64,000 nucleotides of DNA from Tumebacillus algifaecis (lineage in GTDB: Bacteria > Bacillota > Bacilli > Tumebacillales > Tumebacillaceae): contig NZ_CP022657.1 of the NCBI RefSeq assembly GCF_002243515.1, positions 3,581,501-3,645,500 of the forward strand, given 5' to 3'. Positions 1 to 64,000 of the stretch are shown here, in pieces. The notes below the pieces were generated by a model. That model had not been told where the DNA came from. It did not search any database and saw only the letters and a program-made list of their open reading frames with translations. The translations under genes and the position numbers were made by a program. The first letter of the stretch is position 1. Every line of letters begins with the position of its first letter.

Positions 1-583
1 TCAAAAACAGTGCCCCGATGACAATCCATACCGTTTTGACAAACCAGGTCATCTCTTTCTTTTCTTTTTTGGGCTCTTGTTTAGACTCTTTTTTTGGCTC
101 TTGTTTCAACTCGGCGGCTGACGGGTCCGGTGTCACTTGTTGCTCAATCTGCGGTCGATCAAAGGTCGTCCCGCTGCCTAACTCTTGCAAATCGCTAGAA
201 GCCGAGTCCAACAACCTGGTGCGGCTACAAAAGGATGCCTCCAAGGCACCGCTATTCATTTTCGACGCGTAGACCAGATATTCTTTTCCTGTTTTAAAAT
301 CGAAACCGCAACTCACTTCCCCGCCGATCGAAGTCAAAACGGTCAACGTTCGATCGGAGACCCCTTTCCAAGCGGTATTGACTTCGAATTCCACATTGAT
401 AAACTCCCGTGTTTTCGTGACCTTCGTCACCTTTCCGGAAAACACAGCGCCTGCCTTTTCCAACGCCTCCTGTGGCGGCCCTGGCTGAACACAAGAGCAG
501 GCAAAGCTCAGTGTCGGCACCGCGGTGAACAAAAGTTGAAACATCAGTAAAAATGAAAAGACCATCATGACAGGTTTTCTCAC
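1..583 (-). CDS. Secreted TIMP/NTR-like protein with C-terminal membrane anchor (3' end outside window)
   Basis: Minus-strand frame open from a GTG at 583 to the window edge (194 codons, no stop). GGAGGGG lies 5 bases before the GTG. It has an N-terminal signal peptide ending near LSFACSC. The Cys-x-Cys just after the signal and the following beta-rich part resemble the tissue-inhibitor-of-metalloproteinase/netrin fold found in Bacillus surface proteins. Then come a Lys/Glu/Pro-rich spacer (repeated EPKKE) and a hydrophobic segment at the window edge. I infer an extracellular domain tethered to the membrane. The TIMP-like call rests only on the CxC pattern and layout. Confidence 0.6.
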   Translation of the reverse strand, partial: MRKPVMMVFSFLLMFQLLFTAVPTLSFACSCVQPGPPQEALEKAGAVFSGKVTKVTKTREFINVEFEVNTAWKGVSDRTLTVLTSIGGEVSCGFDFKTGKEYLVYASKMNSGALEASFCSRTRLLDSASSDLQELGSGTTFDRPQIEQQVTPDPSAAELKQEPKKESKQEPKKEKKEMTWFVKTVWIVIGALFL

Positions 584-750
584 GACTTCCCCTCCTTGTG
601 TAAAGTGAGACGTAAGTTAGCCTTTGTCCGTTTCAAAACTTTTAAAACTGCTTGTACAAGTTTGTCGAAAATTACTGATCTCCCACGCCTGACACACTCC
701 ACAAAACAAGCGGAACGAATTACAACGTGGAGCCTCATGCAAAAACAAAA

Positions 751-775
751 AAAACCTCACCAGAAGTGAGGTTTT
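751..775 (-). terminator. Intrinsic terminator after the rhodanese gene
   Basis: A 10-bp perfect stem (AAAACCTCAC/GTGAGGTTTT) with a 5-base loop, followed on the minus strand by a long U-run. Confidence 0.85.
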
Positions 776-782
776 CTGCAAA

Positions 783-1100
783 TCACAACGCGGCAGGATA
801 GGCGAGCATGCCACCGCTCATATTTTTTACATTGCGAAATCCTTCCAATGTCAACACTTGACAGACTGCCATGCTCCGTCTGCCCGATCGACAGACAAAG
901 ATGATCTCTTCGCCACGGTCCCATTCTGAGTAACGGTCGATCACTTCAAACAACGGAATATGCACCGCTTCTGGAATTTTACCCTGTTCGATCTCTAGAT
1001 CACTTCGAACATCGATGATGCGCAATGCTTCCCGGTTCTTCAACCGCTCCACCACTTCGACAGGGTGGATTTCCTGCACTCTGGAAATCACACTTTCCAT
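783..1100 (-). CDS. Single-domain rhodanese (thiosulfate/persulfide sulfurtransferase)
   Basis: A 105-residue protein, the usual length for a stand-alone rhodanese domain. Visible motifs are IIDVRSDLE near residue 30 (CDC25-like region), the conserved GKIPEAVHIPL, and the six-residue active-site loop CRSGRR near residue 70 with the Cys that would carry the persulfide. It is cytoplasmic, with no signal peptide. The start follows a GAGGAGGTGG ribosome binding site. It is monocistronic with its own terminator. The specific sulfur acceptor cannot be told from sequence. Confidence 0.9.
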   Translation of the reverse strand: MESVISRVQEIHPVEVVERLKNREALRIIDVRSDLEIEQGKIPEAVHIPLFEVIDRYSEWDRGEEIIFVCRSGRRSMAVCQVLTLEGFRNVKNMSGGMLAYPAAL

Positions 1101-1113
1101 GTCGCCACCTCCT

Positions 1114-1209
1114 CTCGTTACATATAATACTTTAGTCTATACTGCTAGTTCCTTTTTGAAAGTAACGAAACTCACATTCTTCTCGTTACATACAGAATAT
1201 GCAGGTAAC
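1114..1209. promoter_or_regulatory. Cluster of GTTAC/GTAAC motifs upstream of the rhodanese gene
   Basis: Between the rhodanese start and the MCP terminator, CTCGTTACAT occurs twice (1114 and 1182) and the inverted core GTAAC twice (1162 and 1205). The spacing suggests an operator array for the rhodanese promoter. No known regulator consensus is recognised, so this is a candidate only. Confidence 0.3.
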
Positions 1210-1255
1210 ATAGCGAGAGCAACTTGAACGGTTCGTTGCGAATTTTTGAAGCACT

Positions 1256-1285
1256 AGACCTCCCGAGCTCATCGCTGGGAGGTCT
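1256..1285 (-). terminator. Stem-loop downstream of the chemoreceptor gene
   Basis: A 9-bp perfect stem AGACCTCCC/GGGAGGTCT directly after the MCP stop codon. The U-run on the minus strand is weak, so it may be a terminator or a 3'-stabilising hairpin. Confidence 0.6.
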
Positions 1286-1291
1286 GCTTGC

Positions 1292-2977
1292 TTATACCTG
1301 AAATTTTTTGATTTTCTCTTGTAACTCCTGTGCCATCTCGCTGAGCGATTCGGACGAACGAGAGATTTCCTCGATCACAGCCAACTGCTCCTCAGACGAG
1401 GCCGCAACCATCTTCGCATTGCTCGCCGAGTCATTGGCGATGCGTGTAACCTCTTCCACCGACTGCGCTACCTCTTGCGAACTTGCGCTCATCTCCTGCG
1501 AAGAAGCGGTCATCTCCTGCACTTGTTCCGCAACCTGCCTTGCCGATTCCAAAATGTGATGGAACGCCGACCCCGCAACGTGCACCACTTCGGTACCCGA
1601 TTGCACTTCGCGCATCACTTTGTCCATCGAATCGATCGAGCGTGTCGTCTCTGCTTGAATCGCTTGAATCAAATTCTCGATCTGACCTGCCGATTGGCCC
1701 GACTGCTCGGCCAACTTGCGAACTTCATCGGCAACCACGGCAAACCCTTTGCCATGTTCCCCTGCCCGTGCCGCTTCGATCGCAGCGTTCAAGGCGAGCA
1801 AGTTGGTCTGCGCCGCGATCCCGGTGATGACCTCGACGATCGCACCGATCTCCTGCGAACGCTGCTCCAACACTTTCATGCCCGATGCGTATTCGTTCAC
1901 CGTCTCCACAATCATCGCCATCTGCTGAACCGCCTGTTGAATCGACTCGTTCCCTTGTTCCGCCTCCATCGCAGATTGCAACGAGGCTTCCGCAACGGCT
2001 ACCGACGTTTCGGCGATGCTTTGAATGCCCATCGTCATACCTTCGATCGCCATTTCACTTTCCTGCGTGCGCTGCAATTGTGACTCCGCGCCTGCCGCTA
2101 CCGTTTGAATCGTTTCGGTCACTTGCTCCGTTGAGATCGCAGCTTGTTCCGTGCTCGCCGACAACTCCTCCGAAGAGGCGGCCACTTGAACAGCCGTATC
2201 GCTCACGCTTCCGATCAACTCATGCAAGTTATCGACCATGCTGTTGACCGATCGCGACAAGTCACCAAGTTCATCTTTGCGATTCACAGTCAATTTTTCT
2301 ACCCGCAAGTCACCGCTGGCGACTTGGTACGCCACCTGAGTTAGTTTATACAAAGGACGCGCATTATAATGTGCAACCAGATAGGAAGCGATAATCGCCA
2401 CCAGCAGGCCGCTGATGCCGAAGATGATCACCTGGTCCATAAATCGGATCACAATTTCATCATAGACAGAATTAGGTACACCCACATAGTAAATCCCGAT
2501 GATCGAGCCGCTTTTGTCTTTGATCGGCTCATATGCAGTCTGGCTCAGCGTATTTACCACTGTCGCCTCGCCTAAGTAGATTTGCCCATTTTTCAGCGTG
2601 GTTTCTGCGACAATGTCAGATACGGTCGTACCAACAGCACGCGCACCATCATCTTTCTTGACATTGGTCGTCACGCGCTTGTCGCCGAGAAACACGGTGA
2701 CCGTGTCGCCAGTCAGGTCGCCCACCATGTCCACAAGTTCCGTATTGTCGTTGATCAACGTGCTACCTTTGTATAACTTGTCCCCTTGAACAGACCAGTC
2801 GCCCGGATACTTGCTCTCAATCAGCGCTTTGCTGATCTCCAAATCGGACGTTAGCTTATGCACAGCAGCTTCTTTGATCTTGCTGTTCAATGTATACGTT
2901 GCAAAAGTTCCCATCGCAGCCGTACCCAAAATGATCACCAAGGAAAACAAGAGTACGATCTTAGCTTTTAGTTTCAT
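1292..2977 (-). CDS. Methyl-accepting chemotaxis protein with periplasmic-type Cache sensor
   Basis: A 561-residue transmembrane chemoreceptor. Order: TM1 (about residues 6-28), an extracytoplasmic single-Cache domain (about 30-180, with the motif GIYYVGVP at its end), TM2 (about 185-205), a HAMP linker, then a long coiled-coil signalling domain. The highly conserved hairpin tip ([38 protein letters not shown]) binds CheA/CheW. Cache type 3 domains often bind organic acids, but the ligand here is unknown. The ATG at 2977 is preferred over an upstream in-frame GTG that overlaps the GAGGTGA binding site. No chemotaxis genes are adjacent. Confidence 0.93.
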
Positions 2978-3606
2978 CAACTTCACCTCTGCGCCAGTTC
3001 ATTTTTATTATAAATTTATGTCAAAACCTATTATGACACAACTTTTAAATGGAGCGTACCGAAAAGTTTTTGACAATGACTAAAAACCCCCTGTTTCGCA
3101 ACAGGGGGTTTGCACACTTGCAGAGCTGTAGCCAGATTCAATCGAGATTTCCCAGGGAAATAACAGCTTGCTCGAAAACGGTGTTTTTTATGAAAGAACA
3201 GGCAACCTGCCAATTTCCCGCTCCTCACCTTTGTTCGAGAATAACACTCCCATTTCAGTCTTTCATAGGGTGTCATGGGCTTTACTTTCAAAAAATGATC
3301 TCGTGCTGTGCTAATTGCTAGATCATGTAGTGATGAAACGATTCCATCTGCTTAGAGGCTTCCTGGTGCTCTCCTTCCCTGCTTCGTCATACTCTTGCCT
3401 CACTAAGCAGATCTACACAAGGTCGGCGTAAACTCCACAACTTTCTGTTTCTATCCATCTTGCTCAAGCTCTTCGTGCTCAGAAGATGCTCTTTGACGGT
3501 GTACTTGGCTTTCATAACGACACCATAATGACAGTTTCAAAAATATTCCTATAAAATTATAAATCGTGATATTATTATTTTACAAAACAAGAAAGAGGTG
3601 AAGTTG
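2978..3606. other. Gene-free stretch with a possible minus-strand transcript
   Basis: No convincing gene is seen. On the minus strand there is a plausible promoter (TTGTAA, 18 bases, TATAAT, around 3551-3580). About 450 bases downstream is a strong hairpin at 3085-3110 followed by T residues. Short minus-strand frames in between look like decayed coding DNA, but I do not recognise a family. On the plus strand TTTCAA-17-TATAAA (around 3535-3565) could drive the small secreted gene that follows. Confidence 0.4.
3085..3110 (-). terminator. Strong GC hairpin, minus-strand terminator
   Basis: AACCCCCTGTT/AACAGGGGGTT stem with a CGC-type loop and a T-run on the minus strand. No intact minus-strand gene precedes it. 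Confidence 0.6.
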
Positions 3607-3870
3607 ATGAAAAAAATGCCTGTCGCACTTATGCTGGCCGCAACTGTTTTCGCAGGTGTAGCAACTTACACAGTTCCTGCACAAGCAGCAACAAACTCCG
3701 TGGTAAAACCCGAATTAGACGAGGGAATGGTCAAATTGGAAGTGTACTTCTCCAGCTACCCACCGAATAACTACAGTGATGAAAACACTGGCTTCAATGG
3801 CTGGCTCGTGGGTGTTACTCCGCTCCCAAATGGTCAATACAAGGGCACTTACTACGGATATATGTACTAA
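3607..3870 (+). CDS. Small secreted protein of unknown function
   Basis: An 87-residue protein with a clear Sec signal peptide (MKKM, hydrophobic core, cleavage after VPAQA near residue 25). The mature part is about 60 residues, rich in Tyr, Asn, Gly and Pro, with no Cys and a GYMY C-terminus. The ATG at 3607 sits 6 bases after AAGAGGTG. An in-frame GTG at 3598 lies inside that binding site. The gene has its own promoter candidate and terminator, and its lower G+C than neighbours suggests accessory DNA. I do not recognise a family. Confidence 0.7.
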   Translation: MKKMPVALMLAATVFAGVATYTVPAQAATNSVVKPELDEGMVKLEVYFSSYPPNNYSDENTGFNGWLVGVTPLPNGQYKGTYYGYMY

Positions 3871-3880
3871 AACAGAAACA

Positions 3881-3917
3881 AAAAAGCTGATGTCTGTAAG
3901 TAGACATCAGCTTTTTC
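3881..3917 (+). terminator. Intrinsic terminator after the small secreted gene
   Basis: A 15-bp stem (AAAAAGCTGATGTCT/AGACATCAGCTTTTT) with a run of T. Confidence 0.9.
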
Positions 3918-3928
3918 TATTTGGAATT

Positions 3929-4010
3929 TGGCAGAGAGAGCAAGATTCGAATTTGCGAGCGGGTACAGCCTACCGTTGTTCAAGTCCGCCCCGCTGCATG
4001 AGAACCAAAA
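3929..4010 (-). pseudogene. Degenerate tRNA-Ser-like 3' fragment
   Basis: Read on the minus strand, the segment ends in CTCTCTGCCA, i.e. an acceptor strand with discriminator G plus CCA as in tRNA-Ser. It is preceded by a near-complete T arm (GCAAA TTCGAAT CTTGC, four of five pairs). No matching D and anticodon arms or 5' acceptor strand can be folded. I take this as a tRNA remnant, possibly a former attachment site in this decayed region. Confidence 0.4.
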
Positions 4011-4293
4011 AGAGTCTACACGCTCTCCCCATTTGTAGATTGTTCCTCCAAAAAGTGCGTATAACTGTGGATCTTGTGCATTCCGCTATCAGGCGATACT
4101 TGCTGACAGTAGTACGGCGAATCGATATCATGGTATCGTTCAAGTCCCAGAGCCGAATCCGGAGATTGACTCCAATACCTGGCCTACATGATCTTGGGCT
4201 TCCTATGTTAAATGGTGGCACGAAAACTATTGCTAAGCTACAGTTGAAAGGGAATGGAGCACCACTCTCTATCATATTTCGGATTAGGAGGAT

Positions 4294-4743
4294 ATGATGA
4301 TGCTGTATAGATTTAATATAGTTCTGCTATTTGTGCTTGCAACATTGATGTTTGGGTGTAGTGATCCATCTCCACTCAAATCTGACCTCGAAGTATCTAT
4401 CAACCAAACATTTGACATGAAATTCGACTATCTCGATCATGTCCAAGTTTTTAAAGTGAGTGCGGACGGAAGTTCAACGCAGCCTCTTGTTGATCTAAAG
4501 GGAGACAATATCCGTGGGATCGTCTTAACTCTTTCGAAAGCGAAACTTTCTGCGGATAATTCACTCCCCGAAACGTTCCCGTACAAGATCGTTCTGTCAA
4601 CCTCACCTGAAGGATTGGAATACAATAAAAAGCAAACCACGGCCGATCTTTTAATCTATTTAGAGGGCGCGACAACGCATATTTCTTACAACAAGAAGCA
4701 TTACATTTTGACAGAGGATCTTTCGTCCTATGGGGTTGAATAA
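4294..4743 (+). CDS. Putative lipoprotein, unknown function
   Basis: 149 residues with a lipoprotein signal: a hydrophobic stretch, then lipobox LMFGC (Cys about residue 22). The mature part is a beta-rich domain with no family I can name. TAGGAGG precedes three consecutive ATGs at 4294-4302, and the second or third has the best spacing. About 200 bases upstream contain short frames that look like decayed coding sequence. It lies in the low-G+C accessory stretch. Confidence 0.65.
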   Translation: MMMLYRFNIVLLFVLATLMFGCSDPSPLKSDLEVSINQTFDMKFDYLDHVQVFKVSADGSSTQPLVDLKGDNIRGIVLTLSKAKLSADNSLPETFPYKIVLSTSPEGLEYNKKQTTADLLIYLEGATTHISYNKKHYILTEDLSSYGVE

Positions 4744-4826
4744 GATCGTTACTTCTCATCCTTGAATGCGGTGCAGAAGAAACATTCTTTAATACTTTGG
4801 TCAATACGGGTCGCCCAATTCACCGT

Positions 4827-5113
4827 TCATATTCCCTCTTGTCCCAAACTTTGCAAATACTCCTTCGCACTCTTTTCCGCCTCAGCCTCAAACTCATGCC
4901 CACACCACACCCAAACTCCTTGCCTCGTCTTGCTCTTATACAGGTATTCCCATATATCCCATTCACGCCGATCACGGCACCCATTCTTCCCCAGATTGCC
5001 CCGTCCGAAAAGCCCTCAACACCGACTATACTCTCTTCGAGTATAGTCATGGCTTCATAAAAACCTTGCCCGTAAAACAAACAGAAATAGACCCGCCTAT
5101 GAGTTTTGAGGCT
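4827..5113 (-). pseudogene. Frameshifted remnant of a small gene
   Basis: A frame giving YFCLFYGQGFYEAM near 5090 runs well until about 4915. A one-base shift then continues it as a good-looking C-terminus (VWCGHEFEAEAEKS, then YLQSLGQEGI and stop at 4827). Codon use supports one ancestral frame. No start codon with a binding site is left. The family is not recognised. Its position beside a toxin/immunity remnant suggests another accessory gene. Confidence 0.4.
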
Positions 5114-5142
5114 CAGGGGATCTATTTTGTCATGAAATATCA

Positions 5143-5180
5143 TATGAGCCGACACCCTTGATGGGGATCAGTTGTGCAAC
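5143..5180 (+). repeat. Direct repeat, left copy, flanking mqo
   Basis: TATGAGCCGACAC, then CTTG, GGG and ATCAGTTGT match the copy at 7024-7062 in the same order and orientation, with a few mismatches between. In both copies GCCGAC is preceded by an in-frame TGA. Confidence 0.6.
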
Positions 5181-5186
5181 GAACAA

Positions 5187-6689
5187 TTAACTATAGACCA
5201 GTTCTTGTTCGCTTAGACCAAGCGCCTGCGCTGTTGACGCGTGAATTTCCTGGAAGAGCTCCGGGTTTTCCGCGAGTGACACGCCATAGGACGGAATCAT
5301 TTCTTTGATCTTCTCTTCCCACTCCATCATATGTTGCGGGAAGCATTTTTCCAATACCTCAAGCATAACGTGAACAGCAGTAGAAGCACCTGGAGAAGCT
5401 CCGAGCAAGGCAGCGACCGAGCCGTCAGCCGCGCTGATGACTTCCGTACCGAATTGAAGGGTTCCTTTTCCGGCCTTCGTATCTTTAATAACCTGCACAC
5501 GCTGGCCTGCTACCACGATATCCCAATCCTTTTTTTGGGCATTCGGAATAAACTCGCGCAATTCTTCCATACGCTTGTCATTTGATAACATCACTTGCTG
5601 GATCAGGTATTTTGTCAATGCCATCTCCTTTACGCCTGCTGCCATCATCGTGATGAGGTTATTCGGTTTTACAGAACCGATCAAGTCAAAATTAGAACCT
5701 GTTTTCAAGAACTTTGGTGAAAAGCCGGCGAACGGTCCAAACAGCAATGTTTTTTTGTTGTTGATATATCTTGTATCAAGATGCGGAACAGACATCGGAG
5801 GAGCGCCAACCTTAGCCTTCCCGTATACTTTAGCATGATGGTCCGCTATGACTTCCGGATTGTTACATACCATAAAGAGACCGCTTACAGGGAATCCTCC
5901 AATATGTTTCGACTCAGGAATACCGGTTTTTTGCAGCAAAGGCAGACTTCCGCCACCACCGCCGATAAAAACGAATTTTGCAGTATGATATTCGATTTTA
6001 CCTCTTTCGATGTCATGCACTTTCAATTCCCACGAGCCGTCGGCGGTACGTTTCAAACCTTCAACGCTAGTCTTGTAATTGACCTCAACGCCTTTACTCT
6101 TTAGGTGGTCAAACATCATGCGTGTTAACGCACCAAAGTTGACATCCGTTCCGGAGTCGATCTTTGTGGCCGCGATCGGTTCATTCGATGTACGACCTTC
6201 CATGATCAGCGGGATCCATTCCTTCAGTTTTTCAGGGTCATCCGAGTATTCCATTCCTTGAAAGAGAGGATTGGTCGACAGTGCTTCAAAGCGTTTTTTC
6301 AAAAACGTTACATTCCCTTCCCCTTGTACGAAGCTCATATGGGGAATGGGCATGATAAAGTCCTGTGGATTCCGAATCAGATTGCTAGTGTTCACAAGAT
6401 AGGTCCAAAACTGTCTGGACAGCTGAAATTGTTCATTGATTTTTATCGCTTTGCTAACATCGATTGATCCATCCGATTTTTCGGATGTATAATTAAGCTC
6501 GCACAGAGCAGCATGGCCTGTACCCGCATTATTCCATTCGTTCGAGCTTTCTTCTCCTGCATTTGCGAGTTTCTCAAACACTTTAATTTCCCAGTCTGGT
6601 GCTAACTCTTTCAGTAAAGATCCCAAAGTCGCGCTCATGACTCCGGCACCAATTAAGATAACGTCTGTTTTTTTCCGTATGTTACTCAT
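5187..6689 (-). CDS. mqo: Malate:quinone oxidoreductase
   Basis: A 500-residue FAD-dependent peripheral membrane enzyme that oxidises malate to oxaloacetate and passes electrons to the quinone pool. It bypasses NAD-linked malate dehydrogenase in the TCA cycle. Visible: N-terminal FAD-binding [15 protein letters not shown], the family signature [37 protein letters not shown], and C-terminal [18 protein letters not shown]. Length is normal. The ATG at 6689 (MSNIRKK) is chosen because the 24-residue upstream extension is not family-like and the GGAAGAAGG site precedes this ATG. G+C is lower than in the housekeeping neighbours, and imperfect direct repeats flank the gene, which hints at acquisition. 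Confidence 0.95.
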
Positions 6690-7023
6690 GATGGCCTTCT
6701 TCCTTCCCCCTATTTTTGCAAAAAAAAGTAGGCACTCCAGCTTAGATCTCACAAAATGCATGGCGCGAAATCTAAGAACACACCTTTTCTATCTCAAGTA
6801 TACCATAATAAAGTCTATTTTGATTAATGATAGACAAGCTTCTTGCATGGATTGGTTTGCCACTTGTCGATTAAATAGGCTCAGCCCCTCTTGAAAGGGG
6901 GGAGGAATTTTGGCACATGAATTGATTTCGCCCTGGCTCCAATTCAGGGGATTCTTCGTAGCAGCTTTGACTATGGTCGTGACGCCTTCGAGTTGATAGC
7001 TCAGCGATCCATTTCAACTAGAC
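6690..7023. other. Intergenic stretch upstream of mqo
   Basis: The AT-rich part next to mqo probably holds its promoter. A hairpin (CCCTG...CAGGG, around 6941-6960) is visible. No gene is seen. Confidence 0.4.
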
Positions 7024-7062
7024 TATGAGCCGACACTCTTGCAGGGTATCAGTTGTACCAAC
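7024..7062 (+). repeat. Direct repeat, right copy, flanking mqo
   Basis: Partner of 5143-5180. Here the repeat is the beginning of the open toxin-tail frame at 7029-7214. Confidence 0.6.
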
Positions 7063-7214
7063 CGACCGTAAGTGAGACACAGGATGCTTGGGTTCGCGGC
7101 GAGGGCAAGAAGCTTGACGGCAGTGTACGCCTATACGATCAAGGGCCAAGTAAGCCGAAGATCAAGGTGCACCAAGACAAAAAAGGTAACATCCACGGCT
7201 ATCCCGTGTCCTAA
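7029..7214 (+). pseudogene. Remnant C-terminus of a polymorphic toxin-like protein
   Basis: 61 sense codons with no start, opening just after an in-frame TGA and ending in NIHGYPVS and stop. The charged, Lys/Gly-rich content (GEGKKLDGSVRLYDQG, KPKIKVHQDKKG) is typical of C-terminal toxin cassettes of Rhs/LXG-type proteins. The next gene starts 16 bases later with a strong binding site, as immunity genes do. It has probably lost its N-terminal part. The toxin family is not identified. Confidence 0.45.
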
Positions 7215-7229
7215 CTAGGAGGATCTATC

Positions 7230-7781
7230 ATGCATCCGATCATCCCGCAAATTCAATCGCTTTACGAACGGAACGTAGAGGAGCGTTTTGGCGCCCTCTA
7301 CACTTCTCAATACAGAGCAGACTCTACATACTGGATACCGGAGTTGCGGACTCGCTTTGCGAATTGCCTGATTGAAAACGAGACCGACCTGAACTATGCA
7401 AAATGCTTTTCCTACAAAATCAATCTTGTGGACACGAACATTGGATGGAATCAGCAGCACGAATACCTGAAAAACCATCCGTTCCATTACTGGCTGGAAA
7501 TTCAACTGTCAATCCTCGAACCCTACGCAATGGTGAAATTCGAGCGGGATCGGCTGGTAGATGAGAAACTGGCTGTGGAGTTTCGGGACAGCCCTTTCTT
7601 GCCTGAACATGCAAACTACGAAGCAACAGTCCTAGCATTTTTGGCGGAACATGGGATTCAAAGGTTGTATGATGATGCCCTGTGCCTGCCTGTGCCGGGT
7701 GTAGAGCTGGAATTGCAGGAAGACACCCCGAGTGTATACAACAGTTTGTTCGAAGATTTATCCAGTTTCTTTCCGTATTGA
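7230..7781 (+). CDS. Probable immunity protein of a toxin remnant
   Basis: An acidic 183-residue cytoplasmic protein without signal peptide or TM segment, rich in aromatic residues (YWIPELRTRF, HYWLEIQLSI). TAGGAGG lies 8 bases before the ATG. It is placed 16 bases after a toxin-like C-terminal remnant on the same strand and followed by a terminator. This is the usual order for a polymorphic toxin and its immunity protein, which would bind the toxin domain. No named family is recognised, so the role rests on position and physical character. Confidence 0.6.
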   Translation: MHPIIPQIQSLYERNVEERFGALYTSQYRADSTYWIPELRTRFANCLIENETDLNYAKCFSYKINLVDTNIGWNQQHEYLKNHPFHYWLEIQLSILEPYAMVKFERDRLVDEKLAVEFRDSPFLPEHANYEATVLAFLAEHGIQRLYDDALCLPVPGVELELQEDTPSVYNSLFEDLSSFFPY

Positions 7782-7782
7782 A

Positions 7783-7813
7783 AAAGCGAGCCGCCTTTCT
7801 GGAGGGTCGCTTT
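7783..7813 (+). terminator. Intrinsic terminator after the putative immunity gene
   Basis: AAAGCGAGCC/GGGTCGCTTT stem (imperfect) followed by ten T. Confidence 0.8.
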
Positions 7814-8019
7814 TTTTTTTTAAGGGCAAGTAATATCTCAGGCAATCTCATGGAGCCGACAACTAATCTGCCAGATTTGATTTTACCATGAAGTATTGCA
7901 TGTCTAAGTTCAGCTACGATTATTTGTCCCTATCGACAATCCGCATCTGCCTAGAGCACAGTGTTTATTGGCTACATATGGTGTAACAAATATAAATGCC
8001 TATAGAGGGGTGCATACTT

Positions 8020-8415
8020 ATGTACTACGTTTGGGTACCTATGTCGACACATTCGCGAGAAGCACATGATTGGGACTCTTTTGTTGATGCGCAAGCTACT
8101 CGGGTGTTGAATTTGACGGGAACCTGGCGATGCGACGATGGAGGCCGTTACTACATTCGGCAAATTGGCAACCAAGTCTGGTGGACCGGATTAAGCGACA
8201 ACGGTGGGGGGCAAACCTTTACGAACGTATTTCATGGAACCCTGAGATATGATCCGATTAGCCGGGCGACCGATATCTATGGCTCTTGGGCTGATGTACC
8301 GCGTGGAAGAATCTTGCAAAGTGGCACCTTGAGGCTGAACTTAATGTCATCAGACGGGTTCGTCAAAGTATCCGAAACCGGCGGATTTGGCGGGCGAATT
8401 TGGTCACGACTATAG
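8020..8415 (+). CDS. Conserved hypothetical beta-rich protein
   Basis: 131 residues. The core (LTGTWRCDDGGRYYIRQIGN followed by VWWTGLSDNG, and later a GSWADVPRG stretch) is a pattern I have seen in many uncharacterised bacterial proteins, probably a small all-beta barrel. There is no signal peptide. The ATG at 8020 is chosen because GAGGGG lies just upstream. An ATG at 7996 precedes that site and one at 8041 is further in. Function unknown. Confidence 0.7.
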   Translation: MYYVWVPMSTHSREAHDWDSFVDAQATRVLNLTGTWRCDDGGRYYIRQIGNQVWWTGLSDNGGGQTFTNVFHGTLRYDPISRATDIYGSWADVPRGRILQSGTLRLNLMSSDGFVKVSETGGFGGRIWSRL

Positions 8416-8421
8416 TTTTTT

Positions 8422-8445
8422 AAGGCACTCGATAACGGGTGCCTT
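8422..8445 (+). terminator. Intrinsic terminator
   Basis: AAGGCAC/GTGCCTT stem and T-run after the hypothetical gene. Between here and the next terminator (8446-8593) I see nothing. Confidence 0.8.
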
Positions 8446-8593
8446 TTTCTCATCTAAGGCGAAACAAACTATCATCTGTCGTTCTTGCACGCTCACCGCT
8501 TCCACCACCTGCTCGATCAACACCTGCTTATTCACTTCCTTTTACTTCTTGTGTTGCACCATTGCGAAAAGTGACACGTTTTTTGGACATAAG

Positions 8594-8626
8594 AAAACCT
8601 CCTGTGTTTTGGCATCAGGAGGTTAT
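8594..8626 (-). terminator. Intrinsic terminator of the mtn operon
   Basis: AACCTCCTG/CAGGAGGTT stem, T-run on the minus strand, about 110 bases after the mtnD stop. Confidence 0.75.
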
Positions 8627-8732
8627 GACATTCGAATACCCACAACGAACTAGCATTTTCGTCAAACCGAACTCAACATTTTCCTGTCTAGTTCGATGTA
8701 GTAAAACTCTCTACGCAACCCACGAACAAGCA

Positions 8733-9275
8733 CTACGCCTGCTTCTGCAACTCACTCTCATCATACACCGCAACCCAGCCATCTTTGCTCTCAAAGATAC
8801 GGATCGCCTTCACCTTGCGCAGGTCGGTCAGCGTGAACCAGTGGCGGGTGTTGGTCGGCACCGAGATCAAATCGCCCGGGTACAGAATAACATCATAGTA
8901 CGTATCATCTTTCGGCCCTTTCAGGGTGAAAATCGCCTCGCCATCGACGATAAAGCGCACTTCGTCCTCGGTGTGGTGATGCTCGTCTTTGAACTTGGTG
9001 AGCAGGTCTTCCAGGTTCGGGGTCTGATCGGACAGCACGACGATATCGGAGGACTTGTAGCCATGCTTCTCGGACAGTGCGTCGATCTCAGGACGAAACG
9101 TGTTGAGGATCGCTTCTTGCAATTCCGGCGTGACTTTGTAGTCTTCTTGCAGTTCCAGCGGGAGTTTGGAAATATCCCAGTATTCGTAGACGATACCTTG
9201 CGTATTCAGATACTCGGTTACTTGCTCAACGCCTTCGATGCGTTCATCGGTTGCCACAAAGCGAATGGACGGCAT
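8733..9275 (-). CDS. mtnD: Acireductone dioxygenase
   Basis: A 180-residue cupin that cleaves acireductone with O2. With Fe(II) it gives the keto acid precursor of methionine plus formate. Metal ligands are visible: DEHHHTEDEVRF near residues 95-105 (His, His, Glu) and the distal His in TNTRHWFTL near 140. GGAGGAATCAAC precedes the ATG. It is the last gene of the mtnW-X-B-D operon, 51 bases after mtnB. Confidence 0.96.
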   Translation of the reverse strand: MPSIRFVATDERIEGVEQVTEYLNTQGIVYEYWDISKLPLELQEDYKVTPELQEAILNTFRPEIDALSEKHGYKSSDIVVLSDQTPNLEDLLTKFKDEHHHTEDEVRFIVDGEAIFTLKGPKDDTYYDVILYPGDLISVPTNTRHWFTLTDLRKVKAIRIFESKDGWVAVYDESELQKQA

Positions 9276-9326
9276 GTTGATTCCTCCTCTGAGGTTTAAT
9301 ATCTTGACTCGATTTTATCACACATT

Positions 9327-9992
9327 TCAAACAACTGTCGGGACTTTACCTGCGGAGCCCTGAAATTGCAGATACTTGAACAGGTACTCGAACATAAACT
9401 CAAAGGCCTGCACATGGCGCTTCACAGACGCCACGCTGTCCCCCCACGCATAGATACCGTGCTTACGGATCAAAACGCCCGGAACGCGCGGGTCGAGACG
9501 CTTGCCGACCTCTTCAGCCAATCGCGGAATGTCAGCAAAGTTCTCGACGATCGGCACTTCAATCGTCGCTCCTTCTTCCCAGATGTTCAAGCCTTTGATC
9601 AACTCCATGTCGGAGATGACCACCGACTGCTGATCGGCAAAAATCTCGGAGATCAGGTTGTTATAGATCGTGTGTACATGCAACACAGAACCGGCTTCTG
9701 CACCGATGCGTTTGTACACTTCTGCATGAATCAACGTCTCTGCGGACGGCTTCAACTGGGTCGGCTCTAGTGCTTTCGAATCGCCATCGACGAACAAAAT
9801 GTCATGGATCGTCAGGTTCTCTTTGTCACGACCACTTGCGGTGACGCCAAAGGTCAACGGCTCCTGACTGAATTTGACCGACAAGTTCCCACTCGTCGCT
9901 GGGAACCAGCCTTTTGATGCAAAGTTTTGGGAAACAGCGACCAGTTGCTCCGCAATGCGGTAGCGCTCTTCCTGCAAGTATGTTTGGCTCAT
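9327..9992 (-). CDS. mtnB: Methylthioribulose-1-phosphate dehydratase
   Basis: A 221-residue class II aldolase-fold zinc enzyme that dehydrates 5-methylthioribulose-1-P to diketo-methylthiopentyl-1-P in methionine salvage. Visible: TSGNLSVK, TASGRDKE, the zinc ligands in VLHVHTIYNN, and a late His in IRKHGIYAWG. Its ATG overlaps the mtnX stop codon (ATGA), so translation is probably coupled. Confidence 0.95.
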   Translation of the reverse strand: MSQTYLQEERYRIAEQLVAVSQNFASKGWFPATSGNLSVKFSQEPLTFGVTASGRDKENLTIHDILFVDGDSKALEPTQLKPSAETLIHAEVYKRIGAEAGSVLHVHTIYNNLISEIFADQQSVVISDMELIKGLNIWEEGATIEVPIVENFADIPRLAEEVGKRLDPRVPGVLIRKHGIYAWGDSVASVKRHVQAFEFMFEYLFKYLQFQGSAGKVPTVV

Positions 9993-10669
9993 GACAGAAC
10001 CTCCCCCTTTTGTTCGTTAATGAGTTGTTTCAGCACTGTAATGCAGTCATGGAATGTTACAAATTCAGCGTGTTGAAGTCCGAGTTCCTGACATTTCCGT
10101 AGCAAAAGTGATCTGGCCAGCACGAAATCGGCTTGTTTGGCCGCCTGCAAGTCGGTGATCGAGTCACCGATGACCACTTTGAACGTCTCTTCATCTGGGA
10201 ACTTGCGCAGGACGGACGGTTTACACATCCCACAGCCGCTGGTGCAATGTTCGTCACAAGCGTGCGGCCAGAGAATCTCGATCTGCTCGCCAGTAAAACT
10301 GCTACCGTTGCTGTAGATCGGGTTATCAATCGCAAACGGAGCCAGAAGCGGGAGGACGAAAAAGTCGATCCCACCACTGGTCACCCAAAAATCAATTCCT
10401 TGCTCTTTACAAAACGTCAGGAACTCCGCAAACCCTTCGCGAATCACCGCGACCTCTTGGGCATAGGCTGCGATTTCGTCCTGCTTTGCAGATGAAATGC
10501 CAGCGAAGAGCTGACCGACTCCACTTTGGATCGTAATCTCTTGACCGAGAATCTGATCCTTGATCGTCTCCCAGCCAGGAGCGCCAAACTTCTCCATGAT
10601 CGTGATGATCATGTCGCGCTCCGTAATCGTGCCGTCAAAGTCACAAAAGATCGCGATGCGTTTACTCAT
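9989..10669 (-). CDS. mtnX: 2-Hydroxy-3-keto-5-methylthiopentenyl-1-phosphate phosphatase
   Basis: A 226-residue HAD phosphatase that dephosphorylates HK-MTPenyl-1-P to acireductone. The HAD motif FCDFDGTITERD is at the N-terminus, with VTSGGIDFF (motif II) and VIGDSITDLQAAK (motif IV) further on. AGAAGGAG precedes the start. Third-step enzyme of the operon; its presence with the RuBisCO-like mtnW marks the Bacillus-type variant of the pathway rather than the fused MtnC route. Confidence 0.95.
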   Translation of the reverse strand: MSKRIAIFCDFDGTITERDMIITIMEKFGAPGWETIKDQILGQEITIQSGVGQLFAGISSAKQDEIAAYAQEVAVIREGFAEFLTFCKEQGIDFWVTSGGIDFFVLPLLAPFAIDNPIYSNGSSFTGEQIEILWPHACDEHCTSGCGMCKPSVLRKFPDEETFKVVIGDSITDLQAAKQADFVLARSLLLRKCQELGLQHAEFVTFHDCITVLKQLINEQKGEVLS

Positions 10670-10687
10670 AGTTGCCCGACTCCTTCT

Positions 10688-11908
10688 CTATTTGTTCCAC
10701 AGCTCCAAAGCTGTTTTCAATTCTTTGGATTGTTCAGCCGCTTCGCTCAGCGTCTTTCCTGCCACCACCGCATCAATTGCCGCCACGAACGCCCGTCCGC
10801 CCGCACTTGAGCCGCCCGGATGCCCATGGATACCACCGCCAGCATTGATGATCTGGTCATTGCCGAGATCTCCATACAATACTGGCACAAGACCTGGATG
10901 AATGCCCGCGGACGGCACCGGGAACGTACGGTTGAGACCGCTCTGTTCGGCACGCAACGCCTCGGCGATCTTCAACGTTTCGCCGCGTTCCATCGCGACC
11001 GAGCCATACGCCGACGGATAGAGCGAGAAATCGGCCCCCGCCACGCGCATCAGTTTCCCCAGCAACACCGGAGCTGCGATCCCATACTGTTCGGACGGAT
11101 ACATCGCACCGGCCATCGCCGGATGGGCCATGATCGGCACCGTGATCTTCGGGTCGGCAGCGAGGCGCTGCAACACATCGTAGCCGTAGGTCAAAACGTT
11201 TAGCAAAAGCGCGTTCGCCCCTGCGTCCACTGCCCGACGCGCTTTCTCGAAAATTTCGGTGACAGGTCCGGTTAAGTTCGCCGCATAAAGCGTACTCTTG
11301 CCAGTCTGCTCTTTGGCACGCTCCGCTGCCAGACGGCAGGCTTCGATGCGCTTTTCGAACGGCGCGTACGTTTCATCAAAGAAGATTTCGTCATCCTTGA
11401 CCAAATCAACGCCACCGAGCGCCTGCTGGTAGAACGCGTCTGCCAGTGCCTCGATGTCGTACCCGATCACCGATTTGAAAATGCTCATCAACAGCGGGCG
11501 ATTTTCGATGCCCAACTGCTTGCGGATTTGGTCGATGCCATATTTCGGGCCAGGGAATTGACTTTGGAACGCGATAGGCAATTCGATGTCCACCAGTCGG
11601 ATCTTTCCGTCCATCGACAGTTTGCCGAACACCGAAGTCAACAGCGCTGGCACATCCGGCGTGAAATTGAGCGTCGGATAGGCGATGGTCAACAGCGCTT
11701 GGCTGAGGCCGTGTGCATCCATGCCGATCTCTTCTGCCTTTACCACGTGTCCGAGATGTTTTTGCATCGCATCCTTGCGAGCTGCCGGAAGGTCTGTCCA
11801 CGAGCCAACAGTCAGACCGATCGCGATGCCTTCCGCTTTTTTCTGCCAATCTGTACCCGGTTTGCCGTGGGCCAAATAGGTGACATGAACAAATTCTTGT
11901 CGGGTCAC
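10688..11908 (-). CDS. mtnW: 2,3-Diketo-5-methylthiopentyl-1-phosphate enolase (RuBisCO-like protein)
   Basis: A 406-residue form IV RuBisCO-like protein that enolises diketo-methylthiopentyl-1-P. Visible: the metal-binding segment GGVDLVKDDEIFF with the Lys that is carbamylated in RuBisCO, VPSAGIHPGLVPVL and NAGGGIHGHPGG near the C-terminus. The frame is open further upstream into the riboswitch, but the GTG at 11908 is chosen. It has AGAGGTGA 7 bases before it and begins just past the leader terminator, giving normal family length. Confidence 0.95.
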   Translation of the reverse strand: MTRQEFVHVTYLAHGKPGTDWQKKAEGIAIGLTVGSWTDLPAARKDAMQKHLGHVVKAEEIGMDAHGLSQALLTIAYPTLNFTPDVPALLTSVFGKLSMDGKIRLVDIELPIAFQSQFPGPKYGIDQIRKQLGIENRPLLMSIFKSVIGYDIEALADAFYQQALGGVDLVKDDEIFFDETYAPFEKRIEACRLAAERAKEQTGKSTLYAANLTGPVTEIFEKARRAVDAGANALLLNVLTYGYDVLQRLAADPKITVPIMAHPAMAGAMYPSEQYGIAAPVLLGKLMRVAGADFSLYPSAYGSVAMERGETLKIAEALRAEQSGLNRTFPVPSAGIHPGLVPVLYGDLGNDQIINAGGGIHGHPGGSSAGGRAFVAAIDAVVAGKTLSEAAEQSKELKTALELWNK

Positions 11909-11950
11909 GAGACGATCACCTCTATGCGAATAGTCTAGAACATAGTAAAA

Positions 11951-11976
11951 GCCTCTTTCTTGGTCAAGAAAGAGGC
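11951..11976 (-). terminator. Leader terminator of the SAM riboswitch (expression platform)
   Basis: GCCTCTTTCTTG/CAAGAAAGAGGC, a 12-bp stem, followed by CTTTTACT on the minus strand. Its 5' arm is complementary to the 3' strand of riboswitch helix P1 (AAGAGGC), so binding of SAM to the aptamer should free it to form the terminator. Confidence 0.85.
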
Positions 11977-11993
11977 GACAAAATTTCATGGTC

Positions 11994-12113
11994 AGCCTCT
12001 TATCTCTCAGGATATTTCCTGAAGGAATTAGCACCGTGTGATCACAAGTACGTGAAAACCGGTTGCCGGGCATCGTAGGGCCAGTCCCTCCGCCTGCTCT
12101 GGATAAGAGTTGT
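11994..12113 (-). promoter_or_regulatory. SAM-I (S-box) riboswitch controlling mtnWXBD
   Basis: On the minus strand the S-box core is clear: CTTATCCAGAG, GGCGGAGGGACTGGCCC, GATGCCCGGCAACC, GGTGCTAATTCC and TGAGAGATAAGAGG in the right order, with P1 formed by CTCTTATC/GATAAGAG. It represses the salvage operon when S-adenosylmethionine is plentiful. It lies between mtnE and mtnW and so regulates only mtnW-X-B-D. Confidence 0.97.
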
Positions 12114-12141
12114 CTTATATGTGAGAAAACTTCTGTAGACG

Positions 12142-12170
12142 ATATTACAACCTCTGCGAGAGAGTGTCAA
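12142..12170 (-). promoter_or_regulatory. Housekeeping promoter of the mtnWXBD operon
   Basis: TTGACA (12165-12170), 17-base spacer, TAATAT (12142-12147) on the minus strand, placed so that transcription starts just before the S-box aptamer. Confidence 0.85.
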
Positions 12171-12189
12171 TGACTTTGCCGAAAATCGA

Positions 12190-13356
12190 TTAGAGAGAAA
12201 TCTTGGCCATTCGCTCAACCGCTTCCTGCAAACGCTGTTCGCTGGTCAAAAGACCGACTCGAACATACCCCTCTCCACTCGGTCCAAAGCCGACGCCCGG
12301 CGCGACCATCACGTGCGCCTGTTCTAAGAGCGTGTCCGAGAACTCGACCGACGTGAAGCCTTTTGGCACTGGCACCCACGTAAAGAAAGAGCCTTGTGGC
12401 GTCAGCACGTCCCAACCCGCTTTTTTCAAACCGCTCACAAAGACATTGCGGCGCTGTTCGTAGGTAGCGGCCAGTTGGTGCACGCAGTCTTGAGATGAGG
12501 TGAGCGCAGTGACCGAAGCACGCTGGATAAAAGCTGGCAACGAGACGTAGTAATGGTCTTGGATCAGGTTGATCAAACGGACCACCTCTTTGTTCCCCAG
12601 CGCAAAGCCGACGCGCCAGCCTGCCATGTTGTACGTTTTCGAGAGGGTGTAGAATTCGACCCCGACCTCTTTCGCGCCTGGCGTTTGCAGGAAGGATACC
12701 GGTTTTACTCCATCGAAACCGATTGCACCGTATGCGAAGTCGGACGCGACGATCACGTTGTTCTGTTCCGCAAAGCGGACTGTGTCTTCGTAAAAGGCGC
12801 GCGGTGCGGTTGCCGAAGTCGGGTTGTTCGGATAGTTGAGGAACATCAACTTGGCTTTGGCGAGCTTGTCTGCCGGAATCTGGCTGTAGTCGGGTAAGAA
12901 AGCGTTGTCGCGCAACAACGGCATCATCGTCATCTCCGCGCCAGAAAGCGCGACGCCAGACCAGTAATCAGGATAGCCCGGATCGGGGACAAGGCAAACA
13001 TCGCCGGGGTTGAGCAGACATTGGGAAATTTCGACGAGGCCCGTTTTCCCGCCAAAGAGGATCGCCACTTCGGTCGCTGGGTCGAGATCGACGTCAAATT
13101 CGTTTTTGTACCAAGATGCGATCGCCTGCTTCAATTCGAACAGCCCGGAGAACGGCGGGTATTTGTGCGTGACAGGATCGAGCACCTCATGGCGCAGCGA
13201 TTCGACAATATGCGGCGGGGTTGGCAAGTCCGGATTGCCTTGGCCGAGGTTGATCACATCATGCCCTTGGGCGATGTACGAGTTTACTTTTGCCACCATC
13301 GTAGAGAAAAATTGGGTGGGTAGTCCTTGCAATCGATCAGCCGATTTTATATTCAT
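12190..13356 (-). CDS. mtnE: Methionine-salvage aminotransferase (class I/II, PLP)
   Basis: A 388-residue fold-type I aminotransferase that transaminates 4-methylthio-2-oxobutyrate to methionine, the final salvage step. Visible: NLGQGNPDLPTPPHI, YPNNPTSA, SDFAYGAIGFDG and the PLP lysine in YTLSKTYNMAGWRVG. The neighbouring mtn operon and close similarity in these motifs to Bacillus MtnE support the role. The ATG at 13356 has AAAGGGG upstream at good spacing; an ATG three codons earlier is possible. Confidence 0.88.
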   Translation of the reverse strand: MNIKSADRLQGLPTQFFSTMVAKVNSYIAQGHDVINLGQGNPDLPTPPHIVESLRHEVLDPVTHKYPPFSGLFELKQAIASWYKNEFDVDLDPATEVAILFGGKTGLVEISQCLLNPGDVCLVPDPGYPDYWSGVALSGAEMTMMPLLRDNAFLPDYSQIPADKLAKAKLMFLNYPNNPTSATAPRAFYEDTVRFAEQNNVIVASDFAYGAIGFDGVKPVSFLQTPGAKEVGVEFYTLSKTYNMAGWRVGFALGNKEVVRLINLIQDHYYVSLPAFIQRASVTALTSSQDCVHQLAATYEQRRNVFVSGLKKAGWDVLTPQGSFFTWVPVPKGFTSVEFSDTLLEQAHVMVAPGVGFGPSGEGYVRVGLLTSEQRLQEAVERMAKISL

Positions 13357-13403
13357 GGGTAACATCCCCTTTCTGAAAAGTCAAACATACATTCACGCTT
13401 CAT

Positions 13404-13433
13404 ACTATACAGCGAATTGAAATCGAAAAACAA
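13404..13433 (-). promoter_or_regulatory. Promoter of mtnE
   Basis: TTGTTT (13428-13433), 18-base spacer, TATAGT (13404-13409) on the minus strand. No S-box lies between it and mtnE. Confidence 0.6.
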
Positions 13434-13564
13434 GTCTAAATGGACACAGGATGACATGCCGTACCATTTCCGATCGATCTCCATCGAGGTTCGAAGACAG
13501 CCAAAATCTGCTCAGCAGTCATATCGTTTGCAGCGTGCAGTTGATCTGCTTCCAACATCAAAAA

Positions 13565-13590
13565 GGGCTGTTGAGAGATTCTCAACAGCC
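13565..13590 (-). terminator. Terminator of the cadCA-lipoprotein set
   Basis: GGCTGTTGAGA/TCTCAACAGCC stem followed by CTTTTTG on the minus strand, just past the lipoprotein stop. Confidence 0.85.
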
Positions 13591-13606
13591 TCCTGTATCC
13601 TGTAAA

Positions 13607-14200
13607 TTATGAAGGCATCGGCGTCGGTGTTGGTTTCGCGTAGCCTTCTTTGTATTTTTTGTCGATCGTTTCGCGGATGTCTTGCGCTGACTTGCCTTGT
13701 GCTTTCATATCAGCCGCTTCGAGGGCAATGTTCATGCAGGTGTCGCAACGGGTGCCGTGGTCGTCCCAAACGACCGCGCCGTCTTCGCGGACGTCTTTCA
13801 CAAAGCACTCGGCGTTGCTTTTATGTCCGGCGTGATCACCACAACCGCAGTAGCAGGGAATGAATTTCAGGACATCGAGATTCTGCACAGCTGCCGCGTA
13901 AGATTGCTTGATCTTGGTGTTTTTGCTCGATAGGAACTTCGGATAGGACATGGCGTTTTCCGTCACTTCCTGCATATCACCGATCTTGGTCAATTTGACG
14001 CTTTCGCCAACTTTCAGCGTTTTATAGGCTTCCGCTTGTGCCCCGGCAGGATGTCCACCATTGCTGGTGCCACCGTTAGAAGCATGGTCGCCATGTCCGG
14101 AATGTTCGTCGGTCGTCGTCGCCTTGTCAGACGTGCCACAGCCTGTAGCGATCGTCATCACAATCGCGCTGGCAAACACGATCTTGGTCAGCTTTTTCAT
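13607..14200 (-). CDS. PCYCGC-motif lipoprotein
   Basis: A 197-residue lipoprotein: signal with lipobox ATGCG (Cys about 21), a His/Gly-rich spacer (HSGHGDHA), then the domain defined by FIPCYCGCGDH around residue 115 and further Cys pairs (AECF, TRCDTCMNIA). The conserved Cys and His residues suggest surface metal or thiol chemistry. It follows the Cd/Zn ATPase by 34 bases on the same strand, so a periplasmic-face metal-binding role is likely (inference). Ends in a Pro/Thr tail. Confidence 0.85.
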   Translation of the reverse strand: MKKLTKIVFASAIVMTIATGCGTSDKATTTDEHSGHGDHASNGGTSNGGHPAGAQAEAYKTLKVGESVKLTKIGDMQEVTENAMSYPKFLSSKNTKIKQSYAAAVQNLDVLKFIPCYCGCGDHAGHKSNAECFVKDVREDGAVVWDDHGTRCDTCMNIALEAADMKAQGKSAQDIRETIDKKYKEGYAKPTPTPMPS

Positions 14201-14234
14201 GTATGTTGCTTCCTCCTGCTATCGTTGGGATTGT

Positions 14235-16850
14235 TTATCGCACTTTGATTAATCTCATACCGTTTAATATGACGAGCAGAGCCGCACCAGTATCTGCAAA
14301 CACGGCCATCCACAGGTTGGATAGACCTGCTACGGTCAACAAAAGGAACGCAAGTTTCACGAGCAGGGAGAACCAGATGTTTTGCTTGATCAGGCGCAGC
14401 GCTTTGCGGCTGAGACGGACGGTGAACGGCAATTTGCTGATGTCATCAGACATCAAGACGATATCGGCCGTCTCCAATGCGATGTCCGTTCCTGCCCCAC
14501 CCATCGCGATCCCGATGTCGGAGGCGGCTAGGGCGGGGGAATCGTTGATGCCGTCACCGACCATCGCGACGAGGTGGTGACGCTGTTTGAGTTCGGTGAT
14601 GCGAGCCAGCTTTTGCTCGGGGAGCAAGTCGCCGTGGTACTCATCGATCCCGACTTGCTTGGCGATCGATTTGGCGATGCGGGCGTGGTCACCTGTTAAC
14701 ATCACTGTATGGGCGGTACCTGCCTGTTTCAGCTTGGCGATCGTGTCTGCGCTGTCTGGTCGAACGGTGTCGGCCACAGCGATCAAACCGATGATCTGCT
14801 GTTCATCAGCGACCAGCATCACCGTATGGCCCTGTTCGTGCTGAACGGAGAGAACCGTTTTCAATCTGTCAGTTCCGTCGTAGCCGAGCTCTTCAAACCA
14901 CGATGGTTTGCCAATCCGATACAGCGCGCCGTCGAGATGACCTTGTGCACCTTTGCCTGCAACAGCCTGGAACTGTTGCACAGGCAGCGCTCGGATGCCT
15001 TTTTGCTCACCAAGCAGCAGGACAGCACGGGCCAACGGATGCTCGGAGCGCGCTTCGATGGAAGCGGCGACGGTGAGCAGTTGCTCTTGATCAACGCCGT
15101 CAAACGGTTCTACGAGAACGACGACAGGCTTGCCTTGCGTCAGTGTGCCCGTTTTATCAAATGCGACCGCTCTGATTTGGCCCATCAGTTCGAGGTACGC
15201 GCCGCCTTTGATCAACACGCCGCGCTTGGCTGCGTTGCCGATGGCAGCGACGATGGCGACCGGGGTGGAGATGACGAGCGCGCAGGGGCAGGCGATGACG
15301 AGCAACGCCAATGCGCGGTAGATCCAATCGCTGAACGGGTCGCCCGTAAACAACGGCGGCAGCACGGCGATCAGGATCGCCAGCACCACGACGATCGGTG
15401 TGTAATATGTGGCAAAGCGGTCAACAAACTGCTGCGACGGCGCTTTCTGTTCTTGAGCTTCCTCCACCAAGTATATCATGCGGCTGAGCGTGGAATCTTG
15501 AACTTTTTTGGTCACAATCACTTCCAAACCGCCCGTTTCATTGAGTGTACCTGCGAATACTTCATCCCCCATCTGCTTCAGCACAGGGATCGATTCGCCA
15601 GTGACAGGCGCTTGGTTGACGGTGGAGGAGCCAGCTTCGACCCGTCCATCCATCGGGATGCGCTCACCGGGCCGGACGAGGATCAGGTCTCCGATCTGCA
15701 AATGATCGACCGATACGGTTTGCTCCTGTCCATTGCGACGAACCAACGCTTCTTTGGGAGCGAAACCGATCAGAGAACGGATCGAGCGTCGAGTGCGTTC
15801 CATCGTGCTGGCCTGTAGCCAGTTGCCGACTGAGAAGAGAAAGACGACGGTGGCACCTTCCGACCATTCGCCAATTGCAGCAGCCCCGATCGCCGCGACA
15901 GTCATCAGGAAGTTCATATCGAGCGTGAACGATTTTAAGGCAAAATAGCCAGCTCGGGCGGCATAGAAGCCACCTGTGAGGATCGCGATCAGATAGCAGA
16001 CGATAGCTGCCGATTCGGACCCGCCCGCAAATTCGGTGATCAGTCCAACCCCGAGGAACAGGCCCGAGACGGTGGTCAGAACAGTGCGTTTGTGTTTTTC
16101 CCAGAAGCCAGGTTCAGCCGCTTCGCCTCCCGTTGCGACAGGAACGTCTGGATCTTGGAGCGTGGTCTCGAGGACGGTGGCCCGATAGCCAACATCGCTG
16201 ACCGTCTTTTGAATCGTCTCCAGCGACGCGTTGTGCACGACCGTCATTTTCGTGGTGTTAAAGCTGACCGCCACTTCGCGCACCCCGCTTAGTTTGCCCA
16301 TCACGCGCTGCACGGTGCGCGCACATTCACCACAGTCCATCCCATCGACGCGAAACACGGAGCGTGCTTCACCTAGCTGCAGATCGGTAGCACTCGACTC
16401 CTCTGGTTGGACATCCGAAAGCATCACCAGCTCTTCAAAATGGTCAGATGGCGGGCAACATACACCTGCATCTGTGGAACAGCAAGAGGCCGAATGGTCA
16501 TGATCGTGTTCGTGGTCATGTGCGTAATTATGGTCGTGTGTGTGATCGTGGCCGTCTGCATGTCCATGGTTATGTGCATGATCATGGTCGTCTACATGTT
16601 CAAGTTTATGTGCATGTTCATGATCGTCTGCATGTTCAAGTTTATGTGCATGTTCATGGTCGTCTGCATGTTCATGGCTATTTTCACCATCATGGTCGTG
16701 TACTTGTTCAAATGTAGAGTCTACATCATGCGCATGTTTTACGTCTTTTTCATGATCGCGTACCTGTTCCCGGTCGTGTGTCCGATCATGTTCATCGTGG
16801 TTGATTGGCGCTTGTTTTTTCTCCCGATTGAATCCTTGATTGTTACCCAT
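14235..16850 (-). CDS. cadA: Cd/Zn/Pb-exporting P1B-type ATPase with long His-rich N-terminus
   Basis: An 871-residue heavy-metal ATPase. Residues 1-130 are an unusually long His/Asp-rich tail with a repeated block (ADDHEHAHKLEH twice), then CCST and VCCPP Cys pairs, an HMA domain with GMDCGECA near 175, the membrane metal site CPC (VIACPCALV), DKTGTLT with the phosphorylated Asp, and GDGINDSPAL. CPC with a His-rich tail fits the Zn/Cd/Pb class. It pumps metal out at ATP cost. It follows its repressor by 42 bases, with GGAGAGGAGG before the ATG. Confidence 0.95.
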   Translation of the reverse strand: MGNNQGFNREKKQAPINHDEHDRTHDREQVRDHEKDVKHAHDVDSTFEQVHDHDGENSHEHADDHEHAHKLEHADDHEHAHKLEHVDDHDHAHNHGHADGHDHTHDHNYAHDHEHDHDHSASCCSTDAGVCCPPSDHFEELVMLSDVQPEESSATDLQLGEARSVFRVDGMDCGECARTVQRVMGKLSGVREVAVSFNTTKMTVVHNASLETIQKTVSDVGYRATVLETTLQDPDVPVATGGEAAEPGFWEKHKRTVLTTVSGLFLGVGLITEFAGGSESAAIVCYLIAILTGGFYAARAGYFALKSFTLDMNFLMTVAAIGAAAIGEWSEGATVVFLFSVGNWLQASTMERTRRSIRSLIGFAPKEALVRRNGQEQTVSVDHLQIGDLILVRPGERIPMDGRVEAGSSTVNQAPVTGESIPVLKQMGDEVFAGTLNETGGLEVIVTKKVQDSTLSRMIYLVEEAQEQKAPSQQFVDRFATYYTPIVVVLAILIAVLPPLFTGDPFSDWIYRALALLVIACPCALVISTPVAIVAAIGNAAKRGVLIKGGAYLELMGQIRAVAFDKTGTLTQGKPVVVLVEPFDGVDQEQLLTVAASIEARSEHPLARAVLLLGEQKGIRALPVQQFQAVAGKGAQGHLDGALYRIGKPSWFEELGYDGTDRLKTVLSVQHEQGHTVMLVADEQQIIGLIAVADTVRPDSADTIAKLKQAGTAHTVMLTGDHARIAKSIAKQVGIDEYHGDLLPEQKLARITELKQRHHLVAMVGDGINDSPALAASDIGIAMGGAGTDIALETADIVLMSDDISKLPFTVRLSRKALRLIKQNIWFSLLVKLAFLLLTVAGLSNLWMAVFADTGAALLVILNGMRLIKVR

Positions 16851-16892
16851 CTGTATTTCTCCTCCTCTCCAACATGGAAATGCCGTGTGGTT

Positions 16893-17249
16893 CTAACGAT
16901 GCGAGACGTGCTCGAGCCCGGTATTGAAAAGCGTCAGGATGTGATGATCATCGATGCTGTAATAGGCGACGCGACCTTCTTTGCGGCGCTTGATGATGCG
17001 AAGATTGCGCAACGTGCGCAGTTGATGTGAGATCGCCGACTGGGTCATGCCGAGCACGGCTGCCAGATCGCAGACACACATCTCCGACTGCACTAGTGCA
17101 TGTATGATCCGCACTCGCGTCGTGTCTCCCAACGCTTGAAAGATCGTCGCCAGATCGCTCACCTGCTCCTCCGGCAACTCCGCCGCTTTCACCATGTTCA
17201 CCGTCTCTCCGTGGATCACGTTGCAGCAAGTATCGGTCTTTGTTTCCAC
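16893..17249 (-). CDS. cadC: ArsR/SmtB-family metal-sensing repressor (CadC type)
   Basis: A 118-residue winged-helix repressor. Metal site features of CadC are present: an N-terminal Cys pair (DTCCN) and the alpha-3 motif MCVCDLAAV. The recognition helix is MTQSAISHQLRTL. A C-terminal HHILTLF helix could supply a second Zn site. It should release DNA on binding Cd, Pb or Zn and so induce cadA and the lipoprotein downstream. GTG start at 17249 after AAAGGAGGG. Confidence 0.92.
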   Translation of the reverse strand: METKTDTCCNVIHGETVNMVKAAELPEEQVSDLATIFQALGDTTRVRIIHALVQSEMCVCDLAAVLGMTQSAISHQLRTLRNLRIIKRRKEGRVAYYSIDDHHILTLFNTGLEHVSHR

Positions 17250-17285
17250 GTAAGATCCCTCCTTTGTCCAATCAGTGTATGATTA

Positions 17286-17307
17286 TATATGAGCAATTGT
17301 TCATGTA
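17286..17307. promoter_or_regulatory. CadC/SmtB-type operator overlapping the cadC promoter
   Basis: Near-palindrome TATATGAGCAATTGTTCATGTA, the TGAnCA/TGTTCA pattern of ArsR-family operators. On the minus strand it overlaps a TATAAT -10 element just upstream of cadC. Confidence 0.75.
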
Positions 17308-17456
17308 TTTGTTTCTAACATACCGCAACCTGTCCGCCACTGTCAATGTGATTGCCTATTTTTTCTATCTGGCGTTAGAAATCAGCAAGTGCGGAACGCT
17401 TGTACGCGCCGCTTTTCGTAGGATGATCATAAAAGAGCTAAAGGAGGTTCTTGCAA

Positions 17457-17783
17457 ATGGCAATTGGTTATAATCAAGCACGCGGTTACATGGGCCAATC
17501 GGTCATCGCGCATTGTCGCAGCGGCAGACATGTTGGTATTGTTCGCAGAGTCACCCGCGACGGCATCTACATGGAGCGTATTCCAGGCGGCGGGCTGGCG
17601 GCAGCAGACAGCAACCTGCAAAAATTCGAAACGGCAGACCGTCCAGGTCAAGTGGACGGCCAAGAAGTATTTTTCCCACTTTTCTTCCTCCCCTTTCTTA
17701 CGCTGCTGGCTCTGGCTCCGTTGTATGCCGGTTATGGATATGGCCGTTACGGATACGGCTATGGTTACCGCGGCTTCTACTAA
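17457..17783 (+). CDS. Small protein with membrane segment and Gly/Tyr/Arg tail
   Basis: A 108-residue protein. Residues 1-60 form a small domain (SVIAHCRSGRHVGIVRRV, an Sm- or spore-coat-like beta pattern). A hydrophobic segment (FFPLFFLPFLTLLALAPLY) follows, and the tail alternates Gly, Tyr and Arg. Similar tails occur in small Bacillus spore-surface proteins, so a spore or envelope role is possible. AAAGGAGG precedes the ATG at 17457. Single gene with its own terminator. Confidence 0.7.
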   Translation: MAIGYNQARGYMGQSVIAHCRSGRHVGIVRRVTRDGIYMERIPGGGLAAADSNLQKFETADRPGQVDGQEVFFPLFFLPFLTLLALAPLYAGYGYGRYGYGYGYRGFY

Positions 17784-17808
17784 TCTTCCACATGCACCAG
17801 AAATTCAA

Positions 17809-17840
17809 AAAGACCAACGTCGCATCGCGCGTTGGTCTTT
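17809..17840. terminator. Bidirectional terminator between convergent genes
   Basis: AAAGACCAACG/CGTTGGTCTTT stem with T-runs on both strands. Confidence 0.85.
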
Positions 17841-17865
17841 TTCATAACAGGAAAAAAAGACTGCC

Positions 17866-18570
17866 TCAGGCAGCCTTTTCCACTTTCTGATCGGCCAAAC
17901 CGATCAAGACGAACAGTCCGACCAGTGCCAGCAACAGCCAAAGCCACTGCAGCATGGCCAATCCAAACAACGTGTACGGATGCACCTGCAACAGAGACAA
18001 CAGCAACATTCCAGCACCGAACAGCAAAAGTGACCACGCACCGCTTCGACGCAGGGCAAAAATCCCCAACGCCACAGCCGCTTGGTACAAATTTAGCGGA
18101 TGATAGCTTTGCTCCCCGTGCGTCACCGCCCATGGCAGATTGGTCGGCGCACCTGCTACGGCATAACACAGCGAGTACACCGCAAACCCGAGCACAAACG
18201 CCCGCGCCACAACATCCCCTGCCACCCGCAACTCGAACTGATGCTTCCGCTGTTGCCAAAATCCATATCCCAGAGCGATAGCCGTCCCCCACCACTGACC
18301 AAACGGCACTTGGCCACCGACCAGTGTCAGGATCGGATGGGAAAATGACTCGACAGGTGCGTACACAAACGACAGCAGACGAGGCGTCAACACCCACACC
18401 GCGGCCATCACAAGCAGCACATCGGTCAGTTTTTCACCATCGCCACCACGCCTGATGAACATTCGCTTCGTCACGAACAAAAAAACGATAAACGCCAACA
18501 ACAGGCCGACCCACCCTGAATCATCGAATGCGATCGGCCCCAGATGCAACCCGCTTGGCAAAATGGACAT
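17866..18570 (-). CDS. Lgt-like (prolipoprotein diacylglyceryl transferase family) membrane protein
   Basis: A 234-residue polytopic membrane protein with about seven TM segments. The central motif TNLPWAVTHGEQSYHPLNLYQA resembles the Lgt stretch ending HPTQLYEA. The Lgt signature GRxGNFIN is not visible, and several invariant Lgt residues seem absent, so it is probably a paralog with altered function. The start at 18570 (MSILPSG) follows AGGAAACAG. It is 7 bases after the resA-like stop, in one operon with ccdA and the thioredoxin-like gene, suggesting a link to extracytoplasmic redox work. Confidence 0.7.
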   Translation of the reverse strand: MSILPSGLHLGPIAFDDSGWVGLLLAFIVFLFVTKRMFIRRGGDGEKLTDVLLVMAAVWVLTPRLLSFVYAPVESFSHPILTLVGGQVPFGQWWGTAIALGYGFWQQRKHQFELRVAGDVVARAFVLGFAVYSLCYAVAGAPTNLPWAVTHGEQSYHPLNLYQAAVALGIFALRRSGAWSLLLFGAGMLLLSLLQVHPYTLFGLAMLQWLWLLLALVGLFVLIGLADQKVEKAA

Positions 18571-18577
18571 CTGTTTC

Positions 18578-19153
18578 CTATTGCCCCGAGTTTGCAACCA
18601 GACGTTGCAACATGCCGTCCATCACCACTTTGTTGATCTGTCCTTTGTGGATCTCAGAGACGATGCCATTTTGGTCGATTCCATACGTCATCGGAATCGA
18701 GAACGTGCGGTACGCCTTAGCTGTCTTCTCATCGGCGTCCATCAGGCTGGGAAATGAAACACCCATCTCCTTCATAAAGGCTTTTGCCTTGTCCAGATTG
18801 TCCTGCGAGGTCAAATTGATGCCATAAAATTGCACACGATCCCCGTACTGCTTATGCACCGTTTCCAGATCGGGCATTTCATCGCGGCACGGCCCGCACC
18901 AAGACGCCCAAAAATTCAGGACGACCGGTTTGCCCTTCAGATCGGACAACTTAACCGTTTGCCCGTCGAACGTCTGCAACTCAAACGCAGGTGCCCGGTA
19001 GCCGACAACTGGCATCTCTGCCACATCGCCCGCTTTGTTCTCCGTTTCCTTGGATTCTTCTCCGGTCGAACCCTGCTGATTGCTCAGGTACGCGGCCACC
19101 GCGAGCAGAGCGATCACTGCCCCGCCGAGCACCAGTTTCATTGTGCGATTCAT
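18578..19153 (-). CDS. ResA/TlpA-type membrane-anchored thiol-disulfide oxidoreductase
   Basis: 191 residues: a single N-terminal anchor helix, a charged linker, then a thioredoxin fold of the TlpA/ResA group ([33 protein letters not shown], cis-Pro region [10 protein letters not shown]). It acts outside the membrane, reducing disulfides such as the haem-binding Cys of apocytochrome c, or in spore envelope assembly. CcdA encoded just upstream would supply electrons. The ATG at 19153 is preferred since an earlier ATG lies too close to GGAGG. Confidence 0.88.
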
Positions 19154-19169
19154 CTTCGTCATGCCTCCT

Positions 19170-19892
19170 TTAGAAGCCGGTGAAGCCGCCGAACAGCGGA
19201 ATCAGCCATGTGGTGATTTTGGTCAGCGAGTCGGTCAGAAGCAGTACGCCCATCAAAATCATGCCGATACCGCCCACTTTCGAAATCGTCTGCGCGTACT
19301 TCATCATCCAGCGCACCGAGCCCAGCGTATAGGCCATGATCAAAAACGGAAGCGCAAAACCGATCGAGTAAAACAGCATCAAGCTCATCCCGCTCGCCGG
19401 ATTGGAAGCTGCGATCGCCAGCACCGACGCCAAAATCGGGCCGATGCAAGGTGTCCAGCCCGCCGCGAAGGAAATGCCGACGATCACCGCACCAAAGTAG
19501 CCAGCAGGGCGCCATTTCAGCCGCAACTGCTTCGTCGAGAGCAACGCGTCAATTTTGATGATGCCAGATAGAAACAAGCCCATCACGATGATCAAAATCC
19601 CACCGATCTGGCGGATCAAATCTCCATAGTTAGAAAAAAGCGCGCCGATCGTGCTAGCCGACATGCCGAGCACGATAAAGATCAGCGAAAAGCCAAGTAC
19701 AAAGAAAAAGGAATAGGTCAACGCTTTGCGCCGAACTGCCGCTTGGTTGCGGTGCTCGTACATCTCCTGATAGGAAACGCCTGTAATGTACGACAAGTAA
19801 GACGGATAAAGCGGCAGACAGCACGGGGAGACAAAAGACAACAACCCCGCAAAGAAGGCCACAATAAACGTCGGATTCGCTGCATCTAACAC
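19170..19892 (-). CDS. ccdA: CcdA-type thiol-disulfide transmembrane electron carrier
   Basis: A 240-residue six-TM DsbD/CcdA protein that moves reducing power from cytoplasmic thioredoxin to extracytoplasmic thioredoxin-like proteins. The two redox Cys regions are visible: FVSPCCLPLYPSY in TM1 and AGWTPCIGPILASV in TM4. The GTG at 19892 is preceded by GGAGGGAGTATC. First gene of ccdA-resA-like-lgt-like. Confidence 0.93.
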   Translation of the reverse strand: MLDAANPTFIVAFFAGLLSFVSPCCLPLYPSYLSYITGVSYQEMYEHRNQAAVRRKALTYSFFFVLGFSLIFIVLGMSASTIGALFSNYGDLIRQIGGILIIVMGLFLSGIIKIDALLSTKQLRLKWRPAGYFGAVIVGISFAAGWTPCIGPILASVLAIAASNPASGMSLMLFYSIGFALPFLIMAYTLGSVRWMMKYAQTISKVGGIGMILMGVLLLTDSLTKITTWLIPLFGGFTGF

Positions 19893-20039
19893 GATACTCC
19901 CTCCTTCTGGTTCAATTTCTATCATACAACACCACCTACTGCCAGCGCACGTCAGCTACCTTACAAAATCGACACTCTTGTGTCAGAACCGCATGCTCTT
20001 TTTCTACTTGTGGCAAGGTAAGACTGAGGTGATGACACC

Positions 20040-21293
20040 ATGGCATTTCTGCCACAGCTCGGTCGCTCCATCTATGTGTTGCTCGGCGGTATTTTGTTCA
20101 CCCATCTCGGTTCGTACATGCTACTGCCATTTTTCGCGATCATCCTCTCGACCGAAAAGGGACTTTCCTTAGGCAGCACCGGGCTGGTGCTTGGAGGCGG
20201 GTCGATCGCTTTTCTGGTCGGTAGTCTGCTTGGCGGCTTTCTGTCCGACCAATTCGGCCAACGGTTTACGATGGTCGGCGGACTGCTCATCCGCGGCATC
20301 GGTCTGCTCGGCTTCATCTGGGGCGGGACGTTTGCGACGCTGTTGCTCACCAACCTGATCGCTGGAATCGGCGGCGGTCTGTACGCGCCCGGTGCCAAAG
20401 CGGGCATCGCCACCTTGGCCTCAGCGGGCCTGAAGACGACCGCTTTTTCCTACCGCGGCATCGCGGCAAACATCGGCGTGACGCTGGGGCCGTTGCTCGG
20501 AACTTATCTACATACGCGAAGTTCTACCGTGTTGTTTGGCGGAGCGGCCCTGGTCTATTTTGTGCTCGCCCTCTTGCATCTGGTGTTGCTCAAACGCGAT
20601 TGTGTCGGGGAAGATTGTCCGAAAGTGGACCGACATGGCATTCGACAGATCGTGACCGACCGACCATTCCTGTCCTTCTCCTTCGTGACGATCTTCGTCT
20701 GGGCGCTGTTCACCCAATACTCTCTATCGTTGCCTTTGCGGGCTGGGCAGATCGAAAGCGCACGCAACATCGGATTGATTTTTACCGCATCGGCCATGCT
20801 GGTGATCCTGTTGCAAGGATCGGTGACGCGATTTTTCACCAAGTATCTGCATCCATTGAGCGCGATGGCGATGGGGATGGTGCTGATCGGCACGGGGCTT
20901 GGGTCGGTCGCCTTTTCCACTTCCTTTTGGCATTTGGTGGCGAGCGCTGTGGTGATCACGTTCGGTCAGATGTTTGTGATGCCGACCTCCGATACGATCG
21001 TCGCCGATCTGGCCAAACCGGAGCAGATCGGCAGTTATTTCGGAGTGGCAGCATTCGTCTTTGGTGCGGGGGAAGCGATCGGCAACATCGCTGGCGGCCA
21101 GTTGATGCAGCGAGCAGTCGCGATCGACTATCTGGCGCTGCCTTGGTTGCTCTATGGGGCGCTCGGACTGCTGCTCAGCGCTGTTTATGTGCTGCTTCGC
21201 CGCTGGCAGGCGCTCGCCAAACCGCTGACCCTTGAAAACGAAGCGCGGGTAGAGCACTCCAGTCGCCCCCTTCGCTCGAAGCAAAAAACATAA
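20040..21293 (+). CDS. MFS transporter (DHA1-like drug/metabolite efflux)
   Basis: 417 residues with 12 predicted TM segments. The loop 2-3 MFS motif is visible as GGFLSDQFGQRFTMVGG, and GIGGGLYAPGAKAGIATL lies in TM4-5. A Cys-containing central loop (KRDCVGEDC) separates the halves. Start after GAGGTGATGACACC. It stands alone, divergent from ccdA and with its own terminator. Substrate unknown; the DHA1 layout suggests proton-driven export. Confidence 0.85.
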   Translation: MAFLPQLGRSIYVLLGGILFTHLGSYMLLPFFAIILSTEKGLSLGSTGLVLGGGSIAFLVGSLLGGFLSDQFGQRFTMVGGLLIRGIGLLGFIWGGTFATLLLTNLIAGIGGGLYAPGAKAGIATLASAGLKTTAFSYRGIAANIGVTLGPLLGTYLHTRSSTVLFGGAALVYFVLALLHLVLLKRDCVGEDCPKVDRHGIRQIVTDRPFLSFSFVTIFVWALFTQYSLSLPLRAGQIESARNIGLIFTASAMLVILLQGSVTRFFTKYLHPLSAMAMGMVLIGTGLGSVAFSTSFWHLVASAVVITFGQMFVMPTSDTIVADLAKPEQIGSYFGVAAFVFGAGEAIGNIAGGQLMQRAVAIDYLALPWLLYGALGLLLSAVYVLLRRWQALAKPLTLENEARVEHSSRPLRSKQKT

Positions 21294-21298
21294 CGCGA

Positions 21299-21329
21299 AT
21301 GGCACAGTCCGAATATTTCGACTGTGCCA
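21299..21329 (+). terminator. Intrinsic terminator between two MFS genes
   Basis: ATGGCACAGTC/GACTGTGCCAT stem and T-rich tail. Confidence 0.8.
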
Positions 21330-21372
21330 TTTATTTCAATCGTGGTATGCTGAAATAAAAAAGGAGTGCACC

Positions 21373-22563
21373 ATGAATCCGACTCGTCTGCTTGTATTGT
21401 TCTTAGCGATCAATGTGATCAACTATGTGGACCGCCAAGTGCTGTCTGGTGTTTTTCCATTGTTAAAAGAACACTTCCTGCTGTCCGACACAGCGCTTGG
21501 CTTGCTTGGCTCGGCCTTTATGATCACTTATTCTCTTACTTCCGTCCCCTTTGGCGCCTGGTCGGACCGTTGGAAACCGCACAAAGTTGCGGCGATCGGC
21601 GTGGCCATCTGGAGCATCGCGACCGTCTCGACGGCACTGGCTTGGTCGTTTGCCACGCTGTTCGTGTTCCGTGCGCTGGTCGGCATCGGCGAAGCGGCCT
21701 ATGTCTCGACAGCAGGCACGATCCTCTCCAACGCCTACCCAGAGCGCAAGCGTTCGGCCACACTCGGCATTTTCAACCTCGGGATGCCGATCGGCGGCGC
21801 GCTGGGCGTTGTGCTCGGCGGCTGGCTTGGCGTCAACTTCGGCTGGCAGTGGGCCTTTTTCATCGTCGGGGTGCCTGGCCTGATCCTCGCGTACATGGCT
21901 TGGCGTCTGCCTTTGCAACAACAGCCGACAGCAAAAGATCGCCAGAAGTTCCGGCTCAGCGAACTGTTACAGCTTTTGAAAAACAAGCCTTACCTTTACA
22001 CCTGTCTCGGCTATGCCGGCATCTCCTTCGCTTTTGGGGCAATCGTCCTTTTCGTACCGACCTTCTTTGAGCGTTCGTTCGGCTATTCCTTGGAAAAAGC
22101 GACGTTGCTCTCCGGGGGTCTACAGGTCGGAGCCGGGTTGCTCGGAGCACCGATCGGCGGTCTAGTCGCCGACTTCTGGCAAAAACGCAACAGACGCGGA
22201 CGCGCTTATACGCTGGTGCTGTCGATGTTGCTCTCCGCTATCTTTTTGTGGATCGGGCTTTTTATGGAAAGCTTTGTCGCCTTCTTCCTCTCCGCGTTCT
22301 TCATGCTGTGGCATGTCGGCGTGGCGAGCGCCTTGGTCTTTGACGTGACAGAAAAGGCGGTTTGGAATACGGCAGCCGCGCTGGCGATGTTCCTGATGCA
22401 TTTTCTCGGCGACATTCCAAGTCCGGTCATCGTCGGGTTCATTTCCGACAAAACGTCGCTGTTCACCGCTTTCTCGCTGTTGCCGCTCTCCATGATTTTG
22501 GCCTCGTTCTTCTTCTTAAAAGCGGCATCCCATTTGTCCAATCGCCCGTCCCTTTCGAAGTAA
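21373..22563 (+). CDS. MFS transporter of the Spinster-like group
   Basis: 396 residues with 12 TM segments. The N-terminal INYVDRQVLSGVFPLLKEHF is typical of Spinster-type and sugar-phosphate-like MFS carriers (D-R pair in TM1), followed by SVPFGAWSDRW and RALVGIGEAAYVSTAGTI. AAAAAGGAG precedes the ATG. Substrate unknown (lipid, sugar acid or sphingosine-like are the known types). Confidence 0.85.
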   Translation: MNPTRLLVLFLAINVINYVDRQVLSGVFPLLKEHFLLSDTALGLLGSAFMITYSLTSVPFGAWSDRWKPHKVAAIGVAIWSIATVSTALAWSFATLFVFRALVGIGEAAYVSTAGTILSNAYPERKRSATLGIFNLGMPIGGALGVVLGGWLGVNFGWQWAFFIVGVPGLILAYMAWRLPLQQQPTAKDRQKFRLSELLQLLKNKPYLYTCLGYAGISFAFGAIVLFVPTFFERSFGYSLEKATLLSGGLQVGAGLLGAPIGGLVADFWQKRNRRGRAYTLVLSMLLSAIFLWIGLFMESFVAFFLSAFFMLWHVGVASALVFDVTEKAVWNTAAALAMFLMHFLGDIPSPVIVGFISDKTSLFTAFSLLPLSMILASFFFLKAASHLSNRPSLSK

Positions 22564-22585
22564 ACCAACTCCTCGCGAGTTGGTT
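22563..22585 (+). terminator. Intrinsic terminator of the Spinster-like MFS gene
   Basis: AACCAACTC/GAGTTGGTT stem directly at the stop codon, then seven T. Confidence 0.85.
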
Positions 22586-22596
22586 TTTTTATGCAA

Positions 22597-22624
22597 AAAG
22601 ATCACCTGCCAACAGGTGATCTTT
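22597..22624 (-). terminator. Intrinsic terminator of plsY
   Basis: AAAGATCACCTG/CAGGTGATCTTT stem with a T-run on the minus strand. Confidence 0.8.
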
Positions 22625-22633
22625 CTTCTGCTC

Positions 22634-23341
22634 TTATCTCGATTCCCAGACCACGAAGGCCAGCAAAATCATGATCATCGTGATCCAATACGATAATTTC
22701 ACCCATTCCTGCTTTTCAGCAGACAGACGCTGGAGGGTCACTTCATGAATCGGCTTGGTGATTTTCGGCTCATTTTTCAGATACATGCGTTCCCAGTTCG
22801 GCAAATGGCGATACAACACGCCCGCCACCATCAAAAAGAACGCGATCTGCTCGGAGAAGATTTGCGGTGTGAACAGGAAGCACAACAGCGCTCCCACGAT
22901 CACGATCGTGGTCGCTACGATGATATAGCGTGTGATCAAGACCAAGACCACATAGCTCCCGAAGGCGACCAACAGCGGAATCGGTTGTAAGAAAAGCAAG
23001 GCGCCACCGGCTGTTGCCAGCGCTTTCCCGCCGCGAAACTTGGTGAACATCGAAGAAACATGTCCAAGCACCGTGCCCGTTGCTGTCCAAAAGGCGAGCG
23101 TTGGGTCGCCCGTCACCCAATCGGCCAACATGGTTGGCAGGAATCCTTTCAGCAAGTCGAGCACCAGCACGACCGCCGCCGCTCGTTTACCGAACAAGGT
23201 CAGCGTGTTCGTCGCGCCAGGATTGCCACTGCCCTGTTCAAAGATGTTCCCTCCTCTGCGACGCCCAAGCAGATACGCAAACGGTATCGAACCCACAACA
23301 TACCCAAAGAGAAGAGCAATCAAAGTAGAAAAGATCATCAT
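22634..23341 (-). CDS. plsY: Acyl-phosphate:glycerol-3-phosphate acyltransferase
   Basis: A 235-residue integral membrane enzyme that makes lysophosphatidate from acyl-phosphate and glycerol-3-P, the first step of phospholipid synthesis. All three PlsY motifs are visible: GSIPFAYLLGRRRGGNIFEQ, GSGNPGATNTL, and GHVSSMFTKFRGGKALAT. A C-terminal extension of about 30 residues ends in another hydrophobic helix. ATG at 23341 after GAGGTGA. Confidence 0.94.
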   Translation of the reverse strand: MMIFSTLIALLFGYVVGSIPFAYLLGRRRGGNIFEQGSGNPGATNTLTLFGKRAAAVVLVLDLLKGFLPTMLADWVTGDPTLAFWTATGTVLGHVSSMFTKFRGGKALATAGGALLFLQPIPLLVAFGSYVVLVLITRYIIVATTIVIVGALLCFLFTPQIFSEQIAFFLMVAGVLYRHLPNWERMYLKNEPKITKPIHEVTLQRLSAEKQEWVKLSYWITMIMILLAFVVWESR

Positions 23342-23494
23342 GACTATCACCTCAAATACAAACTAGGTATAATTTTACAAATAATGAATGTTGAACAAGC
23401 AGGAGAAGAGTCTGCCACATTCACAGCCTCATCTCCTGCAACATGTGATCAGTATGACTTGCATCATCGCGAAAAGGTGGTCCTTGCCGCACCC

Positions 23495-24304
23495 TCAGCG
23501 CATTCCCAACTCCTGCATCACTTTGACCACCCGATCCGGGTAGTCGCTGCAGATGCCATCGACGCCCCATTTGAGGAGGCGATGGATGTCCGCTTCCTCG
23601 TTGATCGTCCAAACGTGCACCTTCACGCCGTGTCGATGGGCGATTTCAATCATTTTCGGCGTCACAACGCGTACACCATAGCCTTGCTCCGGCACTTGAA
23701 ACGCATCGACAGGCGGCTTGTAAAACTTGTGCAACCCGGTTCGCCAGTAGCAGATAAATTCCACCATGTCCCGCGTGTTCGCTCCGGTCGCGATGCGCGA
23801 CGAAGCCAGGCGACGAAAGCGTTTCATCGTGCTGGTGTGAAACGACGCGATCAGCACTCGATCTTTGGCCTGGCAAGCATTGATCGTTTCGACCAGCGCC
23901 GCTTCCATCGGCGGCGTGGTCTGCTTGATGTCCATGTTGACACGCATCGTCGGAAACTCTTTTAACACCTCTTCAAGCGTCGGGATCGTCACACCTTTTC
24001 CCCGGAACGGGAAGGTCTGCCCCCCGTCTGGCGTAAACTTGTACCCGAAATCGATTTCCCGCAGCTCGGCGAGCGTTTTGTATTTGATAAACCCGGTGCC
24101 GTTCGTCAACCGATCCACCGTGTCGTCATGACTGACGACCACATAACCGTCTTTTGTCATGTGCACGTCCGTCTCAAACGCATCGGCTCCCATCTCCACG
24201 GCGAGGCGAAATGCCTCCATCGTGTTCGACGGCGCATAGGCGGATGCCCCTTGATGGGCGAGCACCATCGGCCGCGGTAGGTTCAAATAAGGCTTGACCC
24301 CCAT
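23495..24304 (-). CDS. Glycerophosphodiester phosphodiesterase family protein
   Basis: A 269-residue TIM-barrel protein of the GDPD family, which hydrolyses glycerophosphodiesters to glycerol-3-P and alcohol. Catalytic and metal positions: AFETDVHMTKDG (Glu and Asp) and VSHDDTVDR (His) are intact. The N-terminal signature normally HRG...PENT reads AHQGASAYAPSNT, so the Arg and the Glu metal ligand are replaced by Gln and Ser. It is cytoplasmic (no signal). Activity is therefore uncertain, although family membership is clear. Confidence 0.88.
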   Translation of the reverse strand: MGVKPYLNLPRPMVLAHQGASAYAPSNTMEAFRLAVEMGADAFETDVHMTKDGYVVVSHDDTVDRLTNGTGFIKYKTLAELREIDFGYKFTPDGGQTFPFRGKGVTIPTLEEVLKEFPTMRVNMDIKQTTPPMEAALVETINACQAKDRVLIASFHTSTMKRFRRLASSRIATGANTRDMVEFICYWRTGLHKFYKPPVDAFQVPEQGYGVRVVTPKMIEIAHRHGVKVHVWTINEEADIHRLLKWGVDGICSDYPDRVVKVMQELGMR

Positions 24305-24331
24305 ACCTCTCCCCCATTTTCGATTACTGCG

Positions 24332-24973
24332 TTACTGCTTATGCTCGTTGAAACCTAAGGCTTGAAAAATCTGCTGTCGCCTGTGTTCGAACGCTTCGGC
24401 CGACAGCACCGGCTCCAGATCGGTGTCGGTGATCGGCTTTTGCAAGGTCAACCACGATTTGCATCCGAGATACTCAGGTGCAACGTGGACCTGTTTGGGT
24501 GTGGTCAGTTTGTAGGCGCGCACGGTCAGGATATGCAAAGGCTTGTCGTTTCTCCACTGCAAACGTTCAGAGGCATAATTATGTGTCAGGATATGAAACG
24601 GGTCAAGCTTTTTCAAATCGTCCTCCGAATGCAGCGTGATGTCATCGACAACATGTGCCGCATGCGTGATCCAGACCGCTTTGGGCGGCAGTTCGATCCC
24701 TTCCATCGTTTGCTCCACTCGCTCCTGATACTCCGGCTTGATCAGTTGCGCTCTCTGATGCTCATAGGTTGGATAGAGGTAGAAAGAAGTTTCCTCCAAG
24801 CGGAACTCCCGCGTTTCTTCAGTAATCCCGCCTTTGCGCAGCAGGACGAGCTGCTCCCCGTTGGCGATCGCGTCGATGCAGACCGCCCACTCCTTCAGCG
24901 CCACCTCTTTGATCGGCAAATGCGGGCTGTGCAGTTCCAGCGAAAACGAACGAAATCCGATGCCCACTTCCAC
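24332..24973 (-). CDS. DUF1802 family protein
   Basis: 213 residues. The family pattern is clear: ALKEWAVCIDAIANGEQLVLLRKGGI near the N-terminus, FYLYPTYEHQRAQLIK, and ALKPV-like later strands. Function unknown; DUF1802 proteins are cytoplasmic. A GTG start at 24973 fits GAGAGGAG and begins 2 bases after the DedA stop codon, so translation is coupled. The longer frame to 25006 would overlap dedA. Confidence 0.85.
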   Translation of the reverse strand: MEVGIGFRSFSLELHSPHLPIKEVALKEWAVCIDAIANGEQLVLLRKGGITEETREFRLEETSFYLYPTYEHQRAQLIKPEYQERVEQTMEGIELPPKAVWITHAAHVVDDITLHSEDDLKKLDPFHILTHNYASERLQWRNDKPLHILTVRAYKLTTPKQVHVAPEYLGCKSWLTLQKPITDTDLEPVLSAEAFEHRRQQIFQALGFNEHKQ

Positions 24974-24974
24974 A

Positions 24975-25613
24975 TCACTCCTCTCGATCCACACGTTTTT
25001 CATCAACTACGAGTCGGTTGTCCTTTCTCTTTTGGCGACGACTGCTGACGATGCGCCAGACGAGCGGCGTGACAAAGGAAACGACGACCACCACAAGCAC
25101 CCAGAACCGATACGGATAGAGCATTCGTTCCAAATGATTCAGTTGATTGCTGAACAATTGCCCGATCAGCAAAAACGTCACCGTCCAAAACAAAGCGCCT
25201 AAATAGGCGAACGGCGCGAAAATGCGAAACTTCATCTGGCCGACCCCGGCACTTAAAGCGGTCAGGTGACGAACCCCAGGCACAAAGTAACCAAAAAACA
25301 GGGCAAGTCCCCCGAAACGTTCCATGTAGTGTTCCACACGAAGCAGTCGCTCTTCCGTCAAGTGCAAAAAGCGACCAAACCTTGCGACCACCGATTTCCC
25401 CAACAGCCGCCCGATCAAAAACGACAGCGTGATACCAAGCGAACTGCCCAAGAAAGCGGCCAGCAACGCTCCGGCAAAATGCATACGCCCCTGTGCGATC
25501 TGGTAGCCTGTAAAGGTCAACAGCGTCTCATCAGGCAGCGGAAGACCAACAATCCCAAGCATGAGCAGTCCAAACAGACCCACATATCCATACTGATCGA
25601 GTATGGCAAGCAT
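24975..25613 (-). CDS. DedA family membrane protein
   Basis: A 212-residue protein of the DedA/VTT superfamily (undecaprenyl-phosphate or phospholipid flippase-like). Typical segments: GIVGLPLPDETLLTFTGYQIAQG (re-entrant loop), GRFLHLTEERLLRVEHYMERFGG, FFGYFVPGVRHLTALSAGVGQM with the conserved Arg. About five membrane segments and a basic C-terminal tail. The binding site before the ATG is weak. Confidence 0.9.
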   Translation of the reverse strand: MLAILDQYGYVGLFGLLMLGIVGLPLPDETLLTFTGYQIAQGRMHFAGALLAAFLGSSLGITLSFLIGRLLGKSVVARFGRFLHLTEERLLRVEHYMERFGGLALFFGYFVPGVRHLTALSAGVGQMKFRIFAPFAYLGALFWTVTFLLIGQLFSNQLNHLERMLYPYRFWVLVVVVVSFVTPLVWRIVSSRRQKRKDNRLVVDEKRVDREE

Positions 25614-25727
25614 CCCGTGATCGATAACTCATCCCCCCATCCCTAGAAAAAAGAACTGCTTCTCACAGATTATTCTGTGCTATAGTAGACTAAACATTTC
25701 GCAACCCGAAGGAGATGGGAAGGACCG

Positions 25728-26966
25728 ATGAAACTCATAGAAGGTCTCCCTCGCTGGTCTACGCCGATCTGGGCGTTACAACTGACCATTTTTTTCTCAA
25801 ATTTAGGCTTCTTTATGATCGTACCATTGCTTGGCACACATTTCACTGATAATTTAGGTCTGACCGCTACTGTCGCTGGCACGATGCTCGGTGCGAGGAT
25901 CTTGGCGCAGCAAAGTTCGATGCTGTTCGGCGGGTTCCTCGCCGACCGATTTGGTTACCGCGAAATGATGCTTCTCGGCTCGCTGATCCGCGCTTTGGGC
26001 TTTGTCCTGTTTGGGGTGCTCGAGTCGGTGCCGGGCATCCTGCTCGCCTCGTTCTTTTCCGGTGCAGGCGGTGCGCTGATCTTCCCGGCCAATCAGGCCG
26101 CCTTTGTTGCACTCACCAAACCGGAGAACCGCAAAGAGCTGTTCGACTGGCGCAACATCATCGGCAATGCCGGCATGACGCTTGGCCCGGTCGCCGGGGT
26201 GATGCTGATCGGCCTCTCGTTTCAGATGGTCAGCTTCGTGGCGGCTGCGATGTTTCTGATCCTCGGCCTGCTCGCTTATCTACTGGTTCCGAAGCTTCAG
26301 ACCGAATCGCAAGCCGAACAAAGCCTGTTCAAAAGCGTGCGCACGATCATCCAAAACCGTACGTTTTTGTGGCTGCTGTTTTGGATGATGGGGCTGAATA
26401 TGCTGTTTCAACAACTTTATATGACCGTTCCGTATATCGCCAAAGCGCACGGTGAAGCAAGCCTGGTCTTCTGGCTGTTCACGCTCGTCTCGCTGCAAGT
26501 GATCTTCCTGCAACTGCCCGTCTCGCGCTGGTTGAAAAACCGCAACTGGACACAGCTGCGGATCATCGCCTTTGGCGTGTTGATCAATGGATTGGGTTTT
26601 GCCCCGCTGATGTTCGATGTCAACCTGTGGACATTGCTCGTCGTCACCACCGGAATCGCGTTCGGCCAATTGATCGTCAACCCTACGTTTCAAGTGTTCA
26701 CAACCGAAATTGCCGAAAAAGCGTTGGTCGCTTCCTATTTCGGCTTCTCCGGCCTCTCCTTGGCCGTTGGCGGCTCATTTGGCAATACGTTTGGAGGTTT
26801 CTTACTGGACGCCGCAGCCAAAACGAATCTACCCTGGCTGCCGTGGCTGGTACTGACCGCGATCGGCGTGGTCTGTGCGCTCGGCATCCTGAGAACGGAA
26901 GCCCGAAAATCGACCGTCCACGCTCACTCGGGAAGCAACGTGTCGAACCAAACGCCGGCCAAGTAG
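25728..26966 (+). CDS. MFS transporter (DHA1-like)
   Basis: 412 residues, 12 TM segments. The MFS motif appears as GGFLADRFGYREMMLLGSLIR, with TKPENRKELFDWRNIIGNAGMTLGPVAG in loops 4-5 as in MdtH/YfkF-like multidrug exporters. AAGGAGATGGGAAGGACCG precedes the ATG. Its 3' end overlaps a convergent 31-codon gene. Substrate unknown. Confidence 0.85.
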   Translation: MKLIEGLPRWSTPIWALQLTIFFSNLGFFMIVPLLGTHFTDNLGLTATVAGTMLGARILAQQSSMLFGGFLADRFGYREMMLLGSLIRALGFVLFGVLESVPGILLASFFSGAGGALIFPANQAAFVALTKPENRKELFDWRNIIGNAGMTLGPVAGVMLIGLSFQMVSFVAAAMFLILGLLAYLLVPKLQTESQAEQSLFKSVRTIIQNRTFLWLLFWMMGLNMLFQQLYMTVPYIAKAHGEASLVFWLFTLVSLQVIFLQLPVSRWLKNRNWTQLRIIAFGVLINGLGFAPLMFDVNLWTLLVVTTGIAFGQLIVNPTFQVFTTEIAEKALVASYFGFSGLSLAVGGSFGNTFGGFLLDAAAKTNLPWLPWLVLTAIGVVCALGILRTEARKSTVHAHSGSNVSNQTPAK

Positions 26967-27019
26967 ATCAGCAAGACCGAAACGACGGAGAGCACGATGA
27001 CCATCAGAAACTGGCGCAT
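26924..27019 (-). CDS. 31-residue single-TM small membrane protein
   Basis: MRQFLMVIVLSVVSVLLIYL followed by AGVWFDTLLPE: one hydrophobic helix, then a short acidic tail. An excellent AAAGGAGG sits 8 bases before the ATG. It is convergent with the MFS gene and overlaps its last 43 bases. The combination of a strong binding site and a full TM helix supports a real gene. Function unknown. Confidence 0.6.
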   Translation of the reverse strand: MRQFLMVIVLSVVSVLLIYLAGVWFDTLLPE

Positions 27020-27053
27020 CTCAAGTCCTCCTTTCCCAATCGACAAGCAAGAG

Positions 27054-27086
27054 AAAAAGCATGCAGAGGCTCTGCATGCTTTTTTA
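27054..27086. terminator. Bidirectional terminator
   Basis: AAAAAGCATGCAGAG/CTCTGCATGCTTTTT, a perfect stem with T-runs on both sides. It can serve the MFS gene on the plus strand and the 27108-27497 gene on the minus strand. Confidence 0.85.
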
Positions 27087-27107
27087 GAGTTCCCACATTT
27101 TGCTTTT

Positions 27108-27497
27108 CTACAATACCGCGCCTTCCAGTGCCGATCCTGCGATCAGCTTGGACTCGACGCCGTTTTCGCCCCATTCTTTGATCAGGGTGTCGGTCGTCTC
27201 TTGAGCGAGCGGGTAGACTTGGATCACCGTCAGCATGTCGATCATCGCTTTTTGCTCATTTTTCCGAGCGCGCGAGAGCACGTCTGCGATCAGATCCATC
27301 TCTTCCGGGGTCAGGCCGGTTTCGGCAGCCCGGATGTTGATCACCGTTTCGCCAAACGCGACTTCGTAGATGTTATCCCCTTCGGTCGGATAGGTAAACT
27401 CGCGGCCTTTGAAGCGGTTGGACAACGTCATTTTCTGTATTGGGTTGAGCTTGGTGCGCTTGAGCGCAGATTTAAAATCGAACATTTCAACTGTCAT
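27108..27497 (-). CDS. Hypothetical cytoplasmic protein
   Basis: 129 residues, acidic, no signal or TM. It starts MTVEMFDFKSALKRTKL and is helical in the C-terminal half (TGLTPEEMDLIADVLSRAR). The ATG at 27497 has GGAGGCCAATTTC upstream. I do not recognise the family. Confidence 0.65.
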   Translation of the reverse strand: MTVEMFDFKSALKRTKLNPIQKMTLSNRFKGREFTYPTEGDNIYEVAFGETVINIRAAETGLTPEEMDLIADVLSRARKNEQKAMIDMLTVIQVYPLAQETTDTLIKEWGENGVESKLIAGSALEGAVL

Positions 27498-27554
27498 GAA
27501 ATTGGCCTCCAACAGAGCGTAGTAGATCTAGTATACCTAAAATCGAGCCAACTT

Positions 27555-29165
27555 TTAAGAGACTGGCGGCACAAAAGGTAACCAAATCGTGATAACCGTT
27601 CCGTGATCGACGGCGCTTTCCACTTCCATTTCGCCGCCATGAGCTTCAATGATCGCCTTGGCGTTGGACAGGCCAAGGCCAGTACCTCTGCTTTTCGTCG
27701 TGTAAAACGGTTCGAACACATCGGCGAGACAATCTTCAGGTATCCCTTGTCCCGTGTCGGAGATGCGAATCTGCACAACATCTGGCTCCGCTTCATCCAA
27801 GCCCACCAGCACCTCGATCGTGCCGCCCTCCGGCGTGGCATCGATCGCATTGTTCAGCAGATTGAGAAAGACTTGCTGCAACTGATCGCAGTCGGCGTGC
27901 ATCATGCCAATGTCTTCGTAGTGTTCAACCAAGTTGAGATTTCCTTGCAAAAAAGACGTCTGCATCAGACAGCACGTATCACGCAGCGTATCGACCAGGT
28001 TGCAGTCGCGAAAAATCGGCGTCTGAGGCTTGGAGATGTTTAAAAAGTGATTGACCAAGTCTTCAATTCTACGTAACTCAGACAAGATCATTTTTCCTTT
28101 TTTCTCCGATTTTTCGGAGAATTCCTCCTGTTTTAGCATTAACTGCATGGCCAACTTGATCACTGCGACCGGGTTGCGAATTTCGTGGGCGATCTGTGCC
28201 GAGAATTTGCCCATCGTCGAAAGGCGTTCCCCTTGCTTGGCGCTGCGCTCCATGCGGACAAATTTGGTCATGTCGCGCCCGACGAGCAGCAGGGTTGACA
28301 TTTCGTTGGTCATGTCTTCGATCCAGTGAGCGTCCCAGAAGATATGGTAGGTATCCTGTACGCCCGGATTTTTGACTTCTTCCACAAAGTCGGTCAGATC
28401 TTTGCGCGAGGTTAACGCAAGCATGGCGGCGCTTTTTTCGGTGAATAGCTCCTGAAGCGTCTTGCGCTGTTCACCGCTTGGCACGAGCAACGCTTCGGCC
28501 GCGGGGTTCAGGAGCAAAATGGTACCGTCATCGCTTGCGACGATGAGCAGGTTGTTCGACGTCTCGGCGATCTTTTCTTTGAGCAACAAGGTGCGATATT
28601 GTTCCGACTTTAAGATCATCGCCTTGTCGATCGCTTGTCCGATCGACAGAACGGTGCCGAGCATATAGGGGCTGTGTTCCGTCTTATATGCAGCGATGGC
28701 AAGCCCCCCGACCAACTGGCCCTGCGAATCATGCAGTGGCGTTGCGGCACAGGACATGCCATGTAGTTCTTCAAGGAAATGCTGATCTCCGACCATGTGT
28801 ACAGGGCGGTCTTCAGCAAGAGCCGTGCCGAGCGCATTGGCGCCAAACACTCGCTCATGCCAGCAGAAACCAGGTGTCGTGTGCTGCAGCAACAATTTGT
28901 CAGGCAAACGTTCCCCGCGAGTAGCCAGCAGATAGCCGTCGAGATCGCAGATCGCGACGATGCATTCGCTTTCCACCGTGCGGTATAATTGGTCAACATA
29001 TGGAAGGGCGGACTCAAGCAGCAACCGGTTGTTCATAATTCGTTTGGACAGCTCTTCTGCGCCAAGCTGTGCGTCATGCGGCAATTTCGCCGAGTCGATC
29101 CCGTATGCTATTGACCGTTCCCATGCCTCGGCATAGCCGTTCGATTGGTTGTATGCTCTCCTCAT
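27555..29165 (-). CDS. PAS sensor histidine kinase with AcoR-like N-terminal domain
   Basis: 536 residues, no TM. Residues 1-190 resemble the N-terminal GAF region of AcoR/DhaR-type activators (opening AWERSIAYGID, then FCWHERVFGANALGTALAEDRPV). A PAS domain (about 200-320) is followed by HisKA with AHEIRNPVAVIKLA (phospho-His about 340) and HATPase_c (NLLNNAIDATPEGG, SDTGQGIPED, GTGLGLSNAKAI). A cytosolic sensor of an unknown signal; no response regulator is adjacent. GAGAGGGAG before the ATG. Confidence 0.9.
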   Translation of the reverse strand: MRRAYNQSNGYAEAWERSIAYGIDSAKLPHDAQLGAEELSKRIMNNRLLLESALPYVDQLYRTVESECIVAICDLDGYLLATRGERLPDKLLLQHTTPGFCWHERVFGANALGTALAEDRPVHMVGDQHFLEELHGMSCAATPLHDSQGQLVGGLAIAAYKTEHSPYMLGTVLSIGQAIDKAMILKSEQYRTLLLKEKIAETSNNLLIVASDDGTILLLNPAAEALLVPSGEQRKTLQELFTEKSAAMLALTSRKDLTDFVEEVKNPGVQDTYHIFWDAHWIEDMTNEMSTLLLVGRDMTKFVRMERSAKQGERLSTMGKFSAQIAHEIRNPVAVIKLAMQLMLKQEEFSEKSEKKGKMILSELRRIEDLVNHFLNISKPQTPIFRDCNLVDTLRDTCCLMQTSFLQGNLNLVEHYEDIGMMHADCDQLQQVFLNLLNNAIDATPEGGTIEVLVGLDEAEPDVVQIRISDTGQGIPEDCLADVFEPFYTTKSRGTGLGLSNAKAIIEAHGGEMEVESAVDHGTVITIWLPFVPPVS

Positions 29166-29282
29166 GAAAGACTCCCTCTCTTCGAAATCTTTCCTTGCGA
29201 ATACATATTATAACAGATTCAGAGAGGGTTGAGGAATTTCATGTCGAAGTTGTAACTAGATGTAGAACGATGGAGGAAGCGC

Positions 29283-30467
29283 ATGAAGTTAGAAAGGCAT
29301 CGACCTGATTTTATACTGTTTGTTGTCGTCATTTTGTTAGCTTTGTTTGGGTTGATCTGCATTTATAGCGCATCGCAGATGGTAGCGCTTGAAGAGAGTA
29401 AGATGCAGAGCACCGACGTGTATTTTTTCAAGCAGTTAAAATGGGTGTTGCTCGGGCTGTTGGTGATGTTGTTTACGATGAACATCTCGTTTATGCGCTG
29501 GCATAAGCTGTCCGGCTTGATGTTGCTCGGGTCCTATGTGTTGCTCGGACTGGTCTTTATGCCAGGCATCGGCGTACATGTCGAAGGCGCCGACCGCTGG
29601 GTGAAATTTGCGGGGGTTCAGTTTCAGCCTTCCGACCTTGCCATGCTTGCGATCATCATCCATGTCGCCTATCTGCTCTCACGCAAGCAGGACCGATTGA
29701 ACGATCCGAAAGCGTCTTATTGGCCGCCGATCATCTTGATTGCGATCGGCTTTATCTTGATCATTTTGGAGCCGGATATGGATACGGCCGTCACGTTCGC
29801 CCTGTGCCCGTTTGTGATCATGTTTGCGGCAGGCCTCCCGTGGAAGTATATCCGTAACACGATCATCGCCGGGCTGGTCGGGTTGATCCCGCTCGCCTTG
29901 ATGAGTTACCGCGGCGATCGCGTGGCGACCTATCTCGACCCGTTCAGCGGCGATGTCACCGACAGCAACCTGCAGATCGTGCAATCGATGTTTGCGATTG
30001 CGACGGGCGGTTGGACCGGTCGCGGGCTCGGCCATTCGATTGAAAAGTTTTCCTATTTGCCACAGCCGCACACCGACTTTATTTTTGCGATCTTGTCCGA
30101 GGAATGGGGTTTGATCGGGGGCTTGGTGCTGCTCGTGTTGTACGGCATGCTCATCTGGCGCGGCATCTACATTGCGATGCGCGTTCCGAATCGCTTTGCG
30201 TCGCTGGTGGCGATCGGCTTCACGACGCTGATCGGGTTTGCCGTCTTTTTGAACATCGGCTCTGTCTCCGGCCTTTTGCCAGTCATCGGCGTTCCCTTGC
30301 CATTTATCTCGTATGGCGGGACCTCACTCTTGGTCAAAATGTTTTCGATGGGCATCCTGCTCAACATCTCGCGCTATACGGTCCAAGCGCCTGTGAAAGA
30401 GGACACCCCGCGAACGCAGGCCGACTCGAATGTGACACCGCTGCGGACCACGCGTTTTGATGCTTAA
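29283..30467 (+). CDS. ftsW: FtsW/RodA/SpoVE-family peptidoglycan glycosyltransferase
   Basis: A 394-residue SEDS protein with 10 TM segments that polymerises lipid II together with a class B PBP. Signatures: GADRWVKFAGVQFQPSDLAML, LEPDMDTAVT, the catalytic-loop area SYLPQPHTDFIFAILSEEWGLIGG and GVPLPFISYGGTSLLVKM. It is outside the usual division cluster, so it could be FtsW, RodA or SpoVE; the last motifs favour FtsW/SpoVE. GGAGGAAGCGC precedes the ATG. Confidence 0.9.
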   Translation: MKLERHRPDFILFVVVILLALFGLICIYSASQMVALEESKMQSTDVYFFKQLKWVLLGLLVMLFTMNISFMRWHKLSGLMLLGSYVLLGLVFMPGIGVHVEGADRWVKFAGVQFQPSDLAMLAIIIHVAYLLSRKQDRLNDPKASYWPPIILIAIGFILIILEPDMDTAVTFALCPFVIMFAAGLPWKYIRNTIIAGLVGLIPLALMSYRGDRVATYLDPFSGDVTDSNLQIVQSMFAIATGGWTGRGLGHSIEKFSYLPQPHTDFIFAILSEEWGLIGGLVLLVLYGMLIWRGIYIAMRVPNRFASLVAIGFTTLIGFAVFLNIGSVSGLLPVIGVPLPFISYGGTSLLVKMFSMGILLNISRYTVQAPVKEDTPRTQADSNVTPLRTTRFDA

Positions 30468-30484
30468 GAAAGAAGGTGTATGAC

Positions 30485-31441
30485 ATGCAGGTCTATGTGA
30501 AAGATCTTGGTCACGACGTTTCGATGATCGATCTGATGGAACAAAAGGAGCGCGGACGTTCAGCATGCTATGTGGTGCGCGGCGAAAAGATCGCGATCAT
30601 CGAGACCGGGTCGTCTCTATCAGCCCCCTATATCTTGGCAGGCTTAAAGGAGCTTGGCATCTCCCCCGAGCAGGTCGAATATGTGATCGTCACACATATT
30701 CACCTCGATCATGCCGGTGGTGTTGGCTACATCCTGCCCAACTTCCCGAACGCGACGGTCGTCGCTCACCCGCGGGCAGGGCGGCATCTGATCGATCCAT
30801 CGCGCTTGATTCAAGGCGCACAAGCGGTCTATGGAGACAACCTCCCCACGCTGTACGGGGAGATTCTCCCCGTTCCTGCTGAGCGAGTCTTGATTCGTGA
30901 GGACGGGGAACAAGTGGATCTTGGCAACGGGCATCTGCTGACCTTTTATGACACGCCGGGCCATGCCAAGCATCATTTCTCCATTCATGATCCCGCCGCA
31001 CGCGGCATTTTCTCGGGGGATACGGTGGGAGTTCGCTACGCACCAGAGCTGACCGGGTGGGACTTCACCTGCATCTATCCCTCCACTTCTCCGACCGACT
31101 TTGACCGCGACGCAGTGCTGCGTTCGATTGAAAAGCTCGAACGACTGCCGGAGGTAGATCGCATTTTCCATACCCACTTCGGCCCGACCGAACCGGCTGC
31201 AATCGCGTATGAACGGACGCGCAAGACGGTCACCGACTTCGACCGCCTAGCCCGCGAACTGTTCGAACCAGAGCTCGATTACAAGGTGCTGGCAGAGGCG
31301 ATACGCGACTACATTCGCACCGACTTGGCGGCGGCTGGCCACACCGTACACGAACTGAGCGGTATTGAGTTCGATATCGAGCTCAATGCAAAAGGCATGT
31401 TGTATGCACTGGAAAGAGAACATGCAAAAGCCAATCAATAG
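30485..31441 (+). CDS. Metallo-beta-lactamase-fold hydrolase
   Basis: 318 residues. Dizinc ligands: THIHLDHAGG (HxHxDH), DTPGHAKHH, FSGDTVGV and THFGP. A C-terminal helical region of about 80 residues follows. It is cytoplasmic, of the lactonase/glyoxalase-II-like group, with substrate unknown. The ATG at 30485 is used; an in-frame GTG at 30476 lies within the GAAGGTG binding site. It starts 17 bases after ftsW and probably shares its transcript. Confidence 0.88.
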   Translation: MQVYVKDLGHDVSMIDLMEQKERGRSACYVVRGEKIAIIETGSSLSAPYILAGLKELGISPEQVEYVIVTHIHLDHAGGVGYILPNFPNATVVAHPRAGRHLIDPSRLIQGAQAVYGDNLPTLYGEILPVPAERVLIREDGEQVDLGNGHLLTFYDTPGHAKHHFSIHDPAARGIFSGDTVGVRYAPELTGWDFTCIYPSTSPTDFDRDAVLRSIEKLERLPEVDRIFHTHFGPTEPAAIAYERTRKTVTDFDRLARELFEPELDYKVLAEAIRDYIRTDLAAAGHTVHELSGIEFDIELNAKGMLYALEREHAKANQ

Positions 31442-31442
31442 C

Positions 31443-31494
31443 AAGAAGCATAAAAGGCTGGTGAGGACATCCTCACCAGCCTTTTATGCTTCTT
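31443..31494. terminator. Very strong bidirectional terminator
   Basis: A 24-bp near-perfect palindrome (AAGAAGCATAAAAGGCTGG...) between the convergent MBL and thpR genes. Confidence 0.85.
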
Positions 31495-32041
31495 GGAAAC
31501 GGAACGTATGGCGTACCGGATAGTGCGGGCCTGCTGCTCCGGCAGAGACCGATTCATACAGGTGCAGCGAAGTTACCTGCCACTCAGCCCCTTGAAGTAG
31601 TTCGGATACGTCGGGCGGTTGCCAAGCCGCGTCGATCGCCTGCAGGCGGCCAAGCGTAATGTGCGGGCGGTACTGATCGTGAGCAAACGAGCCTGCTCCA
31701 AGACCATTCAATGGCCCTGCCAAGGCTGTATATAGCCCTTGCAACCGCTCCACATCACCTGTGACGCCACACCAGACAACTTTTGCACGAGGAAACCAAC
31801 CCGCATGGTCGAGGCGCAAGGTAAACGCCAACTGCTTAGCAGTGTGCGGTGTGACCGACTCGATCACTTGCCGCACCTGCTTCGCATCCAATTCTCCTAG
31901 AAAATGAGTGGTGAGATGAAATTGCTCCGGTCGATACCACTTTTTGACGGACAGTGATGGTTCTAGCCGTCGCTGTACGCTTAGTAGCTTCGCACCGCAA
32001 ACGGCTTGCGGCACATCCAAACCTAGAAAATATCGTCCCAT
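31484..32041 (-). CDS. thpR: RNA 2',3'-cyclic phosphodiesterase
   Basis: A 185-residue 2H phosphoesterase with both HxTx motifs: HLTTHFLGE near residue 43 and HITLGR near 128. It opens 2',3'-cyclic RNA ends in vitro (LigT family); the cellular role is unclear. It follows the nucleotidyltransferase gene by 24 bases on the same strand and overlaps the terminator. Confidence 0.92.
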   Translation of the reverse strand: MGRYFLGLDVPQAVCGAKLLSVQRRLEPSLSVKKWYRPEQFHLTTHFLGELDAKQVRQVIESVTPHTAKQLAFTLRLDHAGWFPRAKVVWCGVTGDVERLQGLYTALAGPLNGLGAGSFAHDQYRPHITLGRLQAIDAAWQPPDVSELLQGAEWQVTSLHLYESVSAGAAGPHYPVRHTFRFQEA

Positions 32042-32065
32042 TCACGCACCCTCACTTCGCAGGAT

Positions 32066-32788
32066 TTATCCGAAAATCTGCTCTGCGCGCGCCAAGTCTT
32101 TTTGGTCGTCCACTTCCACCCAGCGCAGGTCGCCAACATCGACCACTTTCAATTGCCAACCCTCGTGGATCAGCTCTTGGAAAGCCCGTTCATAGTATTC
32201 GTTTTCCTCACCCTGTTCAACCAGTTTGGCGAGATGATCGATCACGCCTTGCACATGTTCGGCGTTGATCTTGCAAAGGCCAATCGATTCGCCAAGGCCA
32301 CGCTCGACCGAGATCTCTTTGGACAGTTCGGTGACAAAACCGTTCTCGTCCAGCACAAACTTCATCGCTTCTTCATCCAGTTTCATCTGCATGTCAACCG
32401 CCAGATGCGTGTCGGTGGCAGAAGCAACGCGGCGCAAAATGCCGTCTTCGAGCAGCAAGTCGCCGTCGGTCAGCACAAATCCATCATGCAGGAAGTCTTT
32501 CGCGCACAAGAGCGTGTATCCGTTGTTCGTCTCGTCATAGCGCTCGTTGTGCACAAGGCGCACCGGGAGGGCGTGTGATTGTTGCCACTCCTCGACTGCC
32601 GCTGCGATCTGCTCATGACGATAGCCTGTGATGAGCACCACTTCTTGGAATGCATTCGCTTCTTCTGCGCCTTGCAAAAAACGGCTGAGAATCGTCTGGC
32701 CGCCGATTTCTACGAGGCACTTCGGTCGATCATCGGTCAGTGGGCGCAGACGCGACCCAACTCCTGCTACAAGAATTACCAATCTCAT
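32066..32788 (-). CDS. Sugar/choline-phosphate nucleotidyltransferase-like protein
   Basis: A 240-residue single-domain nucleotidyltransferase. The N-terminal signature VAGVGSRLRPLTDDRPKCL, a TNNGYTLL stretch and LTDGDLLLEDG (metal Asp) place it near LicC/PntC-type cytidylyltransferases. It probably activates a phospho- or phosphono-alcohol head group as a CMP derivative. It follows a fused cytidylyltransferase-transaminase gene by 12 bases in one operon. ATG at 32788 after AAGGAG; an upstream GTG lies inside that site. Confidence 0.82.
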   Translation of the reverse strand: MRLVILVAGVGSRLRPLTDDRPKCLVEIGGQTILSRFLQGAEEANAFQEVVLITGYRHEQIAAAVEEWQQSHALPVRLVHNERYDETNNGYTLLCAKDFLHDGFVLTDGDLLLEDGILRRVASATDTHLAVDMQMKLDEEAMKFVLDENGFVTELSKEISVERGLGESIGLCKINAEHVQGVIDHLAKLVEQGEENEYYERAFQELIHEGWQLKVVDVGDLRWVEVDDQKDLARAEQIFG

Positions 32789-32800
32789 CTTCGACACTCC

Positions 32801-34630
32801 TTAGTGAGTTACAGAGGCTGTGGTTTCTGTCATTTGGAAGCCGCGCTCCATCATGTCGAGGAACGACAACACATGCTCTTCGCGGACGTGGCCGATGTTC
32901 GCAATCTGGAAGGCCTTGCCGAGGAACGGGCCTTTGCCGCGGTAGATCACATAGTTGTTTTGCTTCACCCAATCGTGGAACGCTTCCACATCGATGCCTT
33001 GCGGGTAGTAGACGGTGGTCAACACGCAGGACATGTCGCTTTCCTCGATCACGAACTGCATGCCGAGCTTCTTCAAACGCTCGCGTACAAGACCTGCGAG
33101 GTAGCTGTACTGTTCCTTACGCGCTGCAACCGTATCTTGCAACAGTTCATCGAGCGCCACTTCCAGCGCGTAAAACAAGGACACAGCCGGTGTGTTCGGC
33201 GTCTGGAACGTCAACGCTTCATACTCATAGTGTTTGTACAGATCGAGGTAGCGCGTGCGTGCCTTTTGCTCTTTGAGCGCTTGGAACGCCGTCTTTTTCC
33301 CGCAGACGAACGCCAGACCTGGCAAGGAGGCGATCGCCTTGTTCGCCGATGCGGTGCAGAAAGTGATGTTGGCCTCTTCCACCGACAGCGCTTCCGCCCC
33401 GATGGAGGAAACGGCATCGACGAGAAAATCCACGTTGTACTTTTTGAGCAGCGCGCCCAGCTCGTTGATCGGGTTGAGCATCCCGCAGGATGTCTCATGG
33501 TGCACGACCATCAGCGCATCATACAAGCCTGTCGCGACCAATTCTTCCACTTTGCTGAGGTCGATCTTGTTCGCCCAGCCAAAGTTGATCCCGTTCACGT
33601 CAAGTTCATGACAGCGCGCCAAGTCGATCAAGCGGTTGCCGAACTCGCCGTTGGAGAGGATGAGCAGTTTCTTCCCCGGACCGTAGGAGGAAAGGAGCGC
33701 CTCATTCGCCGACGTGCCCGAACCTGTGATGATCACGTTGGTGTAGTCTTTTCCGGTGACACCATACGCTTGGTTCAATTTGGCGCGACAACGGGTGAGG
33801 ATTTCGATAAATTCTGTCTCACGGTGCCCGATGTCGGCGTGGAGCAGAGCCGATTTAACCTTTTTCGATACCATGACCGGGCCTGGGCAGAGCAGCACCT
33901 GTTCGGAGATTGCAGGGGTGGCTGCGTCGCGTTGTTCGGTGAACATGCGCACCGCTTGCAGGTAGTCGGTGACAAAGTCGATCTCAATCCACGAGCCTTC
34001 CGTCAGCGTTTCCAACGCAAACGGGAACTCGGAAGCAATCTCGTTGAACGCCACTTCGTAGTAGAAGTCCTGCGCGATTTTGTTCAGCGCTGTAAAAAAT
34101 GCAGAGCTGGCTTCTGCTGAGATGCGGGCAATACCAGCAAATTCGCCGAGCGCTCGTTCGTCTTCGATCGTTTTGGAGAGGAACACGACTCCGCCGTCCT
34201 CTGCAACTTTCATCTCTTCAGGCGACGAGATCGACTTCTCTTGATAGAGAAGCGCATTGCCGGTAAGCACGGCCAGCTTCTCAAAGACCAAGCCATCTGC
34301 CACCACATCACCGTCGAGCAGATAGAACGCTTCACCGCTGACGTGCGCTTCTGCCAGCAAGGTGGAATAGGCGGTCGATGTCGTTTTATAGGACGGATTC
34401 TCGATCAAATACACGTTGCAAGGCTGAGCGGACGCAGCCAAGTACTCGCGAATCGCGCCCCCTTCATAACCGATCACAATATAAACATCCTGTACGCCAT
34501 GTTCTGCCAGTTGGCGAATCTGACGGGACAGAATCGATTCCGAACCGATGGGCAACAGTGCTTTCGGCAATGTTTGAGTAATGGGAGCCAAGCGCTCGCC
34601 GGCTCCAGCAGCTAAGATGACAGCTTTCAT
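32801..34630 (-). CDS. Fused nucleotidyltransferase / 2-aminoethylphosphonate transaminase-like protein
   Basis: 609 residues, two domains. Residues 1-235: nucleotidyltransferase (VILAAGAGERLAPITQTLPK, TTSTAYSTLL, LLDGDVVADG). Residues 245-609: class V aminotransferase closest to PhnW (LLCPGPVMVSKKVKSALL, DAVSSIGAEALS, PLP Lys in CTASANKAIASLPG). The same fusion order is known in PntC-AEPT proteins, which make and CMP-activate aminoethylphosphonate. The partner gene upstream encodes a CDP-alcohol transferase. No phosphoenolpyruvate mutase or phosphonopyruvate decarboxylase is in the window. ATG at 34630 after GAGGGA. Confidence 0.88.
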   Translation of the reverse strand: MKAVILAAGAGERLAPITQTLPKALLPIGSESILSRQIRQLAEHGVQDVYIVIGYEGGAIREYLAASAQPCNVYLIENPSYKTTSTAYSTLLAEAHVSGEAFYLLDGDVVADGLVFEKLAVLTGNALLYQEKSISSPEEMKVAEDGGVVFLSKTIEDERALGEFAGIARISAEASSAFFTALNKIAQDFYYEVAFNEIASEFPFALETLTEGSWIEIDFVTDYLQAVRMFTEQRDAATPAISEQVLLCPGPVMVSKKVKSALLHADIGHRETEFIEILTRCRAKLNQAYGVTGKDYTNVIITGSGTSANEALLSSYGPGKKLLILSNGEFGNRLIDLARCHELDVNGINFGWANKIDLSKVEELVATGLYDALMVVHHETSCGMLNPINELGALLKKYNVDFLVDAVSSIGAEALSVEEANITFCTASANKAIASLPGLAFVCGKKTAFQALKEQKARTRYLDLYKHYEYEALTFQTPNTPAVSLFYALEVALDELLQDTVAARKEQYSYLAGLVRERLKKLGMQFVIEESDMSCVLTTVYYPQGIDVEAFHDWVKQNNYVIYRGKGPFLGKAFQIANIGHVREEHVLSFLDMMERGFQMTETTASVTH

Positions 34631-34641
34631 GCCAGAATCCC

Positions 34642-35358
34642 TCAATTCGTTCTAAAATAGCGAAGCCAAGCTTTCAACGGTTTGTACACAGCGAACAACA
34701 GGGCGAGCGACGTGACGCCGACCAGCGTCCCTTTGGCGCCGACTAGCACGATCAGCAGACAGACGACCGCATATTGCTCGTCGATCGAGAAGTCGATGAC
34801 GATCTTGCGACGGCCATCGGACGGACGGCCAAACTGCGGAGTAGAAGGTGTTGCAGCCGCAGCCGACTCCTGCGCGTTTTTCGAAGCGGGGATCGAGCGG
34901 TTGATCTGACCGTAATACTCGAGTAGGAACAGAAGGAACAAAGCACCCATCGCCCAGTAAAACACGGTCACATCATCGGTCAAACGATGCGAGCCGATCG
35001 CCAGCGTCGAAATGTAGGCAAACTCTTTGAATCGGTCAGACATCTGATCGAGCCAACCACCAAACGGGCTCATTTTTCCGGTAAAGCGGGCGAGCTGTCC
35101 ATCAGACCAGTCCAGCACGTACGAGACGTACAAGATGATAGCGCCGATCAGCAAGGAAACGCGGTCGCCCACGAGAAAAAACCCGCATGCTGTGAGACCG
35201 AGCACAAGCGAGATCAAAGTCATGGCGTTCGGATGCAGTCCGATGCGCGCTGCAAATTCTGTTATCGGTGTCGACAGCCAGGTGTAGCAGCGTCCGAGAT
35301 AATAGTTGCTATACTTCGTAACCGACTCGATTTGACGGTAACGCTCCGTAAGATTCAT
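34642..35358 (-). CDS. CDP-alcohol phosphatidyltransferase
   Basis: A 238-residue membrane enzyme with the full family signature DWSDGQLARFTGKMSPFGG followed by WLDQMSDR (metal Asp residues in order D, DG, AR, G, D, D). About six TM segments and an inserted polar loop near residue 155 (Ala/Pro/Ser-rich). It transfers a phospho-head group from a CDP- or CMP-linked donor to an alcohol. First gene of the operon with the cytidylyltransferase-transaminase fusion, whose product is its likely donor substrate. Confidence 0.9.
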   Translation of the reverse strand: MNLTERYRQIESVTKYSNYYLGRCYTWLSTPITEFAARIGLHPNAMTLISLVLGLTACGFFLVGDRVSLLIGAIILYVSYVLDWSDGQLARFTGKMSPFGGWLDQMSDRFKEFAYISTLAIGSHRLTDDVTVFYWAMGALFLLFLLEYYGQINRSIPASKNAQESAAAATPSTPQFGRPSDGRRKIVIDFSIDEQYAVVCLLIVLVGAKGTLVGVTSLALLFAVYKPLKAWLRYFRTN

Positions 35359-35481
35359 CTCTTTTTGCCCCCAGTATATATCTTTACAAAAACTACATCA
35401 GAAAATAGTAGATAGTAGACACCCGTCTTAAAGGATACACCCAAACAAGACCTCAATACAACTGCCTGTCATAAAAAAACA

Positions 35482-35516
35482 AAACAGGTGATTCTGCTTG
35501 GCAGAACCCCCTGTTT
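35482..35516 (-). terminator. Hairpin after the fRMsr gene
   Basis: An imperfect AAACAGG...CCTGTTT stem with inner TTCTGC/GCAGAA and a T-rich stretch on the minus strand. Confidence 0.6.
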
Positions 35517-35598
35517 CGATCGGTTTTTACAAGATTATAAACGAGGTCCAGACCAATGGCGGCCAACGGCCAACGCTTCTGCCAAACGGCTACATGCG

Positions 35599-36084
35599 TT
35601 ACGACGAGTGGTTCCCTACCAGCACCTGGACGAACTTTTCCAGATACTTCTGGTCGATCTCATCGAAGCGGTTGAGACTTGGGCTGTCAATATCGAGTAC
35701 CCCGAGCAGATTCTCACCAGAAACGATCGGAACGACGATTTCGGACTGAGAAGCCGCGTCGCAAGCGATATGCCCCGGAAATTGATGCACATCGGGCACC
35801 AGCTCCGTCTCACGGCGTTCTGCTGCCGTGCCGCAGACGCCTTTGCCAAGCGGAATGCGAACACAGGCTGGGAGTCCTTGGAACGGCCCGAGCACTAGTT
35901 CTCCGTCTCGCATGAGGTAAAACCCGACCCAGTTGATGTTATCCAAGAACTGGTTGAGCAAGGCGGATGCGTTTGAAAGGTTGGCGATCCAATCAGGTTC
36001 GCCCGTGATCAATGCTTCCAATTGGCGAATGACCACTTCATAGTTCTCTTCACGTGTACCTGTGTAACTGCTTGCTGAAAACAA
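35599..36084 (-). CDS. msrC: Free methionine-(R)-sulfoxide reductase (GAF type)
   Basis: A 161-residue GAF-domain enzyme that reduces free Met-R-sulfoxide with thioredoxin. The family's Cys residues and substrate loop are visible: INWVGFYLM, GPFQGLPACVRIPLGKGVCG with two Cys, VPDVHQFPGHIACDAASQSE with the third Cys. The start is a TTG at 36084 after GAGGGAG. Monocistronic. Confidence 0.9.
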   Translation of the reverse strand: MFSASSYTGTREENYEVVIRQLEALITGEPDWIANLSNASALLNQFLDNINWVGFYLMRDGELVLGPFQGLPACVRIPLGKGVCGTAAERRETELVPDVHQFPGHIACDAASQSEIVVPIVSGENLLGVLDIDSPSLNRFDEIDQKYLEKFVQVLVGNHSS

Positions 36085-36343
36085 CTGTCTCCCTCATTTC
36101 CTCGTCGAATGAGTTCAGTATACGACAAAGTATCCACCGATGGCGTCATTACTTTTACTGGGCAAAAGGCGCTGATTTGCTGAACCCGATGCCATTTCTC
36201 TGCACGGTGAAATGGGTGCTCGTACCTCGTCGCAGAGCACTTCGCACCGTGAAAGATCTCAATTGTACCATTTCCGATGGAATTATGTTATTATTTCGGG
36301 GAATTCTAATTGGATAAAACAACCTAAAGGAGTTTCTGTGATT

Positions 36344-37105
36344 ATGCTTACTCGGCATTCTCGAACTGAACTTGTCATTGGCCCAGAGGGCGTTGAAAAA
36401 CTGCAAGGCAGCACCGTTGTCGTGCTCGGCATGGGTGGCGTTGGATCGTTCACCGTCGAAGCACTGGCCCGCGCAGGCGTAGGTCGCCTCGTGCTCGTCG
36501 ATAAAGACGATGTGGATATCACCAACATCAACCGTCAGATTCCCGCTTTAACCTCGACGGTCGGTCAAGAAAAAGTCGATGTGATGATGAAGCGGGTGCA
36601 TGAGATCTCGCCTGACATCGAAGTCATTCCGCTGCGCATGTTCTATTTGGAAGAAACGAAGGACGAGATTTTCAAATACAATCCGGACTTCGTCGTCGAT
36701 GCCATCGACACCATTTCCGCCAAAATCCTGCTGATCGTCGAGTGCCACAAGCGTGGCATTCCGATCGTGGCTTCGATGGGTGCTGCCAACAAAGTGGACC
36801 CGACGATGTTTCGCGTCATGGACATCTCCAAGACCAAAGTCGATCCGATCGCCAAGATCATCCGCCGCAAGTTGAAAGACTACAACATCTACAAAGGTGT
36901 GAAAGTCGTCTGCTCGCTCGAACAGCCTGCGAAACCGCGCGTCGATGTCACCGAGGAGATCGTTCCTGAACACGTCAAAGAAGGCCAAGGCCCACGCAAA
37001 GCGAAGAACCCGCCCGCGTCGATCTCCTTCGTGCCATCTGTGGCCGGGCTGATCCTCGCCTCTGTCGTCGTCCGTGATCTGGTCGGAATCGAATACAAAA
37101 TGTAA
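36344..37105 (+). CDS. tcdA: tRNA threonylcarbamoyladenosine dehydratase (ThiF/E1-like)
   Basis: A 253-residue E1-like enzyme that uses ATP to cyclise t6A to ct6A at tRNA position 37. Visible: nucleotide-binding VVVLGMGGVGSFTVEALARAG, VDKDDVDITNINRQI, DAIDTISAK. A C-terminal segment (PPASISFVPSVAGLILASVV) is typical. ATG at 36344 at the end of AAAGGAGTTTCTGTGATT; the GTG two codons earlier is an alternative. Confidence 0.92.
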   Translation: MLTRHSRTELVIGPEGVEKLQGSTVVVLGMGGVGSFTVEALARAGVGRLVLVDKDDVDITNINRQIPALTSTVGQEKVDVMMKRVHEISPDIEVIPLRMFYLEETKDEIFKYNPDFVVDAIDTISAKILLIVECHKRGIPIVASMGAANKVDPTMFRVMDISKTKVDPIAKIIRRKLKDYNIYKGVKVVCSLEQPAKPRVDVTEEIVPEHVKEGQGPRKAKNPPASISFVPSVAGLILASVVVRDLVGIEYKM

Positions 37106-37140
37106 AAGAAGGGAACTGCTCATGAGCAGTTCCCTTCTTT
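37105..37140. terminator. Bidirectional terminator after tcdA
   Basis: AAAGAAGGGAACTGCTC/GAGCAGTTCCCTTCTTT, a perfect 17-bp stem. Confidence 0.9.
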
Positions 37141-37155
37141 TGATGCTTCCACTCG

Positions 37156-37446
37156 CTATTCCACTGCCATTTCCGCAACCACTCGACGATTTTTCGCCGC
37201 CGTATACATCGTCCATACGGTGAGGCAGGCGAAGATCAAGTTTTGCCACACGTTTATTTCCGTTTTATAAAATAAGTTTGACGTCAAATCGGCCACTACA
37301 AGCGACAAGAAGAGCAAGCCACCCCAGAAATACACAGCAACCTGTGCATTCTCACGCTTTTTGTAAAAAGCGAAACGAAACATGACCATGATGGCAAAAA
37401 AGATATATGCGCTAAAAGTCACCCACTGAAATACTTCCAAAGACAC
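37156..37446 (-). CDS. Small three-TM membrane protein
   Basis: 96 residues with three hydrophobic segments (about 6-25, 38-56, 66-82) and basic loops (KKREN, AKNRR). GTG start after AAAGGTG. No family recognised. Confidence 0.6.
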   Translation of the reverse strand: MSLEVFQWVTFSAYIFFAIMVMFRFAFYKKRENAQVAVYFWGGLLFLSLVVADLTSNLFYKTEINVWQNLIFACLTVWTMYTAAKNRRVVAEMAVE

Positions 37447-37580
37447 TTCGAATCACACCTTTCCATGTTTGATTGTTCGTATCTTCTTTTCTCGATCTAT
37501 TAGACGCGGGGGAAGCAAAAAAGTTACACAGAAAATCTTGACAAAATTGTGATCAACCTGGCGCACCACAACAGAAAAAA

Positions 37581-37598
37581 GCCCGTCAACGAACGGGC
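37581..37598 (-). terminator. Terminator after the recombinase-like gene
   Basis: GCCCGT/ACGGGC stem followed by six T on the minus strand (AAAAAA precedes it on plus). Confidence 0.75.
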
Positions 37599-37627
37599 TT
37601 GGCACTACATGATAAAGCAATATATGC

Positions 37628-38500
37628 TTACAGGTCTAAGGCGCTGATAAACTTCTGATAATCATTCGCTCGCACTCCGGTGACCGGGACCAGCACATCG
37701 AGCGAATTGGTGTTTTTCAACCCCAATATTTGCGCCACATGGCCGATGTCAATTCCCTGCTCGATCATGTGCGCCGCAAGCGATCTGCGCAGTGACTGAA
37801 GCGCGATATGACCTTCGATTTTTGCATCTTTTGCCGTCTCCACAAAAACCACTTGCAGGTAAGCCAACCGAAGCGCTCGACCTTTGTCTTCGATGAAGAC
37901 GTTCGGCAGTTTGTCTTTGCGAGAACGGATGTATTTCTTCAACAGATCTTTTAATTTGCGAGAGAAAAAGACGAGCCGATCGCGCTCCCCCGCTTTGTTT
38001 TTGACCACCAAAAATAGATCGTCCCAATTGATATCATCCTGTTGCAGACGAGACAGTTCATCCGGACGCAATCCCGATTCATACATCGCCGTGAAGATTG
38101 CCCGGCGCTTCAGATCGCCACAGGCGATAATAAACCGCTTCATCTCATCGATCGTCAGCGGGCGCGGCAAAGACAAGATATACGCTTTGCTCTCCGAGAT
38201 CATCTCATCCATGTCGGGCGCTTCGCCTTGACCTTCGAGGAACTTATAGAAAGATTTGATCGCCTTGAACTTTCTGTGAATCAGTTTCTCCGATTTTCCA
38301 CCTGCTCGAAGTTCGCTGCCAAACGCTTCGACATCCGCTTCGGCGAGGGCCGCAAATGATTTTTCACTCTTCGCCATAAAATCGGCAAACTGTCCAAGAT
38401 CGAGCAATACCCCTTGCACCGTTCCTGGCGACTTCTTCTTTTCTTCCAGGTAATTTCCGAACGCCTGGATCTGTGCTTCGTGTTCAGCAGTACCTGCCAT
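37628..38500 (-). CDS. Tyrosine recombinase-like protein lacking catalytic residues
   Basis: 290 residues with the normal layout: N-terminal SAM-like core-binding domain (1-95) and C-terminal catalytic fold. The first Arg is present (ESGLRPDEL, R145) and a Lys strand (VVKNKAGERDR). But the box that is normally HxLRH reads QSLRR (235-239), LGH reads LGL, and the nucleophile region reads SLDVLVPVTG without Tyr; the only late Tyr is 281. It is probably catalytically inactive or strongly diverged. ATG at 38500 after GGAGGGG; the frame is open further upstream. No phage genes nearby. Confidence 0.8.
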   Translation of the reverse strand: MAGTAEHEAQIQAFGNYLEEKKKSPGTVQGVLLDLGQFADFMAKSEKSFAALAEADVEAFGSELRAGGKSEKLIHRKFKAIKSFYKFLEGQGEAPDMDEMISESKAYILSLPRPLTIDEMKRFIIACGDLKRRAIFTAMYESGLRPDELSRLQQDDINWDDLFLVVKNKAGERDRLVFFSRKLKDLLKKYIRSRKDKLPNVFIEDKGRALRLAYLQVVFVETAKDAKIEGHIALQSLRRSLAAHMIEQGIDIGHVAQILGLKNTNSLDVLVPVTGVRANDYQKFISALDL

Positions 38501-38721
38501 CGGTTCCCCTCCACTTTCATTCTTACCGTAGTTATTGTGGACTAAATCAGCTATAGAATGCAAGACTTCTGCCGCACTGTTAAGTCTATGAAACAATTTG
38601 GCGTTTCAGAACCTCATATTTCAGGCACACTACGGTAACGCCCGATTTTCCAGTGACGAACCTTGCTGTTTTTTGTTATAGTGGTTGTTGAATCTAATTT
38701 GACTGAGAGGACGAAGACCCG

Positions 38722-39141
38722 ATGACGAAACAACCTTATCACAACCGGGAAGTGTCTGTGACTAAGAGCTTCACATTCGACTCGGCCCATCGTTTGGATG
38801 ATTATATCGGCAAGTGCGCCAACCTGCACGGCCATACTTATAAATTGGAAGTCACCATCAAAGGACGTACCGACCATCGTGGCATTGTCGTCGATTTTGG
38901 CGACATCAAGGGCATCGTCAATGAGCAGATCATCGCCAAATATGATCACCGCTTTCTGAATGACCTGATGCCGTTCAACACGACCGCTGAGAACATGGTC
39001 TTCCACTTTTTCGAAATCATCGACACCTACCTGAAGCAACTGATTGACAATACCCCGTGTCGCCTGATGAAAGTACGGCTCTGGGAAACGCCGACCGCCT
39101 ATGCGGAATTGACTCGGGAGGATTACGATGCGGCTGAATGA
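38722..39141 (+). CDS. queD: 6-Carboxy-5,6,7,8-tetrahydropterin synthase
   Basis: A 139-residue PTPS-fold enzyme converting 7,8-dihydroneopterin triphosphate to 6-carboxytetrahydropterin in queuosine (preQ0) synthesis. Zn ligands and catalytic Cys: FDSAHRL, KCANLHGHTYKL. DYDHRFLND holds the late Asp/His. First gene of queD-E-C. Start after GAGAGGACG. Confidence 0.93.
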   Translation: MTKQPYHNREVSVTKSFTFDSAHRLDDYIGKCANLHGHTYKLEVTIKGRTDHRGIVVDFGDIKGIVNEQIIAKYDHRFLNDLMPFNTTAENMVFHFFEIIDTYLKQLIDNTPCRLMKVRLWETPTAYAELTREDYDAAE

Positions 39142-39784
39142 ACTGTTCCTTTCCATTCAAGGTGAGACCTCGTCGGCCGGCTTGCCGACAATTTTTGTGC
39201 GCTTTACCGGCTGCAACTTACGCTGTACGTACTGCGATACGAAGTATTCCTATTTTGAAGGCGACACGATCACCCCAGGCGAGGTGATGGACAAGATCCG
39301 CGCCTTGAAATGCAAGCGCGTCTGTCTGACCGGGGGCGAACCGCTGATCCAGCCTCGTGCCGAGATGCAGCAGTTGCTCGACCTGTTGGCGGCGGAAGGC
39401 TATGAAGTGTCGATCGAAACGGACGGCTCGATCGACATCTCGAAGTTCAAACTGCACGACAAACAACGCTTTATTGTCGATATGAAAGTGCCGTCATCTG
39501 GCATGAGTGACAAGATGCACCTGCCCAATCTCCAGCACATCGTGGCGGAACGCGACGAAGTCAAATTTGTCGTGGGCAACCGTGAAGACTATGAGTGGTG
39601 CACCCGTTTGATCGCAGAGCAGGGGATCGATCCGAAAGATGGATATCAGCTTGTGTTCTCTCCGGTATATCGGGAGATCGAATTGGTCGATCTGGTCAAC
39701 TGGATCTTAGAAGATCAGCTCGATGCCCGCTTCCAAGTCCAATTGCACAAGATCGTCTGGGACCCAGACAAGCGAGGAGTGTAA
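39128..39784 (+). CDS. queE: 7-Carboxy-7-deazaguanine synthase (radical SAM)
   Basis: 218 residues. The cluster motif CNLRCTYCDTKYSYFEG gives the CX3CX2C of QueE, with LTGGEPLIQ following. It turns carboxytetrahydropterin into 7-carboxy-7-deazaguanine. The start overlaps the queD 3' end by 14 bases, with GGGAGG inside queD. Confidence 0.94.
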   Translation: MRLNELFLSIQGETSSAGLPTIFVRFTGCNLRCTYCDTKYSYFEGDTITPGEVMDKIRALKCKRVCLTGGEPLIQPRAEMQQLLDLLAAEGYEVSIETDGSIDISKFKLHDKQRFIVDMKVPSSGMSDKMHLPNLQHIVAERDEVKFVVGNREDYEWCTRLIAEQGIDPKDGYQLVFSPVYREIELVDLVNWILEDQLDARFQVQLHKIVWDPDKRGV

Positions 39785-39788
39785 GCGT

Positions 39789-40493
39789 ATGAGCAAAAAG
39801 GCAGTGATCATCCTCTCCGGCGGGCTCGACTCGACCACCTGCATGGCGGCGGCGAAAGCGGAAGGCTATGAGTTGTACCCGCTGTCCTTCCATTACGGGC
39901 AAAAGGCGGCGATCGAACTGGAGTCGGCCAAACAGGTGGCCGCGTACTACGGTGTGCAAGACCGCCATTTTATCGCCGACCTCAAAGGGCTGATCCGCGG
40001 CTCGGCGCTGACCGATGCGGACAAAGAGATTCCGACGCACCGCACGGGCGAAGAGAGCGATATTCCGGTGACCTACGTACCTGCGCGCAACATCATCTTT
40101 TTGTCGATCGCCTTGTCCTACTCGGAAGCGATCGGTGCCGAAGCGATGTACATCGGTGTGAACGCCCTCGACTACTCCGGCTATCCGGACTGCCGTGCCG
40201 ATTTTATCGCCGCTTTCCAAGAAGTGATCAACAAAGGGACGGCCGCTGGCGTTTCCGGCCACCCGATTGCGATCAAAACGCCGCTGCAAATGCTGTCCAA
40301 AGCGGGCATCGTCCAGCTCGGCACCGAGCTTGGCGCTCCGCTTCATCTCAGCCACTCCTGCTATTTTGGCACCGACCCTTCCTGCGGAGTGTGCGAATCG
40401 TGCACCTTGCGCATCCGCGGTTTTCAAGAGGCTGGCGTGCCAGATCCGATTCCATATGCGGTTGAAATCGATTGGAAAACCCCCGTCAAGTGA
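39789..40493 (+). CDS. queC: 7-Cyano-7-deazaguanine (preQ0) synthase
   Basis: A 234-residue PP-loop ATPase making preQ0. Visible: ILSGGLDSTTCMAAAK at the N-terminus, PARNIIFLSIALSYSE, and the C-terminal zinc site CYFGTDPSCGVCESC. ATG at 39789, 4 bases after queE, preceded by GCGAGGAGTG. QueF, which would reduce preQ0, is not in the window. Confidence 0.95.
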   Translation: MSKKAVIILSGGLDSTTCMAAAKAEGYELYPLSFHYGQKAAIELESAKQVAAYYGVQDRHFIADLKGLIRGSALTDADKEIPTHRTGEESDIPVTYVPARNIIFLSIALSYSEAIGAEAMYIGVNALDYSGYPDCRADFIAAFQEVINKGTAAGVSGHPIAIKTPLQMLSKAGIVQLGTELGAPLHLSHSCYFGTDPSCGVCESCTLRIRGFQEAGVPDPIPYAVEIDWKTPVK

Positions 40494-40505
40494 TGGGGGT
40501 TTTTT
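40476..40505 (+). terminator. Terminator overlapping the queC stop
   Basis: AAAACCCCC/GGGGGTTTTTT stem with the stop codon in the loop. Confidence 0.85.
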
Positions 40506-40604
40506 GTTGTTTGGTGTCGGCCGATGCGCGCAAGGGAATACGAGATGCGGGAAGAAGGGAATGAGGTGTATTCGTTCTGCATGAGCAGGAATAGGCATAA
40601 AAAA

Positions 40605-40627
40605 GCCTCGCCGAAGATCGGTGAGGT
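40605..40627 (-). terminator. Terminator of the truncated nuclease-like gene
   Basis: GCCTCGCCGA/TCGGTGAGGT stem, T-run on the minus strand. Confidence 0.75.
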
Positions 40628-40632
40628 TCCCG

Positions 40633-40953
40633 TTACTCACATCCAATTACAACTCGTTTGAACTCCGCGTAGTCGGTAAGGGTCGCTGCTGCCACCACCC
40701 ATTCTGAGAGGCGCTCCGAGTCTTTTTCATGGGTCACTTTGGTGACGATCTCGTCTTTGGCGAACTTTTTGGCAGCCAGGATTTTCAGCAAGTCCTCCAG
40801 TTTCCCTTCAAGCTTCCCCTCGATCTTTCCTTCAATTTTTCCTTGTTGCCTGCTTTGTTTCACGGCCTCGACATTGAGTACCGATTTTACCATTTCATGT
40901 ACCTCCTCAGATATCAAGCTATTGTAGTCAAAAAATTTATCTGCGTCGCGCAC
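40633..40953 (-). CDS. Truncated C-terminal piece of an Rpn/PD-(D/E)XK-transposase-like protein
   Basis: 106 residues with the heptad-like tail seen at the C-terminus of Rpn-type recombination nucleases (KIEGKIEGKLEGKLED, then LLKILAAKKFAKDEI). The nuclease core is missing: the frame starts next to a decayed duplicated segment at 40961. Probably a leftover of a degraded gene, though GAGGAGG before an internal ATG at residue 21 would allow a short product. Confidence 0.45.
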   Translation of the reverse strand: MRDADKFFDYNSLISEEVHEMVKSVLNVEAVKQSRQQGKIEGKIEGKLEGKLEDLLKILAAKKFAKDEIVTKVTHEKDSERLSEWVVAAATLTDYAEFKRVVIGCE

Positions 40954-40960
40954 ACATTAT

Positions 40961-41160
40961 GCAAAAATATCGATGTGAAAATGGTCCGTGATGACTGTTT
41001 GGCTGACTTTAGGATGTAGTTATACATCGGTCGTCGCTCCGTCCCCTCCTAGAAATAAACGAAGTAGTCGTGTTCCTCCCATGCCAGGTCTTCGTTATGT
41101 TAGACTCGCTAGACAGCTAGAATTCCCAACACACCAATATCGCACAATTATTATTTGTGA
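40961..41160 (-). pseudogene. Decayed second copy of the ABC-permease start and secreted-protein gene
   Basis: 40961-41061 matches 45641-45741 at about nine bases in ten. That region is the 5' end and leader of the large ABC permease gene. 41081-41145 then matches 45879-45945 (inside the small secreted-protein gene) more weakly, with about 130 bases deleted between. Both blocks keep order and orientation, so this is a deletion-bearing paralogous copy. The rest to 41290 holds nothing I recognise. Confidence 0.8.
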
Positions 41161-41309
41161 ATATGATACAAACAAAAGAATCCGTATAAAAAGCCCAAAG
41201 AGTGTTTTTAATTATATAAAAAGAAAATGATTACATTACAGAAATCATCTAACAAATATGGTATATTTTAATCAGAAGCAAAAAAGATTATTTTGTTATG
41301 GAGGTATCT

Positions 41310-41957
41310 ATGAAAAAAGCATTAGCACTTACACTTGCATTATCGGTTATCCTTCTGCCAGTGACCACATCTGCACACCCAGGTCGAACAGACAAAAAAG
41401 GTGGTCATACCTGTTATACGAACTGTGAAAAATGGGGACTAAAATATGGAGAGTACCACTTTCACAATAGCGGCGGCTCTTCTTCCGGGGGGTCTAGCTC
41501 AGGAGAAAGTGGTAGTTCTTACACCTCACCTATCACAGCTCCGAAAGCGCAGTACAACGTTTTTCAATACACCGCGTACCTCAACTCATTCGGATCGCTC
41601 GAAGCAGCCATATCCTACGCTAAAAACTACAATTCAACAAGCGTTGTAAATATTGATTCTGGAGTTATGACATGGGACAATTACCGCTCCCAAGTTTTCC
41701 AATACAACAAATACCTTGGAGACTTCAGTAGCCGTACCGCAGCGATCGCTTATGCCAAGAAATTCGACCATACAAAAGTAATTGACCTTGAAAGCAAGAA
41801 AATCTTCTGGCATAACTGGCCTCGTGCCGTTTACCAGTACGACAAGTATCTACAATCCTTCAGTGATCAGTACCAAGCACAGAAATATGCGAATCTATGG
41901 GACCATGCACTGATCGTCGATACCCTGACAGGCGAAGTAGAAAAAATTAATTGGTAG
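41310..41957 (+). CDS. Secreted YHYH-domain protein with three C-terminal repeats
   Basis: 215 residues. Signal peptide cleaved after TTSA; the YHYH domain follows at once (HPGRTDKKGGHTC, then GEYHFHN). A Gly/Ser linker leads to three repeats of about 45 residues, each with the pattern QYxxYLxxFxS...AAISYAKxx...VxN...W. YHYH proteins are common near Firmicutes surface genes; the role is unknown. The ATG at 41310 follows GGAGG, and an ATG four codons earlier overlaps it. Low G+C, accessory region. Confidence 0.85.
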   Translation: MKKALALTLALSVILLPVTTSAHPGRTDKKGGHTCYTNCEKWGLKYGEYHFHNSGGSSSGGSSSGESGSSYTSPITAPKAQYNVFQYTAYLNSFGSLEAAISYAKNYNSTSVVNIDSGVMTWDNYRSQVFQYNKYLGDFSSRTAAIAYAKKFDHTKVIDLESKKIFWHNWPRAVYQYDKYLQSFSDQYQAQKYANLWDHALIVDTLTGEVEKINW

Positions 41958-42134
41958 TGAAAAAAGGGGCCAGTCACCTGTCACCTTACAGACAAATTCC
42001 CAAACATCACAAGACCGCCGGGACGCCCTCTGCTTAACATCTATTTTCAAAAATTACTTATTGGTGCTCTTCGTTGTGTTGTCCGTTATTTCCTGGGAGA
42101 CCACTCAATACATTGTTTTTTCATAGCCTTCAAA

Positions 42135-42177
42135 CATGAAAAAGAACCCTCAACTCTTCAAAGGGTTCTTTTTCATG
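42135..42177. terminator. Bidirectional terminator
   Basis: CATGAAAAAGAACCCT/AGGGTTCTTTTTCATG stem between convergent genes. Confidence 0.8.
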
Positions 42178-42411
42178 ATTTTTCTTCGACCTTTCTCTCC
42201 AAAAACCTCCTTCTTCATTTGTTAAATTACTGTTCTAACATCCACAATCTTCACACCCACCCGAAATAGTTTTTAGCTAGATCCCCACAATCGTAAGACA
42301 GTTACAACCAATTGGCCTCCTCCGACATTACCTCCACCCATTCATTCTCAACTTCCCTAACTCACTAACACTAAAATCACCCCTGAAGCGCACCACCTCT
42401 TAACAAGAAAC

Positions 42412-42433
42412 GGGCAACCACATTTGGTTGCCC
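42412..42433 (-). terminator. Hairpin after the ABC ATPase
   Basis: GGGCAACCA/TGGTTGCCC stem about 65 bases past the ATPase stop. The U-run is poor. Confidence 0.5.
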
Positions 42434-42498
42434 CAGAAGTAATGCGAGCGGTTCTTGTTGCTTGAGCAACCACTTGAAACACGCTCGAAAATCGATTT

Positions 42499-43185
42499 TT
42501 ACGGCAACACTACGGAACTTGAAAGATTGCCACTGCGAATTTCCATTTGCATATCACATCGAGACGCAACCTCTGGATCGTGTGTCGCGATCACGATTGT
42601 CAAATTCTCTTCTTTCTTGAGTTCACATAATAGGTCAATGATCGAATCTCGCGTCTGACTGTCAAGGTTCCCCGTCGGTTCATCGCACAACAAAATCTTT
42701 GGAGAATTGATGAGGGAACGGGCAATCGCAACTCGTTGCTGTTCACCACCCGATAATTCTGATGGTAGATGATGCAGCCGCTCTGCCAATCCGACACGTT
42801 CGAGCAATTCTTTTGCAACAGCCTCCACTTGGGAAGCGCGTTTGAGAGGAATTTGCGGCACACACACATTATCCAGCGAACTAAATTGCGGAAGGAGATG
42901 GAAATGTTGAAAAACGTAGCCCACCAGATTCCTCCGCAACTCCTCTTGATTCGTACCAACTGCGGACAAGTCTTGACCGTTAAGACGAATCGTCCCAGAA
43001 GTAGGTACATCTACAAGCCCCATCAGATGCAATAATGTTGTCTTACCAGAACCTGAAGGGCCAAGCAGCGCGACCATCTGCCCTTCTTCGACTGCAAAAC
43101 GAATACCTGATAAAACAGAAATTGTTTTCTCGCCACTTGAATACGTTTTCGTAAGATTCTCGACCTCGATCATCGTCTTTTTCAT
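42499..43185 (-). CDS. ABC transporter ATP-binding protein (LolD/MacB type)
   Basis: A 228-residue ATPase with Walker A GPSGSGKTTLLH, Q-loop FQHFHLLPQ, signature LSGGEQQRVAIARSL, Walker B ILLCDEPTGNLDS, and switch His ATHD. This class pairs with FtsX-like permeases and drives extrusion of peptides or lipoproteins. It starts 14 bases after the permease gene. GGGAGG precedes the ATG. G+C is low, as for the permease. Confidence 0.92.
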   Translation of the reverse strand: MKKTMIEVENLTKTYSSGEKTISVLSGIRFAVEEGQMVALLGPSGSGKTTLLHLMGLVDVPTSGTIRLNGQDLSAVGTNQEELRRNLVGYVFQHFHLLPQFSSLDNVCVPQIPLKRASQVEAVAKELLERVGLAERLHHLPSELSGGEQQRVAIARSLINSPKILLCDEPTGNLDSQTRDSIIDLLCELKKEENLTIVIATHDPEVASRCDMQMEIRSGNLSSSVVLP

Positions 43186-43199
43186 TTGGTTGCCCTCCC

Positions 43200-45707
43200 C
43201 TATACAAGTTCCGAAGTGAATTTGTTGATCACTCGTGAAGAGACAAACAGTAAGAAAGCGATCCCTACTAGGAGCACTCCGCCTTGTGTGTATAACGGCA
43301 CTGGAAATTGATCATAAAACAACAGGAAGGTAAGCCATGCGATACCGATCGAAGCAACAATCCCCATTCCTAAAAGGAAAAATAACTCCCCAAGTATCAG
43401 AGTGGAAACATGCTGTTTGCCCCAGCCGACGATCCTCAGAATAAACACTTCTTGTTTGCGTTTCCACAAGAGCGAACGGGTGGCCTCCCAAACTCCGTAG
43501 CAAGTCATCAACAAAGTTGCGCTCACCACCACCCACTGGTACGCATTGGACGCCGCATTAACTTCCATACCTAGGAAGGTCGTACCGATCTGATTCTGTT
43601 CAGCAAGGGTCAAATTAAGAGTAAACATGGCGACCGCTCCAGAACTCACGATCAGGGCGATTGTCCACACATTATAAGGTAGCTGACTCAGCATATTCCC
43701 CAAAATCATCGTCAACATCGACCGTGGCTTGATGCTGTTTTTCGTGAGTCCCCCTTCTTGCCCCAGACGAGTACCACGATGGAGCAACCGCGAAACCAAG
43801 ATCCACGCAGTCAGCAATTGCAACAACACCATCAAGAACTGAATCAAGATCGTAGATCCCCAGTATTCCTCGCTCCCAAACCACGTGTTAAAGAAAATCG
43901 ATGTCACACATGCCAAAACACAGGAAATTCCAACTTTCATACACCATTCCAGCATGACCAATTTACGGATTTCTTGCTTCTTCCATCCAACCATGCGCAA
44001 CAGTTGAAACTCCCGTTCCCGCACCAAAAACTGAGTCTGTGTGTGAACCACCGTGTACACGACGACAATAACGAAAAGCGCCGCCGTTATCCAAATAGAA
44101 AGCTGGTTCACAGCTTGTACGAGCAAGGTCGCAACGCCTAACGTGGTCCAAGTTTCCTCCACTTCTCCAACTGCTGGATAGTCGCTGACTTCGGGAACAT
44201 CGACCACTACAGGTTGTTTTGACGCACCTGCAACAATATCGGTATGTAGACCTGTGAGTTGCTGGATCGCTTTCGAAATTTGGATAATCTTAGATTCAGC
44301 AACCGCGTCGTACTTTTGAATGCCTTCCACACGAACACGAATTGCATCGATCGGTTTTTCACCTTTCAGGAAGGCGGCCGCTTCAAGATTGGTCAGCGCT
44401 GCTGCCGGAACAGGCAAAAATGTGTTCGGAGATGTACCAGAAGTAATGGCCCGTTCAGACCATTTTATCGGTGAAAATGAATAGATTCCTAGTGGGCTCG
44501 GATTCAGATTCGTCGAACTGATTTGGGCGGATTGATAAGTCCCGACAACATTCGGCTTGAACATCAAGTCTCCCAAAGAAGTAGCATCATCTTTGCCCAT
44601 TTGCATCAGCTCTCGGTAATACGTTTTTCCATCCTTAGTAAATGGCTTCAGGATGTAAGAATCCTCTTGCTCTGCCACATTGTATTCGAGGCGATTTGTG
44701 ACATAGTACGAGGAGGTTTTAAGAAAGGAATTGACTCCGTTTGTTTTTCTCGAAATTTCGCCTTGCTTTGAAACAGCAAAAAATGCAGATTGAAAGGGCT
44801 TCACTTTGCCGAGAAGCCACTCCTGAGTATGGCTCGGTTTTTCGGCCAATACATCGGGGAGTAAAGATCCCAACATGCCTGTATTTTGTAAACCAGAAAG
44901 TCGATTGCTAAGTTCCTGCGCTGACTTCGCAGAAGTACGAGTTTCAACGAGTGCTTTTAACTCCGGAGATAGACTTTCATTGACAAGCAACGGTAGTTGA
45001 GGTACCTGCGAACCGTTTGCTAGTTTTGCGTAAGGCAAGTTTTTAGGTAACGTGGGTAACTGGTAGTTTTCATACGCAAGTAGCTTCCCTTCTTCGTCCG
45101 AATCAACACCAACGATCAGATTGTAGGTTTGTGGAAGAGAAAAGCCTACTTTTTCGACCACTTCATTAGGTCCCACTTCCATCCCCATCGCTCGGTTGGC
45201 ATAAAACGAAGGTCGTTCATTGGGTAAGGTGAGCATATAGGTCGTCTCGAGATCGTTATTGGAGAGCGGCAATCCATTTTCTTTATAGATTTTCACTGTG
45301 GTTAAAGTGGGAGATTGCCAAACAGAGCTTGGCAGTTCCAACTCAACACTTCCAGTATCGTTTGTAAAAAAGCCTACGACAGAGACGGGAGCCGCAATCT
45401 CGATGCCGCTAATTTTTTTTATTTTTTCATAATCGGCAATCGAAATTCCGCCCATTCCTCCGGTTAAATAATTTTCCTCCACTTTTTCATCCGATTCTGC
45501 ATTTTCCTTTTGTGGGCGCTCAGGGCGCACCAAGATATCGTAACTGCCTCTGGCAAACATCGCGATCGATTGATCGGTAGCCAATTTTGTTGACTGCAAA
45601 CTACTGATGGAAGCGGGAATCGAGGCCAGCAAAAGAGTGAGCAAAAGTATCGATGTGATAAAGGTCCGTGATGACTTTTTGGCTGACTTTATGATGTAGC
45701 TATACAT
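43200..45707 (-). CDS. Large FtsX-like ABC permease
   Basis: 835 residues. N-terminal TM helix, a very large extracytoplasmic part (about 50-500), then two FtsX-type membrane bundles, each preceded by the coupling-helix pattern (REREFQLLRMVGWKKQEI; KRKQEVFILRIVGWGKQHV). About ten TM segments in total suggest a full transporter with the ATPase downstream. It lies after a small secreted-protein gene, which is a candidate substrate (inference). Low G+C; part of a duplicated locus. Confidence 0.85.
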   Translation of the reverse strand: MYSYIIKSAKKSSRTFITSILLLTLLLASIPASISSLQSTKLATDQSIAMFARGSYDILVRPERPQKENAESDEKVEENYLTGGMGGISIADYEKIKKISGIEIAAPVSVVGFFTNDTGSVELELPSSVWQSPTLTTVKIYKENGLPLSNNDLETTYMLTLPNERPSFYANRAMGMEVGPNEVVEKVGFSLPQTYNLIVGVDSDEEGKLLAYENYQLPTLPKNLPYAKLANGSQVPQLPLLVNESLSPELKALVETRTSAKSAQELSNRLSGLQNTGMLGSLLPDVLAEKPSHTQEWLLGKVKPFQSAFFAVSKQGEISRKTNGVNSFLKTSSYYVTNRLEYNVAEQEDSYILKPFTKDGKTYYRELMQMGKDDATSLGDLMFKPNVVGTYQSAQISSTNLNPSPLGIYSFSPIKWSERAITSGTSPNTFLPVPAAALTNLEAAAFLKGEKPIDAIRVRVEGIQKYDAVAESKIIQISKAIQQLTGLHTDIVAGASKQPVVVDVPEVSDYPAVGEVEETWTTLGVATLLVQAVNQLSIWITAALFVIVVVYTVVHTQTQFLVREREFQLLRMVGWKKQEIRKLVMLEWCMKVGISCVLACVTSIFFNTWFGSEEYWGSTILIQFLMVLLQLLTAWILVSRLLHRGTRLGQEGGLTKNSIKPRSMLTMILGNMLSQLPYNVWTIALIVSSGAVAMFTLNLTLAEQNQIGTTFLGMEVNAASNAYQWVVVSATLLMTCYGVWEATRSLLWKRKQEVFILRIVGWGKQHVSTLILGELFFLLGMGIVASIGIAWLTFLLFYDQFPVPLYTQGGVLLVGIAFLLFVSSRVINKFTSELV

Positions 45708-45739
45708 GGGTCGTCTCTCCGTCCCTTCCTAGAAATAAA

Positions 45740-45760
45740 GGGAGAAGCGGGGCTTCTCCC
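45740..45760 (-). terminator. Stem-loop between secreted-protein gene and ABC permease
   Basis: GGGAGAAGC/GCTTCTCCC stem with a CCC/GGG loop. No strong U-run, so perhaps partial termination before the transporter genes. Confidence 0.55.
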
Positions 45761-45775
45761 TATTGCTAAAATATT

Positions 45776-46180
45776 TTACCAATTTTTTACGTATATATCT
45801 CTCCAATCCCAACTGCTCACTCCACCACTGTTTGTATTCAACTGAATACGGTAAATATTCGCAGAGCCATACAACCAACGCCAAGTCTTCGTTTTGTTAT
45901 AGCCACTATATCCGCTGGAATTCCCATCACCCCAATAAATCGTACTGCCAAAGAATCCATTTCCTCCATCCCAGCTACCAGTACCATCCAGATACAATTG
46001 GTTGAAGTACGGTTGACTTGTTGAAAGAGTTGTCGTTACATAATCACCGCCCTCAGGAGCGACTAGAGAATTCTCATATACAGTCTTTTGATCGACTACC
46101 GTTCCAGCAAAAGCAATGCTACCACCAGAGATTGACAGCGTCAGACCTAATGACAAAACCAGTAGAACTGCCTTTTTCAT
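45776..46180 (-). CDS. Small secreted Trp/Gly-rich protein, possible ABC substrate
   Basis: 134 residues. Signal peptide ends at IAFA near residue 25; the mature part is rich in Trp, Tyr, Gly and Ser and ends DWRDIYVKNW. No Cys. AGAGGTGATTTT precedes the ATG. It comes directly before the ABC permease and ATPase on the same strand, in the arrangement seen for bacteriocin-type secreted proteins and their exporters or immunity pumps. It does not match lactococcin 972 residues well. Function unknown. Confidence 0.7.
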   Translation of the reverse strand: MKKAVLLVLSLGLTLSISGGSIAFAGTVVDQKTVYENSLVAPEGGDYVTTTLSTSQPYFNQLYLDGTGSWDGGNGFFGSTIYWGDGNSSGYSGYNKTKTWRWLYGSANIYRIQLNTNSGGVSSWDWRDIYVKNW

Positions 46181-46204
46181 AAAATCACCTCTATTTTTTT
46201 ATAT

Positions 46205-46420
46205 ATGAAATATATTATTTTAATAGTATTTTTTTGTCAACGCCATATAAATGACTATATTTCTACTCTTTCCATACACTGTAAACCACATTTGACAAAA
46301 TTTAGATACGATAGTAACTTAACTTCATCATCTCTCGTAGTAGGAAATTTATTGAACACGAAGCAAACTGTACAACGTATGTCCTTCCACATCTCCATTG
46401 AAGCGGTATCTTCGCTATGA
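46205..46420 (+). pseudogene. Possible decayed regulator fragment upstream of a lipoprotein gene
   Basis: The last 30 codons (VVGNLLNTKQTVQRM and following) loosely resemble the region-4 helix-turn-helix of an ECF sigma factor, and the stop codon overlaps the next start (ATGA) as in sigma/anti-sigma pairs. The upstream part is AT-rich and not gene-like. Weak call. Confidence 0.2.
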
Positions 46421-47181
46421 ACATCAGGCAACGAACGGCCCTGATCATTGGAGTAGCGATTTCCGCCCTTTTGCTCGGTTGCACCGATGAGACGGCGCAA
46501 GAGAATACATCTGTCCAGCAAGATCCGACGCCAAGTGCTTCTCAGGCTCAAAAATTGCTCAGCATCAGAGCGAACTACGCACCACCCGAGAAAAAACAAA
46601 CACCGACTCAGTCGGCACTTCATCAATTGGTGTGGGAACTATCCAACTCTGAGAAACGCTCCCCAACACCGCAAGATATACAGTGGACGACCACGTTCTT
46701 ACAGAACAGCGTGGTCATGCTGAAAGTTCCTGTTACAGACCCGTGGTTCAATCTGGTATTTCTTTCCCAGCAGGAGCAGGAATGGACCATGTTTGGATAT
46801 GCGAATCTCCCTGTCACCACGGATCGAATGAACTCATCGAAAAACGGGCTCAACTTGCCGATGAATAGCTTTAATTCCGCCCATTTGTCCGACAGCACGA
46901 ACACCCACTTCATCTGGGCTTTTTTAGATGAAGCGAAACATGTGGTCATCTGGAAATATCCACATACTGCCCCGTTCTCAGTCAACGCGAACGCCAAGGT
47001 TGTTTCGATCAACGGACGAGAAGGTTGGTATGCCACCCAAGAAACGGACAGTGGATACTTGTACTACATCGAACAAGGTCACGTCGTTTGGCTGACTGGA
47101 AATGTGACCGAAAGTGAATTGTTATCGGTTGCAAGGTCACTACCTAGCTCGACATCACACTCCTTTCCTTACACATACTAG
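46417..47181 (+). CDS. Putative lipoprotein
   Basis: 254 residues with lipobox LLLGC (Cys about 22), then a Gln/Thr/Pro-rich linker and a domain of about 190 residues with no family I recognise. Its start overlaps the stop of a short upstream frame. There is no clear ribosome binding site, which supports coupling to, or degradation of, a former upstream gene. Confidence 0.65.
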   Translation: MNIRQRTALIIGVAISALLLGCTDETAQENTSVQQDPTPSASQAQKLLSIRANYAPPEKKQTPTQSALHQLVWELSNSEKRSPTPQDIQWTTTFLQNSVVMLKVPVTDPWFNLVFLSQQEQEWTMFGYANLPVTTDRMNSSKNGLNLPMNSFNSAHLSDSTNTHFIWAFLDEAKHVVIWKYPHTAPFSVNANAKVVSINGREGWYATQETDSGYLYYIEQGHVVWLTGNVTESELLSVARSLPSSTSHSFPYTY

Positions 47182-47309
47182 CTGAATTAGCCGCATGAGA
47201 TTCCTACCCGATCAACGCACGCCTTGTCCTTGTTTTCGAATTGGAAAAATGATACAATAGATCTCAGTTGTTACTTTAACAATTTACTTTTCGTGAGGAG
47301 CGAAGTGAA

Positions 47310-47729
47310 GTGTCTATTGATGCTTATCTGAATTTTAATGGAAATTGCCGTGAAGCGGTGGAGTTTTACACCGATGTTTTCGGTGCTGAGAAACCTCAAC
47401 TCATGACATTTGCAGACATGCCGCCGCATCCCGATTATCCGCTCGCTGAAGAATCAAAACAACTGATCATGCACACTCAGCTGACCATCGGCGGAAGCAG
47501 AGTGATGTTTTCAGACGTAATGCCCGAGATGCCTTTTGTAGTTGGCAACAACATCAGCTTGGCTTTTGTAACGGACAACAAGGATGATATTCAATCCGCC
47601 TTTGAAAAGCTGAAAGTAGGCGGCACTGTTAATATGGAACTGCAAGAAACGTTCTGGAGCAAATACTTCGGCATGGTGACCGATAAATTTGGCGTGGGCT
47701 GGCAATTGAACTTGAACGTTGAGGAGTAA
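47310..47729 (+). CDS. VOC-superfamily protein (PhnB/glyoxalase-like)
   Basis: 139 residues, two beta-alpha-beta-beta-beta modules. The opening AYLNFNGNCREAVEFYTDVFGAE and TDKFGVGWQLNL at the end are typical of PhnB-like VOC proteins. Metal-binding enzymatic role unknown. GTG start after GAGGAG. Terminator downstream. Confidence 0.88.
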   Translation: MSIDAYLNFNGNCREAVEFYTDVFGAEKPQLMTFADMPPHPDYPLAEESKQLIMHTQLTIGGSRVMFSDVMPEMPFVVGNNISLAFVTDNKDDIQSAFEKLKVGGTVNMELQETFWSKYFGMVTDKFGVGWQLNLNVEE

Positions 47730-47772
47730 TAACGGCTCAATCCTATTTTCCACATGGATTGCCGTGTAACCA

Positions 47773-47807
47773 AAAGGCGACGCTTCCGCATCGGAGGCGC
47801 CGCCTTT
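47773..47807 (+). terminator. Terminator after the VOC gene
   Basis: AAAAGGCG/CGCCTTTTT outer stem with inner GCTTCC/GGAGGC. Confidence 0.75.
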
Positions 47808-47882
47808 TTGTGCACTTCGAGGTATCTGGGTGGGATGTCTGCTCGCTGGCAGTCCAAACTCCCTCCTGTCGCATCACAAAAA

Positions 47883-47914
47883 ACGGATTCGGAGCTCGCC
47901 TGCCCCGAATCCGT
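47883..47914 (-). terminator. Terminator of the peptide/radical-SAM locus
   Basis: ACGGATTCGG/CCGAATCCGT stem followed by TTTTTTTG on the minus strand, just past the second MFS gene. Confidence 0.85.
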
Positions 47915-47935
47915 CTTGCCCTACCACGACCTCAT

Positions 47936-49198
47936 CTACACCGCCTGCGTCTCTTCTCCCACCGACTCGCGGTACAGTTTTCCCTTCAGCCACAGGAATA
48001 GCACCGCTGCCGACACGACGCAGATCGCCGCCAGCATCCAGCCGCCGATGGCGCTCGGGATGTAGCCGCCGATAATGGAAAACAGCGGCAGGGAGATGCC
48101 GTACGCCAACCGAGACATCGACAGCCAGGTCGCCACGACTCGTCCGCGCAGTTCCGGTTTCGAGTAGGTCATCAGCGAGGTTTCTGTGATCACGTTTACT
48201 TTGGATTGGAAGATGTTCGCGAGCAGCATCACCGCGAAGAACAAGTACCAGTTGTGAATGATAAACATGCATCCAAGCCCGATCCCATACAACATGTTGG
48301 ATGGGAAGTAGATCTTGAAATACGAACTGTCGTCAAACTTGCGCTTTTTAAAATACTGCTTGAGCAAGACCGCCCCGATGATATAGGCGACGGCCGTCAC
48401 CGAGTAACCGATGCCGACGCCCGCGTCACCCGCTTGCAGTTCGTTCAGGACGTAAAGCGGGAACAGGATATAGATAAATCCGAGACAGAAGTCACGGAAG
48501 AATTGCAGCCAGAACACGCTGACCAATTGCGGGCATTTTTTTACATACTCGATCCCCTCTTTGACCTGTTGCAGATAAGGCAGGCGCGCCGCTGACTTTT
48601 TCTCCATCGGGGTGTACTTGATCAGCGCGATAAACACAGCCGATACCAAATAAGAGAACGCGTCAAAATACAGGATGTTCACAGCGCCGACCCACTGGGT
48701 CAAAAAGCCACCTATGGCGCTGGCCAGCACCATCATGGTCGAGTTGAGCAGCGCAAACGACGAAGTGGCTGCGATCAAGTTTTGCTCCTTCAAAATCTCG
48801 GGAATCATCGAGGTCCGCGCCGGAGCGAAGGCGGCCGATGCGAACGCGCCAAACGAGATACAGGCGTAGATCACCCAGATGTTCTCCATCATCACACCCG
48901 CAACGATCCCAAGCGTCGAGATCGTACGCAGGATGTCTACCCAAATCATCAAGCGCTTCTTGTTCCAGCGATCGACAAACGGCCCCATCATAATGCCACC
49001 GAACAGCACCGGCAGGACACTGGCGATGAACAGACCTCCGATCGAGGAGGCGGTAGGCACGATGGCATAGATCACCGAAATCAGCGCGATCGTTTTAAAC
49101 CAGTCGCCAAACAAGGAGACCATCTGCCCGAAATAGAGCATGGTAAAATTGCGATTTTTAAACGGAGACGGCAATTTCTCCGTCGTCGCTGTAGACAT
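47936..49198 (-). CDS. MFS exporter 2 of the ultrashort-peptide locus (DHA3-like)
   Basis: 420 residues, 12 TM segments, of the DHA3/enterobactin-exporter-like MFS group: NRNFTMLYFGQMVSLFGDWF, GPFVDRWNKKRLMIW, SAAFAPARTSMIPEI. It is a clear paralog of the exporter at 53356-54600 (same order of motifs). It is the last gene after the mini-ORF array and radical SAM enzyme 2, so it probably exports the modified peptides, in the way MccC exports microcin C (inference). ATG at 49198 after GGGGGG. A 12-bp hairpin separates it from the enzyme gene. Confidence 0.88.
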   Translation of the reverse strand: MSTATTEKLPSPFKNRNFTMLYFGQMVSLFGDWFKTIALISVIYAIVPTASSIGGLFIASVLPVLFGGIMMGPFVDRWNKKRLMIWVDILRTISTLGIVAGVMMENIWVIYACISFGAFASAAFAPARTSMIPEILKEQNLIAATSSFALLNSTMMVLASAIGGFLTQWVGAVNILYFDAFSYLVSAVFIALIKYTPMEKKSAARLPYLQQVKEGIEYVKKCPQLVSVFWLQFFRDFCLGFIYILFPLYVLNELQAGDAGVGIGYSVTAVAYIIGAVLLKQYFKKRKFDDSSYFKIYFPSNMLYGIGLGCMFIIHNWYLFFAVMLLANIFQSKVNVITETSLMTYSKPELRGRVVATWLSMSRLAYGISLPLFSIIGGYIPSAIGGWMLAAICVVSAAVLFLWLKGKLYRESVGEETQAV

Positions 49199-49247
49199 GT
49201 CGAACCCCCCTTTTCCAAAATGATAAACGGTCAAGTGACAAACAAAG

Positions 49248-49280
49248 ACCAGCATGAAGCGAGCGCCTCTTCATGCTGGT
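49248..49280 (-). terminator. 12-bp stem-loop between radical SAM enzyme 2 and MFS exporter 2
   Basis: ACCAGCATGAAG/CTTCATGCTGGT perfect stem, CTTTGTTTG after it on the minus strand. Possibly a partial terminator. Confidence 0.65.
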
Positions 49281-49286
49281 GAACGC

Positions 49287-50648
49287 CTATTGAATCACGG
49301 CAAGCTCCGTGTTCTCGTAGAAGTCTCGATCCTTTTGCGTATACTCGACATATCGGTCATACGTCTTCTTCTGATCTTCCGGCAGCAGGTCGATCATCAC
49401 ATGCATATACCAGATCTTGCCGAGTTCGGTCAGTTTGAGCAGCCCGTCTTCTTTGATGACCAGCCCCATTTTTTCAAACTTTTCGATCTTTTCCCAATAC
49501 TCGGCTGGCAAGTCGAGCTGGCTCAGGTACTCCAGCGATACTTTCATGTGTTTCGGGAAGTAGATCAATCCTTTTTCTTTCGCATCATACTCTTTGGCAC
49601 GCATGACCGGCAGGGTGCCGTTCTCCACCGCGCGGATGTACTCATCAGTCCTCACGCTGTTCGAATGCGAGATACCGCTCAAGTACGAAGCAGCCGCCTG
49701 ACCGCAGCCGATGTATTCGTCTTCGTAGCTGCCGTAGATCGTCGCCCCAAATTTGAAATCTTTGTACGCCGCATCCTTTTTCGCAAAGGTGTAAATATGC
49801 GTCTGCTCGTACCCATGATTGAGCAGATAGGAGTTGACGAACTGATGTTGAAGCACCTTGTCGTCCGCTTTCGGCGGCGCCGGCACCCGACCGTCTTTGA
49901 TCATGTTCAGGAAGCCTTTGGAGGTGACGAGATATTCGAGCGGGTAGACGTCAACACTGGTCGTCCCAAGTTCGCGCACACTCTCAAGGTCCTCATGCAA
50001 TTGCTCGATCGTCTGCCCCGGCAGTTGATAGAGCAGGTCCATATTGTACGCTTTGAAATACTTCTCCGCCAGTTCTCGCGTTTGCTTGATTTCGTCAAGC
50101 GAAGCGGTCAGGTTGAACAATTTGCGGTAGTACGGATTAAAAGTTTGAACGCCAAAGGAGATCCGATTGACACCGTTCGCCGCCATCGCTTTCAGCTTGT
50201 CTTCCGAAGCGCTCTTCGCCTCGACTTCGAAGCTCCACTCGATGTCATCTTTTAACGTGAAATTCTCTTGAATCGTCGTGCAGAGGTCTTCGATCATCTT
50301 CGGAGACAACACGGAAGGCGTGCCGCCGCCAACATAGATGGCATCGAGCTTGAACTGTTGGATATAGGGCGTGCTGGCGATGGCTTTCAACTCTTTGAGC
50401 AGCGAATCCACGTAGGGCTGCAATTTGTCTTGGTAGTTCGTCGAACGAATGAACGGACAGAACGTGCAGATCGTGTCACAGAACGGAATGTGCACATAAA
50501 GCGACTTCGTTCCTGGCAACGGCGTACGCGCCGAGTTCAAAAATTGACGAACGGTCTCCACCGGTTCCGGCCCCTCTTGGATGAACGGATAGAGATAGTT
50601 CCACATGTTTGGCAGTTTTTTGTAAGGCAAAGCGCTATGCTGCGACAT
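49287..50648 (-). CDS. HemN/HutW-like radical SAM enzyme 2 (putative peptide-modifying)
   Basis: 453 residues. The cluster motif is C57-x3-C61-x2-C64 (HIPFCDTICTFCPF), followed by YVGGGTPSVLS (the GGE-like SAM site), NRISFGVQTFNP and MDLLYQLPGQT. The layout is that of HemN, HemW and HutW proteins, which include class C radical SAM methyltransferases and anaerobilin synthases. No haem genes are adjacent. It sits right after an array of ultrashort Trp-containing ORFs and before an MFS exporter, so I infer it modifies those peptides, perhaps at the conserved Trp. A porphyrin or haem role cannot be excluded. Confidence 0.88.
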   Translation of the reverse strand: MSQHSALPYKKLPNMWNYLYPFIQEGPEPVETVRQFLNSARTPLPGTKSLYVHIPFCDTICTFCPFIRSTNYQDKLQPYVDSLLKELKAIASTPYIQQFKLDAIYVGGGTPSVLSPKMIEDLCTTIQENFTLKDDIEWSFEVEAKSASEDKLKAMAANGVNRISFGVQTFNPYYRKLFNLTASLDEIKQTRELAEKYFKAYNMDLLYQLPGQTIEQLHEDLESVRELGTTSVDVYPLEYLVTSKGFLNMIKDGRVPAPPKADDKVLQHQFVNSYLLNHGYEQTHIYTFAKKDAAYKDFKFGATIYGSYEDEYIGCGQAAASYLSGISHSNSVRTDEYIRAVENGTLPVMRAKEYDAKEKGLIYFPKHMKVSLEYLSQLDLPAEYWEKIEKFEKMGLVIKEDGLLKLTELGKIWYMHVMIDLLPEDQKKTYDRYVEYTQKDRDFYENTELAVIQ

Positions 50649-50678
50649 CTTTGTAAGTACCCCCTTTTCTTGGTCAGA

Positions 50679-50707
50679 GGCTGACAGGGGTTGCCCCCCT
50701 GTCAGCC
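50679..50707 (-). terminator. 12-bp stem-loop between the mini-ORF array and radical SAM enzyme 2
   Basis: GGCTGACAGGGG/CCCCTGTCAGCC perfect stem with a 5-base loop and no U-run. It likely stabilises the array mRNA or limits readthrough into the enzyme gene. Confidence 0.75.
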
Positions 50708-50738
50708 GAATATGTGATCACAGATTCTGGCGCCTATG

Positions 50739-50768
50739 TTACGCAGCTACGATGATCCACTCACGCAT
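50739..50768 (-). CDS. Mini-ORF 9: nine-residue peptide MREWIIVAA
   Basis: ATG to TAA, nine sense codons. AAAGGGGGAGAGAAC lies directly upstream, a near-ideal binding site. It shares the MREWI start with mini-ORF 7. It is the last member of the array, 30 bases before the stem-loop. Precursor role inferred from the array, the conserved start and the adjacent radical SAM gene. Confidence 0.6.
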   Translation of the reverse strand: MREWIIVAA

Positions 50769-50782
50769 GTTCTCTCCCCCTT

Positions 50783-50836
50783 TCAAATAGCATCGGCGCA
50801 GCAAACGCACGTTGAAGATACCATCCATGCGCGCAT
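50783..50836 (-). CDS. Mini-ORF 8: 17-residue peptide MRAWMVSSTCVCCADAI
   Basis: ATG to TGA. Its DNA matches mini-ORF 6 from the ATG onward (MRxW, then the shared TCAACGTGCGTTTGCTGCG), but an indel shifts the frame so that it gains three Cys and ends early. GAGGAAAGCGCAAAGGG precedes the ATG. It may be a decayed member rather than a working precursor. Confidence 0.4.
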   Translation of the reverse strand: MRAWMVSSTCVCCADAI

Positions 50837-50883
50837 CCCTTTGCGCTTTCCTCACCATCTACGAGGTCGAACTTTTCAGAAGA

Positions 50884-50922
50884 TTACTCGATCGTCACGC
50901 CTACGAGAATCCACTCACGCAT
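50884..50922 (-). CDS. Mini-ORF 7: 12-residue peptide MREWILVGVTIE
   Basis: Strong AAAGGGGGAGGAAAC directly before the ATG. It ends with Glu and TAA. It lies in frame with mini-ORF 6, whose reading runs through into it; its own binding site favours separate initiation. Confidence 0.6.
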   Translation of the reverse strand: MREWILVGVTIE

Positions 50923-50991
50923 GTTTCCTCCCCCTTTCATGAAGCTACGGCGCAGCAAACGCACGTTGACGATACTAAGCCATTCGCGCAT
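50884..50991 (-). CDS. Mini-ORF 6: MREWLSIVNV-type peptide that reads through into mini-ORF 7
   Basis: Opens MREWLSIVNVRLLRRSF and has no stop before the ATG of mini-ORF 7, so it could give a 35-residue fusion. The binding site is weaker (GAGGAAC, 13 bases away). It is probably a member that lost its stop codon: the corresponding unit at mini-ORF 8 stops before the next ATG. Confidence 0.4.
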   Translation of the reverse strand: MREWLSIVNVRLLRRSFMKGGGNMREWILVGVTIE

Positions 50992-51027
50992 TTCTTTTCA
51001 CGTTCCTCATGAACGATGCGGCAGCGC

Positions 51028-51069
51028 TTAGAAACCTTTCGTATCTCCGATAGGAAGCCAATTTTTCAT
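51028..51069 (-). CDS. Mini-ORF 5: 13-residue peptide MKNWLPIGDTKGF
   Basis: AAAGGGGGGACACAAG precedes the ATG. Trp at position 4 and a hydrophobic next residue keep the family pattern, but the tail differs from all others. The C-terminal Gly-Phe recalls the Phe end of mini-ORF 3. Confidence 0.6.
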   Translation of the reverse strand: MKNWLPIGDTKGF

Positions 51070-51115
51070 CTTGTGTCCCCCCTTTCACGAGATGAGTCAG
51101 GATTGTCATACACCA

Positions 51116-51151
51116 CTACAGTTCAACTACAGGGATCCATTCTTTGATCAT
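51116..51151 (-). CDS. Mini-ORF 4: 11-residue peptide MIKEWIPVVEL
   Basis: GAGAGGGGGTGTACGGC precedes the ATG. It differs from mini-ORFs 1 and 2 by Leu-Thr to Ile-Pro and Ala to Leu: conservative changes with the frame kept. Confidence 0.65.
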   Translation of the reverse strand: MIKEWIPVVEL

Positions 51152-51189
51152 GCCGTACACCCCCTCTCGTTTCGCCTGCGGTGGGACGA

Positions 51190-51237
51190 TTAAAATTCCA
51201 CATCAGATGTGCCTACAGAGAGCCATTCTTTGATCAT
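51190..51237 (-). CDS. Mini-ORF 3: 15-residue peptide MIKEWLSVGTSDVEF
   Basis: The same leader DNA as mini-ORFs 1 and 2 (GAGGGGGTGTACG). The first eight residues follow the family, then a new tail GTSDVEF. Confidence 0.65.
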   Translation of the reverse strand: MIKEWLSVGTSDVEF

Positions 51238-51458
51238 TACGTACACCCCCTCGTTTTGCACATGATCGGTTGAGAGTTATTTACTTCACCGCCACCAACC
51301 GTGGAACTGTCACACACCACTACGCTTCAACGACAGTGAGCCATTCTTTGATCATCCCGTACACCCCCTCGTTTTGCCCATGATCGGTTGAGAGCTATTT
51401 ACTTCACCGCCACCAACGGTGGGACTGTCACACACCATTACGCTTCAACGACAGTGAG
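51223..51458 (-). repeat. 118-bp tandem repeat carrying mini-ORFs
   Basis: 51223-51340 and 51341-51458 are about 93% identical, with partial copies on both sides (from 51137 and 51459). Each unit spans the binding site, the mini-ORF start and a spacer containing a short CCACC/GGTGG hairpin. Confidence 0.8.
51320..51355 (-). CDS. Mini-ORF 2: 11-residue peptide MIKEWLTVVEA
   Basis: Identical product to mini-ORF 1, with a TAG instead of a TAA stop. GAGGGGG lies 8 bases before the ATG; an in-frame GTG three codons earlier overlaps that site. Confidence 0.65.
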   Translation of the reverse strand: MIKEWLTVVEA

Positions 51459-51473
51459 CCATTCTTTGATCAT
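51438..51473 (-). CDS. Mini-ORF 1: 11-residue peptide MIKEWLTVVEA
   Basis: First member of the array in transcription order, after an AT-rich region (51500-51600) likely to hold a promoter. GAGGGGG 8 bases before the ATG. The product contains Lys-Glu-Trp, the most conserved part of the family, and ends Glu-Ala. Two identical copies suggest selection for dosage or recent duplication. Confidence 0.65.
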   Translation of the reverse strand: MIKEWLTVVEA

Positions 51474-51608
51474 CCCGTACACCCCCTCGTTTTGCTTACG
51501 TTAGATATGTATTTAAGGCTAAAACAAATTATCACACGTCAGTTGAATTATTAACCGGAAAATATTTTATTAAATAACATAAATCCCTTCCTCTCTTCAC
51601 AATCAGAA

Positions 51609-51635
51609 AACCCGGACTGGTAGTCAGTCCGGGTT
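51609..51635 (-). terminator. Terminator after radical SAM enzyme 1
   Basis: AACCCGGACTG/CAGTCCGGGTT stem followed by TTCTGATT on the minus strand. It separates the P0-enzyme 1 unit from the mini-ORF array. Confidence 0.8.
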
Positions 51636-51651
51636 CCGTGTCTGTTCCTGA

Positions 51652-53016
51652 TTAGGTAAACACGATCAATTCATCATCAAACGTGAAGTCTGCACGCTCG
51701 TTCAACTGGGAGGAGATCCGGTCATGCACTTCGCGGGTGCGCTCCGGCAACATTTCAATCATCATGTTCATATACCACGGCTGGCCTTCGCGAGTCAGCA
51801 AGAGCCGGTTACCTTCTCGTTTGATCAAACCTTTTGCTTCGAACTGGTCGAGCAATTCATAGTAGCGGGCATCCAACTCATGACGGTCGATGTCATCAAG
51901 ATCGATCGACATCCGTTTGGGGAAGTAGATCAAGCCTTTCTCACGTGCATGGTAGTCGTTGACGATCTCGACAGACAGCCCGTTTTCTTCGACCGCACGG
52001 AGATAGTTTTCCACCGTGTCAAAATTGCGATAGACCATGCCCGCTTGGTAGGAAAAAGCGGAAAGTCCTGCCCCGATACACTCATCTTCGTAGTGACCGT
52101 ACAACGTCTCACCGAACATGAACCGTTTGTGTTCGGCATCTTGGCGAATAAAGGTATAGATGAACTCCTGCTTGTAGCCGTGCTCAACGAGGAATTGGGT
52201 CACCGCCTCCTGCTGAGCCACCTTTTCATACGCGTTCGGCGGCTTGGGAATGCGTTCATTTTTGATCGACTGCAGGAACCCTTTGGAGGTGATCGTGTAG
52301 TCGAGCGGATACGCATCAATCGAGGTGGTATTCAGTTCAAGCGCATGTTGCAGATCTGCCTGAATCTCTTCCCATGTCTGACCTGGCAATTGGTAGAGCA
52401 AGTCCATGTTAAATCCTTTGAAATACTTACCTGCCAGCTCCCGCGTGCGTTTGATCTCATCGTGCGATGCTGTCAAATTGAACATTTTGCGGAACTTCGG
52501 GTCGAAAGTCTGAACACCAAACGAGATGCGATTAACACCCTGTTCGTGCATCGCCTTCAATTTGTCTTCTGTCGCGCTTTTCGCTTCCACTTCAAACGTC
52601 CATTCGAAACCGTTTTTCAGTTTGAAGTGGCTGTGGACCGTCTCACCGATCATGTGGATCTGCTCTGCCGAAAGCACGGAAGGCGTTCCGCCGCCGACGA
52701 AGATTGCATCGAGCGCTACTCCTTGAATGCGCGGGGTAGAGGCGATGAGCTTCAGCTCTTTGATCAACGCATCCACATACGGCTGCAATTTATCCTGATA
52801 GTTGGTCGAACGGACAAACGGGCAAAACGTGCAGATCGTATCACAGAATGGAATGTGCATGTACAGCGTCTTCTTGCCACGTTGAGGTGCTGGCGTTTGT
52901 AAAAATTGACGCACATGCTCCACCGAAAGATCAGAACGCTTCAGATAGGGGTAGAGGTACACCCACATCTTAGGCAACGCGTGAAAGGGGAGCTCTTTTG
53001 CTCCAGAATCGGACAT
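51652..53016 (-). CDS. HemN/HutW-like radical SAM enzyme 1 (putative peptide-modifying)
   Basis: 454 residues, a close paralog of enzyme 2. C58-x3-C62-x2-C65 in HIPFCDTICTFCPF, then FVGGGTPSVLS, NRISFGVQTFDP and MDLLYQLPGQT. It sits 137 bases after the 15-residue mini-gene with a stem-loop in between. The pairing of each radical SAM paralog with its own mini-ORF set argues for co-evolved enzyme and substrate. The ATG at 53016 has GAGGAGG at good spacing; upstream in-frame ATGs are too close to it. Confidence 0.88.
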   Translation of the reverse strand: MSDSGAKELPFHALPKMWVYLYPYLKRSDLSVEHVRQFLQTPAPQRGKKTLYMHIPFCDTICTFCPFVRSTNYQDKLQPYVDALIKELKLIASTPRIQGVALDAIFVGGGTPSVLSAEQIHMIGETVHSHFKLKNGFEWTFEVEAKSATEDKLKAMHEQGVNRISFGVQTFDPKFRKMFNLTASHDEIKRTRELAGKYFKGFNMDLLYQLPGQTWEEIQADLQHALELNTTSIDAYPLDYTITSKGFLQSIKNERIPKPPNAYEKVAQQEAVTQFLVEHGYKQEFIYTFIRQDAEHKRFMFGETLYGHYEDECIGAGLSAFSYQAGMVYRNFDTVENYLRAVEENGLSVEIVNDYHAREKGLIYFPKRMSIDLDDIDRHELDARYYELLDQFEAKGLIKREGNRLLLTREGQPWYMNMMIEMLPERTREVHDRISSQLNERADFTFDDELIVFT

Positions 53017-53091
53017 GTTCATGGCCTCCTCGTCTTTTCTCATCACATCTTCTATAAATGAACTCTATGAGCATACCCCTCGTATCAGAAT

Positions 53092-53124
53092 AGCAAGGAG
53101 AGGAAAAAATTCCCTCTCCTTGCT
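53092..53124 (-). terminator. 12-bp stem-loop between mini-gene P0 and radical SAM enzyme 1
   Basis: AGCAAGGAGAGG/CCTCTCCTTGCT perfect stem, no U-run after it on the minus strand. It corresponds in position to the stem-loop before enzyme 2. Confidence 0.7.
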
Positions 53125-53153
53125 CCAGCAGCAGTTCATTTCTGAACGACTCT

Positions 53154-53201
53154 CTAGTTCTCGATAATGATCCAGTTACGTTCGTGGATGATCCAAGACA
53201 T
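53154..53201 (-). CDS. Mini-gene P0: 15-residue peptide MSWIIHERNWIIIEN
   Basis: ATG to TAG, 15 sense codons. TTAGGAGGTGAAAGAC, a perfect ribosome binding site, precedes the ATG, and a near-consensus promoter lies 46 bases further. The peptide carries the Trp-Ile-Ile-x-Glu motif twice (SWIIHE, NWIIIE), matching the E-W-[I/L] core of the array peptides. First gene of the unit with radical SAM enzyme 1. The strong expression signals make a real product likely. Precursor or signal function is inference. Confidence 0.7.
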   Translation of the reverse strand: MSWIIHERNWIIIEN

Positions 53202-53246
53202 GTCTTTCACCTCCTAAAAATATAAATGAATATTGATCACATAAAT

Positions 53247-53275
53247 ATTATAATCTTTCATTTTATTGTTTTCAA
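53247..53275 (-). promoter_or_regulatory. Near-consensus housekeeping promoter of mini-gene P0
   Basis: TTGAAA (53270-53275), 17-base spacer, TATAAT (53247-53252) on the minus strand, in very AT-rich DNA. Confidence 0.85.
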
Positions 53276-53330
53276 TATAAATTATAAATTAAATATTTAT
53301 CTACAAATTGTGACAGGCCCCCAAAAAGAA

Positions 53331-53356
53331 GAACCCTTGTCATGACAAGGGTTCTT
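53331..53356 (-). terminator. Palindromic terminator of MFS exporter 1
   Basis: AGAACCCTTGTCA/TGACAAGGGTTCT perfect palindrome, T-run on the minus strand. Confidence 0.8.
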
Positions 53357-54600
53357 TAGGCATGCATTGTCGATTTTTCTTTTGCTCTGTCACCTAGCGC
53401 CGCTTTCAACCACGGGGAGACAAGGAGTGCGGAGATCACACAGACTCCAGTCAGAATGTAGCCACCGATGTGCGTCGGAATATAGACGCCGATCACCGAG
53501 AATAACGGGAGCGAGATCGCATAGGCGAGGCGCGAAGCGGTCAGCCAGGACGCGACGACACGACCGCGGTTGTCAGCTCTCGAGTAGGTCATCAGCGACG
53601 TTTCGGCAATGATGTTCACACCTTGCGAGAAGATATAGGTTACGACGAGGGCGACCAAGAACCAATACCAGCCCGTCATGGAGAACATCACACCGAGTCC
53701 GACCCCGTAGATGATATGGCAAGGGAAGAAGATCTTGAAAAAGGCGCTCTCGTCAAACGGTTTTTTCTTAAAATACCACTTGATCAGCCATGCGCCGATC
53801 AGATAAGCGACCGCCGTCATCGAATAGCCGATGCCCATGCCCGTGTTACCCGTCTGCACCACTTCGAGAATGAAGATCGCAAAGAGGATGTAGACATACC
53901 CGAGCACAAAGTCACGCGCAGCTGTGATCCAAAATACAGCGACCAACTGCGGGGTGGCGCGGACATAGTCGTACCCTTCTCTGACTTGCTGCCAGTACGG
54001 CGGGCGGACTTTGACCTCTGTTGGCTGGGGGTGATAGCGCATCAAGACGATACAGACGGCCGCAAAGAGATAGGAAAATGCATCAAAATACATGATCGGA
54101 TAAGGGCCGACCCAGTCGGCCACAAAACCGCCGAGCGCGCTTGCAACAACCATCGTGATCGAATTGAGGATCGCAAAGGAGGAAGTTGCTTTGATGATCT
54201 GCTTTTCTTCGACGATCTCCGGCACCATCGCCGTGCGCGCAGGCTGGAAAGCGGCAGAGACGAGGCTTGAGGCGACGATCAGCGCATAGATCAGCCAGAT
54301 GTTCTGAAGATAGACCCCGTACACGATCATCAGCGTCAACACGAAGCGCAACAGGTTGCTCCAGATCATGATTCGCTTTTTGTTCCAGCGATCCACAAAA
54401 GGTCCGACAAAAATACTGCCAAACAGCGTGGGCAGGATCGTGGCGATAAACATGCCGCCAACTGTAGCGGCCGACGGGTGCAGTTCGTATAGAATGACAA
54501 TCATCACCACGCCTCGGAACCAATCGCCAAACAGGGAAACGAGTTGACCCAAGTACAGCAGCGTGAAATTGCGATTGTGAAACAATGAAGGCTCTTTCAC
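53356..54600 (-). CDS. MFS exporter 1 of the ultrashort-peptide locus (DHA3-like)
   Basis: 414 residues, 12 TM segments. NRNFTLLYLGQLVSLFGDWF, GPFVDRWNKKRIMIW, SAAFQPARTAMVPEI and YSRADNRGRVVASWL mirror the exporter at 47936-49198. GTG at 54600 after AAGGGGG. It is upstream of the P0 promoter and has its own terminator, so it is a separate transcript. Probable efflux of the peptide product or self-protection (inference from context). Confidence 0.88.
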   Translation of the reverse strand: MKEPSLFHNRNFTLLYLGQLVSLFGDWFRGVVMIVILYELHPSAATVGGMFIATILPTLFGSIFVGPFVDRWNKKRIMIWSNLLRFVLTLMIVYGVYLQNIWLIYALIVASSLVSAAFQPARTAMVPEIVEEKQIIKATSSFAILNSITMVVASALGGFVADWVGPYPIMYFDAFSYLFAAVCIVLMRYHPQPTEVKVRPPYWQQVREGYDYVRATPQLVAVFWITAARDFVLGYVYILFAIFILEVVQTGNTGMGIGYSMTAVAYLIGAWLIKWYFKKKPFDESAFFKIFFPCHIIYGVGLGVMFSMTGWYWFLVALVVTYIFSQGVNIIAETSLMTYSRADNRGRVVASWLTASRLAYAISLPLFSVIGVYIPTHIGGYILTGVCVISALLVSPWLKAALGDRAKEKSTMHA

Positions 54601-54649
54601 AGCACAGCCCCCTTCTTTTATTTTATAATCATCTATTAAAAATAAAAAT

Positions 54650-54682
54650 ACCAGCAACAGGGCAAAATCCCTGCATGCTGGT
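54650..54682 (-). terminator. Terminator after the M16 peptidase pair
   Basis: ACCAGCA...AGGG/CCCT...TGCTGGT stem with ATTTTTATTTTT after it on the minus strand. Confidence 0.75.
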
Positions 54683-54704
54683 ACCATTTTCTTCATATTT
54701 CTTT

Positions 54705-55988
54705 TTATTTTGGCAAAACGATCGAGACGGTCCGCATCTCTGGATCGAGATGTTCACGTAGACGCTGGTTGACCTGCTCCAACGTCAAGCTTTCCATCAC
54801 GCCAATGATGTCGAAGAAATCCGCATCGCGGAACGTATAGCTCGTAAAATAACGGGCGAGGGCACGCGCCGAATCGAGCGCCGCCACCATTTGACCGACC
54901 ATCTTGCAACGGGCCCGATTGAAGTCCTCCTCCGAAACGCCATGTTCTGTCGCTTCGGCAAATGCCGCTTCGACCACCGCCAACACGCGATCCGGATCTT
55001 TCGTATTACCGCCGAAGATGGAGTGGGCAAAGCGCGGAGTTACATCATAGGACCAGCTAAAGCGTTTGTCGATGATGCCCTCCTCGTACATGCGGTTAAA
55101 GAGCGGCGAGCTTCTCCCGATCAGCGCTTCCAGACCGATCGAAGTCGCATACTCGTTGATGATCATCTCTTTGCCAGACACACGGCTCATGTCTTTGAAA
55201 CCAAATTGCATAGAAGGCATCGAGATCAGCATTTTTTCTTCGTGGCGCGCACGGCGAACAGGGGTCGGCTCATTTTGGATAATGCGCTCGATCTCCGGCT
55301 GGCGTTTGAAATCTTTTGCCGCCTGGTTGTCACGAATCAGCGCATGAATGTGCACCGGGTCAACATCCCCCACCACGACCACCGACATGTTGCTCGGATG
55401 GTAGAACGTGTTGTAACACTTGTACAGGGTATCCTTGTCGATCTGCTGAATCGTATCCACCGTTCCGGCAATGTCGATGGCGATCGGATGCACCTGATAC
55501 ATCCCTTCGATCAGATTGAAATAAACGCGCCAAGCGGGATCGTCATCATACATGCGAATCTCCTGCTCGATGATCCCTTTCTCCTTTTCGACGTTCTCCT
55601 CGGTGAAGTAGGGCTCCTGCACGTAGTTGAGCAGCGTGGTCAGGTTCTCATCCAGGAAATCGGTCGAAGAGAACAGATAGGCGGTCGTATCAAACGAAGT
55701 GAACGCATTTGACATCGCGCCATAGCGGGCGAACGTTTTAAACACGTCTTCACCGCTCTCCTGTTCGAACATCTTGTGCTCCAAGAAATGAGCGATGCCG
55801 TCCGGAACGATCGTCGGTTCGTCGGCACCGGGCACAACAAACTCACGGTCGATCGAACCGTATTTTGTGGAGAACATCGCGTAAGTTTGCTTGAATCCTT
55901 CCCGCGGGATCACGTATACGTTTAGCCCGTTGTCTAGTTGATCGTGGAAAGCGCTCAGTTTCAGTTGTTCATTGCGAATTTCACGCAC
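54705..55988 (-). CDS. M16 zinc metallopeptidase, catalytic subunit (YmfH-like)
   Basis: 427 residues. The inverted zinc motif is present as HFLEH (67-71), with the downstream Glu in EKEKGIIEQEI near 141. It resembles YmfH, annotated in Firmicutes as associated with EF-P aminopentanol modification, and also the AlbF and PqqF-type subunits that process RiPPs. It overlaps the preceding non-catalytic subunit gene by 8 bases (GTG start after GAGGAGGGG), so a heterodimer is likely. It may be a housekeeping gene or the processing protease for the adjacent peptide locus. Confidence 0.9.
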   Translation of the reverse strand: MREIRNEQLKLSAFHDQLDNGLNVYVIPREGFKQTYAMFSTKYGSIDREFVVPGADEPTIVPDGIAHFLEHKMFEQESGEDVFKTFARYGAMSNAFTSFDTTAYLFSSTDFLDENLTTLLNYVQEPYFTEENVEKEKGIIEQEIRMYDDDPAWRVYFNLIEGMYQVHPIAIDIAGTVDTIQQIDKDTLYKCYNTFYHPSNMSVVVVGDVDPVHIHALIRDNQAAKDFKRQPEIERIIQNEPTPVRRARHEEKMLISMPSMQFGFKDMSRVSGKEMIINEYATSIGLEALIGRSSPLFNRMYEEGIIDKRFSWSYDVTPRFAHSIFGGNTKDPDRVLAVVEAAFAEATEHGVSEEDFNRARCKMVGQMVAALDSARALARYFTSYTFRDADFFDIIGVMESLTLEQVNQRLREHLDPEMRTVSIVLPK

Positions 55989-57264
55989 CGTGGTTCCCCT
56001 CCTCATTGCGAAGCGTATAGATCGTGTCAAATTGCAGGCCTTGCGCCACGCGGACGACATCTTCGACGGTGACTTTTTGGAACGCTTCGATCATTTCCTC
56101 GCGCGTGCGCACGCGACCAGCGATCAGGCCGTTTAAGTGAAAATCGGCGAACGACGTCGGGGTATCCATCGCCGTCTTGTAGGCGTTGATCAAAGCAGAG
56201 ATCGTGAACTCCATCTCCTCAGCGCTGATGTCGCCTTTTTTGATCGTTTCAAATTGCTCACGGATGATATCCACCGCTTGGTCAATCTTGTCAAATTCCA
56301 CGCCGGCATAGACGCTGATGATGCCTTTGTGACCCTCGAGTCGAGACATGCAGTAATAGGCCAACGAGTGCTTCTCGCGGACGTTGACGAACAGTTTGGA
56401 GTGCGGGAAAGCACCGAGCACGCCGTTGCAGACATGCATGGCCGCATAATCATCCGACTCCCAAGCCACGTTGCTCCATACACCGATGTTCAGCTTGCCT
56501 TGGTTGATGGCCAGGCGTTCGACCACCTCTTTGACCTCATGCGTTTCATGCTGAACCTGCACAGCTTGAAAATGCAACTGCGGGTCGCGCTCCATGTTGA
56601 AAACGCTAAAAATATCTTGAACCACTTGGTCGATCTCCACGTCTCCGATCACATAGATGTGGATCGGTGCCGTTTTCAACAACTCTTGGTAGACCGCATA
56701 AAGCGATTGCGGGGTGATCTCATCGATGCGTTCCTCATAACCCAGTCGCGGAATCGCGAAAGGTTCCCCTTTGGTCATCTCTTGGATGCATCGCTCACCT
56801 GCGTAGACGATCTTGTCATCAATTACGGCTGCCAACCGTTTTTTGTGCTGTTCTTTCTCCGCCTGCACATACTCAGGCAGGAAAGCGCCGTCTTCCAATC
56901 GCGGACGGAGCATCACATCGGAGAGGATGCCGAGCGCCTTTTTGAACAGACCTTCGCCTTGTTTGAGAAATTTTTCATTGGGGACGTTCATCGAAAAATC
57001 GACCACTTGGCGCTCCCCTTTTTTGTCGATGATAGCAGACAACGAGGCGCCATACAGTTCGTCAAGCGCAAGTTGGAGCTTCTCGGGTGTCGGATATCGT
57101 TCAGAGCCACGATTTAACAGATAGGGAAGCACGGCCAATGGCGTCGCCGTCTCCTCGCGCAATTCTTGGGTAAAGGTCGCCACAATCGTGTTCATCCGGA
57201 ACTTGTCGGTTGGCAAAACATGAACATAGATGCCACGTTCCTCACGGGTTTGAAACTGATTCAT
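55981..57264 (-). CDS. M16-family peptidase-like protein without zinc motif (YmfF-like)
   Basis: 427 residues. M16 fold throughout, but no HxxEH in the N-terminal domain. The substrate-binding end (HSLAYYCMSRLEGHKGIISVYAGV) is conserved, as in YmfF and other non-catalytic partner subunits. It would pair with the HFLEH subunit encoded next. The start is uncertain: ATG at 57264 or 57276, with AAAGG just before the latter. First gene of the pair. Confidence 0.88.
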   Translation of the reverse strand: MNQFQTREERGIYVHVLPTDKFRMNTIVATFTQELREETATPLAVLPYLLNRGSERYPTPEKLQLALDELYGASLSAIIDKKGERQVVDFSMNVPNEKFLKQGEGLFKKALGILSDVMLRPRLEDGAFLPEYVQAEKEQHKKRLAAVIDDKIVYAGERCIQEMTKGEPFAIPRLGYEERIDEITPQSLYAVYQELLKTAPIHIYVIGDVEIDQVVQDIFSVFNMERDPQLHFQAVQVQHETHEVKEVVERLAINQGKLNIGVWSNVAWESDDYAAMHVCNGVLGAFPHSKLFVNVREKHSLAYYCMSRLEGHKGIISVYAGVEFDKIDQAVDIIREQFETIKKGDISAEEMEFTISALINAYKTAMDTPTSFADFHLNGLIAGRVRTREEMIEAFQKVTVEDVVRVAQGLQFDTIYTLRNEEGNHGA

Positions 57265-57415
57265 TGGGCTGTTCATCCTTTCGTATTCCGAGCCTTCAGG
57301 CATACTTATATTACTGAATATGTTCTCATAGTACTCGGAAATGTATTCCAATGCAAAAATCCCTCGCACACAACTCTCTCAAAGGGGTGCAAAGGGATCT
57401 ATGTAAGCGGCTGGC

Positions 57416-57649
57416 TTAGGAGCGTCGAACCATGTTGCGTGCCGCCGCCTGTGCCACATCGAAGTCTACTTTTGAGATGATGGTGGATTCTTTAATCCAG
57501 TTTTGTACTTCCCGACTCATCGTGGGGGTCACATATTTAGGCGCCCCGAAGTTGTCAATCAGTTCCTTCTTGGTCATGCCGTGAGCTCTTAGACAGTGGT
57601 TGTTTGTCAAGATCTCCATCAATTCTCCACACGCAGGACACTGAAACAT
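57416..57649 (-). CDS. Small ROS/MucR-like zinc-finger protein
   Basis: A 77-residue protein with CPACGELM (CxxC), then NNHCLRAHGMTKKEL: the Cys2-His2-like arrangement and HGMT motif of ROS/MucR zinc fingers. The C-terminal part is helical. Possible DNA binding. ATG at 57649 with GGAGG 8 bases upstream. Monocistronic. Confidence 0.7.
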   Translation of the reverse strand: MFQCPACGELMEILTNNHCLRAHGMTKKELIDNFGAPKYVTPTMSREVQNWIKESTIISKVDFDVAQAAARNMVRRS

Positions 57650-57852
57650 AGACACAACCTCCTAGTTCGAGTACGCCTAGGACATCCCTGTCGCAAGCAC
57701 TCGTAGTCAGGGTTCGGTCACACGATGACCGGAAAAGCAGTCAGTCAGTTGTCAGAAAAGATTATCTATTTTATTTATACTATCCAGTCTACACCGCTTG
57801 ACCAGCTTTCTCATGGGACTAAAGTCTTATTTTACAGTTTTTCCTATGTAAA

Positions 57853-57882
57853 AAGCACCTTGCCCAATCGGACAAAGTGCTT
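57853..57882 (-). terminator. Terminator of the small membrane gene
   Basis: AAGCAC..TTG/CAA..GTGCTT stem, T-run on the minus strand. Confidence 0.6.
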
Positions 57883-57901
57883 CATGATTTGCTACAGATG
57901 T

Positions 57902-58198
57902 TCACATTTTCCCTTTGAGATTCTTCAAGAGCTTCCAGATCACGCCAATTCCTGTCAGATAGTACAGCACCGACAAGATCCAACCACCAGTCGGATCGAG
58001 ATCGGTCGCGTTCAGATTGACGAGCAACAGCATCGGGAAGACCCAGGTTAGGATACCGCCGAGGAAACCAGACAGTTGATCAAGAGAGAATGAATTGCTC
58101 TTCAGGCTTTTGTAGACGCCCATCAACAAATCGAGAGACATCAATCCTAGCACGGCCCACATTGTGTACATCATCCAACCAGTGAGAACGAAAGACAT
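57902..58198 (-). CDS. Small three-TM membrane protein
   Basis: 98 residues with three hydrophobic segments and a polar SNSFSLDQLSG loop, similar in size and layout to phage-holin-like or YqxA-type small membrane proteins. ATG at 58198; the upstream in-frame GTG lies in the AAAGGGTG site. Function unknown. Confidence 0.6.
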   Translation of the reverse strand: MSFVLTGWMMYTMWAVLGLMSLDLLMGVYKSLKSNSFSLDQLSGFLGGILTWVFPMLLLVNLNATDLDPTGGWILSVLYYLTGIGVIWKLLKNLKGKM

Positions 58199-58293
58199 TG
58201 GATTCACCCTTTCATCAGGTCATATCATCCTTGTACTAACAGAGTATGATACGAGCCAGAGCAGGGACACTGTGCGGCTGCGGATTTTCAGGG

Positions 58294-58539
58294 TTACACG
58301 CGTTTGAACTTGCCGAGGATCTCGGCGCGCTCTTCCTCAGTACCGTCAAAGTTGGATGCAGAAAAGCGTTGTTCTGCCCACCGCTGCATCTCTTGACGGG
58401 ATTCGAAATCGTAGGTGAGTTCGCCTTCGACCGAAGAGATTTCGGATACCACATAACGGCGTCCGTGTTGGTGGATGTTCATTTGGTTCCAATTATCCGT
58501 TTTATAGACGTTCATTTTCTTGCCGCCTTGTTGGCCCAT
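58294..58539 (-). CDS. Small hypothetical protein
   Basis: 81 residues, charged, opens MGQQGGKKMNVYKTDNWNQ and contains GRRYVVSEISSVEGELTY, a beta-hairpin-like part, then a helix (SRQEMQRWAEQRF). GGAGGCGGATTGGC precedes the ATG. No family recognised. Confidence 0.65.
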   Translation of the reverse strand: MGQQGGKKMNVYKTDNWNQMNIHQHGRRYVVSEISSVEGELTYDFESRQEMQRWAEQRFSASNFDGTEEERAEILGKFKRV

Positions 58540-58562
58540 GCCAATCCGCCTCCTTCGAAAAG

Positions 58563-58588
58563 AAAGCCCTTCCCGAAGGAAGAGCTCT
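58563..58588 (-). terminator. Terminator of ndh with a UUCG-type loop
   Basis: GCTCTTCC/GGAAGGGC around TTCG on the minus strand, T-rich after. Confidence 0.7.
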
Positions 58589-58599
58589 ATGTTTTGTGC

Positions 58600-59769
58600 T
58601 TACGACTTGAGCAGTGCGCCGATTTTTGCCAAGTAACGATATTTCGATGCGTCTTTCACGCGATAGGCCAACCAGCCGGTCGCTTTCATCTTCTTGCCGA
58701 GGGAACCGATCGCCTCTTTGCGGCCAAGCGATGCAACCGCGCCGAGCAGTACCGGATTGAACTTCTCGAGCTTGATGTGCTTCATGCTCGAGTAGATATT
58801 GACTGCCGCATTCTCGCCCATTTGCGTCGAGATCTGAGCGGTCGGCGGATACGGACGGCCATTCGGTGCCAGCACGAAGCAGGAATCGCCGATGATCCAA
58901 ACGTTCTTTTCGTCCAGTGCACGCATGTACTCGTCCACTTTTGCACGACCGCGCGGTTCGGTTTGGAAACCAGATTCGGCAACCACCGGAATACCGCGCA
59001 CACCGCCAGTCCAGATCATCGTGTCGCTGGAGATGGTATCACCCGTTTTGAGGTGTACCACGCCAGGCTCGACTTGAACGACCGGTGTGCCGATGATGAA
59101 CTTGACGCCGCGAGCTTCCAAGCTTTTCTTCGCGATCGCGACCAGCTCTTCGTCAAAACCCGGCAAAATCATCGGAGCTGCTTCGACGTTGATCAGCTTG
59201 ATCTTGTCTTTTGGCACGTTGTACTGCGCTGCCAGTTTCGGCAACATGTCAGCCAGTTCGCCAACCAGCTCGATGCCAGTAAATCCTGCACCGCCGACAA
59301 CGAAAGTCAGTTTGCTGTCTTTCTTGTCTTGGTTGTACGATTTCAAGCAGTCCTCGATGTGTTCGCGAATGCGGTTCGCTTGGTTGACCGATTTCAAAGT
59401 AAAGCTGTATTCTTTCAAGCCCGGGATTCCGAAATACTCCGTTTCCGAACCAAGCGCGACAACGAGGTAGTCGTAGGACAGTTTGTTGTGTTCAAGCGTT
59501 ACTTCTTGCGCAGCTTTGTCGATGGAAACCACGACGTCTTGAACGAACTTGATCTTCTTCGCACCGAGGATCGAGTTGATCGAGACCGTAACGTCCTTCT
59601 GTTCTTTCGCACCAACTGCCGGTTCATGCAGTTGGGTGACCAATTGATGATAGTCATGTTTATTGACAAGGATAATCTCTACTTCTTGTGCCGTCGTCAA
59701 CTTGTTCAGTTCAAGTGCACAGACGAGACCAGCGTAGCCGGCTCCTAAAATTACTACTTTCTTCGCCAT
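58600..59769 (-). CDS. ndh: Type II NADH dehydrogenase (NDH-2)
   Basis: A 389-residue FAD protein of the membrane surface that oxidises NADH and reduces menaquinone without proton pumping. FAD site VVILGAGYAGLVCALEL, NADH site FVVGGAGFTGIELVGELA, IWTGGVRG and the second FAD contact WIIGDSCF, then PPTAQISTQMGENAA. Normal length. With Mqo it feeds the quinone pool. Confidence 0.93.
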   Translation of the reverse strand: MAKKVVILGAGYAGLVCALELNKLTTAQEVEIILVNKHDYHQLVTQLHEPAVGAKEQKDVTVSINSILGAKKIKFVQDVVVSIDKAAQEVTLEHNKLSYDYLVVALGSETEYFGIPGLKEYSFTLKSVNQANRIREHIEDCLKSYNQDKKDSKLTFVVGGAGFTGIELVGELADMLPKLAAQYNVPKDKIKLINVEAAPMILPGFDEELVAIAKKSLEARGVKFIIGTPVVQVEPGVVHLKTGDTISSDTMIWTGGVRGIPVVAESGFQTEPRGRAKVDEYMRALDEKNVWIIGDSCFVLAPNGRPYPPTAQISTQMGENAAVNIYSSMKHIKLEKFNPVLLGAVASLGRKEAIGSLGKKMKATGWLAYRVKDASKYRYLAKIGALLKS

Positions 59770-59881
59770 GATTCCCCACCCTAATTGTGTCGAATTTCAC
59801 ATACTTGACTCTAATTCTAGCAAATTTGTGACATTCGTCAATGAGATTTGTTACTTTTTTATGAACTGTATTGTCTGACAA

Positions 59882-59911
59882 TTGCAAAACATTCTAAGGA
59901 TGTGGTATAAT
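59882..59911 (+). promoter_or_regulatory. Promoter of a candidate small RNA
   Basis: TTGCAA (59882-59887), 18-base spacer, TATAAT (59906-59911) on the plus strand, opposite to the flanking genes. Confidence 0.7.
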
Positions 59912-59916
59912 CTAGC

Positions 59917-60051
59917 GGGCTTGAGGAAACAGCAACCTCATTGTCAAATGCTGTCGAGCCCTGTTGCTGTAAGGCTGTATCAAGATTGTTCCCGAATCTC
60001 GCTTATCACACTCTGGAAATATAAAGCGTCCCAGCTCATGCCGGGACGCTT
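59917..60051 (+). ncRNA. Candidate structured small RNA
   Basis: About 135 nt between a good promoter and an intrinsic terminator, with no reasonable ORF. The 5' half can fold as GGGCT (59917-59921) with AGCCC (59957-59961), an inner hairpin TGAGG/CCTCA, and a loop CAGCAAC (59930-59936) complementary to GTTGCTG (59963-59969), i.e. a possible pseudoknot. It matches no riboswitch or 6S consensus I know. It lies between the divergent-free 3' region of the CYTH gene and the ndh start. Confidence 0.5.
60023..60051 (+). terminator. Intrinsic terminator of the candidate small RNA
   Basis: AAGCGTCCC/GGGACGCTT stem, then TTTTT. Confidence 0.85.
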
Positions 60052-60133
60052 TTTGGTATTTGATGGGACGATCATTCTTCAGATGCAAACCTCGCCGCCA
60101 CGCTTGATCAGATTCAACAGGAGCTACAACTCG

Positions 60134-60733
60134 TTATTCGCGCACGAGATGCAATGCGTAGGCGAGCTTGGAAACGGAACTTTGTTCGACGCGGCTGCCA
60201 TGTTGTACACGAAACGCATCGGTCAGTTGCAACAGGCGGTTCTCTTCCCCGCTGACCAGTTCGAATTCAATCTCATAGAGCGGATAATCGCGTCCATTTC
60301 CGGTGATCAGCACCTCGTCGAAGCAGACTTCGATCTTTACCGTCTGCTCTTCGATCAGGTAGACGTAGCGTTTGGTGCGCATCGCGACATGGGGTACGAC
60401 TTCCTCATAGGTGCGGTCGATTTCCTGAAGCAGGTCGTTGAGGATCGGACTGTCTTTCGGCAGCGTGTCGAGCGTTCCTTCGTAGGTCTCTTCGATCTCG
60501 ACACGTTTGTGCGACTCTTTCGTGTCTCGCTTGATGTTGACGATCGAGCGGCCTTTGACCTGACGCAGGCGCAGACCAATCTTCAAGCGATCCAGTTCTC
60601 CATCGGTCGTGTTGTAGTATTGGTTGGTCTGCTCCTCGATGTGGTCGAGTTGGTATGTATGGCCAAACTCCTCTTTGATCTGCTGCCACGCCGCTTGTTC
60701 GGTGCGAAATTTCACTTCCGTTTCGATTGACAT
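60134..60733 (-). CDS. CYTH-domain phosphatase-like protein
   Basis: 199 residues with the N-terminal ETEVKFR (ExExK) and alternating charged strands (LRLRQVKGRSIVNIKR, YEIEFELVSGEE) of the CYTH tunnel fold, as in YjbK. Such proteins act on triphosphates (tripolyphosphate, thiamine triphosphate). GAGAGGAG precedes the ATG. Confidence 0.9.
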   Translation of the reverse strand: MSIETEVKFRTEQAAWQQIKEEFGHTYQLDHIEEQTNQYYNTTDGELDRLKIGLRLRQVKGRSIVNIKRDTKESHKRVEIEETYEGTLDTLPKDSPILNDLLQEIDRTYEEVVPHVAMRTKRYVYLIEEQTVKIEVCFDEVLITGNGRDYPLYEIEFELVSGEENRLLQLTDAFRVQHGSRVEQSSVSKLAYALHLVRE

Positions 60734-60787
60734 TGCGGGTATGACTCCTCTCCACTACGCAACTTTTGTGTTTACGAGTATAGCACA

Positions 60788-60824
60788 GCAAAAGCCAGAC
60801 GGGGAGTGACCCGCTGGCTTTTGC
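60788..60824 (-). terminator. Terminator of the CAP-domain gene
   Basis: AGCAAAAGCCAG/CTGGCTTTTGCT stem with inner GGG/CCC pairing. Confidence 0.8.
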
Positions 60825-60837
60825 TCGTTTGGATAAC

Positions 60838-61473
60838 TCAGCGTTTGATAAACTGCTGGGTCCAATACACGCCGTAGGAACCGCCAAACGCCACGCCGCA
60901 GCCGATCTCAGCATATTCGGCTTTGAGGATGTTGGCGCGGTGCCCCTCGCTCTTCATCCACGAGGCGACCACCGATTCGGGTGTCTGCTGCCCGGCCGCG
61001 ATATTTTCGCCCGCTGTCGTGTAGTTGATGCCAAAGCTTTTCATCATGCTAAACGGTGAGCCATAGGACGGGGAGTTGTGTGCAAAATAGTTGCGGTTGC
61101 GCATGTCCTCCGATTTGACGCGGGCACAGCGTTGCAACTCCCAGTTCATTTTCAAGGGGCGCAACCCGATTTTGGCCCGCTCGGCGTTGGTCAGTTGCAC
61201 GACACGATTTTGGAATTGTACCACTTTGGCGTCAAGCTGCGGGATGATCAGCTTTTGACCGGGATAGATCAGGCTCGGGTTTTTCAGATTGTTGGCGTTG
61301 ACGATGTCAGACACCCCAATCTGGTATTTCACCGCGATCTTCCAGACGCTGTCACCTGGCTGAACGGTGTAAGAGACGGCCGCTTCCGCCTCGGCAAGCT
61401 GAGTGGTTGACGGCAGGACGAGAGTTGAAGCCAGCACCATGGCGGCCACAGTTCTTTTTATCCATCGTTTCAC
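60838..61473 (-). CDS. Secreted LysM + CAP (SCP-like) domain protein
   Basis: 211 residues: signal peptide (cleavage near EAEA), one LysM domain (SYTVQPGDSVWKIAVKY, NPSLIYPGQKLIIP) that binds peptidoglycan, and a CAP domain (LTNAERAKIGLRPL, YFAHNSP, GENIAAG, MKSEGHRANIL). It resembles Bacillus YkwD-like proteins, often linked to spore or cell envelope. GTG start after GGAGGAG. Confidence 0.92.
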   Translation of the reverse strand: MKRWIKRTVAAMVLASTLVLPSTTQLAEAEAAVSYTVQPGDSVWKIAVKYQIGVSDIVNANNLKNPSLIYPGQKLIIPQLDAKVVQFQNRVVQLTNAERAKIGLRPLKMNWELQRCARVKSEDMRNRNYFAHNSPSYGSPFSMMKSFGINYTTAGENIAAGQQTPESVVASWMKSEGHRANILKAEYAEIGCGVAFGGSYGVYWTQQFIKR

Positions 61474-61586
61474 GGTCTCTTCTCCTCCTTCTCCTGTTCT
61501 TGCAGAGCTAGTTTGCGCAAGAGAAGATTCATCGCGCCACGTAATCTCTGGTACAATAGGTACAGAGGACCAAAGGGGGCCTTTTT

Positions 61587-62480
61587 GTGATCAACACGCA
61601 TTTACAGGTCTTTGCGACCGTCGCTGAGAAAAAAAGTTTCTCCCGCGCCGCCGAAGCGTTGCGGCTGACACAGCCGGCGATTTCGCAACAGATTCATACA
61701 TTAGAAGAATACTATGGCACCAAGCTGTTTGAGCGCACCAGCAAACGCGTCGAACTGACGACAGCAGGCGAAACGCTGCTTCCCTACGCCAAACAGATTC
61801 TCGATCTCGCCGCCCTTTCCAAAGGAGCGCTCGACGACCTGATGGGGCGAGTGACCGGGAAGTTGACGATCGGTGCGACATTTACGATCGGTGAGTATAT
61901 TTTGCCGCAGGTGCTCGCCGAGTACACCCAACGCTTTCCGGAAGTGGAATTGAACCTGTTGATCGCCAATACGGAAGAGATCGGTGAACTGATGCTCGAC
62001 TATCGCATCGATGTCGGCGTGGTCGAAGGTCGGCTGCAACATCGCCATCTGACGCTCACACCCTATTTGGATGACGAAGTGGTGCTGTTGGCGCCGCCCA
62101 GCCATCCGCTCGGAAGCGCTGAGAACATACAGGCTGGCGATTTGGAAGGGCAAGCGTTCATCCTGCGCGAAGAAGGTTCCGGCACGCGAGCCGTGGCGGA
62201 GGAGTTTTTGCAAAAGATCGGCGTTGTGCCGCGCAAGGTGATCACCATTGGCAGCACGCAAGGGATCAAAGAAGCGGTGGAAGCAGGGATGGGGCTGGCG
62301 ATCTTATCAAAATGGTGCGTCCGGCGCGAGATGAAGTTCGGCTCCTTGGTCCGTTTGAAATTGGAAAGCTTTCACTACAGTCGCCATCTGTCCTTGCTGG
62401 AGCGCGCAGGGCGTTTTCAGTCGCGAGCCGCCTCCGAATTTGCCACATTGGTCCAGCGTTATGCATATCCAGAGGCTTAA
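61587..62480 (+). CDS. LysR-family transcriptional regulator
   Basis: 297 residues. N-terminal winged HTH (FATVAEKKSFSRAAEALRLTQ, then PAISQQIHTLEEYYGTKLFER) and a type 2 periplasmic-fold effector domain (REEGSGTRAVAEEFL as in CysL/YwfK-type regulators of sulfur metabolism). GTG start after AAAGGGGG. Target genes and ligand unknown. Confidence 0.9.
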   Translation: MINTHLQVFATVAEKKSFSRAAEALRLTQPAISQQIHTLEEYYGTKLFERTSKRVELTTAGETLLPYAKQILDLAALSKGALDDLMGRVTGKLTIGATFTIGEYILPQVLAEYTQRFPEVELNLLIANTEEIGELMLDYRIDVGVVEGRLQHRHLTLTPYLDDEVVLLAPPSHPLGSAENIQAGDLEGQAFILREEGSGTRAVAEEFLQKIGVVPRKVITIGSTQGIKEAVEAGMGLAILSKWCVRREMKFGSLVRLKLESFHYSRHLSLLERAGRFQSRAASEFATLVQRYAYPEA

Positions 62481-62523
62481 TCACACAAGCTACCAGCAAA
62501 TCTGCTTGTGGAGGTGAGCCGCC

Positions 62524-62691
62524 ATGCTTGCTAACATCGGAGTGCCTGGGATGATTTTGATCTTGGTGCTCGCTGTGATCGTGTTTGGCCCGAAAAAGCT
62601 ACCGGAAGTCGGGCGCTCGATTGGCAAAAGCTTGCGTGAATTTAAGGCTGGCATGCGGGACGTTGTCAATCCCGATCAAGAAAACAAGTAA
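62524..62691 (+). CDS. tatA: TatA-type twin-arginine translocase subunit
   Basis: 55 residues: MLANIGVPGMILILVLAVIV (TM helix), then the hinge FGPKKLPEVGRSIGKSLREF (amphipathic helix) and a short acidic tail. It forms the pore of the Tat system with TatC, which is not in the window. GGAGGTGAGCCGCC before the ATG. Confidence 0.92.
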   Translation: MLANIGVPGMILILVLAVIVFGPKKLPEVGRSIGKSLREFKAGMRDVVNPDQENK

Positions 62692-62718
62692 ACCACGGTC
62701 CTCTGCGGGACGGTGGTT
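62691..62718 (+). terminator. Terminator of tatA
   Basis: AACCAC..GTC/GAC..GTGGTT stem and T-run directly after the stop. Confidence 0.8.
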
Positions 62719-62863
62719 TTTTCGCACATTTTTTCGCTGAGCATCTGCACCTCACACCCGAAGCGAACACTCTTCTCGTTCAGTTTTACGGTTCGTCGTT
62801 GATGAAATGCAAACCAAACGGGCACCCTACAGAGGTACACCATCTCTGAGGGGAGGCCCGCAC

Positions 62864-63058
62864 ATGGATCAACGCGCCATGCAGAGGAACATCGAGACGT
62901 ATGTCCTCCAACAGCTGCAGCAAGGACACAGGATCGACTCGGTGGTCGAGGTTGCCAACCAACTCGACTTGCCTGTGACAATGGTCGATCGGGCGATGCG
63001 CAATTTGACCTCTCAAGGCTATCCCGATCTGCCGTACACAGAAGCAACCGAATATTGA
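62864..63058 (+). CDS. Small helix-turn-helix-like protein
   Basis: 64 residues, helical, with LQQGHRIDSVVEVANQLDLP then VTMVDRAMRNLTSQGYPDLP: a pattern like a winged-helix half. GAGGGGAGGCCCGCAC before the ATG at 62864. Possible small regulator; family not named. Confidence 0.6.
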   Translation: MDQRAMQRNIETYVLQQLQQGHRIDSVVEVANQLDLPVTMVDRAMRNLTSQGYPDLPYTEATEY

Positions 63059-63065
63059 GCTTGCG

Positions 63066-63101
63066 AAAAAGGATCGTGTCCGCAAAGACACGACCTTTTT
63101 T
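63066..63101 (+). terminator. Intrinsic terminator
   Basis: AAAAAGG.TCGTGTC/GACACGA.CCTTTTTT stem. Confidence 0.85.
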
Positions 63102-63170
63102 GATTCCGATCTGTTGGTGCGAGCGCTACAATACTCGCTTGTGATCCGAACTTTTACATACTTTATTATT

Positions 63171-64000
63171 TTATTTCCAGATGTCTTGCAGGTGATCGTC
63201 CAGCGCATGAGTGCTCGGTTCGATCTTACCTTTGGTCAGTTCGTCCGCGTAGTGCTGAAAGCTTTGCACATGCTCAACATGGTTGGTGATGTGCACCGTC
63301 TTGATCTTCGGATCGAGCGCTCTCAGCTTGGCCGCAATCCGTTCCTGCACCGGCTGGGGAATGTCGCCTTCTGTCTTCACATTCAGCTTTTTGTTCGCTT
63401 CATGCGGTGCCTTGACCATTTTGGCTTTCACTTTTTGGTCTTCGCTCAGCGCTACATATGCATGATGCTTCGCATCGACCAACACGGTCGCCTTGTCCAC
63501 CCCTTCCAACTTCGAGACTGCGGCCGACATCTCCGCTTGCTCGTGAAGCTGTGGAGCTTGCTCCTTCGATTTCTGCGCAGTCTTCGCTTGTGGCTGTGCT
63601 TGTGACTGTACTTTTGGCTGTTCGCTCTTGCGCATTCCAGCTTGCTTCGCCTGTTCAAGATCGGAGCGGATTTGCTGTTTGGCTTCATGTGGCAAGATGT
63701 AGATCAAGCCCTGCCCCTTTTGTCGCTCCTTGCGCTGACCGACGCTTTCCGCTTGGCCAGGTTTTTTCTCGCCTTCTTTTTTCTCCTTCAGGATCTTCGG
63801 ACTTTCCTTTTTCTCTTTGCCGCCGCCTTCACCGCCAGCCGACCCACCTCCCGAATCAGCACCTGCCGCTTCCGCCTCATTCTTCTTTTTGACTGAGCCA
63901 CCCATCTCCTGAATTTTTTGCCGCTCATAGGGTGTCCGCAACATTCCGCAGGCGGATAACGAGGTTGTCGAAACTGCGATCGAAAGCGCCAGTGCTACCC
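63171..64000 (-). CDS. YhcN/YlaJ-type sporulation lipoprotein (5' end outside window)
   Basis: At least 276 residues; the frame is open to the window edge and begins within the signal sequence. Lipobox LSACG lies just before residue MLRTPYE. Next come a very long Lys/Glu/Gly/Ser-rich linker, a Gln/Ala/Lys-rich coil and a C-terminal YhcN/YlaJ-like domain (LEGVDKATVLVDAKHHAYVA, VQERIAAKLRALDPKIKTV). Such lipoproteins sit in the spore inner membrane or cell envelope. Supports a spore-forming host. Confidence 0.82.
   Translation of the reverse strand, partial: VALALSIAVSTTSLSACGMLRTPYERQKIQEMGGSVKKKNEAEAAGADSGGGSAGGEGGGKEKKESPKILKEKKEGEKKPGQAESVGQRKERQKGQGLIYILPHEAKQQIRSDLEQAKQAGMRKSEQPKVQSQAQPQAKTAQKSKEQAPQLHEQAEMSAAVSKLEGVDKATVLVDAKHHAYVALSEDQKVKAKMVKAPHEANKKLNVKTEGDIPQPVQERIAAKLRALDPKIKTVHITNHVEHVQSFQHYADELTKGKIEPSTHALDDHLQDIWK

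Follow-up and report, generated by a model that had tools for sequence, protein, structure and literature searches.

The locus described here raises a simple question: what is made from a group of mini-ORFs, 9 to 15 codons long, that adjoin two HemN-like radical SAM genes in Tumebacillus algifaecis? The window (the whole stretch of DNA analysed, 64,000 nucleotides of contig NZ_CP022657.1) was compared with related loci and with control sequences. HemN-like enzymes are chiefly associated with the chemistry of porphyrins and haem and with reactions on complex antibiotics. We consider it likely that the mini-ORFs are leaderless, often multi-core RiPP precursors, matured by a two-SAM enzyme of HemN fold (probably at Trp) and exported by an MFS protein.

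Two gene units and their mini-ORFs

The features of the locus, all on the minus strand, are collected in Table 1. The mini-ORFs are arranged in two units with a pair of paralogous HemN-like radical SAM genes and a pair of MFS paralogs. Unit A runs from a promoter through MSWIIHERNWIIIEN and a hairpin to rSAM_A, with MFS_A immediately upstream, and unit B is composed of seven mini-ORFs, a hairpin, rSAM_B and MFS_B. MFS_B scored 168 bits against TIGR00900, below the cut-off of 319.6, and MFS_A is 56-57% identical to the MFS_B counterparts of two related loci, L036 and L037. The region has six promoter-like sites, no more than shuffled sequence gives on average (6.3); the site of unit A recurs at the same distance in L036. 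Counterparts of MSWIIHERNWIIIEN precede rSAM_A in L036 (MEKNWIIAVERNWIVVQERNWIIVAA) and L037 (MEKNSWIINVEKNSWIINERNWIVVQERNWIIVAV), and the peptide MREWIIVAA is found identical in L036 and as MREWIVVAA in L037.

An earlier note on this DNA had described the paired radical SAM genes and an MFS paralog at either end, and both are indeed there, MFS_A lying beyond the region delimited at that time. The strong Shine-Dalgarno (SD) sequences that it had reported are equally real, with anti-SD duplex energies of -13.5 to -17.7 kcal/mol. Its count of ten mini-ORFs has to be lowered, as eight pass the SD test and the two further candidates (MRAWMVSSTCVCCADAI and the fusion reading from 50991) are probably decayed copies. 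Part of the likeness among the mini-ORFs of the window reflects recent tandem duplication (MIKEWLTVVEA occurs in two units, 118 bases apart, with almost the same DNA), so that the real test lies in other genomes.

Table 1. Features of the locus in window coordinates; SD, anti-SD duplex energy in kcal/mol.
Feature	Position	Strand	Remarks
MFS_A (P0004), predicted exporter	53356..54600	-	Paralog of MFS_B
Terminator-like hairpin after MFS_A	53329..53356	-	12 pairs, then CTTTTTGGGG
Sigma-A-like promoter TTGAAA-17-TATAAT	53247..53275	-	11/12 matches; begins 74 nt before ATG of 53201
Mini-ORF MSWIIHERNWIIIEN	53154..53201	-	SD -14.5; 15 codons, two W cores, first gene of rSAM_A unit
Strong RNA hairpin, mini-ORF 53201 to rSAM_A	53092..53124	-	Segment z -2.99
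rSAM_A (P0001), HemN-like radical SAM enzyme	51652..53013	-	Pfam Radical_SAM 69.6 bits; CX3CX2C at C57, C61, C64
Mini-ORF MIKEWLTVVEA	51438..51473	-	SD -14.5
Mini-ORF MIKEWLTVVEA, second copy	51320..51355	-	SD -14.5; tandem duplicate
Mini-ORF MIKEWLSVGTSDVEF	51190..51237	-	SD -14.5
Mini-ORF MIKEWIPVVEL	51116..51151	-	SD -17.7
Mini-ORF MKNWLPIGDTKGF	51028..51069	-	SD -14.0
In-frame fusion MREWLSIV...MREWILVGVTIE	50884..50991	-	SD -7.4; 35 codons, weak upstream start at 50991
Mini-ORF MREWILVGVTIE	50884..50922	-	SD -13.5; matched by 398-genome pattern
Doubtful mini-ORF MRAWMVSSTCVCCADAI	50783..50836	-	SD short of -8; motif lost
Mini-ORF MREWIIVAA, adjoining rSAM_B	50739..50768	-	SD -13.5; matched by 398-genome pattern
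Strong RNA hairpin, mini-ORF group to rSAM_B	50679..50707	-	Segment z -3.65; also in L036, segment z -2.98
rSAM_B (P0002), HemN-like radical SAM enzyme	49287..50648	-	56% identical to rSAM_A
MFS_B (P0003), predicted exporter	47936..49198	-	MFS_1 102.2 bits

Mini-ORFs beside the enzyme in other genomes

Genomes were searched for the enzyme with E limits of 1e-62 (class) and 1e-70 (phylum) and with few candidates scored per genome, so diverged members of the clade may be missed. All 11 loci found of the radical SAM clade (14 enzymes) carry mini-ORFs with W cores. They belong to seven genomes of the Tumebacillus family, three other Bacilli and one Cytobacillus plasmid, where the unit has the order mini-ORF, rSAM, MFS. 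The final count (motif W[ILVF]x[VLI], SD <= -10.5, ORFs up to 40 codons) gave 31 mini-ORFs of 9-35 codons with 54 Trp in total. Trp is followed by I/L/V/F in 54 of 54 cases and V/I/L stands at +3 in 50 of 54, one Trp per ORF fitting through selection (the motif was the filter) and the other 23 being free. The distance from one Trp to the next is 7 in 14 of 23 cases. The SD threshold was chosen after the pair in L078 had been seen to score -10.7, and the controls were rerun at -10.5; the 30-codon limit of the first settings had left out three arrays of 31-35 codons. Before that, with SD <= -11, a limit of 30 codons and L083 counted in, the 11 homologous loci had yielded 20 Trp-containing ORFs, 18 of them with the motif.

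With the same motif, SD and length filter, eight ORFs were found in the locus against none in the remaining 57.1 kb of the window; there were also none in the 92.1 kb of 23 HemW control loci. A more stringent DNA pattern, GRGGN{5,11}ATGMGNGARTGGATHNTNRTN, was run on 398 Bacilli genomes and matched four, all among the ten that have the radical SAM clade. Every match falls within the rSAM locus and the backwards control gave none. The hypergeometric value of this overlap is 2e-7, a rough guide only since the four genomes are kin. The pattern misses six of the ten genomes, in which the peptides start differently.

Nine alignable mini-ORF pairs, chosen by hand, have a pooled pS of 0.43 against a pN of 0.06, i.e., a pN/pS of 0.15; the pairs are not independent and two of the nine show no synonymous excess. 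The Val codons at +3 across 38 cores are varied (GTA 9, GTC 6, GTG 4, GTT 8). Conservation of the mini-ORFs beside homologous radical SAM genes, which we ran as the refutation test of the earlier note, thus holds at every clade locus, and both the selection signal (pooled over these nine pairs) and the restriction of the stringent pattern to rSAM-bearing genomes (among the 398) are borne out. What needs amending is its notion of ultrashort genes, each giving one peptide. Several mini-ORFs of the relatives are multi-core arrays, e.g., MTREWIAVEPQWIAVELSWISVNEPTWLPVTEL, with up to four repeats per ORF, and for this reason a multi-core precursor fits better.

In the sister clade, W mini-ORFs were absent at seven of the nine loci examined (L043, L044, L045, L081, L084, L085, L111), so having a HemN-like enzyme next to an MFS gene is not enough to infer a peptide. 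One mini-ORF each was seen in L042 (MERNILIIW) and L083 (MRDIVWDIVW); they match only an added wording of the motif and were left out of the counts. As a separate observation, 16 phage records had matches at ca. 25-34% identity, of which two carry the annotation coproporphyrinogen oxidase and the other 14 carry none. Among viral contigs seven loci matched at 25-35% identity, and none of the five scanned (L099-L103) had multi-core ORFs.

The enzyme and its neighbours

The three cysteines of the CX3CX2C motif are invariant in 20 of 20 alignment rows, and the only PDB relatives found by sequence (hmmsearch, E <= 0.001) are HemN (1olt) and NocN (9p2u); a CX3CX2C motif in a HemN-related chain, as found here, is one mark of class C (two-SAM, HemN-like) radical SAM enzymes. 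The best-scoring NCBIfam model is that of HutW/ChuW, the anaerobic haem-degrading radical SAM methyltransferase (TIGR04107, 222.9 and 219.3 bits), with its cut-off of 400 not reached. HemN (TIGR00538, 157.5 and 155.9 bits, cut-off 324.95) and HemW (TIGR00539, 159.3 and 160.4 bits, cut-off 205.4) also stay below theirs. Five rows taken as HemW and the Vibrio HutW (on a long branch) fall outside the mini-ORF clade in the tree. Vibrio hutW neighbours hutXZ, whereas the enzymes studied here neighbour mini-ORFs and MFS genes rather than haem-utilisation genes. Haem degradation was set aside.

The SAM-II site of NocN includes Tyr34, Asp196, Arg153, Tyr96 and Ser225 (PMC12871812). Mapped by hand, Tyr34 and Asp196 correspond to Y51 and D204, both invariant in 20 of 20 rows, Arg153 to R162, which all 14 rows of the mini-ORF clade retain, Tyr96 to a position with Y or F in that clade, and Ser225 to the invariant D233. 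Two residues of the site are conserved in every row, and the enzyme may bind two SAM molecules. Arg171 of NocN forms a salt bridge with the carboxylate of SAM-I; its counterpart here is N179, and the mode of SAM binding may therefore not be the same as in NocN. The AlphaFold model was poor (mean pLDDT 57, from a shallow alignment of five rows).

Pfam found Radical_SAM only, plus a sub-threshold HemN_C in rSAM_A, with no SPASM and no RRE, although a diverged RRE can escape such a search. With 14 queries (13 proteins of the window plus DinB), a set blind to shared genes absent from the window, the radical SAM enzyme and the MFS protein were the only matches in all ten other loci, and no peptidase recurring at all loci was seen with these queries. 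Neither SPASM, nor RRE, nor a recurring peptidase turned up in these searches, so the features by which a RiPP cluster is normally recognised are absent. The M16 peptidases beside the locus were considered as processing enzymes and rejected, as only L036, L037 and L038 of the ten other loci have them in the compared stretch.

A probable leaderless peptide and its alternatives

The overall reading of the earlier note, leaderless peptides made from mini-genes, is supported by the 11 of 11 loci, by the low pN/pS and by the restriction of the pattern to rSAM-bearing genomes. As in a RiPP locus, a conserved precursor gene under selection (in the nine hand-chosen pairs) is linked to a candidate modifying enzyme. 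The mini-ORFs would be precursor genes for a small ribosomal peptide product, each precursor holding one or more W-[I/L]-x-[V/I/L] cores and almost no leader. The peptide itself may be the target of the HemN-fold two-SAM enzyme, with the Trp of each core as the most likely site of a one-carbon transfer such as C-methylation or formation of a methylene bridge to a nearby residue; the Ile/Val that follows Trp is an alternative site. General peptidases would trim the product or cut the multi-core arrays, and the MFS protein would export the product, which may be bioactive.

There are four other explanations to weigh. It seems unlikely that the mini-ORFs encode exported pheromones, modified or not, that are sensed by a regulator. 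Peptides of 9-15 residues lie within the size range of pheromone genes, and an HTH-TPR regulator is located ca. 0.4 kb from the mini-ORF in L083 (a sister-clade locus and the one scanned for such regulators), but multi-core arrays and side-by-side variants would be unusual for a single receptor. A signalling role of the product would be compatible with a modified RiPP.

Attenuation appears still less plausible. The mini-ORFs would here be Trp leader peptides in which ribosome stalling at the Trp codon and the hairpin that follows control the rSAM and MFS genes, the enzyme acting on a small molecule. The order mini-ORF, strong hairpin and rSAM is indeed found in the window, L036, L079, L080, L082 and L083 (z -2.8 to -5.1), and in L078 with a weaker hairpin (z -1.97). 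However, in four of the 11 loci there is no same-strand leader ORF directly upstream, and the mini-ORFs cannot be leaders because they are either downstream of the MFS gene (all four of them in L038) or on the other strand, facing the MFS-rSAM genes in convergent orientation (L039, L040 and L041). Besides, the Trp codons are single, mostly 7 residues apart and not in a run, residues +1 and +3 are conserved despite synonymous change, the two hairpins of the window have no T run behind them, and seven separate consecutive mini-ORFs make little sense as one leader. Rfam gave no match over positions 47000-55000 at gathering scores.

We give very little credit to the idea that these are unmodified Trp-rich antimicrobial or membrane peptides, with the radical SAM enzyme belonging to another pathway at the same place. 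The sequences are rich in W, I and V and the best-scoring named families of the enzyme act on porphyrins or haem; yet peptide and enzyme stay coupled in all 11 clade loci, although the gene order varies and one of the loci is on a plasmid, and only rSAM and MFS are shared across the ten other loci (with the 14 window and DinB queries). Chance, that is, short spacer ORFs multiplied by local tandem duplication, can practically be dismissed in spite of the near-identical copies in the window and of the motif-less Trp-containing short ORFs of the controls (at SD <= -11, two in 92 kb and four in 57 kb), given the absence of motif matches in 149 kb of controls and the confinement of the stringent pattern to the locus, in four kin genomes of 398 (its hypergeometric value being a guide only).

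The reading as modified, leaderless peptides has partial parallels among known systems. NosN and NocN, the class C methylases of nosiheptide and nocathiacin, are sequence-related, work in a RiPP context and act on an indole, and the two-SAM site residues Tyr34 and Asp196 have invariant counterparts here. The substrate of NocN, however, is a thiopeptide precursor that has a leader of 37 residues and carries an indolic acid, whereas the peptides here are 9-35 residues long in all and the Trp would be in the chain. Arg171 is not conserved. Microcin C is also a mini-gene product with a dedicated MFS exporter; in that system an adenylating enzyme couples the heptapeptide to a nucleotide, whereas the four large genes here encode two radical SAM and two MFS proteins. 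Radical SAM RiPP maturases of the sactipeptide and streptide type have a SPASM or RRE domain, which Pfam does not find here. Biarylitides have precursors of five residues, whose genes are so small that automatic annotation misses them (PMC13417212, PMC12951456). They resemble the mini-ORFs in size; they rely on a P450 and aromatic cross-links, where the present locus has radical SAM enzymes and its precursors often hold several cores, and the large genes of our locus include no P450 beside a five-residue precursor. In TvgA/TvgB, which make a poly-cyclopropylglycine peptide, the radical SAM enzyme is reported to alter an aliphatic residue in every unit of a short repeated sequence; TvgB is a member of IPR023867, a peptide-modifying subfamily binding up to three clusters (PMC9062424), while the enzymes here have no SPASM match. 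A literature search (titles and openings of abstracts) brought up no family of this description among the matches listed.

On balance we favour a new class of RiPP, with precursors that are leaderless, 9-35 residues long and in many cases W-[I/L]-x-V arrays, a HemN-fold two-SAM enzyme reading the core itself and MFS export, with no leader, RRE, SPASM or cluster peptidase, the three-part unit being thinly spread across Bacilli and once plasmid-borne. It looks like a compact, so far undescribed route to small modified peptides. If this is true, HemN-like enzymes would have a peptide as direct substrate, recognised through a minimal motif, radical SAM maturation of a RiPP would be possible without a leader, and, the peptides being only 9-15 residues long, the enzyme would be convenient to assay and to apply. 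Such a class of peptides may be overlooked because annotation easily misses genes this tiny; they can be sought as short ORFs with strong SD sequences and [E/N]-W-[I/L]-x-V cores that lie within ca. 1 kb of a HutW-like gene next to an MFS gene.

Organization of the locus

The locus, in a genome of 4.5 Mb, comprises paired HemN-like radical SAM genes (rSAM_A and rSAM_B), two paralogous MFS exporter genes and a series of tiny Trp-containing mini-ORFs. The earlier note had counted ten of these; eight, with a strong Shine-Dalgarno (SD) sequence and the motif, hold up, and the other two look decayed.

Features of the locus in the window, in minus-strand order
Feature	Position	Strand	Remark
MFS_A	53356-54600	minus	first
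Terminator-like hairpin	53329-53356	minus	after MFS_A
Sigma-A-like promoter	53247-53275	minus	11 of 12 matches; start 74 nt before mini-ORF ATG
Mini-ORF MSWIIHERNWIIIEN		minus	between promoter and hairpin preceding rSAM_A
Hairpin		minus	between mini-ORF MSWIIHERNWIIIEN and rSAM_A
rSAM_A	51652-53013	minus	
Seven mini-ORFs	from 51473 down to 50739	minus	after rSAM_A
Hairpin		minus	between seven-mini-ORF group and rSAM_B
rSAM_B	49287-50648	minus	
MFS_B	47936-49198	minus	last

The distance from promoter-like site to ATG is the same in the homologous locus L036. Such a match was found in four of the 14 upstream stretches scanned (those of the A units of the window and L036, and those of L078 and L082) and was absent from the other ten, including that of the window's second mini-ORF group; over the region these sites are not in excess (6, against 6.3 in shuffles). 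Elsewhere in the window (42499-46180), a putative secreted protein of 134 aa, with no Pfam or NCBIfam match, precedes an FtsX-type permease and an ATPase that scores 192.5 bits with a lactococcin-972-type exporter model (cut-off 254.85) and higher with LolD. This is possibly a second, unrelated bacteriocin-like unit.

Mini-ORFs across the enzyme clade

Mini-ORFs were found in all 11 loci of the enzyme clade, the window included. Within hand-set stretches around the rSAM and MFS genes, and with the filter W[ILVF]x[VLI], SD ≤ -10.5 and at most 40 codons, we counted 31 ORFs of 9-35 codons (28 starting with ATG, three with GTG) that contain 54 Trp. The residue after Trp was I in 40, L in 10, V in three and F in one, the one at +3 was V in 41, I in six, L in three and others in four, and E preceded 26 of them. 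One Trp per mini-ORF fits the motif by selection, but the other 23 are free, and all of these also precede I, L, V or F. Many mini-ORFs are arrays, such as MEKNSWIINVEKNSWIINERNWIVVQERNWIIVAV (L037), MNKWIAVEWIAVEPQWISVEPLWLPVVPVEA (L039), MTREWIAVEPQWIAVELSWISVNEPTWLPVTEL (L040), MSKWISVEPLWIAVEPLWLPVVPVAE (L041), MSNEWISVKNEWIAV (two copies in L078) and MKKEWVALKNEWVAL (L082); 14 of the 23 W-W spacings are 7. There are also simple mini-ORFs that stop exactly at W+3 (MRQVNEWVAL in L079, MRQSTEWFTV in L080), suggesting that the conserved unit is the core itself.

At the same settings, no motif ORF appeared in the rest of the window (57.1 kb) or in 92.1 kb from 23 HemW loci; short ORFs with any Trp and SD ≤ -11 numbered four and two, respectively. 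A stringent DNA pattern composed once the motif was known (SD plus ATG-[R/S]-E-W-I-[L/I/V/F/M]-[V/I/M]) matched four of 398 Bacilli genomes, all enzyme-bearing, with every match inside the locus (three rows listed for G002 are one ORF), and its reverse matched nowhere. It misses the six other clade-bearing genomes, whose peptides start differently, and a related pattern gave two matches in the window's own genome, both in the locus. Over nine hand-chosen, non-independent codon pairs, pS was 0.43 vs. a pN of 0.06 (ratio 0.15, Fisher p 1e-11), the synonymous excess being absent in two of the nine.

Enzyme type and proposed chemistry

Both enzymes matched Pfam Radical_SAM, rSAM_A with a sub-threshold HemN_C, and Pfam reported no SPASM or RRE domain in either. 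The top NCBIfam model was HutW/ChuW (223 and 219 bits vs. a cut-off of 400), and both fell below the cut-offs of the HemN, HemW and HemZ models. A sequence search of solved structures found only HemN (1olt) and NocN (9p2u), the latter a class C RiPP methylase whose second SAM is contacted by Tyr34, Tyr96, Arg153, Asp196 and Ser225 (PMC12871812). Mapped by hand, these correspond to Y51, Y105, R162, D204 and D233 of rSAM_B; Y51, D204 and D233 are unchanged in all 20 of the relatives aligned. One deviation is N179, which aligns with Arg171, the residue that holds the first SAM in NocN.

Most likely, the mini-ORFs encode leaderless, often multi-core substrates on which the adjoining HemN-like enzymes would act, the product being exported by the MFS protein. 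To judge from the enzyme type, a one-carbon unit would be transferred from a second SAM to the peptide, and Trp would be the likeliest target because it is the sole residue common to all cores. The alternative is modification at the next Ile/Val; another type of radical SAM enzyme is reported to change Val in short repeats (PMC9062424). Specificity may differ between the window's two units (ERNWII-type peptides with rSAM_A, other types with rSAM_B), since this pairing recurs in L036 and L037. Target, one-carbon transfer and specificity are all things that we infer.

An unlikely rival reading is that the mini-ORFs belong to an attenuator. A strong hairpin separates mini-ORF and rSAM gene in the window, L036, L079, L080, L082 and L083 (z about -2.8 to -5.1; -1.97 for the L078 segment), which fits either attenuation or an excess of precursor over enzyme mRNA. 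The attenuator is excluded for L038 and L039-L041, because there the mini-ORFs lie downstream of MFS (L038) or on the opposite strand, convergent (L039-L041).

Radical SAM RiPPs, tiny biarylitide precursors and MFS export are individually known. Among the papers listed in our literature search, none describes HemN-like enzymes with mini-ORF precursors. The combination of these parts, a leaderless radical SAM RiPP made by a HemN-fold enzyme, appears to be new.

Distribution and the sister clade

All seven genomes of the window's family carry the enzyme. Among the 398 Bacilli genomes 11 had a match (E ≤ 1e-62), ten of them in the window-enzyme clade (the family genomes plus G204, G240 and G363) and one, G339, in the sister clade; in a phylum-wide sample of 398 genomes (E ≤ 1e-70) the window's own genome alone matched. 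The enzyme occurs in two of three genomes of G204's genus, in one of 23 of G363's family and, by tblastn of plasmids, at 46% identity on a Cytobacillus kochii plasmid. The 11 loci contribute 14 enzymes, and a maximum-likelihood tree with 29 rows unites these in a single clade (support 99/98), with a Vibrio HutW (accompanied by hutXZ) and five HemW rows outside, on outgroup branches that the tree program warns are long.

L036 has an additional, truncated rSAM_A copy (11072-11341; 63% over 90 residues), which indicates gene turnover at the locus. In G363 (L078), two similar copies of a 437-aa ORF (3442-4755 and 9821-11131), the first without Pfam or NCBIfam match, lie on either side of the mini-ORF/rSAM/MFS cassette. 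A DinB-family protein adjoins the MFS gene downstream in L078, L079, L080 and L082 (on the other strand in L079 and L080), possibly for self-protection or by chance.

The nearest outside enzymes occur in settings unlike the mini-ORF loci, and W mini-ORFs were absent from seven of the nine sister-clade loci examined. The HemN-like enzyme stands with a cytochrome P450 and MFS on a Klebsiella pneumoniae plasmid, with P450, MFS and S-adenosylmethionine (SAM) decarboxylase on a Glaesserella parasuis plasmid, and with SAM decarboxylase, MFS and an annotated ornithine decarboxylase on a Xenorhabdus plasmid, where it is annotated as HutW and does not group with a Vibrio HutW. In G339 (L081) the HemN-like enzyme is accompanied by two radical SAM proteins of B12-binding type, of which one resembles the RiPP enzyme ApyD (268 bits vs. 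a cut-off of 750), and by an oligopeptide-binding-type protein, the set being followed by an MFS-like ORF; scanning this set found no precursor, and L043-L045 resemble it by eye. The Alicyclobacillus plasmid L083 carries MRDIVWDIVW, with a strong SD, immediately upstream of its enzyme, a single case that hints at a mini-ORF habit older than the main clade. On this plasmid a 132-aa protein (7480-7878) without Pfam match lies between rSAM and MFS, SAM decarboxylase-like by eye and devoid of the catalytic motif, and an HTH-TPR regulator (4222-5439), of peptide-sensing type by its domain make-up, is located ca. 0.4 kb from the mini-ORF.
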